From: Ziziphus jujuba
Taxonomy: Eukaryota; Streptophyta; Magnoliopsida; Rosales; Rhamnaceae
Direction: 5' to 3'
DNA: 64,000 nucleotides
Assembly: GCF_031755915.1 (NCBI RefSeq)
Contig: NC_083388.1
Coordinates: forward strand, 29,370,001-29,434,000
In this document: positions 1 to 64,000 of the stretch, piece after piece
How positions within the stretch are numbered: position 1 is the stretch's first letter
How the letters are laid out: each line of letters opens with the position of its first letter
Translations under genes and position numbers: made by a program
Notes under the pieces: model-generated
Told to the model about the DNA's origin: nothing
What the model saw: the letters and a program-made list of their open reading frames with translations, nothing else
Database searches by the model: none

Positions 1-3000
1 CTTCTATCTGTTGTGGGTCGAGGACTCCTTCTCCTTCCTCTTCTTTAAATTTTGATTCGTATTGTTCATAGAGAAATCTCTGATCAACGATAGAACAAGA
101 TCCATTTTGCATCATATGTAAGGGATTCCTTGGTTTGGGTCAAAGGAGCAATGTCACTCGATCATTATCAAACTGGGTGCAATCTTTGTCTGTCTATGAG
201 GATCCCACCAGAGCACCTTCTACTTCTAATAGGCCATGAACTAGATCAGAATCATTCTCAAAGAGTCCATAAGAAGTGATCCCATTTTTTTCATCGAGTC
301 CGGGTATAGACCAAAGGTCTTGAGCGACCGATCTAGAAGAACAACTCAAAATATATAGTATTTTCGTGCTCGTTCCAAGTTCAAAGTACCGCTTGTACAA
401 ATAAGAATCCCCTTCGTTACCTGATTTCTTCTTCATATAGATAGATATAGGATTTGTGGAGCAAGTACTTAGAAGTACATTTTGTGCAACAGCCCATCCT
501 ATATGATAGAAAAAGATCCCATGATCCTGAACCGATCTTACGTGGGATCATAAATCCCAAGTGTGTCTATGAAGAGCATATCTAATTATATCAGTGTATA
601 TAATTGATTTCTTCTATGTAACACTAATCGATAGGGCTTCATTTGTAAGTGCTACAAGATCTCGTACATTGGAACCCATGGTTATGGACCCGAATCCATT
701 AGTATGGAACATTTTCTTTTCCAAGTGAAATCCCCTAGTGTATGAAAAAGTGAAAAAGTGCTTTCGTTGTTGTGGAATAAGAAGTCTTCGTATCTTAATG
801 CATGTATTTAATTTATTTGGAGCTATTAGAGCAGGATCCACTTTTTAGGGAATATGAGTCGAAGCAATAATAAGAATATTTCTAGTGGAACATGTTTCAC
901 AATCCCTGGAGAGATAGTTCACTAATAGACTGAGGGATAAGTAATTTGACTCATTCACATCCAGATCATGAATGTTTGGAATCCATATTATGCAAGGAGA
1001 CATGGCTTTTGCTAATACAAATTGAAGGGTGATATAAAATCGGTCTATTTCTAGCATCATATCCATAGTTGGCGCATTCATCATGGTGAGAAGCTTCAGC
1101 TCCTTATCAAGGTCATGATCGATGTCATCACTATCATTAATATCGTCACTATCATCAATATCATCACTATCATCAATAAGAAAACCATTTTTATCCAGAA
1201 ACTTGTTTAGAAATACTATAACGAAAGGAACATAGGAGTTGTCACTAGGTATTTGACCAAATAGAATCATCCAGTTCCTATAGAACCTTAAAATAACCCT
1301 CGAGATGGATAGGGCTAAGTGGAGCGAAAAAGGTTTTCCATGAGATGGGAAATGAAAACTATTAGCCCCATAGGAGGTTTATGAATAAGTTATTGTCTGA
1401 TAATGAGCAAGGAATATCCGTCAATCTGCTAAATAGGATGTATTGAACTCATAACTCATTAGATACTTTTTATGAATGTCAACTAAGTATCGTAAGTAAA
1501 TTGCTCCTAGTTGGTCAATCATTTGATAACCAGAGTCATTCTTTGATAAGTGATCACTATGAGTCAGATTCAATAGAATTTGATCAATCTTTTTTTCTAT
1601 AATTAAAGTGGAGAACTAAACCAATAATTCTCTTTCTTTATCATAAATCGAATCACTGTTCACACAGGATTCTATTTTATCATCAATCCAATCACCATTC
1701 AATGAATAGATCTCTTTACTTGTATTACTTAGATGTATCGTATTTCTCAAAAAAGCGATTCGATTGATAGCATTTTTGTATGATACTTATGAAATCAATG
1801 ACACCGACGAGATTGATATACAAATATTTATTTTTAGAACATATTAATTTAACCTCATAAGCGGGACCTCAACCTCATAGCATGTTGCCAGCAAAAGCAA
1901 AACACCATATTTCTTCTAAAGAATCTCCTAATTATTCCAGAGCAACTAGAAATAGATTCTTTAACCAGATAGAATTCAGTTCAGATGTAGGATACCTTTC
2001 CAGAAGTTTTCGTAACTCAATCATGTATGATGGAATTGTCAAAGATTTAACCCTTTCCAACTCTGTCTGTAACTCACTATAGGCTCACAAAACAAAGAGA
2101 AGGTGTGTTCGAACGAGATATCCAGCAACAAGAAAAAGGAAAAGGATTGAATAGAGGAACTCCTGAACATTTAGCGATCTTAAATGTGTCAATATCAATG
2201 GTGACTCATTATTTCAATGAATCATTTTTTTGGACAGAAGAAGATTATGTAAATACTCACTCGAAATCTCACTTATCAGATTCCATTATGGAAGACACAG
2301 TTTTTTCTGAAGAATTCACCATGATATGTCTAATCCATGCATAATCTCATGAAAAATGGATATAAATTTTTGGCTGCTACTTAGTATCGGCAATAGGTCT
2401 GAAAAAAGTGTCAAAAAATATCAAATTTAGATATTTGTATCCTATCAAAGTAAGGAACCATGGTATATATGTTTGGAATATATTCCATTTTGAGAGAGTT
2501 GAAAAAGCACTATCTCGTTGAAAGGTTCTATAATCCACCCGTTCTCAAGGCATTTCTTTAGACAAAGACCCCATTTTTTCCTCTTTTCGGATGGTAAATA
2601 TTTCTTAGAACATGGAGTGTGAATCAAACCCATGTTTAAATTGAAATTGAGATACTGATGCAAGTTTCTCCCTTCTGAGTCAGACAGATTCATATTTAAA
2701 AAAGGTTCAGGAAAAGTTCTTTCAAAATTGACTATTTATCCCTCTGTTATAAGTGTTCCAGAAATGTCTGCGATCGATAAATAGTCTACGAACGAATGGA
2801 TCGGATCGAATTAGAAAATGGAAAGATTTGTACAAGTTATACTTTTCATCACCATTTTCTAGAAAATTGTTAGGTATGAATAAGTTAGACACCTGTAACT
2901 CGATTGGTGAAATAGTATCTCTCTCCAAAAAAAACATTTTTTTACTGCCACGCAAAGAAAACATATTGTTGCGAATGAACAAGATATTGAGGAATTGTCC

Positions 3001-5480
3001 ATACGTAAATTCATAATTATTGATAGAGGCCTTTTCCATAAAAAAAAAAAAAAAAGGGAATCCTTTGTTACAATAGAAGAAGAAGTGATGTGGATTATTC
3101 AAGAATCGAAGTCGATTTGCTTTATAAAAGGAAGATGTCAATGAATTTCTATGAAATGGTTTCACGGGATTCAGACAATTGTCTTGATTGTGGGATATCA
3201 TTGAGAAATAGGAGTACGTGTTATCAAAAGATTCATTGCAATTATTTCTAGTATGGAATGAGTCAATCATCCACTTTGGTATCTTATATTCCTCCATTGA
3301 TTAAGAATTTCACTTTTTGGGAAGTATCATGATCATCTAATAAGAACGGTTTCCATTTTTTCAAACGAACGATTTGAAGATCTATTGATTTTAACAACTA
3401 AGTGCAGAGTTGATCATTCGGACATTTCAATTCATGGAGGTAGATCTCAGACCTATGAATAGGGATATTCCTGAAACTCACAAAGAAAAAGGGAAGTGAG
3501 TTAGACAAAAAGAGAAGAAACTTGGACAAAACAAAAGGAAGTGACTTAGACAAATCTTTTTTTTTTTTCGATAACCTTAAACCAATCAATCGAATATTGA
3601 TTAATACGTAATCGATCAAACACTACTTGAAAATGAAAATGGCTTTTCTGCTCAGAAATGAAATGTTCCAAATGTTCCTGTAAATTTTTGCTCCCATTGG
3701 ACCATTGTATCTATATGCATTAGGATCCCAATTCATGGATCTCTCGGCTCGAGAAATAAAAATAAGAGAATCGAACCATTTCTTCTTACTCTTTTTCAAA
3801 TTTGATAAATGTTGGTTAATTGTTTATCTCATTATAGTTCTATGATTTAGAGTATCATTTCCTATTTGATCCCTTTAAATTCCATATTCGAAGTAGCAAT
3901 TAGATCTGTTCATTAAAAAGAATCGATTCAATACATTTCTCAATACATTTCTTATGTACCCATAGGTGCTATATTGGATTTGAATCAGATTTCAGATCAA
4001 TCTATATTGATTGACTGCCTCCATTATGTTGTTGCTATCAAATACCATTATTTTTGGTTTTGTATCTTCTAAATCATTCCCGTATGAGGTCTGGACACAT
4101 TTGTTTCTAATCCTTCGATAAAAAGATTCATTTTCTTCATAAAAAATAGGAGGTAGAACCATAAATATTTATTTTTTGATTCATCCCTGGAGTTGAATAC
4201 CTCATTCAAGAATAGTTTTTGGTCCAATCTGTAGGAATCAATAGAAAAGGTAAATCCCTTATGATACACCAGATCCAGCTCGGTTATTGATAGAGTGAAT
4301 AGATCTGCCATTTCTTGAACTTCTAATTCAAAATCGTGGTGTAACGTGTATCCCCCTGTCTGGTCATGGAATAGATGAAATAAATCAAAAATGAATTTTT
4401 GTTTAAGAATGAAATCTTATTGGAACTATCCAGTTCATCCTTTGGAACCATATCACATCCCGAATTTGATGAAATAGGATGAATTGAGATGGTATTTTGT
4501 AAATACATAATTATCTTGAATATATTAACTATTTCTTTTTTTTTTTATCGCCTAGAAAGGACAAAAGAAGTATTTAGTTCTTTCTTCAACCATTTTTGAT
4601 CTTTAGTGGACCTCTCAGTAGGATTCAAACCCAGATGAAGTTCTAAACATCTATCAAAGAAAAAAGAACGAATGGATGTCGTAGGATTCCCAAGAAATTC
4701 TTTAATTTCTTCTGAAAGCAGATGATTATTCATCTGCTTCTCATGTTCCATGAATATCTGGGACATTGAGGAATATCCAAAAAGGCATTTAGGGAATCAG
4801 TCTGATTCTATCTCTGTTCATTCTGTTTGAAGAAAGGAAGGATCCCAAAGAATTGATCTTTATTTTAATTGTTGAATCTCTCTTTGATTGATCAATGTGT
4901 GATATTCTAAATCCTCATTACTAATGGAATCGAAATGATCTTTGGATCGATCTTCTTATCGAATATTTGATGATACATTCCGTACCTTGCTAAAAAACCG
5001 ATCCTTGTTTACCAACCACACATTGTCTAACCAAATCCAATTCTCTCTTGATATGTACCCTAAAGAAAAGATCTTGGCGGAATTGCCACATATGAAATTG
5101 AGCACAGTTTTGCAAAGATATAGCCCACTTATTTCTCAAGAAGAGATGGGAAACATGCTCAATATCATTTGACTAAATAGTTGACCCAGCTCCTTGTTGT
5201 TTGAAGAAACCATCCGCTTCAATTGGTATTTTTTTCACGGAAAGCAAGCATGAGATAAAAAATACAGTATTTCACTAAATTTAGAATAGCTGTCCTGAAT
5301 TCAAGTTGATTATGTTTCGCCTCTTCCTTAAAGAAAGACGATCAAACAATTCCCAATCATGGTCCTTGCGGGTTAGCTCATCCAAAGAATATACAAAAAG
5401 AAATGGATATTTTGTATATTTCTCTTTGAATAAGATCTCAATTCCAGCAACAGTTTCAATAGATATCTTACAATTTGTGG
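1..5480 (-). pseudogene. ycf2: ycf2 plastid-derived pseudogene (NUPT), partial
   Basis: In plastids Ycf2 is a very large AAA-type ATPase-like protein linked to the inner-envelope import motor. Reading leftward from about 5480, minus-strand frames follow Ycf2 from roughly residue 200 to near the C-terminus: [12 protein letters not shown] near 5470, NLNSGQLF near 5285, [19 protein letters not shown] (4311-4255), [13 protein letters not shown] near 3280, [18 protein letters not shown] (2693-2640), [16 protein letters not shown] near 1225, [19 protein letters not shown] (841-785) and [15 protein letters not shown] (436-390). The copy is split into at least ten pieces by stops and frameshifts. The Walker A region near 1290 reads GSIGTG followed by TGA where an Arg codon is expected. 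The gene runs off the left edge of the window, and its N-terminus is replaced by clpP sequence at about 5480. It is a dead nuclear copy. Confidence 0.95.
1125..1178. repeat. 18-bp tandem repeat within ycf2 copy
   Basis: Three adjacent 18-bp units (1125-1142, 1143-1160, 1161-1178) of the form TCATCACTATCATCAATA encode repeated Ser-Asp-Asp-Ile-Asp-Asp on the minus strand. They lie just downstream of the Walker A region. An acidic repeat at this place is a known length-variable part of plastid ycf2, so it was probably inherited from the plastid source. Confidence 0.85.
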
Positions 5481-5482
5481 TA

Positions 5483-6009
5483 CTATGCAATTTGTACGAC
5501 TAGATATACAGACAGTATGCATGGGATTAGCCACTTTAATAACATCTTTTATTCTGGTCGGAGGAGAAATTACCAAACATCTAGCATTCCCTCATGCTTG
5601 GCACCAATGAGTTTTTTATTGGACTTGAGAGAAAAAAATGACGACTATGCATTCGTGCTATAGGAAATATGAATATTAAGTAATAATAGTATGGCACTTC
5701 GAATTTGGTATAAAAAGAAATTTTTTTCAAAATACCTACATTATGTATCGAAAGAGAAAGAGTAGTATGAGATAAAGATAGGGTATTTCCAATTTAATCT
5801 TATCCATCAGGAGATCTATTTCGACATCACAAACTTTTTTGTTTTCACACCGAAGATAACAATATTTATGTTATCAAAGTATACGAAAAATAAAAATAAA
5901 AAAAACATAAATAAGTAAAAAAAAAAATCTTATTTATTTGTATCGAAAAAAAAAGAAGAAACTTTGGGATTGCTAAATAACAAACGAAATAATAAAGCAA
6001 TGGAGCCAT
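5483..6009 (+). pseudogene. clpP: clpP exon 2 end plus intron 2, plastid-derived fragment
   Basis: ClpP is the plastid ATP-dependent protease catalytic subunit. From the ATG-equivalent at 5485 the plus strand reads [16 protein letters not shown], then [19 protein letters not shown] to about 5598, which is the end of ClpP exon 2. The rest to 6009 is AT-rich and looks like clpP intron 2; no exon 3 was found. Compared with ordinary ClpP, the changes I see (Pro to Leu, Val to Ile, Ala to Thr, Ser to Leu, Met to Ile, Arg to His) mostly fit C-to-T or G-to-A transitions. The fragment is fused head-on to ycf2 at about 5480, although the two genes are far apart in plastid genomes. Its last five bases, GCCAT, are the left target duplication of element E1. 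Confidence 0.88.
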
Positions 6010-7143
6010 TGATGTGATTTCGCCCGAGCTCGTTAACCGATAACCCGCTGGGGTGCTGACCCGACACGGATGAAGACTAGGCCAATCACAAGAGCTCAAA
6101 TTAAGAGATTTGAGGAAAACCTGGGAGCATTTATAGAGGGGGTAAACAATCTCAACAGAGCTTGTCTATACTTGAAGATACAAAGCCTACTCTAAGCATC
6201 CAAGTGCTGGAAGCCGATACGGACCCGGGTAGTAGTTTTGGTGCAAATATGGACAACGGGCAGCATGAAATGGTTCCAAATCTTTATGGATTCAATACAT
6301 ATGTCTAAGAGGATATGGAATCAAGTCAAGGCAGCTTCAAATGCATTCAAAAAGGGGTTGTACGGATAGCTTCAAATTTGGCCTGTTTTTTACTGTATTT
6401 TGTGCTGGCTTTACTGTATTTTGCTGAGTTGGCTTTTTCTTCCTCTTCCAATCATGGGCAACGTGTGGGACTTCATATTCATCTTATTTTTGCATCCTAA
6501 AAAGCATAATGAAGCTGATTTGGAGATCAATTTGGCCAAAGATTGGTCAAAGTCAACTTAGTCAAAAAGCTAGTATTATAGTTTCCTAATTTGATTCTAC
6601 TTTTTGTTTTAGGAAATTACCATTACTTTTTAGTTTTTATTTATTTATTTTTCTGGAACAATAAGTTTAGGAAAGTTATTATTTTATTATTTTCATTGTA
6701 AATTAATTAATTCCTAATTCAAAATAAAGGAATTAATTAATCCAAATTAGATTAGGAAAGGAGTGAGAATTTCGGCCACCATAGGAAACTACTTTGTATG
6801 GCCGGTTTTCCCTTTGTTTTTAGGGTTTTATTTCATGGATTTGTAGCCTATTTAAATGCTTATTTTTCAATAAGAAGGACGATGGAATTTTATACAAAAA
6901 ATTAATTATGAGAGTGAATTCTCTTTGTTCTCTTTGAACACCTAAAACATCATTAGTGAATGAGTGTTTTAGTTTGACTTATCAATAGGATATCCATCCC
7001 TTATTATGGCGTCTAAATTGTACCAAGGTTTCTAACCATAGGATGGTTAGGGGTTGAGGTCCATTCCATTAGAACTTGAACTTAATTAAGATCCGGGTTA
7101 ATATAATACGGGCTTAGGAGCAGGTCGTCCTAGGTTCGTATCA
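6010..7143 (+). repeat. 5' LTR of E1
   Basis: It is 1134 bp, starts TGATGTGATT, ends CGTATCA, and is followed two bases later by the primer-binding site. It matches 22839-23973 along its length. The first ~190 bp are also the C-terminal coding part of the family's pol frame, ending at a TAA near 6195. It contains a 12-bp inverted repeat, TTAATTAATTCC (6703-6714) and GGAATTAATTAA (6729-6740), found in all five gypsy elements of the window. Confidence 0.93.
6849..6857 (+). promoter_or_regulatory. Putative TATA box in E1 5' LTR
   Basis: TATTTAAAT lies within the LTR about 290 bp before its end. The flanking segment, CCTATTTAAA then GCTTATTTTTCAATAAG, recurs at the same place in the LTRs of B, C and D. 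This fits a Pol II core promoter with the R region just downstream. The assignment is inferred from motif and conservation. Confidence 0.55.
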
Positions 7144-7145
7144 TT

Positions 7146-7158
7146 TGGTATCAGAGCC
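7146..7158 (+). other. E1 primer-binding site (initiator tRNA-Met)
   Basis: TGGTATCAGAGCC is complementary to the 3' end of plant initiator tRNA-Met and lies two bases after the 5' LTR, the usual place for minus-strand priming. Confidence 0.9.
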
Positions 7159-8247
7159 AAATTTTGTTCAGGTTTGATCTATCTTTATTTGCTTCATTTA
7201 TTTTTGTGTTATTCTGCAATTTTAGCATTAGGTTAAGGTTTCTTCTATCATCATACACGTTCTGCATCTTAAAAATAAAAATAAATAATTCATTTCTAGT
7301 TGAATTAGGATTTCCTAGTTTTATCGTATTATTGTTTCCTAATTTATTGGTTGTTTTTCATCATTGTTCTTGTTAATTTTGGTTTTTGTTGATTTTTCTT
7401 TGCTGTTTTAGTCTTAAATCTTTGCATTCATCTATTCACAAAAAAAAAAAAAAAAAAAAAAACTGCACATTTGTGTTTATTTGGAGGTCACGGGTTTGGT
7501 GAATTTTTGGAGTTGGAATTGCAAATTTGTTGTTTATTTTTGCTACTGCAGTTGTGTTTGATATTCAACGAGTGAAAAAAAAAAAGAAGAAAGCCGAATA
7601 GAAAAAAATATATATATATCGGTTTGTTGAAAAATGGTGTTGAAGTTTGTTGCTGGAAATTTCTTGTAACTGCTGCTTTGTTGATTCTTTATTCGATATT
7701 TGGAGTTTCTGGAGAGTTATTTTTGCTGCTGGATATTTGAGTTTAAGTGCTAAATTATTTGGATTAAAATTAGTTAAAGGATTTGATACAAAACTTGAAT
7801 TACAAGAACAACAACCAACACTTTTCTATATTTTTGTTCTCTTTGATTCTTGTTCGTATTTGAATTTCTTTATATAGAACTCATAATATATTACCATCTG
7901 GTCCAGTTCTTAAAAATTCCAAAGTTTTCTCATTAATTTTCTTTATCTTGTCTAGAAAAACCGAAAATAGGTATTTTCATTCTGTTCGGTATTTGTTTAT
8001 TTTTGCTTACTGTTTTGTTGATAAGTTTAATTAAAACATACTAGTGATCTAATTGCTGTTTTGTGGGTGTTTTAATTAGAACTTTGAGATAATTCATTGA
8101 GTGGAAAAAGGCAAGAGTATGTGAGATTAAAAGAGGGTAAAAGCCGAAACTAGTGTGCAAACACGAGTTCGAGACCTTGTTTGAGTGAAACACGTGAGGG
8201 AGTGAATATTGTGAGGATTTATTTTATTTTTGTAGTATTTTACTAAC
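7159..8247 (+). other. E1 untranslated leader
   Basis: This roughly 1.1-kb T-rich leader carries long homopolymers (a poly-A run near 7440-7462) and no convincing coding frame. The equivalent leader is present in B (minus, 37159-38319) and D (53628-54755) with scattered indels, so the long leader is a family trait. Short frames here are not supported as genes. Confidence 0.75.
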
Positions 8248-9868
8248 ATGGCAGATTCTAGAATGAGAAGAGGAGACACACCACTGAGAATTAATGAAGA
8301 GGAGTTCGTAGGATTTCATGGTGATCCACGAGCTACCGGGAGTGATGAGTAAACGGATTTGAAAGCTGTTTTGGAACAATTACAGAGGGTGAGTGCTCAA
8401 GTTGAGTGCATGAATCAAAGGATGGGAAGGCTAGAAGTTTCCCAAGGAATTCCAAACACAAGAAATAGGCAAGAATTCCATGAAGGTCGAGGTTGAGGAC
8501 GAGGAGGCCATGAAAGACCAAGAGAGGAATTTGAGGAGGAGAATTTCGGTGGAGACTTTGAGGAAGGCATGGACGAAACTTCTGCTGTCCAAGAGAAAGC
8601 TGGCCATGGAAGGTATAGGAGGGAAGAAACAGATGATAATCTTAGCAATATCAAGTTCAACATCCCACCATTCATGGGAAAAAGTGATGCCAAGGCATAT
8701 TTGGAGTGGAAAGAAAAGATGGAGATGATATTCGACTGCCATAATTATTCAGAGGGTAAGAAGGTGAAGTTGGCAGCAATGGAGTTTGGCCATTATCCAC
8801 TCCAATGGTGGACAAATGAGCAAGGCATACGAAGGAGAGTTGGTGATGATTTGATCACAACATGGCGACAAATGAAAGGAGCCATGAGAAAGCGGTTTAT
8901 GCCATCACATTACCATAGGTTGCTGCATCAAAGGCTTCAATCTTTGTCTCAAGGAAGTAGGTCCGTGGAGGATTATTACAAAGAGATGGAGATGCTCATG
9001 ATGAGGCTGAATATGAATGAGGATAGGGAGGCAACAATGGCGAGATTTCTTGGTGGTTTGAACCGTGACATTGCCAACCAGCTTGAATTGCAACAATACT
9101 TGGAGTTGGAGGAGATGTTGCATGTTGCCATTAAGCTTGAGCACCAATTCAAGAGGAGGGGAGTAGGATCACGGCTTGGAGGTGTTTCCAGCAGTGGGAG
9201 ATTCAATTCAAGTGGCTGGAGAAACAATTCAACTAGTGAAATCAAACCAAAGCCGAAGGTGGGGGAAGAAAGCTCCAATCGGCCAAAGAAGGAGCATAAA
9301 ACTGAATCTATCTAAGTCTATAAAAATGAGGTAAAATCTGATCCTAAACCTCAAAAATCCAAAGAAATAATTTGTTTTAAGTGCCAAGGAAGAGGACACA
9401 TAGCCAGCCAATGCCCAAATAGAAGAATCATGGTATTAAAGGGTGATGGTGAGCTGGAATCTGCAAGTGAAGAAAGTGAAGTTGAAACCGAGCAAGAGGA
9501 GGATTGCAATGAAGATGAAGCCGAACCTGTAGATACATCTAATGCTGAGTTGAGCTTGGTTTCAAGGACATTACTTGCTGTCTACAAAGATGAAGAGTAG
9601 ATACAAAGGGAAAACATCTTCCACACTCGCTGCGAAATACAAGGTAAAATTTGCAGCATGATTATAGATAGTGGGAGTTGTACCAATGTGATAAGTAATC
9701 TTGTAGTTGATAAATTAGGCTTGAAAACAATTGAACATCCAGAGCCCTATAGGTTACAATGGTTAAATGATAGTGGTGAGATGAGGGTAAATAAGCAAGC
9801 CAAAGTTAAATTTAATAGAGGTGAGTATGAGGATGTTGTCTTGTGTGACATTGTACCAATGCATGCTA
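8248..9868 (+). pseudogene. E1 gag-protease region, in one frame with four stops
   Basis: From ATG 8248 (MADSRMRRGDTPLRINEEE) one frame encodes Gag and then protease. It is broken by TAA at 8350, a TGA near 8495 where GRG is expected, TAA at 9313 and TAG at 9598, with no frameshift. The retrotransposon gag core lies at 8640-9160 (WRQMKGAMRKRFMPSHYHR and GLNRDIANQLELQQY). A CCHC zinc knuckle, CFKCQGRGHIASQC, is near 9372-9415, followed by an acidic linker. The aspartic protease begins near 9640 with MIIDSGSCTNVIS. The frame is interrupted at 9868 by copia E2 and resumes at 15797. Confidence 0.9.
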
Positions 9869-10866
9869 TGATGGAATTTGGTGTAGGTTTATGTTGTTGT
9901 ACCCTAGAGCACAATCATTCAAGGTGTTAGTCAAGAATGATTGTTGTTGGTTCTTGGTTATTGGTTCTTGATTTTGTTTTTTTTTTTTCATTTTTTTTGG
10001 GTTTATTTGGGTTTTGTTTCTGGTTTTAATGGAGGTTTAGGATTCTTGAGAAGGTTGTTAGCTTTTGGGAAGAAGAAGAAACCAAAATGTAGTAGATGAG
10101 AGAAAGAAAGCCAAAAATGTTGTTTTTCAAAATTTATTTTTGAATATTTTCTTTCTCAACGTTTTTCATTACAATTTTCATACTTTTAAATACATCAAAA
10201 AGACAATAAGGCATGCTGCCATATTGAGCAATAAATACAAAAGCATTAAAAGTAACCAACCAAGCCAAACTACCTCAACTAACTCTAATCAATGTGCTGG
10301 GCATGCAAGAAACCTTCTTTAATGGGCAGTTCAGCTTGTCTAAGGCATTTGAATTTGAAAACTAGCTCCATTTGACTTGAAAATTGTAGGGAAGGCTTTT
10401 TGAATATTAAACTATGTTCTACAAAAAAACCAGATAAAACAAAGTCCATTTACCCATTCAAAAGTAATCAAACCCGAGGCAGTTTTGCCCAGTTTTCTGG
10501 GCAACAACACTGCACAAGGGTCAGATTGTTTTGGGCTTAAATCAGCCTTCCCAGCTCCAAATTGGGCCATTCGTTTTGATGCTGCTTCCTCTGCATATCT
10601 AGTTTATCATATCCAAAATTCAGGTCCAAATACCAAACCTACTTCAAACGGCATCCAAGGAAGTGGACTTATGTTGCTGGAAATACAATTCCAGCAACTA
10701 GATAATGAGCTTAGGGCATTACAAAAAGGATATTGTTCTTGAACATTACAAGATAAAATAAAATGCATAAACATAAACAATTTTTGGTCTTTGATGTTGC
10801 AAAACAAAGAGTGCAAGTGTAACCGAACTACCTTGCACATTGTGGCAAGATCACCACATTTCAACA
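9869..10866 (-). repeat. 3' LTR of E2 (complete)
   Basis: On the minus strand it starts TGTTGAAATGTGGTGATC and ends in CA next to the TGCTA duplication, 998 bp in all. The purine tract CCAAGGAGGAG abuts it at 10867-10877. It contains a perfect 10-bp inverted repeat, GTTGCTGGAA (10673-10682) and TTCCAGCAAC (10689-10698), with a 6-base loop. Confidence 0.9.
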
Positions 10867-12477
10867 CTCCTCCTTGGTGTTCTTGCTTGAAATATTTAGA
10901 AGCTTCCTCAAGGTCTCAAATCTTGCTTTTGGAAGTGGCTTGGTGAAGAAATCTGCAGGGTTATCTTCAGTCTTGATATATTCCAAGCTTACTTCTCCAT
11001 TTTCTTCAAACTCCCTCAAAGAGTGATACTTCACCGGTATGTGTTTTGTCCTTCCATGTTGAACGGGGTTCTTGGCTATTGATATGGCTGAAGTGTTGTC
11101 ACATTTGATGATGGTTGAACCCTCTTGAGGATAACCAAGGTCCTCCAATAATTTCCTAAGCCAAGTGCATTGATTTGCACATGAAGAGCAAGCAATGTAC
11201 TCAGCTTCGGCGGTGCTTTGAGCGGTTGTTGCTTGCTTCTTTGCATTCATGAGAATGGTCCACTACCAAGTGAGAAAAGATACCCCGAAGTGCTCTTCAT
11301 ATCATCCAAGCATCCAGCCCAATCACTATCCGAGTAGGCCATTAATCTCATCACATCTTGCCTATCATACCAAACTCCAAAGTCTTGTGTTCCTTTTAAG
11401 TATCTAAGAATGGTTTTGGGACCTACAAAATGGTTTTGGGATGGTGCTTGCATATATCTAGACAAAACACATGTGGCATGCATAATATCCGATCTTGATG
11501 AACATACATAGAGCAAACTACCTATCATGCTTCTATATAGGGTCGGGTTTACCTTTGGTGTGCCATCCTCCTTCTTGTATTTGTCTCCTTGGCTCATTGG
11601 TGTTGACATTGGCTTGCATTCATCAAGGTTGAACTTTTTCAAAAGATCTTTGATGTATTTCTCTTGAGATATGAAAATACCCCTAGAGCATTGCATCACT
11701 TCCACTCAAAGGAAGTAATTCATTTCACCAAGGCTTGACATGTCAAACTCCTTTTCAAGTTCATTTTTCAAAACTTCCACATTCTTTTCATTTTTCACCC
11801 GTGACCAACAAATCATCCACATAGAGTGAGATAACAATCATGCCTTCTTCATTCCTTATGTATAGTGTTGGCTCATTTGGACTCCTCCTAAAGCCTTGGT
11901 AGGTCAAGTAACCATCAATCTTGCCATACCAAGCCCTAGGTGCTTGCTTTAACCAGTAAAGTGCCTTGTGTAGATGGTAGACTTTATCCTCATGCCCTTG
12001 AACAATGAAGCCCTCGGGTTGCTTGATATAAACCTCCTCTTGAAGCACACCATTCAAAAAAGCCGACTTTACATCAAGGTGGTACACCTTCCATGACATT
12101 GAGGCCGAGATGGATAGGATGAGCCTTATGGTCTCCATTCTTTCCACCGGTGCAAACGTCTCTCCATAATCTACACCCGCTTGTTGTGCATAGCCTTTTG
12201 CCACAAGCCTTGCCTTATGCTTGCATATTGTTCCATCCGGGTTGAACTTGGTCCTAAAGATCCACTTTACACCAATTGGTTTCTTATTTTTAGGTTTAGA
12301 AACCAAAGACCAAGTTTCATTCTTTTCTATCATATCCATTTCGGTTTGCATGGCCTCCATCCACTCTTTCTTTTGCATAGCTTCTTGAGCATTGGTAGGA
12401 TCACTCAAGGCAACATTGCACCTTTCATATATTTCAAGCAATGGCCTTTCTCCTCTAACACCATGTCCAATCTCCAA
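10861..12477 (-). pseudogene. E2 reverse transcriptase and RNase H (copia)
   Basis: The copia-type RT runs from 12477 leftward: GVKWIFRTKFNPDG, KARLVAKGYAQ, FAPVERMETIRL, LDVKSAFLNG, APRAWYGKI, and the catalytic ISLYVDDLLVTG near 11800. The RNase H part (11250-10861) carries STAEAEYIACSS, CDNTSAISIAKNP and HIPVKYHSLREF. Frame shifts occur near 11785-11705 and near 11250, so no continuous enzyme is encoded. The terminal codons read EEC-stop, and the TGA stop at 10863-10861 lies inside the LTR. Confidence 0.9.
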
Positions 12478-12492
12478 TTCGGCTCCAATGGT

Positions 12493-14862
12493 CTAAAGTG
12501 CATCCTCCTCATCATCTTCATTTTCTTCATTGTCATTGTCATTGGTTTCTTCTTCTCCATCACCCAACCAAGCATTATCTTCATGGACAAGAAGCTCCTC
12601 CTTTGTCCAATCCCAAACAGCATCTTCATCAATCCTCACATCATTTGTTACCACAAGTTTCTTGGTTTCCAAGTTGAAAACCCTAAAACCTTTGGTAACC
12701 TCACTAAAGCCGACCAAGATGCCCACATTTGCCCTTTTGTCAAGCTTGTCTCTCATGTGTGGATGAACATGGAGAAAACAAACACTTCCAAAGATTTTTA
12801 TGTTGTCCAAAGATGGTTTTTCTCCATACCATATCTCATAGGGTGTCTTGGACTCATTGGCTTTGGTGTATGCTCGGTTTTGGATGTAGCTAGCCGTGTA
12901 TATGGCTTTGGCCCAAAACTTCTTTGGCATGTTCTTCTCATGTATCATGCACCTTGCCATCTCCATCAAGGTCCTATTTTTCCTCTCACAAACACCATTT
13001 TGTTGTGGTGTGTATGGTGTTGTGAATTGATGCACCATTCCATTTTCTTTTCAAAAATCCTCCATAGCCAAGCTTGTATATTCTCCACCATTGTCGGTTC
13101 TCAAGCACTTCATCTTTGCATTGCTTTGGGTTTCCACCATCTTCTTGAATTCCATGAACTTCTCAAGCACTTGTGACTTGGTTGTTAGAAAATATACCCA
13201 ACACATCCTTGAGTAGTCATCAATGAAGGTTAGGAAGTACTTACATCCTCCAATTAATGACAAACTCACCGGTCCACACACATCCGAATGGACTAGCTCA
13301 AGCTTCTCCTTAGCTCTCCATGAACCGGCTTTAGGGAATGGAAGCCGTGTGGATTTCCCTAGTTGGCATACATCACATAGGCTTTTCATCTCCTCAATCT
13401 TTGGCATGTCCTTCACAATGGCATTGGTGTTTTTCATGGCACCATAGCTAGAATGCCCAAGCCTTTTATGCCAAAGTTGAGAAATGGACTCCACTTTGGT
13501 TTTTAAGGCTTGTTCATTCTTAACTAGGTCCAATCTATAGCTTTTTTCCTTCAATGGTACCTTAAATAGCTCATTACCACAAGCATCATATATGATACAT
13601 CCATCTTTTGCAAAATTTAAAGCAAAGCCTCTTTCTACCAATTGTGCTACACTAAGCAAGTTTTCACATAAACTAGGAACATATAGCACATTTTTTATAA
13701 TTTTGGTACCTTCCTTGGTGTTCAAGCACACATCTCCTTTGCCTTCTACTTTCATGAACCGGCCATCACCAATCTTCACTTTGGTTTTGTAGTTTCGGTC
13801 AAGCTCCACAAAGCCATCCTTTTGGAAACTCATGTGGTGTGAGCAACCACTATCCACAAGCCAACCGAGACCACTACTTGTGACTTTAAGGCATGTGGCC
13901 ACAAATAGGTTCTCAGCTTCTTCATTAACCACATTGGCTTGTTGTCTCCTTTGCTTGCATACTTTGGCAATGTGGCCTTTTCCTCCACATCTTTCACAAG
14001 ATGCATCCGGCCTCCAAAAACACTTGGATGGTGGATGTCCAAGCTTCTTGCAATGAGGGCAAGGTGGATGCCCTCCTCGGTTTTGATGGCTTTGTTGTTG
14101 TTGTTATTGATTCCATCCATTTTTGTTGTTGTTTGTGTTGTTGTTGGTTGTAAAACCCGTTTGGTTGGTGTTGTTGCTCTTCCTTCCTTTATTCTTCTTT
14201 TTGTTGCCATGGCCACCATAGAATGCACTCTCTATGGTCTCCTCCTTTCTAATGGCTCTCCTTTGTTCGGTTGCTTGAAGAGCATTGATGAGCTCACTCA
14301 AGGTTATTTCACTAAGATTTCTAGATTCTTCAAGGGAGGAAATCTTAGCTTTAAACCTTTCGGGTAAGCTCACCAATACTTTCTCTACTACCCTTTGATC
14401 GGTCAATTGCTCACCAAGGACCCGAATTTGATTTAACACTTTGAGCATCCTTTCCATGAAATCCTTGACAAGCTCATTCTCCTTCATCTTCAAGGTCTCA
14501 AACTCTCTTCTTAGGTTTAAAACTTGCATTTGCCGAGTTCTAGTATTTCCATGGAACTCCTCTTGAAGCTTTATCCAAACCTCTCTAGCACTTGTGCATG
14601 ACATTATCCTTGTAAAAATGGAATCACTCATGGAGGAGTGCAAGGCAGTGAGGGCTTTGAACCCCTTGGCAACTTCGGCCTCATGTGCATTTCTTTGTGC
14701 TTGGGTTGCATTAGCTCTCAACTCTTCCACTACATAACCTTCTTCTATGACTTCCCATATGCCAGAGGCTTGAAGGTAGGCTTTCATTTTTATACTCCAA
14801 ATGGAATAGTTTTGGCCTTCAAACTTAGGTGGTGTTGGGGTTGCAAAGGATTGTGAGGCCAT
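12493..14862 (-). pseudogene. E2 gag, protease and integrase (copia)
   Basis: The probable start is MASQSFATPTPPKFEGQNY at 14862. The frame gives a copia gag (IWSIKMKAYLQASGIWEV, LPERFKAKISSLEESRNL), two zinc knuckles near 14060-13960 (CPHCKKLGHPPSKC and CERCGGKGHIAKVC), protease WLVDSGCSHHMS near 13850, the integrase zinc region LWHKRLGHSS with CDVCQLGK, and core residues in LVHSDVCGP, LRTDNGGEY and TPQQNGVCERKN. All of this is one frame, broken by TAA near 14104, TGA near 13048 and TAG at 12493. It is a recently disabled polyprotein. Confidence 0.9.
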
Positions 14863-14947
14863 TTGAAAAAATGGTTTTTGAAAAGTTTTGAAAAATGGAC
14901 ACAAGAACAAGCTCTCGGGTGGTGGTGTTTTGGTGAGTTTCAACTAG

Positions 14948-15791
14948 TCTTGAGAAGGTTGTTAGCTTTTGGGAAGAAGAAGAAACCAAAATGTAGTAGA
15001 TGAGAGAAAGAGAGCCAAAAATGTTGTTTTTCAAAATTTCTTTTTGAATATTTTCTTTCTCAACGTTTTTCATTACAATTTTCATACTTTTAAATTCATC
15101 AAAAAGACAATAAGGCATGCTGCCATATTGATCAATAAATACAAAAGCATTAAAAGTAACCAACCAAGCCAAACTACCTCAACTAACTCTAATCAATATG
15201 CTGGGCATGCAAGAAACCTTCTTTAATGGGCAGTTCAGCTTGTCTAAGGCATTTGAATTTGAAAAACCAGCTCCATTTGACTTGAAAATTGAAGGGAAGC
15301 CTTTTTGAATATTAAACTATGTTCTACCCAAAAACCAGATAAAACAAAGTCCATTTACCCATTCAAAGTAATCAAACCCGAGGCAGTTTTGCCCAGTTTT
15401 CTAGGCAACAACACTGCACAAGGGTCAGATTGTTTTGGGCTTAACTCAGCCTTCCCAGCTTTAAATTGGGCCATTCTTTTTGCTGCTGCTTTCTCTACAT
15501 ATATAGTTTATCATATCCAAAATTCCGGTCCAAATACCAAACCTACTTCAAACGGCATCCAAGGAAATGGACTTATGTTGCTGGAAATACAATTCCAGCA
15601 ACTAGACAAAAAAGGCCTTAAGCAAGATAATGAGCTTAGGGCATTACAAAAAGGATATTGTTCTTGAACATTACAAGATAAAATAAAATGCATAAACATA
15701 AACAATGTTTGGTCTTTGATGTTGCAAAACAAAGAGTGCAAGTGTAACCGAACTACCTTGCACATTGTGGCAAGATCACCACATTTCAACA
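14948..15791 (-). repeat. 5' LTR of E2, truncated at its U5 end
   Basis: It matches 10044-10866 of the other E2 LTR but lacks the ~175 bp equivalent to 9869-10043. Its cut end (TCTTGAGAAGG at 14948) lies about 85 bp from the gag start. The copy also has ~20 extra bases near 15605 (ACAAAAAAGGCC) absent from the left LTR. It ends TTTCAACA before the TGCTA duplication. Confidence 0.88.
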
Positions 15792-15796
15792 TGCTA

Positions 15797-16287
15797 GCCA
15801 TATTTTACTAGGTAGACCATGGCAATTTGACAAAGATGCTACTCATTTTGGTCGAGAAAATAGTGTTGTTTTCAGGTTTAAAGGGAAGAAAATCAAGCTG
15901 GAGCCATTGACTCCCAAGGAGGTCTACAAAGATCAACTATAAATGCAACAAAGGAGGGAGGCCATAAAACTCAAGGAGAAAACAAGTATGGCACCAACGG
16001 TTCCACCATCCATTCAAGATGAAAAATGTGAGTTTGCTGTCCAAGGTAAGTCTTCTAAAACCCAGTTTGAATGGAAAAATTATATTAAACCCGAAAGTGA
16101 GAAATTTAGTGTAAAAGCCTAGAGTGATGTAAAACCCATTGAATCCGTGAGTGTGAAAGAAAAAGAAAGGAAAAATAAAAATTTTTATCTTAATTTTGGC
16201 GAAGCTAATAAAGTAATTTTGAGTAAGAAATCATTGCTGGCCATGAATTTTAAAGATACTTATTTAAAGATGTTTCTGTTGCATAGA
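15797..16287 (+). pseudogene. E1 protease C-terminus and linker, second segment
   Basis: This continues the E1 frame after E2. It reads HILLGRPWQFDKDATHFGREN, FRFKGKKIKLEPLTPKEVYKD, a stop (TAA near 15941), MQQRREAIKLKEKTSMAP, a further stop near 16122, a charged linker, then [15 protein letters not shown], where copia E3 interrupts at 16288-16292. The last motif is the first join of the patchwork region shared with B and C: LLHRT comes from the integrase RTL block rather than the sequence expected before RT. Confidence 0.88.
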
Positions 16288-16292
16288 ACTTT

Positions 16293-17325
16293 TGTTGAAG
16301 TGTGGCAATTTTGCCACTTGATGGTGCATGTCACCGGCTAGCATGCACACCTTGGTATCAAATCCTTTCCTTTTATGAGTTTATATTTTTTGTATGTTTT
16401 AATTTATGCAAGGTATATTTTGATAATGTTTTATGCCTAAGTTATGTATGCAAAAGTATAGGCAAAATTATGCACAAAAGAGTAGGAATGTTATGCTTGA
16501 AATGCCTATGGTGCTGGATTCATAATTTCCAGCAACATAGTTCTACTATTTATCTTATATCTCAGGTTGCAAATGGATTTTTGGGCTGAAATTTTGAGGG
16601 ATGTCTACAGACATATATAGAAGACTATGGTTCAAAGTTCAGGTCCAAATGACATGGGAACGTCCATTTGCTATTCCAAATAGATTGCAGTGTCTGATGG
16701 GCCCAGTATGCAGAGTATGGGTCCGTTTTGGAGCTGTTTGGCCCATGATCCGGTTCCAGAACATTCCTAGCTCTTGGAACAATATTTATTGATGACCAAG
16801 GATATTTCAAACCAAGTTTCATAGGCAGACACAAAGGGAAACTAAGTAGGTGAAGCTAGTTTGGTTGTTTACCCAAACTAGTTAAACAATAGGAACTTAG
16901 TTCAAACCATGTGCCACTTTTTACTATATTTGGAATAGACATGTTGCAGCTGGTTTTTGACTCTTTTGTGTATGAAAAGTTAGGTGTTGACCATTTTACT
17001 TTTTAAATTTCAAATATTTTACTCATTTTGTAAGCTCACATGCTTGGCATGTGTGAACTAGTTGTAATTTCAAGCTTATATAGTAAAATGAATGAAATGG
17101 CTACACATCCAAGCCTTATTTTCAAAAGCCAACGTGTTCCTCTTCTTCTTATCTCTTCTTCAACACCTTAGAACACTTTAGGAACCCTAAAAACCAGAAA
17201 ACACCATAACCAAAACCTAAAAACACAACTCACACACAACCATTCCCAAGAGCATCACCAAAAGCTTGCTTGTTGTTAACACTTCAAGCTAGCTTGCTCT
17301 TGGTCATAACCTTCTCACCCCAACA
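16293..17325 (+). repeat. 5' LTR of E3
   Basis: It is 1033 bp, TG...CA, and differs from the 3' copy only at scattered bases, mostly between 16570 and 16760. It includes a short inverted repeat TGCTGGA (16512-16518) and TCCAGCA (16528-16534), similar in sequence to the longer one in the E2 LTR. Confidence 0.94.
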
Positions 17326-17328
17326 AAG

Positions 17329-17340
17329 TGGTATCAGAGC
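17329..17340 (+). other. E3 primer-binding site (initiator tRNA-Met)
   Basis: TGGTATCAGAGC begins three bases after the 5' LTR and is complementary to the 3' end of initiator tRNA-Met, as usual for plant copia elements. Confidence 0.9.
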
Positions 17341-17384
17341 AAGGCACATTTTTGTGAGATTTGTGAGGTTTTTGGGCTGGTTCG

Positions 17385-18809
17385 TTGCTTGAGAGTGAAG
17401 AGATACTTGAAAGCACAAATATATTTTCATATTCCTTCATACTAGAAAGCAACATTCACATAGCTTCTTCAAGTTTTTCAACTCCTTCTCCTCCTATCTT
17501 CAATGGGGAGAACTACAACATTTGGAGTATCAAGATGCAAGCCTACTTGAAGGCTTATGGTCTTTGGGAGGTCACCATAAATCCCCAAGAACCCGAGCCT
17601 TTGAGACAAGGGGCAACGGTCAACCAAATCAAGCACCATGAGGAGGAATTGGCTAAAGGTTTCAAGGCTCTCACCGCCATTCATTCTTGTATTAGTGATA
17701 CCATTTTCACAAGGATAATGGCATGTGAGAGTGCCAAAGAAGCTTGGGACAAACTTCAAGATGAGTTCCAAGGGAGTGCAAGGACAAGGAAAATGCAAAT
17801 CCTTAACCTAAGGAGGGAGTTTGAGACTATCAAGATGAAAGACAAAGAAACGGTTAAGGAGTTCACCACAAGGCTTCTTAATGTGGTGAATCAAATTAGG
17901 GTGCTAGGTGAAAGATTAAGTGACCAAAGGATTGTGGAGAAGGTGTTGGTCTCCTTGCCCGAGAGGTTTGAAGCTAAGATATCTTCATTGGAGGAGTCAA
18001 GGAACCTAAATGAAATTTCCTTGACCGAGTTGGTGAATGCCTTGCAAGCTACAGAGCAAAGGAGGAGGATTAGACATGAAGAATCAATGGAGGCTGCATT
18101 TGTGTCTAAACAACATCAAAAGACACAAAATCAAAAGAAGAACAAGCTTAAGGTGATAAAGGAGAAAGGTGAAACTAGCAAACCCAAGAGGAAGTCCTAT
18201 GAACCTTATTACCATTGCAAGAAGAGAGGTCATCATCCAAGAAGGTGTTGGTGGAGGCCGGATGCATTTTGCCATAAATGCCAACAAAAGGGTCATGTGG
18301 AGAGAGTATGCAAGGCAACCAAGAAAGATAAGCAACAAGCAAATGTTGCTAAAGATAATGCAAGTGATAGTGAATCCGAAGAGTTGTTTGTTGCTACTTG
18401 TTTTAGTAGCATCAAGAATGATGAAGGATGGATCATTGATAGTGGAGCAACACACCATATGTCTCACAAGCATGAGTGGTTCACAAACTTGGATAGGAGC
18501 AGCCACAACAAAGTCAAAATTGGAAATGGAGCCTTGATGGAAGTGAAAGGCAAAGGAGATGTGGTGATACACACCACCAAAGGTATCAAAACTATCCATG
18601 ATGTTCTCTATGTACCTTCTTTATGTGAGAACTTACTTAGTGTAGGTCAAATGCTTGAGAACAAATATGCATTACACTTCTCAAACATGACATGCACTAT
18701 AGTTGATCCACATGGAAATGAATTAATGTGTGTTGGAATGAAGAACAAGAATTTTAGGTTGAATATGGATGAAAATGGTGCATCGGTTGCATTGAACACT
18801 AAAGTTTAG
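17385..18809 (+). CDS. E3 gag and protease (copia polyprotein N-terminal part)
   Basis: This 474-residue frame starts at the first in-frame ATG, 45 bp after the primer-binding site. Residues ~30-230 are a copia gag: FNGENYNIWSIKMQAYLKA, KGFKALTAIHSCISDTIFTR, LNLRREFETIKMKDKE and LPERFEAKISSLEESRNL. Two zinc knuckles follow at about 278-310 (YHCKKRGHHPRRC and CHKCQQKGHVERVC). The aspartic protease has WIIDSGATHHMS near residue 349. The frame continues to LRLNMDEN-type pre-integrase sequence and ends at TAG (18807-18809), directly before TSQLWHKRLGHA in the same frame, so the stop is a mutation inside one polyprotein. Gag packages the RNA and the protease would mature the polyprotein. Confidence 0.9.
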   Translation: MLESEEILESTNIFSYSFILESNIHIASSSFSTPSPPIFNGENYNIWSIKMQAYLKAYGLWEVTINPQEPEPLRQGATVNQIKHHEEELAKGFKALTAIHSCISDTIFTRIMACESAKEAWDKLQDEFQGSARTRKMQILNLRREFETIKMKDKETVKEFTTRLLNVVNQIRVLGERLSDQRIVEKVLVSLPERFEAKISSLEESRNLNEISLTELVNALQATEQRRRIRHEESMEAAFVSKQHQKTQNQKKNKLKVIKEKGETSKPKRKSYEPYYHCKKRGHHPRRCWWRPDAFCHKCQQKGHVERVCKATKKDKQQANVAKDNASDSESEELFVATCFSSIKNDEGWIIDSGATHHMSHKHEWFTNLDRSSHNKVKIGNGALMEVKGKGDVVIHTTKGIKTIHDVLYVPSLCENLLSVGQMLENKYALHFSNMTCTIVDPHGNELMCVGMKNKNFRLNMDENGASVALNTKV

Positions 18810-18889
18810 AACACCTCTCAACTTTGGCATAAAAGACTAGGCCATGCTAGTTTTAAGTCATTGGTAGGCACACATGAACTGTTAGAGAC

Positions 18890-21445
18890 ATGCCATTGGT
18901 GGAGAAGCAAGAACATGTGTGTGAAGTGTGTCAAAAAGGAAAGCATACTAGGCTAGCATTTCAATCTTGTTCTTGGAGATCAAAGGAGAAGCTAGGACTT
19001 ATACATTCGGATATTTGTGGTCCTATGAGTGTTCCATCCTTAAATGGCAGCAAGTATTTCATAACTTTCATTGATGATTACTCAAGAATGTGTTGGGTGT
19101 ATTTCCTTGAAAGAAAATCACAAGCTTTGGAGAAGTTTGTAGAATTTATGAAGTTAGTGCAAAATCAATCCGGTTGCACTATAAAGGTGTTAAGGACGGA
19201 CAATGGTGGGGAATACACAAGTGAGGCTTTCAAACAACTTTGTAAGGATCATGGTATAGTTCATCAATTCACTACACCATACACACCACAACAAAATGGT
19301 GTATGTGAAAGGAAAAACCGTACCATCATGGAGATGGCTAGATGTTTGTTGTGTGAAAGTGGCTTGCCAAAGAAGTTTTGGGCCGAAGGAGTTAATACAT
19401 CCATCTACATCCAAAATAGGCTTTACTCAAAGTCTTTGAGGAGTAAAACCCCATTTGAGCTTTGGTTTGGATATAAGCCTTCTCTTGATCATCTAAGGGT
19501 ATTTGGAAGCACTTGTTACATCCTAGTACCACAAGAGAAGAGAGGAAAGCTTGATGAAAGGTCACAAGTTGGTGTCTTGGTTGGCTATAGTGATGTGACC
19601 AAGGGATATAGAGTGTATAACTTGGAAACCAAGAAACTTGTGATAAGTAGAGATGTGAAAGTTGATGAGGAAGCTAAATGGGTTTGTAGTAAGGAGGAGT
19701 TGGCTAGTATGGATGAAGACAATCGGCTTGAAGCTCATGATAATGATGAGGAACAAGGAAATGATGAAGGTGCTGCCCATGATGATGAATATGATGAGAA
19801 TGAGCTAGAAATCTCCATAGGGGCTGATTTGGAGATTGGTGATGGTGTGAGAGGCACAAGACCTCTTAATGAGATTTATGAAAGGTGTAATGTGGCATTG
19901 AGTGATCCAATCAATGTCCATGAGGCTATGGCAAGAAAAGAGTGGAGACAAGCCATGCAAGATGAAATCGATGTGATAAACAAGAATGACACTTGGAGCT
20001 TGGTAACAAAACCGAAGGGAAAGAATGCTATTGGGGTGAAGTGGATCTTTAGGACCAAGTACAATCCGGATGGGTCCATAAATAAGCACAAGGCAAGGCT
20101 TGTTGTCAAAGGATATGCACAACAAGCCGGTGTGGATTATGGAGAGACTTTTGCACCGGTTGCAATGATGGAAACCATAAGACTTCTTCTTGCAATTTCG
20201 GCACAAAAGTCTTGGAAAGTATATCACCTTGATGTGAAGTCAGCCTTCTTGAATGGAATATTAAAGGAGGAGGTCTATGTTGTGCAACCCGAAGGTTTTG
20301 TGAAGAAAGGAAGTGAAGAGAAGGTATACAAGCTACACAAGGCCTTGTATGGCCTTAAACAAGCTCCTAGGGCATGGTATGCCAAGATAGATGGTTTTTT
20401 GACAAAGCATGGATTTAGGAGGAGTCCTAATGAGCCTACATTGTATATTAGGACTCATGGTTGCATGGTGTTGGTTTCTCTTTATGTTGATGACCTCCTA
20501 GTGACCGGTGGTAATGAGAAAGAAGTGAGCAACTTCAAAGGTGAGCTAGAATTGAACTTTGAGATGTCTAGCCTTGGAGAGATGAAATACTTTCTTGGAA
20601 TTGAAGTTGTCCAATCATCCAAGGGCATCTTCATATCTCAAGAAAGCTATGTGAAGGAGTTGCTCAAGAAGTTTGACATGGAGGATTGTAATAGCGTTGC
20701 CACACCTATGAATGAAGGCACTAAGTTGGTGAAGGATGATGATTCTCCAAAGGTAAATCTTTCCATCTATAGAAGTTTAATTGGTAGCCTTTTATATGTA
20801 TGCTCTACTAGACCAGATATCATGTTTAGTGTGGCTGTTTTGTCAAGATTTATGCATAGTCCATCACAAAATCATCTTAGTTGTGCAAAAAGAATCCTAA
20901 GGTATTTGAAAGGTACTAGTGATTTTGGTATATGGTACAAGGATGGCATGAATGAAGCTTTGCTTAGTTATAGTGATAGTGATTGGGCTGGTTCTTTGGA
21001 TGATAGCAAGAGCACATCGGGCTACATTTACACTCTTGGAAATGGTCCTTTCTCATGGAATTCAAATAAGCAACAAACCGTTGCACAAAGCACCGCGGAA
21101 GCCGAGTATATTGCTTGCTCAAGTTGTGCTAATCAAGGTGTTTGGCTTAGGAAATTATTGGAGGACTTGAGCTTGAAGCAAGAGGAAGCCACGGTAATAT
21201 TGTGTGACAATACTTTAGCAATAGCAATTGCACAAAATCCAGTCCAACATGGGAGGACCAACCACATACCGGTCAAGTATCATTCCTTAAGGGAATTTGA
21301 AGCAAGTGGTGAAGTGAAGTTAGAGTATGTGACTTCCGAGGAGAACTTGGCGGATATCTTCACCAAGCTATTGGGAAAGAAGAGATTTAAGATATTGAGA
21401 GGACTTCTCAACGTCTCATACAAAATTGCCAAGGAGGAGTGTTGA
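18890..21445 (+). CDS. E3 integrase, reverse transcriptase and RNase H (copia pol)
   Basis: This 851-residue frame is the rest of the E3 polyprotein; the upstream part of the zinc-binding domain (LWHKRLGHA) is cut off by a frameshift at about 18870-18890. It keeps CEVCQKGKHTRLAF, then the integrase triad: Asp in LIHSDICGP, Asp104 in LRTDNGGEY, Glu in TPQQNGVCERKN. The RT follows from about residue 375 (GVKWIFRTKYNPDG, LDVKSAFLNG, KQAPRAWYAKI) with the catalytic YVDD at 532-535. RNase H motifs are SDSDWAGSLDD, STAEAEYIACSS and CDNTLAIAIAQNP. The final codons KEEC-stop are made by the purine tract and the first LTR bases. All catalytic residues that I can check are present. Confidence 0.93.
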   Translation: MPLVEKQEHVCEVCQKGKHTRLAFQSCSWRSKEKLGLIHSDICGPMSVPSLNGSKYFITFIDDYSRMCWVYFLERKSQALEKFVEFMKLVQNQSGCTIKVLRTDNGGEYTSEAFKQLCKDHGIVHQFTTPYTPQQNGVCERKNRTIMEMARCLLCESGLPKKFWAEGVNTSIYIQNRLYSKSLRSKTPFELWFGYKPSLDHLRVFGSTCYILVPQEKRGKLDERSQVGVLVGYSDVTKGYRVYNLETKKLVISRDVKVDEEAKWVCSKEELASMDEDNRLEAHDNDEEQGNDEGAAHDDEYDENELEISIGADLEIGDGVRGTRPLNEIYERCNVALSDPINVHEAMARKEWRQAMQDEIDVINKNDTWSLVTKPKGKNAIGVKWIFRTKYNPDGSINKHKARLVVKGYAQQAGVDYGETFAPVAMMETIRLLLAISAQKSWKVYHLDVKSAFLNGILKEEVYVVQPEGFVKKGSEEKVYKLHKALYGLKQAPRAWYAKIDGFLTKHGFRRSPNEPTLYIRTHGCMVLVSLYVDDLLVTGGNEKEVSNFKGELELNFEMSSLGEMKYFLGIEVVQSSKGIFISQESYVKELLKKFDMEDCNSVATPMNEGTKLVKDDDSPKVNLSIYRSLIGSLLYVCSTRPDIMFSVAVLSRFMHSPSQNHLSCAKRILRYLKGTSDFGIWYKDGMNEALLSYSDSDWAGSLDDSKSTSGYIYTLGNGPFSWNSNKQQTVAQSTAEAEYIACSSCANQGVWLRKLLEDLSLKQEEATVILCDNTLAIAIAQNPVQHGRTNHIPVKYHSLREFEASGEVKLEYVTSEENLADIFTKLLGKKRFKILRGLLNVSYKIAKEEC

Positions 21446-22473
21446 AGTGTGGCAATTTTGCCACTCGATGGTGCATGTCACCGGCTAGCATGCACACCTT
21501 GGTATCAAATCCTTTCCTTTTATGAGTTTATATTTTTTTGTATGTTTTAATTTATGCAAGGTATATTTTGATAATGTTTTATGCCTAAGTTATGTATGCA
21601 AAAGTATAGGCAAAATTATGCACAAAAGAGTAGGAATGTTATGCTTGAAATGCCTATGGTGCTGGATTCATAATTTCCAGCAACATAGTTCTACTATTTA
21701 TCTTATATCTCAGGTTGTAAATGGAGTTTTGGGCTGAAATTTTGAGGGATATCTACAGACATATATAGAAGACTATGGTTCAACTTTCAGGTCCAAATGA
21801 CATGGGAAAGTCCATTTTCTATTCCCAACAGATTGCTGTGTCTGATGGGCCCAGTATGCAGAGTATGGGTAAGTTTTGGAGCTGTTTGGCCCATGATCTG
21901 GTTCCAGAACATTCCTAACTCTTGGAACAATATTTATTGATGACCAAGGATGTTTCAAACCAAGTTTCATAGGCAGACACAAAGGAAAACTAAGTAGGTG
22001 AAGCTAGTTTGTTTGTTTACCCAAACTAGTTAAACAATAGGAACTTAGTTCAAACCATGTGCCACTTTTTACTATATTTGGAATAGACATGTTGCAGCTG
22101 GTTTTTGACTCTTTTGTGTATGAAAAGTTAGGTGTTGACCATTTTACTTTTTAAATTTCAAATATTTTACTCATTTTGTAAGCTCACATGCTTGGCATGT
22201 GTGAACTACTTGTAATTTCAAGCTTATATAGTAAAATGAATGAAATGGCTACACATCCAAGCCTTATTTTCAAAAGCCAACGTGTTCCTCTTCTTCTTAT
22301 CTCTTCTTCAACAGCTTAGAACACTTTAGAAACCCTAAAAACCAGAAAACACCATAACCAAAACCTAAAAACACAACTCACACACAACCATTCCCAAGAG
22401 CATCACCAAAAGCTTGCTTGTTGCTAACACTTCAAGCTAGCTTGCTCTTGGTCATAACCTTCTCACCCCAACA
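21440..22473 (+). repeat. 3' LTR of E3
   Basis: This 1034-bp copy starts directly after the purine tract AAGGAGGAG (21431-21439) and ends CCCCAACA before the ACTTT duplication. High similarity to the 5' copy implies a fairly recent insertion. Confidence 0.94.
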
Positions 22474-22478
22474 ACTTT

Positions 22479-23025
22479 ATCTTCATTATTAAAAGCTTTA
22501 CTTAGTGGAAATTTGAAAATTTGGGAAAGATTATTTGCTAATATTGAGAAATTTGATGAACTTGTATTTCTAGTATTTGTTGTGATAGTATTTGACCCAG
22601 GATGTTGGTTTTGGTTTCAACCAAGGAAGGAGAGGATTCCCGAACAATGAAAGTCCAAGCTTATGCCGCGACGAGATGGATGCTTTCAAGTTTTGGAAAG
22701 GATCAATGAGAATACCTACAAACTTGATTTAATAGGTGAGTATAGTGTTAGTGCCACATTTAATGTTGTTGAGTTATCTCCTTTTGCTGCAGGTGATGAT
22801 CTTGATTTGAGGACAAATCCTTTTCAAGAGGAGGGGAATGATGTGATTCCGCTCGAGCCCGCTCAACCGATAACCCGCTGGGGTGCCGACCCGACACGGA
22901 TGAAGACTAGGCCAATCATAAGAGCTCAAATTAAGAGATTTAAGGACAAACTGGGAGCATTTATGCAAGGGGTAATCAATCTCAACAAAGCTTGTCTATA
23001 CTTGAAGATACAAAGCCTATTCTAA
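22479..23025 (+). pseudogene. E1 patchwork tail: integrase and RT scraps with C-terminal domain
   Basis: After E3 the E1 frame resumes with LLKALLSGNLKIWERLFAN (integrase core end joined to an RT-derived LFAN block), then [13 protein letters not shown] (RT block joined to the integrase C-terminal block). A frame disturbance and a stop occur near 22650. From 22663 the tail is open: [39 protein letters not shown], then NPFQEEGND across the purine tract into the 3' LTR, ending SLF-stop at 23025. The last ~62 residues are encoded by the LTR. Confidence 0.85.
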
Positions 23026-23973
23026 GCATCCAAGTGCTGGAAGCCGAGACGGACCCGGGTAGTAGTTTTGGTGCAAATATGGACAATGGGCAGCATGAAA
23101 TGGTTCCAACTATTTATGGATTCAATAAATATTTCTAAGAAGATATGGAATCAATTCAAGGCAGCTTCAAAGGCATTCAAAAAGGGGTTGTACGGACAGC
23201 TTCAAATTTGGCCTGTTTTTTACTGTATTTTGTGCTGGCTTTACTGTATTTTGCTGAGTTGGCTTTTTCTTCCTCTTCCAATCATGGGCAACGTGTGGGA
23301 CTTCATATTCATCTTATTTTTGCATCCTAAAAAGCATAATGAAGCTGATTTGGAGATCAATTTGGCCAAAGATTGGTCAAAGTCAACTTAGTCAAAAAGC
23401 TAGTATTATAGTTTCCTAATTTGATTCTACTTTTTGTTTTAGGAAATTACCATTACTTTTTAGTTTTTATTTATTTATTTTTCTGGAACAATAAGTTTAG
23501 GAAAGTTATTATTTTATTATTTTCATTGTAAATTAATTAATTCCTAATTCAAAATAAAGGAATTAATTAATCCAAATTAGATTAGGAAAGGAGTGAGAAT
23601 TTCGGCCACCATAGGAAACTACTTTGTATGACCGGTTTTCCCTTTGTTTTTAAGGTTTTATTTCATGGCTTTGTAGCCTATTTAAATGCTTATTTTTCAA
23701 TAAGAAGGAAGCTGAAATTTTATACAGAAATTTAATTGTGAGAGTGAAATCTCTTTGTTCTCTTTGAACACCTAAAACATCATTAGTGAATGAGTTTTTT
23801 AGTTTGACTTACCAATAGGACATCCATCCCCTATTGTGGCATCTACATTATACCAAGGTTTCTAACCACAGGTTGGTTAGGGGTTGAGGTCCATTCCATT
23901 AGAACTTGAACTTAATTGAGATCCAGGCTAATATAATACGGGTTTAGGAGCAGGTCGTCCTAGGTTCGTATCA
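22839..23973 (+). repeat. 3' LTR of E1
   Basis: It is 1135 bp, preceded by AAGAGGAGGGGAA and followed by GCCAT. It differs from the 5' copy at scattered positions, more than the E3 pair does near its ends. Plastid-type sequence resumes at once after the duplication. Confidence 0.93.
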
Positions 23974-23978
23974 GCCAT

Positions 23979-24804
23979 CATAGTATTTTTTAACTACTCC
24001 AAAAGGAAGGGTGGTTAGTGGATCATTTACCTATGTGAATTTGACAGACTCCAAAAGATAATAAAATAAGGATATAATAAGGAGTCTATAATATAAGAGT
24101 CTATAGACTAATATATATATTTTTAATACATTTAATATATATTAAATAAATATTTAATATATATTAAATTAAAAAAATTATTATAAGTATGTAAATTATA
24201 TAATAAACTAGAATAGACTAAGTATGTATATAGTATTATTAATGTAAATCAAAAGTGTAAATATGTAAATAAAATAAGTAAATAAATGGGCTTATTCATC
24301 TTTCTACATGCAATATATGTATGATAATTCACTTTTTATTATGTTCATTATTTATTTTTACTATTCTTCATTTTTGTTTTTCCCTTTCTGAAAAAATTCG
24401 CTATAATACGATCTGAAAAAAAGAGATCCGTAGTAAAATCGGGGATTCTTGAGGGATACAGAAAGATGCAGGACACCCTTGCCAAATTTCATTGATGAAA
24501 GAAACAGAATTCGCTCTTTTTATTTTGTTTGATAGAGATTTCCTGACGTGATGATTAATCAGGGCTATTGATAAAAAAAAAGTATCCGCATGATTCTTTT
24601 TCCAATTTAATCTTATGTTACCAAAGAAAAATCCATTCCTGGAATTTTGACTTTGTTCTATAAACTAAATATCTACTTGGTTACCACAAAACAAGTAATA
24701 AATTTTTGAATTTATTAAATATTAAGTTAAGGGTAAAATTAAGGATAAGGATGTATAGCTCTCCTTAATTTTATTTTTGATTTCACTTTTTGATTCAAAG
24801 GAAA
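23979..24804. other. Plastid-derived non-coding DNA upstream of the accD copy
   Basis: No coding frame is seen. The first ~75 bp (CATAGTATTTTTTAACTAC) directly continue the sequence cut by E1 and may be the rest of the clpP intron. The segment then passes through very AT-rich DNA with a TTTAATATATATTAAA-type palindrome near 24125-24175, and ends in sequence expected downstream of plastid accD. I could not place the junction between the two plastid sources by eye. Confidence 0.6.
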
Positions 24805-26451
24805 GAAAGCATCGAGCTGAAATCACTCACTCAGAATGCCTTTTAAAGGACTACGTGGTATGATTGGATCGAACAAGCCCTTATGAAATAAATAGTCAGC
24901 CACTTGTGCACCCTCGGATACTGTCTTGTTCAATATTTGTTAAATTACTCTTTTACCTGCAAATGCAACATAGGCGTTTGGTTCGGCAATAATGATATGT
25001 CCTAACATACTAAAACTAGCTGTCACCTTATCCATAGTAGGAGATGAAAGGATCGATACATAGAATAACTTATTATTTGATTGATAATAATATAAAGCAG
25101 TAGATATTTTAGCCATTTGCATCAAGCTCAAACTTTCTTCTTGTATACGTGCTCCTCTAGAAGCACACACTAGAACAAGAGGTAAAAATTTATTGGTAGC
25201 ATGTTCAATCAAACGTGTGATTTCCTTGCCCATTACCGAGCCCTACTATCCCCCATAAACTGAAAATCCATAACCCCAATTTTTACAGGAATACCATTTA
25301 GTCGACCTATGCCTGTTTAAAAAGCACTAGTTAATCCTGTTGTCCTTTGATTAAAATCAATACAATCCTTATAAGGTTCCTCCCGCGAATGAAATTTTAT
25401 GGGATCCCCAGAGACCGTGTCTTCATCCAGAGGCTCCTAAGTACTTGGATCAACCGAACTTTCGATTCTATCTGAGCTAGTCATTTTCAAATGATGTCCA
25501 CAATGTTCACAAATATTCATTTGAAATTTAAAAAATTTCTTATAATTTAATCCATAACAATTTTCGCATTGCACCCACAAATATTTGTATTTTTTAGTTA
25601 TCTTCAAATCACTTTTTCTGTCTCTTATTTGTATTTGATTTAGATAAAATGCTAAATCATTTTCTCTCTCTTTTATTTCAGCTAGCGTTTTCTTTTAAAA
25701 TTTTATTTAATTTTAATTAGTTTTCTTTTAGTTGAGTTATAGCTCTCTCTAAATCCCTTTTTCTTATTTCAGTTAGAGCGCTCTCGAACTCTCTTTTTCT
25801 TAGAGTTTTTATACTATCATCCGTACTGGTTCTTATACTTGAACTCCCGCTTTTACTACCCTTATTGCTTTCACCATGAATGTAACTATAAATGTAACTA
25901 TCATTGGAATTGACCCCACTACTTAAAATATAATGATCAGTACTGATTTGAGAATGAAGATAACTGTCAATGCAACTAGTAATGTGATTATTCCAACTAT
26001 ATTTAGGATCATACATGTAACAATAATAGTGAGGATTGTCACTTTTAGATACATTATTCAGATAACTAGAATTCTAATAACCATAAAAAGAACTTTTTGG
26101 TGCACTTAGAAAAGAATAATCGGGTCAGTCTCAAAAATTCAATTTTCAATATCAAAATATATGGAGTAATGGTCCCTATTACTATCCCTAAAGAAAAAAA
26201 GTTTGATTAGATATGAAATTTCAAGTGTACCTCTTGATGCCGACTAAATGATCAATATTACTGTAACTATAATTATTACTCTCAATCCCATTAGGGATTT
26301 TTTTATTCATATGAATTATAATCGGATGTTTATTTACATTGGTATTTTCATTTTCAATAGGACCAACAAAACTATGCATTGATTTACTTAACCCACACCT
26401 GTGCTCTAACCCCCTCCCAAACAACATCGAATCAAACTGACATTTTTCCAT
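24805..26451 (-). pseudogene. accD: accD plastid-derived pseudogene
   Basis: AccD is the beta-carboxyltransferase subunit of plastid acetyl-CoA carboxylase. The copy begins at ATG 26451 (MEKCQFDSMLFGRGLEHRCG). The variable, serine-rich N-terminal part is broken into pieces (26221-26451, 25717-26016). A zinc-finger region near 25480-25600 keeps C-x2-C and C-x2-C (CENC and CEHC on the minus strand). The carboxyltransferase core (25233-24940) reads [40 protein letters not shown], and [14 protein letters not shown], where the normal protein has Gly-rich CASGGARMQEG. Several Gly codons have become Arg, Glu, Asp or Ser, fitting G-to-A changes. Stops occur throughout, so it is non-functional. Confidence 0.93.
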
Positions 26452-26554
26452 AGAGCTTTCTTGCCCCTGTTTGCATGAAAATACAATAAATGAATAGTCA
26501 TCTGATAAAAATCATTTGAATATTCTTATTAGAATATAGAATCAAATAACACCT

Positions 26555-27669
<1,115 letters not shown>

Positions 27670-28480
27670 AACTCCTTCCTTACAACTCATGAATTAAGAA
27701 TTCTCGTAATACCAAGGTCTATTCGACATGAATTAGGAGTTATTGAAACTTTTCATAGGAATCTTTCACAAAATTATCAACTAATCAGAACGGTTCATTT
27801 ATTTAATTCACCAAATACATCATTCTTGTATACTCTTTCATATGTATGGCATAACCCGCTATTTGTTTTTCAAAGTTTCTAATCTCTTACCTTTTTTTAA
27901 ATCGAAATATCTAAGAAATTCGCTCTTGACAGTAATATATGTTGTATATGTAAATCCTAGACGTAAAAATATCCAGAATCCGTTCATGAATAGAAAGAAA
28001 GGGTATAGGTATAAAAGAAAAATAATATTAATATAATAACTAATATAAAATAATATAGTAAATAATAGGCTAGGCGTAAAATAATATGCTGAAATAGGAA
28101 ATAGGACATGAAATAAGGGCCAATGAGATAGAAAAGAGGAATCATAAATAGAATAGAGTTTGGGCTCAAATTCCATAGATAATATGGTTCATATTGTCTA
28201 TATTGATAGGCAAATGAAAGACTTTCTAAAGATTTTTATTCATATACTTGATATTTTGAAAATGGATTTTGGTTGAACTTGAAAATTCACTCGTTGAAAT
28301 TGAATAAGTAAACAATTGGATTGCATTCGGTTGGACGGCCCCAACAAAGTCGAGTGGTAGCGCCCATTTTTGATTTCTTATTGACATATTGAATTAACTG
28401 ATTAACTTAACTTACTATTGAACATTTATTTTTTATTTCAATAATTTTTGCAAAAACTTTCGATGTCTTTTTATTTTATT
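27670..28480. other. rbcL-atpB intergenic spacer, plastid-derived
   Basis: This AT-rich spacer lies between the divergent rbcL and atpB copies, in the arrangement found in plant plastid genomes. It is about 810 bp. The plastid promoters of both genes normally lie here, but nothing suggests activity in the nucleus. Short frames in it are fortuitous. Confidence 0.85.
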
Positions 28481-29960
28481 ATGAGAATCAATCTACTACT
28501 TCTAGTCCTGGGGTTCCCGTGCTTTAAAAAAACAACTTGGGGCGTATTGCTAAAATCATTGGGCCAGTATTGGATGTAGCTTTTCTATCGGGCAAGATGC
28601 CTAATATTTACAATGCTCTAGTAGTTAAAGGCCAAGATATTGTTGGTCAAAAAATTAATGTGACTTGTGAAGTATAGTAATTATTAGGAAATATTCGAGT
28701 TAGAGCGATAGCTATGAGTGCTATAGACGGTCTAACGAGAGGAATGGAAGTGATTGACACAAGAGCTTCTTTAAGTGTTCGAGTCGGTCGAGCGATGCTA
28801 GGATGAATTTCCAATGTGCTTGGAGAGCCCGTTGATAATTTAGGTCCTGTAGATACTCGCAAAACATCTCCTATTCATAGATCTGTGCCTGCCTTTATAC
28901 CGTTAGATACAAGATTATCAATTTTTAAAACAGGAATTAAAGTAGTAGATGTTTTAGCCCCTTATCGCCGTGGAGGAAAAATAGGACTATTCGAGGGAGC
29001 GGGAGTGGGCAAAACAGTACTCATTATGGAATGCCAAAGGTCATGGGGGCATATCTGTATTTGGCAGAGTAGGTGAATGTACTCGTGAAGGCAATGATCT
29101 TTACATAGAAATGAAAGAATCTAAAGTAATTAATGAAAAAAATATTTTATAATCAAAAGTAGTTCTAGTCTACGACCAGATGAATGAACCGCTGGGAGCT
29201 CATATGAGAGTGGTTTAATTGCCCTAACTATGGCAGAATATTTTTGAGATGTTAATGAACAAGACGTACTTCTATTTATTGACAATATCTTTCATTTTGT
29301 CCAAGCGGGATCCGAAGTATCAGCTTTGTTGGGTATAATGCTCTCCGCTGTGGGATATCAACCTACTCTTAGTACCAAAATGGGTTCTTTACAAGAAAGA
29401 ATTACTTCTACCAAAGAGGGTCCATAACTTCTATTTAAGCAGTTTATGTACCCATGGACGATTTGACCGATCTCGCTCTGGCCACAACATTTGTACATTT
29501 AGATGCTACTACTGTACTATTAAAAGGATTGGTTGCCAAAGGTATCTATCCAGTAGTAGATCCTTTAGATTCAACGTCAACTATGCTCCAACCTCGGATT
29601 GCTGGTGACGAACATTACGAAATAGCGCAAAGAGTTAAACAAACTTTACAATCTTACAAAGAACTTCAGGACATTATAGCTATCCTTGGGTTGGATAAAT
29701 CATCCGAAGACAATCGCTTAACCGTAGCAAGAGCACGAAAAATTGAGCGTTTCCTATCACAACCCTTTTTCATAGCAGAAGTATTTACCGATTCACTAGG
29801 TAAATATGTTGGTCTAGCAGAAACAATTAGAAGATTTAAATTGATCCTTTCTGGCCAATTAGATGGTCTCCCTGAAGAAGCTTTTTATTTGGAAGGTAAC
29901 ATCGATGAAGCTACTGCGAAGGCTATGAACTTAGAAGTAGAGAGCAAATTAAAGAAATGA
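28481..29960 (+). pseudogene. atpB: atpB plastid-derived pseudogene
   Basis: AtpB is the catalytic beta subunit of the plastid ATP synthase. The copy starts at ATG 28481 (MRIN) and loses frame almost at once through a one-base deletion in the Pro-Thr-Thr codons. It is nearly full length, ending at TGA 29958-29960. Open pieces are 28816-29076 ([14 protein letters not shown], with the P-loop GAGVGKT kept but the preceding Gly changed to Glu) and 29454-29960 ([36 protein letters not shown]). Stops near 28675-28680 (TAG TAA for Gln Gln) and 28803 (TGA for Arg) fit C-to-T change. The ATGA overlap with atpE is retained. Confidence 0.95.
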
Positions 29961-30249
29961 CCTTAAATCTTTATGTATTGACCCTGAAATGAATTGCTTG
30001 GGATTCGAAAGTGAAAGAAATATTTTATCTATTAATAGTGGACAAATCGGTGTATTACCAAACCACGCACTTATTGCCACAGCTGTAGATATTGGTATTT
30101 TGAGAATATGCCTTAACAAACAATGGTTAACGATGGCTCTGACGGGTGGTTTTACTAGAATAAGCAATAATGAGATCACAGTTTTAGTAAATGATGAGGA
30201 GAAGGGTAGTGACATTGATCCACAAGAAGTCAACAAACTCTTGAAATAA
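29957..30249 (+). pseudogene. atpE: atpE plastid-derived pseudogene, truncated
   Basis: AtpE is the epsilon subunit of the plastid ATP synthase. ATG 29957 overlaps the atpB stop as in plastids ([11 protein letters not shown]), and an early TGA near 29990 replaces an Arg codon (CGA). The rest reads [20 protein letters not shown] and [18 protein letters not shown], ending near LLK-stop at 30249. About the last third of the protein is missing; degraded NLRK-like sequence follows to about 30280. Confidence 0.93.
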
Positions 30250-30282
30250 CGAAAGCTAACTTGCGTAAATCTGAATAAGTTC

Positions 30283-30355
30283 TGCCTACTATTGGATTTG
30301 AACCAATGACTCCCGTTGTATGAAAGCAATACTCTAACCACTAAGTTAAGTAGGT
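30283..30355 (-). tRNA. trnM-CAU: trnM-CAU copy, plastid-derived
   Basis: A 73-base minus-strand cloverleaf starts ACCTACTTAACTTAGTGG, with anticodon loop TTCATAC (CAU) and T-arm GGTTCAAATCC, matching plastid elongator tRNA-Met. It lies opposite and just downstream of atpE, as in plastids. Two decay signs are visible: base 72 is C opposite A1, and the anticodon stem has AA where GG is usual, giving one C-A mismatch. It may still contain usable A and B boxes, but is most likely inactive. Confidence 0.9.
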
Positions 30356-30496
30356 CATTCATCATCACAAAGAGAAACAAGTGTGACCTATCACATAGAT
30401 AGATTATAAATGGAATATTGTGTATAAGCAATACCAATCAAACAAATCAAAGAGATATGATGTTGGATCATGTAATATTCATCTTGACAAAAAATT
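30356..30496. other. Plastid-type spacer beyond trnM, end of the NUPT
   Basis: About 140 bp of AT-rich, non-coding sequence follows trnM up to the exact start of element A's LTR. It is probably the plastid trnM flank, but I could not assign it by recognisable sequence. Confidence 0.5.
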
Positions 30497-31573
30497 TGAT
30501 ATGAACGTAGGACGACCTTGGCCTAAACCCATATTATATTAGCCCAGATCTAATTATGTTCAAGTTATAATGGTCACCTTGACCCCTAACCAACCTGTGA
30601 TTAGAAACCTTGGTATAATGAAGATGCCACAATAGATGATGGATATCCTATTGATAAGTTAAAGTGTTTTTAGGTGTTCAAAGAACAAAGAGAAATTCAA
30701 TCTCACAAAATAAATTCTGAATATTATTAATGGTGTGTTCTTCCTAAAAAACAAGCCCTTTTATAGGCTAAGAGAAAACAAAAAAAAAAGAACCTTAAAA
30801 ATAAAAGGGAAAACCAGCCAATAGGATTAGGAAACTAGCATGGCCAAATTTTCTCTCTCCTTTCCCAAACTAATTTTGATTAATTAATTCCTTTATTTTG
30901 AATTAGGAATTAATTAATTTACAATGAGAATAATAAAATAATAAATTTCCTAAACTTATTTGTCCAGCAAATAAATAAATAAAAACCAAAAGTAAAGGTA
31001 ATTCCTAAAACAAAAAGTAGAAATCAAATTACGAAACTAAAATACTATCTTTTTGACTAAGTTGATTTTGACCAATCTTTGACCCATTTAAGCTCTAAAT
31101 CAGCTTCCATATGCTTTGTAGGATGCCAAATAAGCTGATCATGAAGTCCCACACGTTTCCCTTGCTTGGAGGAAAGAGAAAAAGCCAACTCAGCAAAATA
31201 CAGTAAAGCTAGTGGGTAATACAGTAAAACCGGCCAAATTGTCATATTGTGCACTGGATGCCTTTGAAGCTGTGTTGACTTGATTCCATGACCTCTTAGA
31301 CATATTTATTGAATCCATGAAGCATTGGAATCATTTCATGCTACTTGGACTCCATAAATGCACCAAAATCGCTACCTAAGTCCGTATCGGCTTCCACCAC
31401 TTGTATGCTCAAAGTAGGTCTTGGATCTTCGGGTATGGACAAGCCTTCTTGAGTATGAATTACTCCCTGGATCCCTAAACCTCTTATTTTGAGCCTTAGT
31501 GATCATCCCGATCTTCATCCGTATCAGGTCAGCACCTCAGTGGGTTTGTGCGGGCACGAGCGGATTTGCATCA
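30497..31573 (-). repeat. 3' LTR of A
   Basis: It starts (on the plus strand) TGATATGAACGTAGGACG and ends TTTGCATCA, 1077 bp. It shares with E1, B and C the segment containing GTCCCACACG and the 12-bp TTAATTAATTCC inverted repeat. It is the most diverged LTR of the family here, so A is probably an older insertion. Confidence 0.88.
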
Positions 31574-33185
31574 TTCCCCTCCTCTTGAAAAGGATTTGCT
31601 CTCAAATCAAAATCATCACCTGCAGAAAAAGGAGACAAATTGGCACATTAAATGTAGCACTATCATTATACTCACCTAGCAAATCAAGTTTGTAAGCATT
31701 GTCATTTATTCACTCCAAAACTTGAAAAGATCCATCTCCACGTGGCATAAGCTTGGACTTCCTTTGCTCAGGAAACCTCTCCTTTCTTAGGTGCAACCAA
31801 ACCTAATCTCCAGGTTCAAAGACAACTTGTTTTTGGCCTTGAGTAGCATTCCTTTCATATTTCTCGGTCCTCCTCTCAATATTTGCCATAGTCTTTTCAT
31901 GAATCTGCTTCACAAAATCAGCTTTTTGTTTTCCATCTAGGTTAGTCATTTCATGAATCTGCTTCACAAAATCAACTTTTTGTTTTCCATCTAGGTCAGC
32001 ACATTCACTTAAAGGTAAAAGTTTTAAATCTAATGGAGTCAAAGGATTAAACCCACAATTTTGAAAGGAGTAAATTTATTCACTAAATGCAAAGATCTAT
32101 TATAAGCAAATTCAACATGTGGCAAACATTCCTCCTAATTTCTCAAATTTCTACTAATTAATGCTCTCAACAATGTAGACAAAGTTCTATTCACTACTTT
32201 GGTTTGTCCATTAGTTTGTGGATTACAAGTAGTTGAAAATAAACACTTAGTACCTAACTTAGTCCACAAAGTTTTCCAAAAATAACTTAAGAACTTAGCA
32301 TCCCTATCCGAAACAATAGTCCTAGGCATTCCATGCAATCTCACAATTTTTTTGAAAAATAAATTAGCAACATTATATGCATCATCAGTTTTATTACATG
32401 CAATAAAATGTGCCATCTTAGAAAATCTATCTACAACAAAAAAAATTGAATCCTTAACTGTCCTTGATCTAGGTAAACCAAGAATAAAATCCATAGACAA
32501 ATCTACCCAAGGATAAGAAGGAATCGGCAAAGGATGGTACAACCCATGTGGTTTCAATGTGGACTTGGTCTTTCGGCATTTCAATCATCTTTCACATATT
32601 TTCTCAACATCCCTCTTCATGTTAGGCCAATAAAAATGTTCTTGCAGCAAGGATAAAGTTTTAAAAATACCAAAATTACCCATTAAACCACCCCTATGAC
32701 CTTCCCAAACTAGTAACTCTCTAATGCTTTAATTAGGGACACAAAGTTTGTTTTCTCTAAACAAATATCCCTCGAATATGTAAAATTTATTCAATCCATG
32801 TTTCAAACAGGTTCTAAATATTTCTCCAAAGTCACTATCATGCTCATAAAGTTCCTTTAATTGTTTAAAACCAAGCAATTCAGCATCTAAGGTAAAAAGG
32901 AGAACATACCTTCAGGATAATGCATCGGCAACCACATTTCCTTTACCTTTCTTGTAGCGGATCACATATGGAAAGGTCTCAATAAATTCAATCCACTTGG
33001 CATGCCTTCAGTTGAGCTTCCTTTAACCTTTAATATGCTTCAAAGATTCATGATCCATATGAATCACAAATTCTTTTAGCATGAGATAATGCTGCTACGT
33101 TTCCAAAGCCCTCACCAAAGCATACATTTAATTGTCATATTTCAGGTAGCTTAGTGTAGCTCCATTTAATTTATCACTAAAGTAG
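31574..33185 (-). pseudogene. A RNase H end and integrase (gypsy)
   Basis: Reading leftward from 33185, RNase H pieces match [10 protein letters not shown] and NVVADALS near 33060-32920 in broken frames. The integrase zinc region lies near 32700-32580 ([12 protein letters not shown]). The core (32584-32135) reads [31 protein letters not shown] and [13 protein letters not shown], then [13 protein letters not shown] near 32200. The third catalytic residue, Glu in QTEVVNRT of element D, is Lys here. A stop follows NLRN. The C-terminal part (32042-31803) has MTPLDLKLLPLSE and VVFEPGD. It is catalytically dead. Confidence 0.88.
31897..32004. repeat. 54-bp tandem duplication in A integrase
   Basis: Two adjacent 54-bp units, each starting TCATGAATCTGCTTCAC, encode the doubled LDGKQK(A/V)DFVKQIHE motif on the minus strand. 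D has this motif once ([14 protein letters not shown]), so the duplication is private to A. It keeps the frame. Confidence 0.85.
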
Positions 33186-34321
33186 TGATACGAACCTAGG
33201 ATGACCTGCTCCTAAACCTGTACTATATTAGCCCGGATCTTTAATTAAGTTCAAGTTCTAATGGAATGGACCTCAACCCCTAACCAACCTGTGGTTAGAA
33301 ACCTTGGTATAATGTAGATGGCACAATAGGGGATGGAAAACCTATTGATAAGTCAAGCTAAAACAACCAATTCTCTAATGGTGTTTTAGGTGTTCTCAAA
33401 GAACAAAGAGATAATTAATCTCACAAGTATTTTCTTAATCAAATCAAAGTTGTATTCTTATTGAAAAATAAGCCTTTAAAAGGCTACAAAGCCACAAAAT
33501 AAAACCCTAAAAACAAAAGAAAACCAGCCACCACACATAAAGAAACCTAGTTGGCTGAAACTATACTTCCTTTCCTAATCTAAGTTTGATTAATTAATTC
33601 CTTTATATTAAATTAGGAATTAATTAATTTACAATGGAAAGAATAAAATAAAAACCTTCCTAAAGTTATTTTTCCAGAAAATAAATAAATAAAAGCCAAA
33701 AAGTAATGGTAGTTTCCTAAAACAAAAAGTCAAAACAAATTAGGAAACTAAAAATGCTAGCCTTTTTGATCAAGTTGACTTTGATCAATCTTTGACCTCT
33801 TTGAGCTTCAAATTAGCTTCTAGATGGTTTGTAGGATGCCAAATAAGCTGAATATGAAGTCCCACACGTTGCCCATTCTTGGAAAAATAAGAAAAGGCTA
33901 AAAGAGTAAAATACAGTAAAGTCAGCAAGCAATACAGCAAATTCGGCCAAATTATTGATGCTGTCCGTACAAGCCCTTTTTGATTGTATTTGAGGCTGCT
34001 TTAACTTGATTCCATGACCTATTACGCATATGTATTGAACCCATAAAGCATTGGAACCATTTCATGCTTATCGGACTCCAAAAATGTACCAAAACCGTCA
34101 CCCGGGTCCGTATCGGCTTCCACCACTTGGATGCTTAGAATAGGCTTTGTATCTTCAAGTATGGACAAGCTCTATTGAGATTGATTACCTCCTGTATAAA
34201 TACTTCCAGGTTTTCCTTAAATCTCTTAATTTGAGCTTTTGTGATTGGCCTAGTCTTCATCCGTGTCAAGTCAGCACCCCAGCGGGTTATCGGTTGAGCA
34301 GGCTCGGGCGGAATCACATCA
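33186..34321 (-). repeat. 3' LTR of B
   Basis: It is 1136 bp and abuts the purine tract (TTCCCCTCCTCTTG on the plus strand, 34322-34335). The end of the second B reading frame (34135-34321) is encoded inside it. Confidence 0.93.
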
Positions 34322-35256
34322 TTCCCCTCCTCTTGAAAAGGATTTGTCCTCAAATCAAGATCATCACGTGCAGCAAAAGGAGTTAAATCAGCAACATTAA
34401 ATGCAGCACTCATGTTATACTCACCCGGTAAATCAAGCTTGTAGGCATTCTTGTTATTCTGCTCCAAAACTTGAAAAAGTCCATCCATAGGCGGCATGAG
34501 CTTTGACTTTCTTTGTTTAGGAAACCTTTCCTTTCGTAAGTGCAACCAAACCAATTCTCCTGGGTCAAACACTATTACAACAAAATCTAGAAATACATGC
34601 TCATTATGGTAAAAATTACACTTTTTAAAGTTAGCAAACAATATTTCCCAAATTTTGAAATTGCCACTAAGTAAAGCTCTCAACAATGCAGATAAAGTTC
34701 TATGCAATAAAGACATCTTTAAATAAGTATCTTTAAAATTCATGGTCAGCAATGATTTCTTATTCATAATTACTTTATTAACATCACCAAAGCTAAGATA
34801 AAAATTTATATTCTTCCTTTCTTGTCTTCCTTTTCCTTTCTCACTCAATGCCATCTCACTTTCCTCACTCTCGGCTTTTGCACCAAATTTTTCACTCTTG
34901 GTTTTATTAAAATCTTTCCACACAACCTGAGTATTAGAAGACTTACCTTGGATAGCAAGCTTACCTTTTCCCTCTTGATTGGATGGTAGTCCACTTGGAA
35001 TTTCATTTGGGAAGACATCTCCAAATTCCTTCAAAAGAGAAAACATTGAACTTGGCAATTCAAGTTCTTCAATGTTAGTTTGATCATTAAAATAATTTTC
35101 TTTATAAATCATGACCAGCAAAGGTTTCTTACTCTCAATAAACTTATTAATATTCCCTAAACTCAAGTAAAAGTTGCTACTTAACCTTTCTTTTCTTTCT
35201 TTTTCTTTTCCCCCCTTGGATTGGCGCAGACCTTCGGATTTCCCTTCCTTCTCCAA
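34135..35256 (-). CDS. B second frame: linker, patchwork integrase/RT pieces, C-terminal domain
   Basis: The 373-residue frame follows gag-protease after one stop codon at about 35277 in the same frame, so both were one polyprotein. Residues ~1-150 are a charged Lys/Glu linker containing [20 protein letters not shown], the start of the RT-proximal region. Then [20 protein letters not shown] joins linker to the integrase RTL block, [20 protein letters not shown] joins integrase to an RT block, and [20 protein letters not shown] joins RT to the integrase C-terminal domain. The end ([40 protein letters not shown]) runs through the purine tract into the LTR. No catalytic RT or integrase residues are kept, so its role can only be structural or none. 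Confidence 0.85.
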
Positions 35257-35274
35257 GCTCTCGGGTTTGCCACT

Positions 35275-37158
35275 TTATTTCCCCTCTCTTTCGGTTTTTC
35301 TTTGTTCTTTCCACTCAATATGAGCCTTAGAAATCTTACCTTGGTCAGCAACCTCATTCTTACCTTCTGGAAAGGATGGTGAAGCTGTTGGTGCCATACT
35401 TGCTTTTTCCTTAAGCTTTTTGGCTTCTCTCCTTTGTTGCATTTGTAATTGGTCTTTGTAAACCTCTTTAGGAGATAATGGTTCCAGCTTGACCTTCTTC
35501 CCTTTAAACCTGAAAACAATACTATTTTCTCGACCAAAATGAATAGCATCTTTATCAAATTGCCATGGCCTACCTAATAGTATATGTCCAACAATCATGG
35601 GTACAATATCACATAAGACTACATCCTCATATCTACCTATACTAAATTTTACTTTGGCTTGTTTGTTTACTTTCATCTCACCACTATCATTAAGCCATTG
35701 TAATGTATATGGTTCAGGATGTTTTATTGTTTTTAAGCCCAATTTATCAACTACAAGGTTACTTATTACATTAGTACAACTTCTACTATCAATAATCATA
35801 CTACAAATCTTACCTTGAATTTCATCCTCATCTTTGTATGCAGCAAGTACTCTCCTAGAAAGCAAGTTTAATTCAGCATTGGATGCTTGCAAGGTTTCAG
35901 GTTCATCCTCCAAGTCCTCCTCTTGCTTGGCTTCATCCTCACTTTCTTCACTTTCCGATTCTAGCTCGTCATTGCCCTTTAACACCATGATTCTTCTATT
36001 CGGGCATTGGCTAGCGATGTGTCCTCCTCCCTGGCACTTAAAACACACAACATCATGAGTTCTAGAAGGTTTAGGATCTAATTTTACCTCATTCTTTGGT
36101 GCTTGGACAGATTCGGTTCTAGTCTCCTTCCCTGGCCAATTTGAACTTTCTTCTTTGACTTTCGGCTTTGGCTTGCTTTCATAGATGGGATTGTTCCTCC
36201 AGCCACTAGAATTGGACCTTCCACTGTTGGAAACACCTTCAAACCATGATCCTACACCCCTCCTTTTGAATTGATGCTCTAATTTAATAGCCACATGCAA
36301 CATCTCCTCCAATTCCACATATTGTTGCAATTCTAGTTGATTGGCTATTTCACAATTCAAACCACCAAGAAACCTTGCCATGGCTGCGTCCTTATCTTCA
36401 TTCAAGTTCAATCTCATCATGAGCATCTCCATCTCCTTGTAATAATCCTCCACGGATCCATGTCCTTGAGATAAAGATTGAAGTCTTTGATGCAGCAACC
36501 TATGATAGTGTGATGGTACGAATCGCTTCCGCATGGCTCCTTTCATTTGTCGCCATGTAGTAATCAAGTCATCACCAACTCTCCTTCGGGTGTTTTGCTC
36601 ATTGGTCCACCATTGGAGTGCATAATGGCCAAACTCCATTGCTGCCAATTTCACCTTCTTAGCCTCTAAATAATTATGGCGGTCAAATATCATCTCCATC
36701 TTTTCTTCCCACTCCAAATATGCTTCGGGATCACTTTTTCCCATGAATGATGGGATGTTGATCTTGATATTGCTAAGATTGTCATCTGTTCCTTCCCTCC
36801 TATACCTTCCACGGCCAGCTCTCTCTTGGACAGCAAAGGTTTCGTCCATGCCTTCCTCAAAGTCTCCACCGAATGGCTCCTCATCAAATTCCTCTCTTGA
36901 TCTTTTGCGACCTCCTCGTCCTCCATGGAATTCTTGCCTATTTCTTGTGTTCGGAATTCCTTGGGAAACTTCTAGCCTTCCCACCCTTTGATTCACATGC
37001 TCAACTTGAGCACTAACCCGCTGTATTGACTCCAAAACAGCCCTAATGTCCACTTGATCTCCACTCCCGGTAGCTCGGGCATCGCCATGGAATGCTACGG
37101 ACTCTTCCTCATTGATCCACAAGGGTGGATCTCCTATTCTTATTCTAGAATCTGCCAT
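35275..37158 (-). CDS. B gag and protease
   Basis: The frame starts at MADSRIRIGDPPLWINEEE (37158) and is open for about 627 codons. A coiled region ([19 protein letters not shown]) precedes the gag core at about residues 140-300 (IPSFMGKSDPEAYLEWEEK, WRQMKGAMRKRFVPSHYHR, ARFLGGLNCEIANQLELQQ). A CCHC knuckle CFKCQGGGHIASQC is at about residues 375-388. An acidic Glu/Asp linker follows, then the aspartic protease (SMIIDSRSCTNVIS; the usual DSGS Gly is Arg here) and GHILLGRPWQFDKD. It ends at a TAA where GKESGK is expected. Gag would allow packaging of the RNA if supplied with enzymes in trans. Confidence 0.92.
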   Translation of the reverse strand: MADSRIRIGDPPLWINEEESVAFHGDARATGSGDQVDIRAVLESIQRVSAQVEHVNQRVGRLEVSQGIPNTRNRQEFHGGRGGRKRSREEFDEEPFGGDFEEGMDETFAVQERAGRGRYRREGTDDNLSNIKINIPSFMGKSDPEAYLEWEEKMEMIFDRHNYLEAKKVKLAAMEFGHYALQWWTNEQNTRRRVGDDLITTWRQMKGAMRKRFVPSHYHRLLHQRLQSLSQGHGSVEDYYKEMEMLMMRLNLNEDKDAAMARFLGGLNCEIANQLELQQYVELEEMLHVAIKLEHQFKRRGVGSWFEGVSNSGRSNSSGWRNNPIYESKPKPKVKEESSNWPGKETRTESVQAPKNEVKLDPKPSRTHDVVCFKCQGGGHIASQCPNRRIMVLKGNDELESESEESEDEAKQEEDLEDEPETLQASNAELNLLSRRVLAAYKDEDEIQGKICSMIIDSRSCTNVISNLVVDKLGLKTIKHPEPYTLQWLNDSGEMKVNKQAKVKFSIGRYEDVVLCDIVPMIVGHILLGRPWQFDKDAIHFGRENSIVFRFKGKKVKLEPLSPKEVYKDQLQMQQRREAKKLKEKASMAPTASPSFPEGKNEVADQGKISKAHIEWKEQRKTEREGK

Positions 37159-38319
37159 GTTAGTAAAATACTGCAAAAATAAAATGAATCCTCACAATAT
37201 TCACTCCCTCACGTGTTTCACTCAAACAAGGTCTCAACACTCGTGTTTCCTCACTAGTTTCGGCTTTTACCCTCTTTTAAGCTCACACACTCTTGCCTTT
37301 TTCCACTCAATGAATTATCTCAAAGTTCTAATTAAAACACCCACAAAACAGCAATTAGATCACTAGTATGTTTTAATTAAACTTATCAACAAAACAGTAG
37401 CAAAAAGTAGACAATACCGAAAGAATCCAACAAATCCTAATTTTTCGGCTTTCTAGACAAGAAAACGCAAAATAATGGGAAAACGTTGGAATTTTTGAAA
37501 ACTGCACCAGATGGTAGTAGATTATGAGTTCAAGAATAAAATTCCAGAAAAAGAAACTCAATTATGTACAAGAATCAAAGAGAACAAAAATATAGAAAAG
37601 TTGTTGGTTGTTGTTCTTTGTAATTCAAGTTTTTGTATCAAATCCTTTAATTGATTTTAATCCAAATAATTTAAGCACCCAAAATCCAAATATCCAGCAG
37701 CAAAAATAATTCTCCAGCAACTCAAATATTGAATAAATAATAATAATAAAAAAACCAGCAGCTCCAACAAATTTCCAGCAAACAAACCAAACTCCAACAA
37801 ACCGAAATATTTTTTTCTTCTTTTTTATTTTTTTTTTATTCGGCTTTACCTGTTTTTTTTTTTTTTTTTCACTCCCAGAACATAAAAAACTTCTGTAGCA
37901 AGAATAATTACCAAATTTGCAATTCCAACTCCAAAAATTCACCAAACCCGTGACCTCCAAATAAACACAAATGTGCAGTTTTTTTTTTTCTTTTCTTTTT
38001 TTTTTTTTTAAATGTTGCCACAAACTCTTTTTTTTCTTTTTAAAAAATAGATGAATGCAAATATTTAAGACTAAAACAGCAAAGGAAAATCAAAAAAAAC
38101 CAAAATTATCAAGAACAATGATAAAAGACAACCAACAAATTAGGAAACAAAAATACGATAAAACTAGGAAACCTAATTCAACTAGGAATGATTTTTTTTT
38201 TTTTTTAAGATGCAGAACGTGTATGGGATGGATGCAACCTTAACCTAATTCTAAAATTGCAGAATAACACAAAAAAAAAATAAAGCAAATAAAGATAGAT
38301 CAAACCTGAAAAAAATTTA
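37159..38319 (-). other. B untranslated leader
   Basis: The 1.16-kb leader between primer-binding site and gag has long A/T homopolymers (near 37850-37870 and 37979-38010) and is collinear with the leaders of E1 and D. Apparent frames in it are not conserved between copies. Confidence 0.75.
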
Positions 38320-38331
38320 GCTCTGATACCA
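38320..38331 (-). other. B primer-binding site (initiator tRNA-Met)
   Basis: GCTCTGATACCA on the plus strand is TGGTATCAGAGC on the element strand, two bases from the 5' LTR end at 38334. Confidence 0.9.
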
Positions 38332-38333
38332 AA

Positions 38334-39470
38334 TGATACGAACCTAGGACGACCTGCTCCTAAACCCGTATTATATTAGCCCAGATCTTTAATTAAGTTC
38401 AAGTTCTAATGGAATGGACCTCAACCCCTAACCAACTTGTGGTTAGAAACCTTGGTATAATGTAGACACCACAATAGGGGATGGAAAACCTATTGATAAG
38501 TCAAGCTAAAACAACCAATTCTCTAATGGTGTTTTAGGTGTTCTCAAAGAACAAAGAGATAATTAATCTCACAAGTATTTTCTTAATCAAATCAAAGTTG
38601 TATTCTTATTGAAAAATAAGCCTTTAAATAGGCTACAAAGCCACGAAATAAAACCCTAAAAACAAAAGAAAACCAGCCACCACACATAAAGAAACCTAGT
38701 TGGCCGAAACTATACTTCCTTTCCTAATCTAAGTTTGATTAACTAATTCCTTTATATTAAATTAGGAATTAATTAATTTACAATGGAAAGAATAAAATAA
38801 AAACCTTCCTAAAGTTATTTTTCCAGAAAATAAATAAATAAAAGCCAAAAAGTAATGGTAGTTTCCTAAAACAAAAAGTCAAAACAAATTAGGAAACTAA
38901 AAATGCTAGCCTTTCTTATCAAGTTGACTTTGATCAATCTTTGACCTCTTTGAGCTTCAAATCAGCTTCTAGATGCTTTGTAGGATGCCAAATAAGCTGA
39001 ATCTGAAGTCCCACACGTTGGCCATTCTTGGAAAAATAAGAAAAGGCTAAAACAGTAAAATACAGTAAAGCCAGCAAGCAATACAGCAAATTCGGTCAAA
39101 TTGTTGATGCTGTCCGTACAAGCCCTTTTTGATTGCATTTGAGGCTGCTTTAACTTGATTCCATGACCTCTTACGCATATGTATTGAACCCATAAAGCAT
39201 TGGAACCATTTCATGCTTATCGGACTCCAAAAATGTACCAAAATCGTCACCCGGGTCCGTATCGGCTTCCACCACTTGAATGCTTAGAATAGGCTTTGTA
39301 TCTTCAAGTATGGACAAGCTCTATTGAGATTGATTACCCCCTGTATAAATACTTCCAGGTTTTCCTTAAATCTCTTAATTTGAGCTCTTGTGATTGGCTT
39401 AGTCTTCATCCGTGTCAAGTCAGCACCCCAGCGGGTTATCGGTTGAGCGGGCTCGGGCGGAATCACATCA
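38334..39470 (-). repeat. 5' LTR of B
   Basis: It is 1137 bp, nearly identical to 33186-34321, and ends AATCACATCA directly before the AGTAG duplication and the resumption of element A. Confidence 0.93.
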
Positions 39471-39475
39471 AGTAG

Positions 39476-41395
39476 GCTATGGGCCTTCCTTCTTGCATTA
39501 AAATAGCTCCAATACCTACACCTGACGCATCACATCACACTCAATTTCAACAAATTTAGAAAAATTTGGCAAAACTAGTAAGGGTGCATTACATAATTTT
39601 TCTTTCAATGAATTAAAAGATTTTTCTTGTACTTCCTCTCATTTCAAGCCAATATTCTTCTTTACAACTTCATTCAAAGGTGCTGTAATGATGCTAAAGT
39701 CCTTGGCAAATATTCGATAGAAACTTGCCAAACCATGAAAGCTCCTCACTTGCGTGATAGATGTTGGTGTCGGCCACTCCTTGATTGCTTGAACTTTAGA
39801 TTTATCAACTTTGATTCTTACAGCACTCACTACAAATCTGAGAAAAACAAGCTCACTTCGCAAAAGTCACACTTTTCCATGTTAGCGAACAACTTTTCTT
39901 TCCTAAGAATATTTAAAACTTGCCTAAGATGTTTTACATGCTACTCTAAGTTTTGGCTATACATTAAAATATCATCAAAGTGCACAACCACAAATTTACC
40001 AATAAATGGACACATAATATGATTCATAAAGCCTCATGAAAGTACTAGGTGCCTTAATTAATCCAAAAGGCATGACTAACCATTCATATAGCCCATATTT
40101 AGTCTTAAATGCAGTCTTCCATTCATAACCTTCTTTCATCCTAATTTGATGGTATCCACTCCTAAGATCAATTTTAGTAAACATGCAAGCACCATGCAAT
40201 TCATCAAGCATATCATCTAATCTAGGAATTGGATGTCTATATTCGATAGTGATATTATTTATAACCCTACAATCAACACATATTCTCCAAGAACTATCTT
40301 TTTTAGGCACTAATTAAACAGGAACAGCACATGGACTCATACTCTCATGAATGTACCCTTTATCAAGTAACTCACTTACCTGCCTTTGTAGGTCCTTTGT
40401 TTCTTCGAGATTACTTCTATATGCAGGTCTAATTGAGATGGAAGCCCTGGGACAAAGTCAATTTGATGTTCAATCCCTCTAATAGGTGGTAATCCATTTG
40501 GAATTTCATCTGGAAAAACATCTCCAAAATCTTGCAAAAGAGAAATAATTGAACTTGGCAATTCGAGTTCTTCAAAGTTAGCTTGATCATTAAAATAATT
40601 ATCTTTATAAATCATGACCAGCAATGGTTTCTTACTCAAGATAGCTTTGTTAACATCCCCAAAACTCAAATAAATATTTTTATTTTTCCTTTCTTTTCTT
40701 TCTTTTCCTTTCTCTCTCTCAGCCACCACACACCTTTCCTCTCTCTCGGGTTTCTCACTATGGCTCTCGAGTTTCTTTATTTTTCTCACTTCATTTTCGG
40801 CTTTCTCATGGTTTTTCCACTCAATTTGTATTTTAGAATGCTTACCTTGGACAGCGAGCTTGGAGTTACCTTCTTGGATGGTTGGTGAAGTTGTTGGTGC
40901 CATATTAGCTTTGTCCTTGAGTTTTTTGGCCTTCCTCCTTTGTTGTATTTGTAATGGGTCTCTACACACTTCCTTAGGAGTCAGTGGCTCTAGCTTGATC
41001 TTCTTACCTTTAAATCTAAAAACAATACAATTCTCTCAACCATAATGAATAGAATCTTTATCAAATTGTTATAGCCTACCTAATAGAATATGTCCGGCAT
41101 GCATAGCCACAACATCACACAAAACAATATCCACATACTTATCTATGCTAAATTTTACCTTAGCTTGTTTAGTCACTTTCATCTCACCATTATCATTAAG
41201 CCATTGTAACCTATAAGGTTTGAGATGTTTAATTGTTGCTAAGCCTAATTTATCAACCACAATGTTACGAATTACATTTGTGCAACTTCCACTATCAATT
41301 ATCATACTACAAATTTTACCTTGGATTTCACATTGGGTGTGAAAATTTTTCCCTTTGAACTTGATCCTCATCCTTGTGTACAGCAAGTACTCTCC
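39476..41395 (-). pseudogene. A protease, linker, RT and start of RNase H
   Basis: From the right: protease (41386-41069; SMIIDSGSCTNVIRNIVVDK, GHILLGRL), linker (40969-40376; [35 protein letters not shown]), then RT (40310-39996; [52 protein letters not shown]). The catalytic motif near 39975 reads HFDD where D has YFDD, in a frame lost just before it. RT thumb and connection (39863-39639; [18 protein letters not shown]) and the first RNase H codons follow, up to B. Multiple frameshifts make it inactive, but unlike B, C and E1 the RT order is normal and complete. Confidence 0.88.
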
Positions 41396-42698
41396 TAGAA
41401 ACCAAGTTTAATTCAGCATTTGGGTGCATGGAGTGTCTTGGCTTCATCTTCAAGTCCTTTCCTCTCCTTGTTCAGTCTCACACTCACTTTCTTCACTTTC
41501 CTATTCTAGCTCACCATTACCCTTTAACAACATGATTCTTCTATTTGGGCATTGGCTAGTGATATGTCCTCATCCTCGGCACTTAAAAGAAATAATTTCT
41601 CTAGATCTTGAAGGTTTAGGATCAGATTTTACCTCATTCTTTAGTATTTGGACAGATTCGGTTCTAGCCTCTCTCTTCAGCCAATTTGAACTTTCTTCTC
41701 CAACTTTCGGCTTTGGCTTGTTTTCAAAGGTAGGATTGTTTCTCTAGCCACTTGGATTTGATCTTCCGCTATTGGAAACACCTCCAAACCATGAGCTTAC
41801 ACCCCTTCTCCAATTCCACATATTGTTACAATTCTAGTTGATTGGCTATCTCATGATTCAATCCACCAAGAAACCTTGCCATGCTTGCTTCTCTATCTTC
41901 ATTCATGCTTAACCTCATCATAAGCATCTCCATCTCCTTGTAATAATCCTCCACAGACCTACTTCCTTGAGATAAATATTGAAGCCTTTGATGCAGCAAC
42001 CTATGATAATGTGATGAAGCCTTTGATGTAGCAACCTATGATAATGTGATGGTACAAATCGCTTCCTCATGGATCCTTTCATTTGTCGCCATGTAGTGAT
42101 CAATTTGCCACCTACTTTCGTTCAGGTGTTTTTCTCATTAGTCCACCATTGGAGTGCATAATGTCCAAACTCCATTGTTGCCAATTTAACTTTCTTGGCC
42201 TCCAAATCATTGCAACAATAAAAAATCCTCTCCATTCGCTCCTCCCATTCCAATTACACCTCTAGGTCACTTTTTCCTATGAAAGATGGTATGTTTACCT
42301 TAATGTTGCCAAGATCATCATCTACCTCCTCTCTCCTATGCCTACCGTGGCCTAGCCTCTCTTGGACAGCAAGCATTTCATCCATTCCTTCTTCAAAATC
42401 ATCTCCAAAATTTTCCTCTTCAAACTCCTCTCTAGGTCATCCACGGCCTCCTCAAACTTGATCTCGACCTCCATGAAACTCTTGCCTTAAATTCGGTCCA
42501 CCATGAGATGTTTCTATTCTATCCGTCCTTTGATTTATGTGGCTAAATTGAGCATTCATCTGCTATAGTTGCTACAAAATAGCCCTCATGTCCGTTTGGC
42601 CACCACTCCCTGTAGCTCAAAAATCACCATGGAATCCAATGGATTCTTTTTCACTAATTCTTAGTGATGGCTCTCCTATTCTCAACCTTGAATGCCAT
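41396..42698 (-). pseudogene. A gag, heavily decayed
   Basis: The gag start is near 42698 (ATGGCATTCAAGG, missing two bases relative to MADSR in B). Gag core pieces occur near 42103-41918 (ITTWRQMKGSMRKRFVPSHY), interrupted by a ~35-bp local duplication of the LHQRL codons near 42000-42045. The zinc knuckle and acidic linker are near 41640-41420. Many stops and shifts are present. Confidence 0.82.
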
Positions 42699-42925
42699 GT
42701 TAGTATAAATAATGCAAAATAAAATAAATTCTCACCAAAAATCACTCCCTCACGTGTTTCACTCGATGAAGGTCTCGACACTCGTGTTTTCACACTAGTT
42801 TCGGCTTTTACCCTCTTTTAAGCTCACACATTCTTGCTTTTTTCCACTCAAAGAATTATCTCAAAGTTCGAATTAAAACACCCACAAAACAGTAACTAGA
42901 TCACAAACTTTAATTATATGAATAC
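42699..42925 (-). other. A leader remnant
   Basis: The sequence matches the gag-proximal ~220 bp of the family leader (TCACTCCCTCACGTGTTTCA; AACACCCACAAAACAG) and fades beyond 42910. The remaining leader, primer-binding site and 5' LTR are absent. Confidence 0.75.
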
Positions 42926-43559
42926 TAAAAAAACAGATGAAAATAGGCGACATTTATAATAGAAAATGCGTCGCTTAATATTTGATATGATAAAAAAAAA
43001 TTGAAACTTCTTAATTTAACAAACAAATTAGTTATTATTGCAAAAATAAATTATGCGGAAATTGCAAACAAAAAAAAGGGTAAACATTGCCCCGACATTA
43101 TTTTTTTTTGTTTCAAGTACAGCATATTTGCTATTAAAATTTGCAAGTTTGTTAAACATAATTTTTTTAAATTTAGGTAATAGGCAACGCATTCACATAT
43201 AACCGTGTCGCTTGTACCTCAAATCATAATTTTTTTTTTGTTTTTTAATTAGTTCTTTCATTGTTCATCAACAAATAAACACGGAAAATATTTCTAAAAA
43301 ATGTGAAGGAAAAATACTAACATGGTTGTTTAATATTTTTGTTTTTCAAGTCAAGTTTATTTGCTTATACATTTGCAAGTCTCTCTTTTTTTTTTCTTTT
43401 TTTTTTTTTTTATAGAAGAAAACAGACGACGCATTACCTTAAAAACTCGTCGCCTATTTTATGTGTTATTTTTGTTTTTTATTGTGATTGTTCATTTTCA
43501 AATAAACACGTAAAATATTACTTAAAATGTTAAGAAAAATTAATAAGCTGGTTATACTG

Positions 43560-45240
43560 CTTAAATATTTTCACTACTTATTTGAAGTTGAAAAAAAAAA
43601 TCCTTTTCAAAGGAAAAAAAGAAAAAAGAAAATACAATTTAAGATATTTGAAAGTTTAAATAGAAAATCAACTGTACTTCCAAAAAAAATTATTTAAAGA
43701 AAAAAGAAAAAAGAACAGGCGATGCGAAAAGAAGATATAGTATCACCTGTTCTCTTTAAAACAGAGAAAAAGCGATGCTAAACGAAGTAGTTGCGTTGCC
43801 TATTCCTTTTTTAAAAAATAAAAATAAAAATACAATTTAAGAGATTTGCAAGTTTAAACAGAAAATAAAGTGTACATAAAAAACAAAATAATCGAACAAC
43901 CACCTCAATTATATTGCTTAAATATTTTCACTGCTTATTTGAAGTTGAAAAAAGTCCTTTTTAATGAAAGAAAAAAAAAAAAGCACAGGCGACGCTAAAA
44001 GAAGTAACTGCATCACCTATTCAATTAAAAAAAGAAACAAAAATACAATTTAAGAGATTTGCAAGTTTAAACAGAAAATAATCTGTACTTGAAAAAGAAA
44101 GTATTTAAAGAAAAATGAAAAAAGAAACAGGCGACGTGAAAAGAAGTTGTTGCATCACCTGTTCCTTTAAAAACCAAAGAACAGGTGACACTAAAAGAAG
44201 TAATTACGCCGCCTGTTCCTTTTAAAAAATAAAAATAAAAATACAATTTAAGAGATTTGCAAGTTTAAACAGAAAATAAATTATACATGAAAAACAAAAT
44301 AATTGAACAACCATCTTAATTATATTGCTTAAATATTTTCACAGATTATTTGAAGTTGAAAAGAAATTCTATTTAAAGGAAAAAAATAAAACAAAAAACA
44401 AGCGATGCTAAAAGAAGTAATTGGATTGCTTGTTCCCTTTTTAAAAAATAAAAAAACAAAAATACAATTTAAGAGATTTACAAGTTTAAACAAAAATAAA
44501 CTGTACTTGGAAAAAAATTTATTTAAAGAAAAAAGAAAACAAAAAGGCAATGCTAAAAGAAGGTATTCATTGCCTGTTTCCTTAGAAAAAAAAAAAAAAA
44601 GAATAGGCGACGCTAAGCCAAGTAACTACATCGCATGTTCCCTAATTTTTTTAAAAAAATAAAATAAAATACAATTTAAGAGATCTACAAGCTTAAACAA
44701 AAAATAAACTGTAATTGAAAACAAATTATTTAAAGAAAAAACAAAAAAATAGGGGACGCTAAAAGAAGTTGTTGCATCACCTGTTCCCTTAAAAACAAAG
44801 AATAGACGACAAAAACAAAAAAAACAAAAATACAGTTTATGAGATTAGCAAGTTTAAACAAAACATAAGCTGTACTTAGAAAAAAACATATTTAAAGAAA
44901 AAAGAAAAATGAACATGCGACGCTAAAAAAAGTTGTTGCGTCGCCTATTCCCATAAAAAACAAAGAACAGGCGACGCTAAATGAAGTAATTGCATCGCCA
45001 GTTCCTTTTTAACATAAAATAATGAAAATACAATTTAAGAGGTTTGTAATTTTAAATAGAAAATAAATTGTACGTGGAAAAAACTTATTTAAAGAAAAAA
45101 GAAAAAACCAGGCAACACTAAAAGAAGTTATTGCGTCACCTATTCTCTTAAAAACAAAGAATAGGCGACGCTAAACGAAGTACTTGCATCGTCTGTTTTC
45201 TTTTTTTTAAATACAAAAATATAATTTAAGAGACTTGAAA
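43560..45240. repeat. ~200-bp degenerate tandem array with GCGAC hairpins
   Basis: The phrase TTTAAGAGATTTGCAAG, or close variants, recurs near 43638, 43835, 44046, 44250, 44468, 44685, 44836, 45032 and 45224, mostly 190-217 bp apart. Between the copies lie paired motifs such as GGCGACGCTAAAAGAAGT and GCATCACCTGTTCC, which can fold into short hairpins. At least nine degenerate units are present. There are no convincing coding frames. Confidence 0.8.
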
Positions 45241-45394
45241 GTTCTAAAAGATGCTTAATATACAAATAGGCGACCCTTTTTTAAATAAAGAAATAGGCGA
45301 CTCATTTTCCAACAACATTGCCTTTTCTTCTTTCTTTTTTCTCAATTTTTTTATTTACACGTGTACAACCCCATAAAAAAAAAATTCAGATAAG

Positions 45395-48050
45395 GTTATG
45401 CGAAGAATTGAACTCAGAACCTCTTACACTGTAAAGGAATCACCACACAAGCAGAACAAATGAAATAAAATCATATAGGGCCATGCTAAGAATTGAACCC
45501 ACAACCTCTTACACTCTCAAGGAATTACCACACCACTAGACCAAATGACTTGGATGTAGTAATGCAACAAGAAATAGCTAATATAGTTCTAAGCGTTGCA
45601 TTTTTTAAAAAGGAATCGCTAAATAGAGGAAAAGGTGATGCATTTTTCAACAAAAGCGTCGGCTTTTCTTTTTTCTTTTTTTTATTATTTACACATGTAC
45701 AAACCCATAAAAAAATAAAATTAGATAGGGTCACGCCAAGAATTGGACTTAGAACCTCTTACACTCTCAAGGAATCGCCACACCACTAGACCAAATAACT
45801 TGGGTGTAATAATACAACAAGAAATAGCTAATATAGTTTTAGGCGACACATTTTTTAAAAAAGAGTGGCCAAATAGAGGAAAAGGGGACGCATTTTTCAA
45901 CAAATGCATCGCCTTTTCTTTTCTTTTTTTTTTTGATTTTTTTATTTACACATGTACAAATCCATTAAAAAAAGAAAAATTAGATAGAGCCATGCCAAGA
46001 ATTGAACCCAAAAGTTCTTATACTCTCAAGGAATCACCACATCACCAAACTAAATGACTTAGATGTAATAATATAATAAGAAATAGCTAATGTAGTTTTA
46101 AGCAATGCATTGTTTTAAAAAAGAGTCGCCAAGTAGAGGAAAAGGCGACGCATACCAAATGACTTAGATGAAATAATACAACAAAAAATAACTAATATAG
46201 TTTTAGGTGATGAATTGTTTTGAAAAAGAGTCACCAAATAGAGGAAAAGGCGACGCATTTATTTATTTATTTATTTTACAATCAGATATGGCCATGCTAA
46301 GAATTGAACCCAGAACCTCTTACATTCTCAAAAAACCACCACACCACGAGACCAAATAACTTAGATGTAATAATGCAACAAGAAATAGCTAATGTAGTTT
46401 CAGATGTAATAATGCAACAAGAAATAGCTAATGTAGTTTTAGGCAATGCATTGTTTTAAAAAAGAGTCGCCAAGTAGAGGAAAAGGCGACGCATACCAAA
46501 TGACTTAGATGAAATAATACAACAAGAAATAACTAATATAGTTTTAGGTGATGAATTGTTTTGAAAAAGAGTCACCAAATAGAGGAAAAGGCGATGCATT
46601 TATTTATTTATTTATTTTAAAATCAGATATGGCCATGCTAAGAGTTGAACCCAGAACCTCTTACATTCTCAAAAAACCACCACACCATGAGACCAAATAA
46701 CTTAGATGTAATAATGCAACAAGAAATAGCTAATGTAGTTTTAGATGTAATAATGCAACAAGAAATAGCTAATGTAGTTTTAGTTTTTTTAAAAAAGAGT
46801 TGCCAAGTAGAGGAAAGGGTGATGCATTTTTCATCGCATTGCCTTTTCTTGTTTTTTCAATTTTTTTATTTACGTATGTACAAATCCATTAAAAAAAATA
46901 AAATAAGATAGGGCCATGTTAAGAATTGAACCTAAAACCTCTTACACTCTCAAGGAATCACCACACCACCAGACCAAATGACTTAGACGCAATCATATAA
47001 CAGGAAATAGCTAATATAGTTTTAAGCGATGCATTGTTTTAAAAAAGAGTCGCCAAATAGAGGAAAAGGCGATGCATACCAAATGACTTAGATGTAATAA
47101 TAGAACAAGAAATAGCTAATATAGTTTTAGGCGATGCATTGTTTTAAAAAAGAGTCACCAAATGGAGGAAAAGGCAAAGCATTTATTTTTTTTTTTTATC
47201 AATACATGTACAAACCCATTACAAAGAATAATCAGATATGGTGATGCCAAGAAGTGAACCTAGAACCTCTTACACTCTTAAAGAATCACCACACCATGAC
47301 ACCAAATGACTTAGATGTAATAATGCAACAAGAAATAGCTAATGTAGTTTTAGGCGATGCATTGTTTTTAAAAAGGATCGCCAAATAGAGGAAAGGGCCA
47401 TGCAGTTTTCAACAAATGCATCGCCTTTTCTTTTTTCCTTTTTTCAATTTTTTTATTTACATATTTACAAACCCATAAAAAAATAAAATCAGATAAGGCC
47501 ATGGAAAGAATTGAACGCAGAACCTCTTACACTCTAAAGGAATCACCACACCACCAAACCAAATTACTAGGATGCAAAAATACAATAAGAAGTAGCTAAT
47601 ATAGTTTTAGGCAATGCATTTTTTTAAAAAAGAGTTGTCAAATAAAGAAATAGACGACACATTTTTGAACCAACGCGTTGCCTTTTCTTTTTTCTCTTTT
47701 TATTTTATTTTATTTACATGTGTACAAACCCATAAAAAAAAAACAAAATCAAATAAGGCCATCCAAGAATTGAACCAAGAACCTCTTACACTCTAAAGGA
47801 ATCACCACACCACCAAACCAAATGACTTGGATGTAATAATGCAATAAGAAATAGCTAATATAGTTTTAGGCGACACATTGTTTTAACAAAAAGTTGCCAA
47901 ATAGAGGAAAAGGCTACGCATCATCCCCTTTTATTTTTTTATTTACTCGTGAACAAACCCATAAAACAAATAAAGTTAGATAGGGCCATGCCAAGTATGA
48001 AACCCAGAGCCTCTTACACTCTTAAGGAATTACCACACCACCAGACCAAA
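45395..48050 (-). repeat. Array of eleven tRNA-like (tRNA-Pro-like) segments
   Basis: Eleven copies of a ~75-base segment start near 45395, 45478, 45727, 45987, 46289, 46630, 46911, 47238, 47496, 47755 and 47977. On the minus strand each reads roughly TTTGGTCTAGTGGTGTGG, then AAGAGGTTCTGGGTTCAATT and CTTGGCATGGCCC. TGGTCTAGTGG fits a Pol III A box and GGTTCAATTC a B box, and the layout resembles plant tRNA-Pro. Most copies are followed by a GCGAC/GTCGC pair and a T-rich tract before the next copy, with a period of about 220-340 bp. None forms a perfect cloverleaf, so they look like SINE heads or tRNA pseudogenes multiplied with the surrounding repeat. Confidence 0.78.
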
Positions 48051-48125
48051 TGACTTGGATGTAATAATGCAACAAGAAATAACTAATATAATTTTAGGCG
48101 ATGCGTTTTTTTAAAATACTAAAAT

Positions 48126-49600
48126 ACAATTTACTTTAATTGATTTGCAAATTTGGAGGATGTTTAATATAAAATAAGCGATGCTTTTTTAGAAAATGGT
48201 TGCCAAATATAGGAATAGGCGACCCCTTTTTTAACAAATACGTCGCCTTTTCACCGAACCAATTTTTACCTTTTTTTTTAATTTGAAAGTTGTTTTTAGT
48301 ATAAATTTTTTTAATTTTGCAAATATCCTTTTTTCTAATTTGTAGATGAGTAATCACAAAAAACTAATTAAAGATAAAAATAAATAAATAAAACATGGAA
48401 TAGGCGACGTTTAGATGGGATTGCATCACATGCTCCTTCATTTTTTATTTTTTATTTTTTTAAAAAAGCAATTTAACAGACTTTCAATTTTTAAAAACAA
48501 GTAAGCTATCATTGAACATAAATGCATGAAAGTAAAGCTCATTTAACATACTTATGTAGATAAACTTGTCAATAAATGCTTGTTGAATTAGAATTCTATA
48601 TTCGATACCCAATTGCAAATTAGGTCTTGAGATATTTTGTGTGAATAATTGAGAAGAGCATTGACAAAACTGTTTTTTGTTTTTAGATCAATGAAATTTA
48701 TGTTCATTGGATTGCTACATGAATATATTTGTAGATGAACAATTAAAAAACTATTTATATATTATAAATAAAAAAAATAAAAAAATTGGAACAGGCAACA
48801 CTTTTTGACCATAATGCGTCGCTTGATCCCACAATTCAAGAATGGGTGACCATTCTTATGGAAAATGCATCGCCTGTTCTCTCAATTAAAAAATAAAAAT
48901 AAAAATTTTAGAAGACATGCAAATTTTATAAAGAATAAAGGTGTACTTGAAAAACAGAAAAATAAATATCAATCTTCAAAAATTTGCTTCACATTTTTAA
49001 GAAATATTTTCACTGTTTATTTATAGATGAAAAATAAAAAAATTAATCAAAGAAAAAGAATGAAATTGAGAGAAAAGGAGACACTTTTAATTGTAAATGT
49101 GTCGCCTATTCTCTTAATTTAAAAAAAAAAACATTTTAATACTCGCAACTTCTAAAAGCAAATAAACTGTACTTCAAAAGCAAACTAATAACTATTAAAA
49201 AAGGAAAAATAAAATGTATCTGGTGACTCTTTTTGCTTTTTATGCGTTCCCTATTCCATCAAATTAAGGAACTAAAAAAAAAAAAAAACTTAAAATAGGC
49301 AATGCTGTCTGTTGTAAATGCATCGCTTATTCCCTTTTTTTTTTAAATAAAAATTTACAAGATTTTACAGTAAACTGTACTTGGAAAACAAAATAGCTAA
49401 ACTCCCACTTTGGTAATTTTGTTTCACATATATAAGAAACATTTTCAGTGTTTATTTTTAAATGAAAAGTATAAAAACTAATTAAAATAAATAAATAAAG
49501 ACATTGATGGAACATGCGACGCTTTAAGATGTAAATGCGTCGTCTGTTCTCTTAATTAGAAAAAAAAAAGAATCTTCAAAAGGGTCACCTTTTTGCTATT
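48126..49600. repeat. Dispersed GCGAC/GTCGC hairpin repeats
   Basis: The AT-rich DNA continues with paired motifs every 150-250 bp, for example AATAGGCGACGTTTAGATGG near 48410, GGCAACACTTTTTGACC near 48795 and ATGCGACGCTTTAAGATG near 49512, each facing an inverse copy. The tRNA-like segment is absent here. No gene is seen. Confidence 0.65.
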
Positions 49601-50057
49601 TTCTGAAAATTTTTGGTGCATTTTAAAAATTTTACGTGCGCCTTTGAATCTATTTTCTTTTCTAAAACTACATCAAGTACACTACCTAATAGATATTAGA
49701 TTTGGAAGCAATCTAAGAGAGATTTGAAGAGTGAGATATTTCGAGTTTCATTTTTCATTTGCCTACGTTGCCATTTGAAGCTGGGATTCTCTGTGTCGCC
49801 TTCGTGGTTAGCTAGGTTTCTACTTTTTTCGTCTCCATTATTTAGGTGAGTTTCTTTTTTCTATGTGGTTGGTGAAGACATGTAGTGGGTTGGTTTTTTT
49901 TTTTTTTTTTTCATTTTAACCGCAGGTTAGGTTCGTTAGATTTTCTTAATCTTGGCTTTATAGATATTTTGTTTGTAATATTGCTTGACATTGTTTTGCT
50001 AAGTTCAACAAGCATTTTATATTCAAAAATTAACTTGAGTTTAGATGGTCTATTGTT
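49601..50057 (+). other. Less repetitive segment before the exon-like frame
   Basis: GC content rises slightly and GCGAC motifs stop. The stretch has the look of a transcribed leader (GGGATTCTCTGTGTCGCC near 49785), with a possible splice donor in TTTAGGTGAGTTTC near 49842 and a possible acceptor TTGTTTTAG ending at 50060. No gene was recognised. Confidence 0.3.
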
Positions 50058-50060
50058 TTA

Positions 50061-50237
50061 GCTTCACCACAACGTCGTACTTTTGCTGAAGAAGATGTTC
50101 TTGGAGATACTACGATTGCTTACAATCCATTTGTCATACAGTTGCCAAGTGTCGATGAATTTAATAATGAGGATGAATGTGAGAGTGGCTATATTTGTAA
50201 TGACTGTAAGGGGATATGGATAAAAAATATCTTCTAA
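50061..50237 (+). other. Exon-like acidic open frame, unidentified
   Basis: After a potential acceptor site, a frame encodes SPQRRTFAEEDVLGDTTIAY then NPFVIQLPSVDEFNNEDECE and SGYICNDCKGIWIKNIF-stop at 50235-50237. It is about 58 codons, acidic, with balanced codon use unlike the flanking repeats, and ends with a CxxC pair. I do not recognise the protein. It could be a remnant exon of the transposon's own gene or a captured host exon. Confidence 0.35.
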
Positions 50238-50800
50238 ATAAATTGGTCCGTAGATTTATTACTTATGTTTTAAGCAATATTTATGACATTTATTATTATT
50301 CGTTTAATTAATTTTATAATCCGCTTCATTATGAGTTTTCCACTTTTAATTAGGAGAAATGTATTTTGCCAAATCTTAAGAACAAAGGTAATATTCTTTA
50401 AATTTTAATTTACTAAATTACATAATTTAATAATAATTAATATCTATTTATTAGGCATACGTGTTAATAACTTTTTTTAATTTTTTATATGCAGTATGAG
50501 GGTGTAATATCGTCAACAAGAGGACGTCAACTTCCATATGAATGAGTATACATTCATGGAAGTTTAATTAATATTGAACTTGCTTTTGCACATACAATAG
50601 TTTACCAAATTATGTAAAAATATGTCGATGAAATAATATTTAACTTATTTAATAATTATTTTGTTATGGAAATATTTATTTTAAATTTTTGTACTCTAAT
50701 TATTTTGGATGAAGCTTGTTTTAGTTTTTATTTTTATTTTAATTATTTTAATATTGTTACTATTTTAATCAATTTTCAAAAAATTAAAAATAAGCAAATT
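50238..50800. other. AT-rich stretch, nothing recognised
   Basis: This non-coding, strongly AT-rich sequence with few GCGAC motifs lies between the exon-like frame and the right-end repeats. Confidence 0.6.
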
Positions 50801-51411
50801 AAAAAAAAATAAAGGGCGACGCATTAAAACAAACAATGTCGCTTAACATATTGGGTGACATTATTTTTCCACCTTTAGCGATGTTTTCCGGAGAGTCTCC
50901 TTTCATTGGCTTTTTTAGCGACACCTTAACAAAATATATTTAGCGACGCTTTAAAAAACAGTCGCTAAAAGATTTTTTAGCGACTGTTTCGTACAACGTC
51001 TCTACATGTTGAAGATAAAGTGTGACACTTTACAAAAATGCGTGGCTAAAAGTGGAACATCAAATCTGATACATTTTTTAAAAGCGTCGCTAAAAGGTGA
51101 ATATAAAATCTAACACATTTTTTAAATGTATCACTAAAAGTCATCTACTAAATCTGACACTGTTTTAAATGCATCGCTAAAAACGTAAAAAAAAGGCGAC
51201 TCATTTCGGTAGCATCACATTTTCTTTGAACGTTTAGCGACACATTGTTTTACATCGTTGGCCTTTTTTTAAGCTAAGGCGACACTATTAATGAGTCGCG
51301 TGTTGTCTTATGGATTTAGCGACAGGATATTAGCCGACACCACGTAATACATTGGTCTTTATTTTGTGCAACGTATTAATTGTGTCATTTATCAATGCAT
51401 TTCTAGTAGTA
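50801..51411. repeat. Right subterminal repeats of the CACTA-like element
   Basis: Dense direct and inverted copies of TTAGCGACGCTTT and GTCGCTAAAAG (for example 50940-50990) run to the terminus ATGCATTTCTAGTAGTA at 51411. Such clusters within a few hundred bases of the ends are typical binding sites for CACTA transposases. Confidence 0.65.
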
Positions 51412-52797
51412 TCAAGATGTTTTTGTGAGTTAATATTGGTAGATAAGTATGGAAAACATTGTTCATCAAAAACAGCATGCCTGTTGATGCAGACCCAATC
51501 GGTTGTTAGATGAAAACAGTAGAATCCTTTATGTTAGGAGCTATATCGAATGAAGATGCAAGGAAGAGTTATCTATGAAATTTTATTTACTGCATAATTC
51601 TAAAGATAAAGGTAGCACCTGCAACCAAAGACTCTCAAACTTTGATAATCTTGATGCCTTTTAAGTAGAAGAAAGTATGGGGTTTCAGTTTTTAAAACAA
51701 ATAAATGTAATCTGTTAATGAGAAAAGTTGTAGTTAAGAAAGCTTCCACCCATAATTTCATGGGTACATTGGCATGGAGCATCCTAGTTAAACCACATGC
51801 CTATGTTTTCTTTCAGCAACCCTATTTTATTCTGAGGTTCCTATACATGACATTTGATGAACAATTCCATGCTTACCTAAGTGTTCCTTGGAAGCTGAAG
51901 ATATAAACTTACCTCATTCGTGACTCTGAAGAATTTTAATTCATCTGTTGAATTGGTTCTCTTCTATTCTTTGAAATTTAAGGAAACATTCAAAACATTC
52001 TTTATGCAAAGGAAATAGCCAGGTGTACCTAGAATAATCATCAACGAAAGCAACATAGAAATGGTATTTTTATGTGGAAAATGTTAGGGCTCCCAATATC
52101 ACAATGGATCTTTTCTACAAAAAACAATGAAATTTTATTAGATAAAGAAATAGGAAGTTTGCAGCTCTTCCCTAATTAACAGCTAGCACAAACACTAAAC
52201 TTATTTATCCAGCTAAAAACATTAATAACATTATTGGAATGTAAACTTTTTAAAGCCCTTAAACTGGGATGTCCTAAGCGTTGGTGCCAAAGATCTATTA
52301 AGGGCTTTGTTGCACTTAAAGCATGATGCTTTTCTTCACTCAGAACGTATAACTTTCCTTTCTTCTACCCTATTGCTACGATTCTTTGATTGCAGTCCTT
52401 TATCATAAAACCATTGGATGAGAATTCAAAAACACAATCATTATCTATTATTAGTTGACTTATTGATAAGAGGATCTTTTTCAATTATGGAACTACAAGA
52501 ACATTTTGAAGATCTAACCATCCATTTTTAGTTTTTAGTTTAGCATTACCAATGTGAGATATTGCAAGGCTATTCCCTTTGCCAACATATATACTATCAC
52601 TACCTTTATAAGGATAAGAATTACTTATTTTACCATTGTCACTTCATGTGTGCAGTGGCACCCGAATCTCCATAGAAGTGGATTGGAGTTGTCTGCAATG
52701 TTGAGTGTTGCTATTGCTTTTCGGATTTTATCCTTTATATATGAATGATCAAACCTATGTTAGCAATCTATGGCACTATGATTAAGTTTATCACATA
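51412..52797 (-). pseudogene. Decayed Ty1/copia fragment: zinc knuckle to integrase C-terminus
   Basis: On the minus strand from 52797: CDKLNHSAIDC then HRFDHSYIK (zinc knuckle), protease GDSGATAHM near 52670, LWHQRLGHPSLRALKSL near 52285 with CASCQLGKSC near 52190 (pre-integrase/zinc domain), then MLHANVPMKLWVEAFLTTTF (51782) and LRVFGCRCYLYL, ending near VFDEQCFPYL at about 51425. Frameshifts and stops are frequent, and no LTR is present. It belongs to a different copia lineage from E2 and E3. It lies exactly between the terminus of the GCGAC-rich element and the CACTA-like end at 52798. Confidence 0.85.
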
Positions 52798-52857
52798 CAC
52801 TACAAAAAATTTAGGCAACAACTACACAACTAATTTGTCGCGTAAGGGGCATTTTTG
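52798..52857 (+). mobile_element. Terminus of a second CACTA-like element (remnant)
   Basis: CACTACAAAAAATTTAGGC followed by CAACAACTACACAACTAATT and TTGTCGCG is a good CACTA-type terminal inverted repeat with a GTCGC subterminal motif. Only ~60 bp remain before element D's LTR sequence begins. Confidence 0.6.
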
Positions 52858-53612
52858 TCACTTAGCTCGGCCAGACACAACTTAGCGTATTTTTGTCACT
52901 TAGCTCAGCCAGACACAACTTAGCTCGGACAGACATCCGTTAGCTCGGCCAAACATAAGTTCGCTCGGACAAACATCAGTTAGCTCGAATAGGCCATAAG
53001 TTAGCTCGAACATCAGGCAGACATAAGTTAGCTCGGTTGAAGACATAATTCAGCCTAGATGTCAAAGTCAACTCGTTACCTAATTTGCGATTGACTTTAT
53101 TTCTTTTTGGGTTTTTATTTTTTTATTTTCTGGACAAATAACTTTAGGAAGGTTTTTATTTTATTGTAAATTAATTAATTCCTAATTTAATACAGAGGAA
53201 TTAATTAATCAAACTTAGATTAGGAAAGGAAGTGTAGTTGCGGCCAACTAGGTTTCCTTATGTGTGTGGCCGGTTTTATCTAGGGTTTTTAGGGTTTATT
53301 TTGTTTCTTTCAAAGCCTATTTAAAGGCTTATTTTTTAATAAGAAATAACTTTGATTTGATTGAGAAAATACTAGTGAGATTAATTATCTCCTTATTCTT
53401 TGAGAACACTTAAAACACCATTAGAGAATTGGTTGTTTTAGCTTGACTTATCAATAGTTTTTCCATCCCCTATTGTGGCGTCTACATTATACCAAGGTTT
53501 CTAACCACAGGTTGGTTAGGGGTTGAGGTCAATTCCATTAGAACTTGAACTTAATTAAGATCCGGGCTAATATAATACGGGTTTAGGAGAAGGTCGTCCT
53601 AGGTTAGTATCA
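52858..53612 (+). repeat. 5' LTR of D, left part missing
   Basis: It matches the 3' LTR from TTAGCTCGGCCAGACAC onward and ends AGGTTAGTATCA. The U3 start (TGATGCAAACC in the 3' copy at 63104) and about 285 bp after it are lacking. The left edge also holds a ~30-bp local duplication of ATTTTTGTCACTTAGCTC. Confidence 0.87.
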
Positions 53613-53614
53613 TT

Positions 53615-53627
53615 TGGTATCAGAGCC
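53615..53627 (+). other. D primer-binding site (initiator tRNA-Met)
   Basis: TGGTATCAGAGCC lies two bases after the 5' LTR, identical to that of E1. Confidence 0.9.
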
Positions 53628-54755
53628 AAATTTTGTTCAGGTTTGATCTATCTTTATTTGCTTTATTTATTTTTGTGTTAATCTGCAATTTTAGCATTAG
53701 GTTAAGGTTGCTTCTATCACCATACACGTTCTGCATTTAGAAAAAAAAAATTCATTTCTAGTTGAATTAGGATTTCCTAGTGTTACCGTATTTTTGTTTC
53801 CTAGTTTGTTGGTTGTTTTTTCATCATTGTTCTTGTTGATTTTGGTTTTTGTGTATTTTTCTTTGCTGTTTTAGTCTTAAATATTTGTATTTATATATTC
53901 AAAAAAAAAAAAAAAAAGAGTTTGCGGTAACATTTAAAAAAAAAAAAAAACTGCACATTTGAGTTTATTTGGAGGTCACGGGTTTGGTGTTTGTTTTTGA
54001 GTTGGAATTGCAATTTTGGTAATTATTCTAGCTACTGCAGTTGTTTATGTTCTGTGAGTGAGAAAAAAAAAAAAAAAGAGAGAACGCCAAAAAAAAAAAA
54101 ATATTTCGGTTTGTTGGTGTTTGATTTGCTTGCTGGAAATTTATTGCAGCTGCTGGGTTTTTTTTTTTTTTATCATTTATTTGAGTTGCTGGGAAATTAT
54201 TTTTGCTGCTGGATATTTGGATTTTGGGTGCTTAAATTATTTGGATTAAAATCAGTTAAAGCATTTGATACAAAACTTGAATTACAAAGAACAACAACCA
54301 ACAACTATTCTATATTTTTGTTCAATTTGATTCTTGTTCGTATTTGAATTTTTTTTTTCTTGAATTTTATTCTTGAACTCATAATCTACTACCATCTGGT
54401 GCAGTTTTCAAAAATTCCAATGTTTTCCCATTATTTTGTGTTTTCTTGTCTAGAAAGCCGAAAAAAAAAATTAGGATTTGTTGCATACTTTCGGTATTGC
54501 CTACCTTTTGCTTACTGTTTGTTGATAAGTTTAGTTAAAACATACTAGTGATCTAATTGCTGTTTTGTGGGTGTTTTAAATAGAACTTTGAGATAACTCA
54601 TTGAGTGGAAGAAGGCAAGAGTGTGTGAGCTTAAAAGAGGGTAAAAGCCGAAACAAGTGCGCAAACACGAGTGTCGAGTCCTTATTTGAGTGAAACACGC
54701 AAGGGAGTGAAATTGGTAAGGTCCTATTTTATTTTTATTGCATCATTATACTAAC
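53628..54755 (+). other. D untranslated leader
   Basis: A ~1.1-kb T-rich leader is collinear with those of E1 and B. It has several A-runs and T-runs (53903-53918, 53936-53951, 54062-54076) of different length from the other copies. There is no supported gene. Confidence 0.75.
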
Positions 54756-56220
54756 ATGACAGAATCAAGAATGAGGAGAGGAGATCCACCTTTGAGGATC
54801 AATGAGGAGGAGTCCGTAGCATTCCATGGCCCCGGGAGTGGAGACCAAGTGGACATGAGAGCTGTTTTGGAGTCAATACAGCGGGTTAGTTCTCAAGTTG
54901 AGCATGTGAATCAAAGAGTGGGAAGACTAGAAGCCTCACAAGGAATGCCGAATACAAGAAATAGACAAGAATTCCATGGAGGACGAGGAGGTCGCGAGAG
55001 ACCTAGAGAGGAATTTGATGAGGAGCCATTCAGTGGAGACTTTGAGGAAGGTATGGACGAAACTTTTGCTGTCCAAGATAGAGCTGGCCATGGAAGATAT
55101 AGGAGGGAAGAAACAGATGACATTCTTCGCAATATCAAGATCAACATCCCACCATTCATGGAAAAAAATGACCCCGAAGCATATTTGGTGATGACTTGAT
55201 TACTACATGGCGACAAATGAAAGGAGCCATGCGGAAGCGATTCGTACCATCACACTATCATAGGTTGCTGCATCAAAGACTTCAATCTCTATCTCAAAGA
55301 CATGGATCCGTGGAGGATTATTACAAGGAGATGGAGATGCTTATGATGAAATTGAACTTGAATGAAGATAGGGAAGCAACCATGGCAAGGTTTCTTGATG
55401 GTTTGAATTGTGAAATAGCCAATCAACAAGAATTGCTACAATATGTGGAATTGGAGGAGATGTTGCATGTGGCTATTAAATTAGAGCATCAGTTCAAGAG
55501 GAGGGGTGTAAGATCATGGTTCGAAGGTGTTTCCAACAATGGAAGGTCCAATTCAAGTGGCTGGAGGAACAATCCCATCTATGAAAGCAAGCCAAAGCCG
55601 AAAGTCAAAGAAGAAAGTTCAAACTAGCCAAGGAAGGAGACTAGAATCAAATCTGTCCGAGCACCAAAGAATGAGGCAAAATTAGATCCTAAATCTTCTA
55701 GAACTCATGATGTTGTGTGTTTTAAGTGCCAGGGAGGAGGACACATTGATATCCAATGCTCAAATAGAAGAATCATGGTGTTAAAGGGCAATGACGAGCT
55801 AGAATCGGAAAGTGAAGAAAGTGAGGATGAAGCCAAGCAAGAGGAGGAGGACTTGGAGGATGAACCCGAAACCTTGCAAGCATCCAATGCTGAATTAAAC
55901 TTGCTTTCTAGGAGAGTACTTGCTGCATACAAAGATGAGGATGAAATTCAAAGAGAGAACATCTTCCACACTCGATGTGAAATTCAAGGTAAAATTTGTA
56001 GCATGATTATAGATAGTGGGAGTTGTACTAATGTAATTAGTAACATTGTAGTTGATAAATTAGGCTTAATAACTATTAAACATCCAGAACCTTATAGATT
56101 ACAATGGCTTAATGATAATGGTGAAATAAAAGTGAATAAACAAGCCAAAGTAAAATTTAATATAGGTAGATATGAGGATGTAGTTTTATGTGATATTGTA
56201 CCTATGATTGCTGGACATAT
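54756..56220 (+). pseudogene. D gag and protease, internally deleted
   Basis: The frame starts at ATG 54756 (MTESRMRRGDPPLRINEEE). At about 55190 a deletion of ~135 bp removes WEEKMEMIFDRHNY to TRRRVGDD: the frame jumps from DPEAYL to VMT-stop, and gag continues from 55196 (MITTWRQMKGAMRKRF) in another frame. TTGG is present at both sides of the loss in intact copies. A TAG at 55625 replaces a Trp codon. The zinc knuckle CFKCQGGGHIDIQC is near 55718 and protease SMIIDSGSCTNVISN near 56000. C interrupts after VPMIAGHI at 56220. Confidence 0.9.
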
Positions 56221-57356
56221 TGATACGGACCTAGGACGACCTGCTCCTAAACCCGTATTATATTAGTCCGGATCTTTAATTAAGTTCAAGTTCTAATGGA
56301 ATGGACCTCAACCCCTAACCAACCTGTGGTTAGAAACCTTGGTATAATGTAGACGCCACAATAGGGGATGGAAAACCTATTGATAAGTCAAGCTAAAACA
56401 ACCAATTCTCTAATGGTGTTTTAGGTGTTCTCAAAGAACAAAAGATAATTGATCTGACAAGTATTTTCTCAATCAAATCAAAGTTGTATTCATCTTGAAA
56501 AATAAGCCTTTAAATAGGCTACAAAGCCACGAAATAAAACCCTAGAACATAAAGAAAACCAGCCACCACACATAAAGAAACCTAGTTGGCCGAAACTATA
56601 CTTCCTTTCCTAATCTAAGTTTGATTAATTAATTCCTTTATATTAAATTAGGAATTAATTAATTTACAATGGAAAGAATAAAATAAAAACCTTCCTAAAG
56701 TTATTTTTCCAGAAAATAAATAAATAAAAGCCAAAAAGTAATGGTAGTTTCCTAAAACAAAAAGTAAAAACAAATTAGGAAACTAAAAATGCTAGCCTTT
56801 TTGATCAAGTTGACTTTGATCAATCTTTGACCTCTTTGAGCTTCAAATCAGCTTCTAGATGATTTTTAGGATGCCAAATAAGCTGAATATGAAGTCCCAC
56901 ACGTTGGCCATGCTTGGAAAAATAAGAAAAGGCTAATACAGTAAAATACAGTAAAGCCAGCAAGCAATACAGCGAATTCGGCCAAATTGTTGAGGCTGTC
57001 CGTACAAGCCCTTTTTGATTGCATTTGAGGCTGCTTTAACTTGATTCCATGACCTCTTAGGCATATGTATTGAACCCATAAAGCATTGGAACCATTTCAT
57101 GCTTCCCGGACTCCAAAAATATACCAAAACAGTCACCCGGGTCCGTATCGGCTTCCACCACTTGGATGCTTAGAATGGGTTTTGTATCTTCAAGTTTGGA
57201 CATGCTCTGTTGAGATTGATTACCCTCTGTATAAATACTCCCAGGTTGCCCTTAAATTTCTTAATTTGAGCTCTTGTGATTGGCCTAGTCTTCATCCGTG
57301 TGGAGTCAGCACCCCAACGGGTTATCGGTGGAGCGGGCTCGGGCGGAATCACATCA
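56221..57356 (-). repeat. 3' LTR of C
   Basis: It is 1136 bp from TGATACGGACCTAGG to AATCACATCA, very similar to the B LTRs. It begins right after GGACATAT of the D protease frame. Confidence 0.92.
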
Positions 57357-57889
57357 TTCCCCTCCTCTTGAAAAGGATTTATCCTCAAATAAAGATCATC
57401 ATCTGAAGCAAAAGGAGTTAAATCAGCAACATTAAATGCAGCACTCATGTTATACTCACCCGGTAAATCAAGCTTGTAGGCATTCTTGTTAATCGGCTCC
57501 AAAACTAGTAAAAGTCCATCAATAGGCGGCATGAGCTTTGACTTTCTTTGTTGAGGAAACCTTTCCTTTCGTAAGTGCAACCAAACCAATTCTCTTGGGT
57601 CAAACACTATTACAACAAAATCTAGAAATACATGCTCATTATGGTAAAAATTACAATTTTTAAAGTCAGCAAACAATATTTCCCCAATTTTCAAATTACC
57701 ACTAAGTAAAGCTCTCAACAATGCAGATAAACTTCTATGCAATAAAGACATCTTTAAATAAGTATCTTTAAAATTCATGGTTAGCAATGATTTCTTATTC
57801 ATAATTACTTTATTAACATCACCAAAGCTAAGATAAAAATTTATATTTTTCCTTTCTTGTCTTCCTTTTCCTTTCTCACTCACAGTCAT
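57170..57889 (-). pseudogene. C patchwork second frame
   Basis: The 239-codon open part has the same three joins as [41 protein letters not shown], and [20 protein letters not shown]. It ends LKIQNPF-stop inside the LTR. It is separated from the upstream linker by a stop near 57932. No catalytic residues are present. Confidence 0.85.
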
Positions 57890-57931
57890 CTCACCTTCCT
57901 CACTCTCGGCTTTTGCACCAAATTTCTCACT

Positions 57932-60118
57932 CTAGGTTTTATTAAATTTTTTCCACACAACCTGAGTATTAGAAGACTTACCTTGGACAGCAAGCTCACC
58001 TTTTCCCTCTTGATTGGATGGTAGTCCACTTGGAATTTCATTTAGGAAGACATCTCCAAATTCCTTCAAAAGAGAAATCATTGAACTTGGCAATTCAAGT
58101 TCTGTAAAGTTAGTTTGATCATTAAAATAATTTTCTTTATAAATCATGACCAGCAAAGGTTTCTTACACTCGATAACCTTATTAATATCCCCTAAACTCA
58201 AATAAAAGTTGCTACTTGGCCTTTCTTTTCTTTCTTTTTCTTTTTCTCTCTCGGATTGGTGCAAACCTTCGGATTTCCCTTCCTTCTCCAAGCTCTCAGG
58301 TTTGCCACTTTCTTTCCCCTCTATTTCAGTTTTTCCTTGATCTTTCCACTTAATATGAGTTAGAAACCTTACATTGATCAGAAACCTCATTCTTACCTTC
58401 TTGAAAGGATGGTGAAGCCGTTGGTGCCATACTTGCTTTTTCCTTGAGCTTTTCGTCTTCTCTCCTTTGTTGCATTTGTAATTGGTCTTTGTAAACCTCT
58501 TTACGAGATAATGGTTCCAGCTTGACCTTCTTACCTTTAAACCTGAAATAATACTATTTTCTCGACCAAAATGAGTAGCATCTTTATCAAATTGCCATGG
58601 TCTACCTAATAGTATATGTCCAGCAATCATGGGTACAATATCACATAAAACTACATCCTCATATCTACCTATATTAAATTTTACTTTGGCTTGTTTATTC
58701 ACTTTTATTTCACCACTATCATTAAGCCATTCTAATCTATATGGTTTTGGATGTTTAATAGTTATTAAGCCTAATTTATCAACTACAATGTTACTAATTA
58801 CATTTGTACAACTTCCACTATCAATAATCATACTACAAATCTTACCTTGAATTTCATGTCGGGTGTGGAAGATGTTCTCTCTTTGAATTTCATCCTCATC
58901 TTTATATGCAACAAGTACTCTCCTAGAAAGCAAGTTTAAGTCAGCATTGGATGCTTGCAAGGTTTTGGGTTCATCCTCCAAGTCCTCCTCCTCTTGCTTG
59001 GCTTCATCCTCACTTTCTTCACTTTCCGATTCTAGCTCGTCATTGCTCTTTAACACCATGATTCTTCTATTCGGGCATTGGCTAGCAATGTGTCCTCCTC
59101 CCTGGCACTTAAAACACACAACATCATGAGTTCTAAAAGGTTTAGGATCTAATTTTACCTCATTCTTTGGTGCTTGGACAGATTTGATTCTAGTCTCCTT
59201 CCTTGGCCAGTTTGAACTTTCTTCTTTGACTTTCGGCTTTGGCTTGCTTTCATAGATGGGATTGTTCCTCCAGCCACTTGAATTGGACCTTCCACTGTTG
59301 GAAACACCTCCAAACCATGATCTTACACCCCTCCTCTTGAATTGATGCTCTAATTTAATAGCCACATGCAACATCTCCTCAAATTCCACATATTGTTGCA
59401 ATTCTAGTTGATTGGCTATTTCACGATTCAAACCACCAAGAAACCTTGCCATGGTTGCTTCCCTATCTTCATTCAAGTTCAATCTCATCATAAGCATCTC
59501 CATCTCCTTGTAATAATCCTCCACGGATCCATGTCCTTGAGATAAAGATTGAAGTCTTTGATGCAGCAACCTATGATAGTGTGATGGTACGAATCGCTTC
59601 CGCATGGCTCCTTTCATTTGTCGCCATGTAGTAATCAAGTCATCACCAACTCTCCTTCGGGTGTTCTGCTCATTGGTCCACCATTGGAGTGCATAATGGC
59701 CAAACTCCATTGCTGCCAATTTCACCTTCTTAGCCTCTGAATAATTATGGCGGTCAAATATCATCTCCATCTTTTCTTCCCACTTCACATATGCTTCGGG
59801 GTCACTTTTTCCCATGAATGGTGGGATGTTGATCTTGATATTGCTAAGATTGTCATATGTTTCTTCCCTCCTATATCTTCCATAGCCAGCTCTATCTTGG
59901 ACAGCAATAGTTTCGTCCATACCTTCCTCAAAAGTCTCCACCGAATGGCTCCTCATCAAATTCCTCTCTCGGTCTCTCGCGACCTCCTCGTCCTCGGCCT
60001 CGTCCTCCATGGAATTCTTGCCTATTTCTTGTGTTCGGAATTCCTTGGGAAACTTCTAGTCTTCCCACTCTTTGATTTACATACTCAACTTGTGCACTAA
60101 CCCGCTGTATTGATTCCA
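57932..60118 (-). pseudogene. C gag-protease-linker, truncated at the start
   Basis: The open stretch 60010-57932 (692 codons) plus the piece 60118-59928 in another frame covers gag from SIQRVSAQVEYVNQRV on. A one-base shift lies near 59930. It keeps the gag core, CFKCQGGGHIASQC, protease SMIIDSGSCTNVISN with DSGS intact, GHILLGRPWQFDKD, and a linker including [20 protein letters not shown]. The first ~37 codons and start are missing. It is otherwise long and open, so it was disabled recently, by the deletion. Confidence 0.87.
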
Positions 60119-61382
60119 AGTATGGCACCAACTGCTTCACCAACCTTTGAAGAAGGAAAGAATGAGGTTGCTGATCAAGGTAAGGTTTCTAGGGCTCATA
60201 TTGGGTGGAAAGATCAAGGAAAAGCCGAAAGAGAGGGGAAAGAAAGCGGCAAACCCGAGAGCTTGGAGAAGGAAGGAAAATCTGAAGGTTTGCGCCAATC
60301 TAAGGGAAAAGAGAAAAAGAAAGAAAAGAAAGGTTAAGTAGCAATTTTTATTTGAGTTTAGGGGATATTAATAAGGTTATTGAGTGCAAGAAACCTTTGC
60401 TGTTCATGATTTATAAAGAAAATTATTTTAATGATCAACTAACTTTGAAGAACTTGAATTGCCAAGTTCAATGATTTCTCTTTTGAAGGAATTTGGAGAT
60501 GTCTTCCCAAATGAAATTCCAAGTGGACTACCACCTATTCGAGGGATAGAACATCAAATTGACTTTGTTCTAGGAGCTGCCATACCGAATAGACCAGCTT
60601 ATAGGAGCAATCCCGAAGAAACAAAGGAGCTGCAAAAACAGGTAAGTGATTTGCTTGATAAAGGATACATTCGTGAGAGTTTAAGTCTATGTGCTGTTCC
60701 TGTTTTGTTGGTACCTAAAAAGGATGGTTCTTGGAGAATGTGTGTTGATTGTAGGGCTATAAATAACATTACCATCAAATATAGGCATCCCATTCCTAGA
60801 TTAGATGATATGCTTGATGAGTTGCATGGTGCTTGCATGTTTACAAAAATTGATCTTAGGAGTGGTTATCATCAAATTAGGATGAAAGAAGGTGATGAAT
60901 GGAAAACCGCATTCAAAACTAAATATGGGCTGTATGAATGGTTGGTTATGCCTTTTGGATTATCCAATGCACCTAGTACTTTTATGAGGCTTATGAATCA
61001 TGCAATGCGTCCATTTATTGGTAAATTTGTGGTTGTTTATTTTGATGACATTCTAATATATAGCCGAAACTTGGATGACCATGTGGATCAACTTAGGCAA
61101 GTTTTGCAAGTTCTTAGAAAGGAAAGATTGTTTGCTAACATTAAAAAATGTGAATTTTGCAAAGAAGAGCTTGTGTTTCTAGGTTTTGTAGTAAGTGCTG
61201 CAGGAATCAAAGTTGACCAAGCTAAGGTGAAACCAATTCAAGAGTGGCCGGTTCCTACTTCTATCACCCAAGTGAGGAGCTTTCATGGCTTGGCAAGCTT
61301 TTATAGAAGATTTGTCAAAGATTTTAGTACCATAGCAGCACCATTGAATGAAGTTGTCAAAAAGAATGTCGGCTTCAAATAG
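60119..61382 (+). CDS. D protease-RT linker and reverse transcriptase
   Basis: Sequence resumes in D's linker ([20 protein letters not shown]). The open RT frame is 60459-61382 (307 codons from the first ATG). RT landmarks are [60 protein letters not shown] and [20 protein letters not shown]. The catalytic YFDD is at residues 194-197, then [20 protein letters not shown] and [20 protein letters not shown]. The frame ends at TAG (61381-61383) where TGG is expected ([11 protein letters not shown]), and the same frame reopens beyond. A frameshift lies between 60335 and 60459. RT copies the element RNA. Confidence 0.9.
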
Positions 61383-61409
61383 GGGGAAGTACAAGAAAAA
61401 TCTTTTAAT

Positions 61410-63392
61410 TTGTTGAAAGAAAAATTGTGTAATGCACCTTTGTTAGTTTTGCCAAATTTTTCTAAGACTTTTGAAATTGAGTGTGATGCTTCGGGTGTAG
61501 GTATTGGAGCTGTCTTAATGCAAGAAGGAAGACCCATAGCCTACTTTAGTGAAAAATTAAATGGAGCTACCCTAAACTACCCGACTTATGACAAGGAGAT
61601 GTATGCTTTGGTGAGGGCTTTGGAGACGTGGCAGCATTATCTCATGCCAAAGGAGTTTGTGATTCATACGGATCATGAGTCTTTGAAGCATATCAAGGGT
61701 CAAGGAAAGCTCAACCGAAGGCATACTAAGTGGATTGAATTTATTGAAACCTTTCCCTATGTGATCCGCTACAAAAAAGGTAAAGAAAATGTGGTTGCCG
61801 ATGCATTATCTCGAAGGTATGTACTCTTTTCTACCTTAGATGATAGATTGCTTGGATTTGAACAATTGAAAGAACTTTATGAGCATGATAGTGACTTTGG
61901 AGAAATTTTTAAAACCTGTTTGAAACATGGATTTAATAAATTTTTCATATTTGAGGGATATTTGTTTAAGGAAAACAAACTTTGTGTGCCTAATTGTAGT
62001 ATTAGGGAATTATTGGTTCGTGAAGGACATGAGCGTGGTTTAATGGGTCATTTTGGTGTTTTAAAAACTTTATTCTTGCTGGAAGAACATTTTTATTGGC
62101 CTAACATGAGGAGAGATGTTGAGGGAATTTGTGAAAGATGTTTGAAGTGCCGAAAAACAAAATCAACATTGAAGCCGCATGGACTGTATAAGCCTTTGCC
62201 GATTCCTACCTATCCTTGGGTAGATTTGTCAATGGATTTTATTCTTCGTTTGCCTAAGTCAAGGACAGGTAAGGATTCAATATTTGTTGTAGTAGATAGG
62301 TTTTCTAAGATGGAACATTTTATTGCATGTAACAAAACTGATGATGCATCCAATATTGCCAATTTATTTTTCAAGGAAATTGTGAGATTGCATGGAATGC
62401 CAAGAACTATTATTCCAGATAGGGATGCTAAGTTCTTAAGCTATTTTTGGAAAACTTTGTGGGCTAAATTAGGTACTAAGCTTTTATTTTCAACTACTTG
62501 TCATCCACAAACTGATGGACAAACCGAAGTAGTAAATAGAACCTTGTCTGGATTGTTGAGAGTATTAATTAGTAGAAATTTAAGAACTTGGGAAGAATGT
62601 TTGCCACATGTTGAATTTGCATATAATCGGTCTTTACATTCAGCAACTAAATTTACTCCATTTGAAATTGTTTATGGTTTTAATCATTTGACTCCATTAG
62701 ATTTAACACCTTTACCTTTAAGTGAGCGTGCTAATCTAGATGGAAACCAAAAAGCTGAATTCGTAAAGCAGATTCATGAGAAGACACGAGCAAATATTGA
62801 GAGGCGGACCGAGCAATACGCAAAGGTGGCTAATCAAGGCCGAAAATCAATGTTGTTTGAACCTGGAGATTGGGTGTGGCTGCATTTAAGGAAAGAATGG
62901 TTTCTTGAACAAAGGAAATCCAAACTCATGCCGAGTGGCGATGGACCTTTTCAAGTTTTGGAAAGGATAAACGAAAATGCCTACAAACTTGATTTACCGG
63001 GTGAGTATAGTGTTAGTGCCACCTTTAATGTTGCTGATCTATCTCCTTTTGCTGCAGGTGATGACTTCAATTTGAGGACAAATCGTTTTCAAGAGGAAGG
63101 GAATGATGCAAACCCGATTGAGCTCGCACCACCGACAACTCGCTGGGGTACTGATCTGATACAGATGAAGACTGAACCGATCACTAGGGCTCAAGCTAAG
63201 AGGTTTAAGGACAACCTTGCTGCCTTTATCCAGAAAGTAATCCATTCTCAAAAGGGCTTGTCCATACCTGAAGATAAAAGACCTGTTTTAAGTATTCAAG
63301 TGGTGGAGGCTGATACATCAGACATCCATACATCGGATATTTTATATCGGATACCCATGTGTCGGACATCTGATCTCGGACTTTGGATGTAA
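61410..63392 (+). CDS. D RNase H and integrase, extending into the 3' LTR
   Basis: The 660-codon frame continues RT after one TAG. RNase [60 protein letters not shown] and [13 protein letters not shown]. The integrase zinc region is [16 protein letters not shown] then [12 protein letters not shown]. The catalytic core has Asp in [14 protein letters not shown], Asp in [14 protein letters not shown] and Glu in [15 protein letters not shown], all intact. The C-terminal domain includes [17 protein letters not shown] and [28 protein letters not shown] is encoded by the purine tract, and the last ~96 codons by the LTR ([19 protein letters not shown]). No canonical chromodomain was seen. The tail after [11 protein letters not shown] resembles CRM-type chromovirus integrase ends, a tentative match. 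Confidence 0.92.
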
Positions 63393-64000
63393 CTTAGCTC
63401 GGCCACACACAACTTAGTTCGGACAGACATCAGTTAGCTCGGCCAAATATAAGTTAGCTCGGACAGACATCAGTTAGCTCGGATAGGCCATAAGTTAGCT
63501 TGGACATCAGGCAGACATAAGTTAGCTCGGTTGAAGACATAATTCAGCCTAGATGTCAAAGTCAACTCGTTACCTAATTTGTGATTGACTTTATTTCTTT
63601 TTGGGTTTTTATTTATTTATTTTCTGGACAAATAACTTTAGGAAGGTTTTTATTTTATTGTAAATTAATTAATTCCTAATTTAATATAAAGGAATTAATT
63701 AATCAAACTTAGATTAGGAAAGGAAGTGTAGTTGCGGCCAACTAGGTTTCCTTATGTGTGTGGCCGGTTTTATCTAGGGTTTTTAGGGTTTATTTTGTTT
63801 CTTTCAAAGCCTATTTAAAGGCTTATTTTTCAATAAGAAATAACTTTGATTTGATTGAGAAAATACTAGTGAGATTAATTATCTCTTTGTTCTTTGAGAA
63901 CACCTAAAACACCATTAGAGAATTGGTTGTTTTAGCTTGACTTATCAATAGGTTTTCCATCCCCTATTGTGGTGTCTACATTATACCAAGGTTTCTAACC
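63104..64000 (+). repeat. 3' LTR of D, cut by the window end
   Basis: It starts TGATGCAAACCCG after the purine tract AAGAGGAAGGGAA (63091-63103). It contains the pol tail to 63392, the TTAGCTCGG repeats, the TTAATTAATTCC inverted repeat near 63665-63700, and the TATTTAAAG TATA-like site near 63810. Its end lies beyond 64000. Confidence 0.92.
63392..63535 (+). repeat. TTAGCTCGG tandem repeats in D U3
   Basis: Six or more copies of TTAGCTCGG(A/C)CA-type units, spaced mostly 22-26 bp, alternate with GACATCAGT or CATAAG. The same block is present in the 5' LTR (about 52858-53040). Repeats in U3 are often transcription-factor binding clusters in LTR elements; that role is inferred. Confidence 0.75.

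Follow-up and report, generated by a model that had tools for sequence, protein, structure and literature searches.

Three earlier reports already describe, in their available portions, semi-autonomous elements with Gag and protease, non-autonomous elements of centromeres and recombination among such elements (PMC11302176, PMC9744471, PMC4079200). In wheat centromeres, RLG_Quinta, the partner of RLG_Cereba, codes for Gag and has neither RT nor integrase (INT). The partners have the PBS, the LTR ends and a conserved second half of the LTR in common, and recombination around gag has been reported for them; the available text of PMC11302176 recognizes a non-autonomous partner by these features, i.e., the same PBS, the same LTR termini and a conserved LTR second half. 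RLG_Sabrina_SA of wheat is called a 'semi-autonomous' Gag-protease element without RT and INT in the excerpted part of PMC9744471. In grasses, noaCR and the recombinant CR2/CR5 subgroups are non-autonomous elements of the centromeric type, in some of which RT/integrase is absent or truncated, and recombinants between subfamilies are prolific (PMC4079200, available portions). For the template-switching complexes of Triticeae (PMC1950507) and the recombinants of ONSEN (PMC5668417), the sections available propose strand switching between co-packaged RNAs as the source of new recombinant insertions. In jujube, likely the same genus as here, Gypsy elements make up over half of the centromeres, and the CRJ elements found there are mostly of the Athila and CRM type; the available text of that paper contains no word beginning with 'autonomous' (PMC12596083).

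The locus analysed here is a 64-kb stretch of jujube DNA (the window) with five related Ty3/gypsy copies, which we call E1, B, F, C and D. What is new is a scrambled, frame-keeping pol remnant in three of them (E1, B and C) that is traced through exchange with a helper. The copies are as follows.

6010..23973, + strand: copy E1; LTRs 6010-7143 and 22839-23973, 95.6% identical; target duplication GCCAT/GCCAT
33186..39470, - strand: copy B; LTRs 38334-39470 and 33186-34321, 97.4% identical; target duplication AGTAG/AGTAG
56221..60119, - strand: copy C; 3' LTR 56221-57356; 5'-truncated; inside D
52894..64000, + strand: copy D; autonomous-type relative with normal pol order, split by C; 3' LTR from 63104, running off the window
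30497-33185 and 39471 to about 42952, - strand: copy F; decayed autonomous-type relative with normal pol order, split by B

The target duplications of E1 and B, already seen in the initial annotation, are real, and in C, which is 5'-truncated, none is visible. Ty3/gypsy features are present, namely the LTR pair, target duplication, PBS, PPT, gag and, in the full relative, the order RT-RNase H-INT. B is nested in F and is 6.3 kb long, whereas the representative CRJ element given in the available text of PMC12596083 is 11,454 bp. C lies antisense within the protease region of D, and its 5' end and part of the protease-linker stretch of D are both absent at about 60117-60119. Since both are missing at the same place, one deletion probably took both. 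Two other LTR elements, at about 10044-15790 and 16293-22473, interrupt E1; they have LTRs of their own and one open frame of 855 aa. These two inserts lie in opposite orientation with about 68% mutual identity over much of their length, and from their motifs we take their ORFs to be Ty1/copia-like. The integrase region of F contains a 54-bp tandem duplication at 31889-31996.

The coding content separates the scrambled copies from D and F. The main open reading frames are listed below.

35275..37176, - strand: B ORF1, 633 aa; Gag, CCHC knuckle, protease-like region and the start of linker 1; its terminal stop is absent from C
34135..35256, - strand: B ORF2, 373 aa, in the same frame as ORF1; the rest of linker 1, linker 2, INT and RT fragments and an SH3_Tf2-1 module
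60459-61382, + strand: D RT ORF, 307 aa
61410-63392, + strand: D RH-INT ORF, 660 aa, ending inside the LTR that starts at 63104

The second ORF of B is exactly the range that had been singled out (34135-35256), and it runs into the 3' LTR (33186-34321), ending at 34135. In Pfam searches, B ORF1 matched Retrotrans_gag (74.2 bits) and zf-CCHC (22.1), with protease below threshold (14.6 against a cut-off of 24.3), and B ORF2 and the C ORF matched only SH3_Tf2-1 (59.4 and 50.4). The ORFs of D gave, in order, RVT_1, RT_RNaseH, Integrase_H2C2 and SH3_Tf2-1, with rve below its cut-off; a chromodomain was absent from their Pfam matches at E up to 0.1. With the RT and RH-INT ORFs of D as tblastn queries, long pol matches were found only in D and the decayed F, and B, C and E1 gave only short pieces. 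An intact pol hidden in one of the copies, which had been named as an observation that would speak against a scrambled lineage, was thus looked for in this way and was not found in B, C or E1; the E1 inserts, also considered as its place, gave only weak integrase-like matches (24-34% identity). E1, B and C therefore retain the LTR, gag, protease-like region and INT C-terminal module, and are without RT, RNase H and the integrase core. Their damage differs, with one stop and a protease motif that looks damaged in B, one stop and frame shifts in C, and several stops in E1. Breaks at different places in the three copies are the pattern expected of decay after insertion. D carries one stop and one frameshift in pol and is interrupted by C, so this copy itself is not the helper.

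To map the pol blocks, we aligned the DNA of the copies with the pol of D, which is in normal order (60117-63320); positions below are relative to the start of that stretch where so marked. The order in E1, B and C is linker, INT fragment, RT fragment and INT C-terminus. For B, the linker aligns to D-relative 205-361 (68% identity), the INT fragment to 2420-2488 (80%), the RT fragment to 1005-1078 (81%) and INT-C to 2733-2829 (75%). C has its blocks in the same order as B in alignment to D. The linker part of E1 could be aligned to F only, and its RT fragment matches D over two separate short stretches of 33 and 29 nt. The joins and the two displaced fragments are located as follows.

E1 16266-16289 (+), B 34697-34720 (-), C 57732-57755 (-): join 1, linker to INT fragment
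E1 22520-22541 (+), B 34631-34652 (-), C 57666-57687 (-): join 2, INT to RT fragment
E1 22576-22599 (+), B 34561-34584 (-), C 57596-57619 (-): join 3, RT fragment to INT C-terminal module
34648..34703, - strand: B INT fragment, source in D about 62536-62604
34575..34648, - strand: B RT fragment, source in D 61121-61194

We take the RT and INT fragments to fall outside the catalytic motifs. At join 1 of B, 8-14 nt align to neither parent. With up to 3 mismatches allowed, each join pattern is matched exactly three times in the window, once each in E1, B and C, whereas 100 shuffles gave a mean of 0.00; since the patterns were derived from these copies, the counts speak for sameness and confinement to E1/B/C rather than for independent discovery. 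The initial annotation had held that the three copies carry the same chain of joins and that the corresponding blocks of D are far apart in normal order. Both points are borne out: compared with D base by base, the copies have the same three joins, not different ones in each, and the blocks lie at D-relative 1005-1078 (RT), 2420-2488 (INT) and from 2733 (INT-C).

No plant element with the order INT-RT-INT was found in the literature searched, as far as the available portions of the papers go. Quinta consists of GAG and a domain of unknown function, whereas the jujube copies keep a protease-like region and the INT C-terminal module, and a scrambled pol order is not described in the available text of PMC11302176. 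Likewise, the order INT-RT-INT is not described for noaCR/CR2/CR5 in the parts of PMC4079200 at hand. Sabrina_SA has only minimal homology to its proposed partner (PMC9744471, excerpted part), whereas the element studied here has about 95% identity in gag to its likely partner type. The recombinants in the available sections of PMC1950507 and PMC5668417 are whole-element fusions or exchanges between family members, whereas here joins at non-equivalent places reorder pol.

Could the three copies be segmental duplicates of one rearranged locus, or products of independent deletions? All three lie within one 64-kb window, which is compatible with duplication. However, the target duplications of E1 and B differ, and E1 is only 78.5-91.0% identical to B/C in the six segments that both have. 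The same scramble also occurs in two database proteins that are identical to none of the three copies. Three identical non-collinear joins are implausible by separate events, as had been argued from the start. With identical joins, differing target duplications and this divergence, we rejected both explanations as extremely improbable. We consider it probable that E1, B and C come from one rearranged founder, which moved with the enzymes of D-like autonomous relatives and later recombined with such helpers. A common founder and helper dependence are likely because the joins are shared and gag and a predicted protease are kept, while RT, RNase H and the INT core are gone. Of the earlier proposal that a rearranged founder was mobilised in trans, the shared founder and its spread after the rearrangement stand on the two target duplications and the divergence of 9-21.5%; its mobilisation in trans we infer.

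Signs of a likely partnership with D-like elements are also seen outside pol. The 12-nt PBS core TGGTATCAGAGC is identical in B, E1 and D, as are the LTR termini TGATG...TATCA, with bases further inward differing, and the scrambled copies keep LTR ends, PBS and PPT. The PBS core may be complementary to tRNA-Met. The window has its own tRNA-Met (CAT) match at 30283-30355 (-), which by eye does not pair with the PBS of the elements and which we take to resemble plastid trnM, perhaps from a plastid DNA insertion. When the LTR of B is set against the 5' LTR of D, six of the eight bins from column 660 on are 91-100% identical and the remaining two are at 89% and 72%, and columns 0-599 are 40-79% identical or cannot be aligned. 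The middle of the D U3 (63316-63593 and 52894-53100) cannot be aligned to the other copies and has short repeats around TTAGCTCGG. The scrambled copies thus have, with D-like elements, the PBS, LTR termini and LTR second half in common that mark a non-autonomous partner in the available text of PMC11302176. CRM-clade chromoviruses are marked by LTR ends TGATG and T/CATCA, a PBS complementary to tRNA-Met, and a CR motif or an RT that groups within the clade (PMC3059260, available portions); the LTR ends of our family agree with this description, and its features fit the clade. We suggest that the scrambled lineage is likely semi-autonomous and CRM-like, relying on D-like partners for RT and integrase and trading parts with them.

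B and C are recombinants; this mosaic, their duplicated linker and the kept frame of the scramble go beyond the initial annotation. Their front (LTR second half, gag, protease and linker 1) goes with D, and their linker 2 and LTR start go with E1. The parts of B that define this structure are listed here, followed by the percent identities of the segments.

34974..35402, - strand: linker 1, D-like, 91.6-92.0% identical to D 60117-60543; absent from E1
34735..34971, - strand: linker 2, E1-like; its part 34735-34960 is 81.6% identical to E1 and 64.6% to D
34972..34985, - strand: join 4 (in B and C, not in E1), D-like RT start to E1-like linker 2, within ACCATCCAATCAAG

LTR second half: B-D 91.0, B-E1 85.4
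gagN: B-D 94.6, B-E1 81.7
PR/gagC: B-D 94.5, B-E1 82.0
Linker 1: B-D 92.0, none in E1
Linker 2: B-D 64.6, B-E1 81.6
INT-C: B-D 80.9, B-E1 80.5
U3: B-D 76.4, B-E1 91.0

From the LTR second half to linker 1 (38870-34971), 25 bins of 150 nt were scored between B and D: 18 are at 90-97%, 3 at 87-89% and 4 at 76-84%, the last being three in the leader and one at 37220-37071. Identity to D then falls to 67-80% in the six bins of 34970-34071, from linker 2 through INT-C into U3, where B is 73-94% identical to E1. In the two INT-C bins among these six, D is slightly closer to B (78 and 80%) than E1 is (73 and 77%). AU tests compared three topologies with B and C held together. For LTR second half, gag and PR combined, (B,C) with D is favoured (p of 7.5e-25 and 1.7e-136 for the other two); the alternatives have 5e-4 and 1e-4 for gag/PR alone and 1.5e-3 and 1e-5 for LTR second half alone. 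For linker 2 and U3 combined, (B,C) with E1 is favoured (others 5e-4 and 4e-4); the alternatives are both at 1.8e-3 for U3 alone and both at 0.017 for linker 2 alone. PR/gagC alone has weak bootstraps (56 and 43). The linker 1 tree separates B, C and D from E1 and F with a bootstrap of 100, E1 being represented there by its only linker. For INT-C no topology is rejected (p-AU 0.59, 0.54 and 0.17), and with these values and the near-equal identities we dropped INT-C as added support for the grouping with E1. Because it fits no single grouping and D is marginally closer in two of its bins, the rear block is not uniformly E1-like.

A mosaic in the reverse direction, in which D obtained its front from a B/C-like element by homologous recombination, would agree with the similar identities of the front segments in all pairs of B, C and D (90.8-97.3%). 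We hold it to be improbable, because linker 1 of B/C continues into an RT start whose source must have been an element with pol in normal order, and because B/C have two linkers against one in D. For the same two reasons the recombinant is most simply B/C and not D.

As to the mechanism, the initial annotation had suggested template switching, with short homology to be sought at each join. Judged from the sequences, template switching is the likely source of the founder joins and of the exchanges. Parental similarity is present at join 2, with a score that 2 of 5000 random pairs attained (the windows were positioned by eye), but at joins 1 and 3 it is no better than random, with about 4200 of 5000 pairs as good. 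For join 4, 11 of 14 nt are common to both parents, a level of similarity that 135 out of 5000 random pairs also attained. To make the founder, minus-strand synthesis on two co-packaged RNAs would have changed template three times: from INT-C to the RT fragment, from there to the INT fragment on the second RNA, and from the INT fragment to the linker. Helper and scrambled transcripts would then enter one particle, where the scrambled RNA could be reverse-transcribed and integrated by the RT and integrase of the helper. At a later time, a D-like helper RNA may have been packaged together with an E1-like scrambled RNA; synthesis on the scrambled RNA would have moved to the helper RNA where the two matched over a short stretch, and run to completion on it, which yields the B/C type with its helper-derived front and two linkers. 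The duplicated linker in B/C is the scar expected if synthesis left one RNA and resumed on another at a non-equivalent place. The D-like LTR stretch of B already starts some 240-290 nt upstream of the likely start of transcription (from a TATA-like block placed by eye), which calls for one or more extra switches within U3. A switch exactly at the U3/R border is unsupported, because the D-like sequence begins earlier.

The scramble and the mosaic could instead have been made in genomic DNA by nesting and illegitimate recombination or deletion, and then have been transcribed from the LTR and spread. These families are nested twice within the window (B in F and C in D), and for centromeric elements the available part of PMC4079200 offers a second route besides template switching, nested insertion with illegitimate recombination. 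Nesting and illegitimate recombination could give similar joins, and joins 1 and 3 are without parental similarity. A genomic D-like front with a scrambled rear would, after one cycle of replication, also acquire a D-like R-U5 together with a scrambled U3. This origin nevertheless requires several deletions after nesting as well as transcription of the product, and in the plant family ONSEN pairwise recombination is frequent and is ascribed to reverse transcription of co-packaged RNAs (PMC5668417, available sections). We regard a genomic origin as rather unlikely and favor template switching.

The scramble has further carriers among known proteins. When the 60-aa core of the scramble was compared with 5.77 billion proteins, 2 of 15 candidates matched at E up to 10: P0001, a cluster of 4, with 98% identity over the core, and P0002, Ziziphus jujuba LOC132803824, with 95%. 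Candidate length was restricted to 0.55-1.75 times 373 aa, so longer proteins fused to Gag could not show up. Just past join 3, P0002 agrees with B at 34 of 36 positions and with D at 26 of 36. Further on, it agrees with B at 35/46 and 28/58, with D at 40/46 and 34/58, and with P0003 at 42/46 and 35/58. This suggests that P0002 records a further exchange, with a tail that is partly autonomous-like. For the Gag ORF of B, the best match among 7976 candidates scored was P0121 from Ziziphus jujuba (76% identity over 73%). In P0005, P0007 and P0008 we noted by eye in-frame internal pol deletions in normal order, e.g., RT passing straight into integrase.

In B and C, joins 1-4 share one reading frame, which predicts an ancestor that encoded a Gag-protease protein with an integrase C-terminal tail; in E1 the frame is kept within each of its two pieces, taken separately on either side of the insert. 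It is conceivable, though we hold it doubtful, that this tail is not debris, i.e., that Gag-protease fused to the INT C-terminal module, assembled from newly ordered pieces of INT and RT and in frame through four joins, is under selection and couples particles or RNA to the helper integration machinery. We compared w for each pair with up to 400 neutral simulations, counting those as low as observed. The core INT and RT fragments (38 codons) gave 0.25 for B-E1 (6/400), 0.38 for C-E1 (10/400) and 1.22 for B-C (211/270). INT-C before the LTR gave 0.34 for B-E1 (5/400), 0.42 for C-E1 (10/400) and 0.18 for B-D (0/400), and for the whole of INT-C the values were 0.45 for B-E1 (17/400), 0.52 for C-E1 (37/400), 1.19 for B-C (293/400), and 0.22 for B-D and 0.25 for E1-D (0/400 each). 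Linker 2 had w of 0.86 for B-E1 (212/400), 1.01 for C-E1 (228/400) and 0.39 for B-C (75/379). The D-F value in INT-C (72 codons, calculated without simulation) is 0.08. The differences between B and C are mostly recent change. These values are modest evidence of constraint on the scrambled tail, since the codons are few, the pairs are non-independent, several tests were made and helpers may have swapped INT-C with these copies. A tail under selection would be an example of a new fused protein arising from broken enzyme genes.

The locus is a likely fossil record of a defective retrotransposon that lived off helpers and swapped parts with them, and the scramble is a label by which a single lineage can be traced even where it recombined later. 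The joins are short and unique, which makes them suitable for counting descendants, dating the founder and detecting cDNA recombinants in the host. Elsewhere in the window, 43614-47912 is occupied by long, diverged tandem-repeat arrays with several periods, including 411, 341, 257, 250, 105 and 39 bp.
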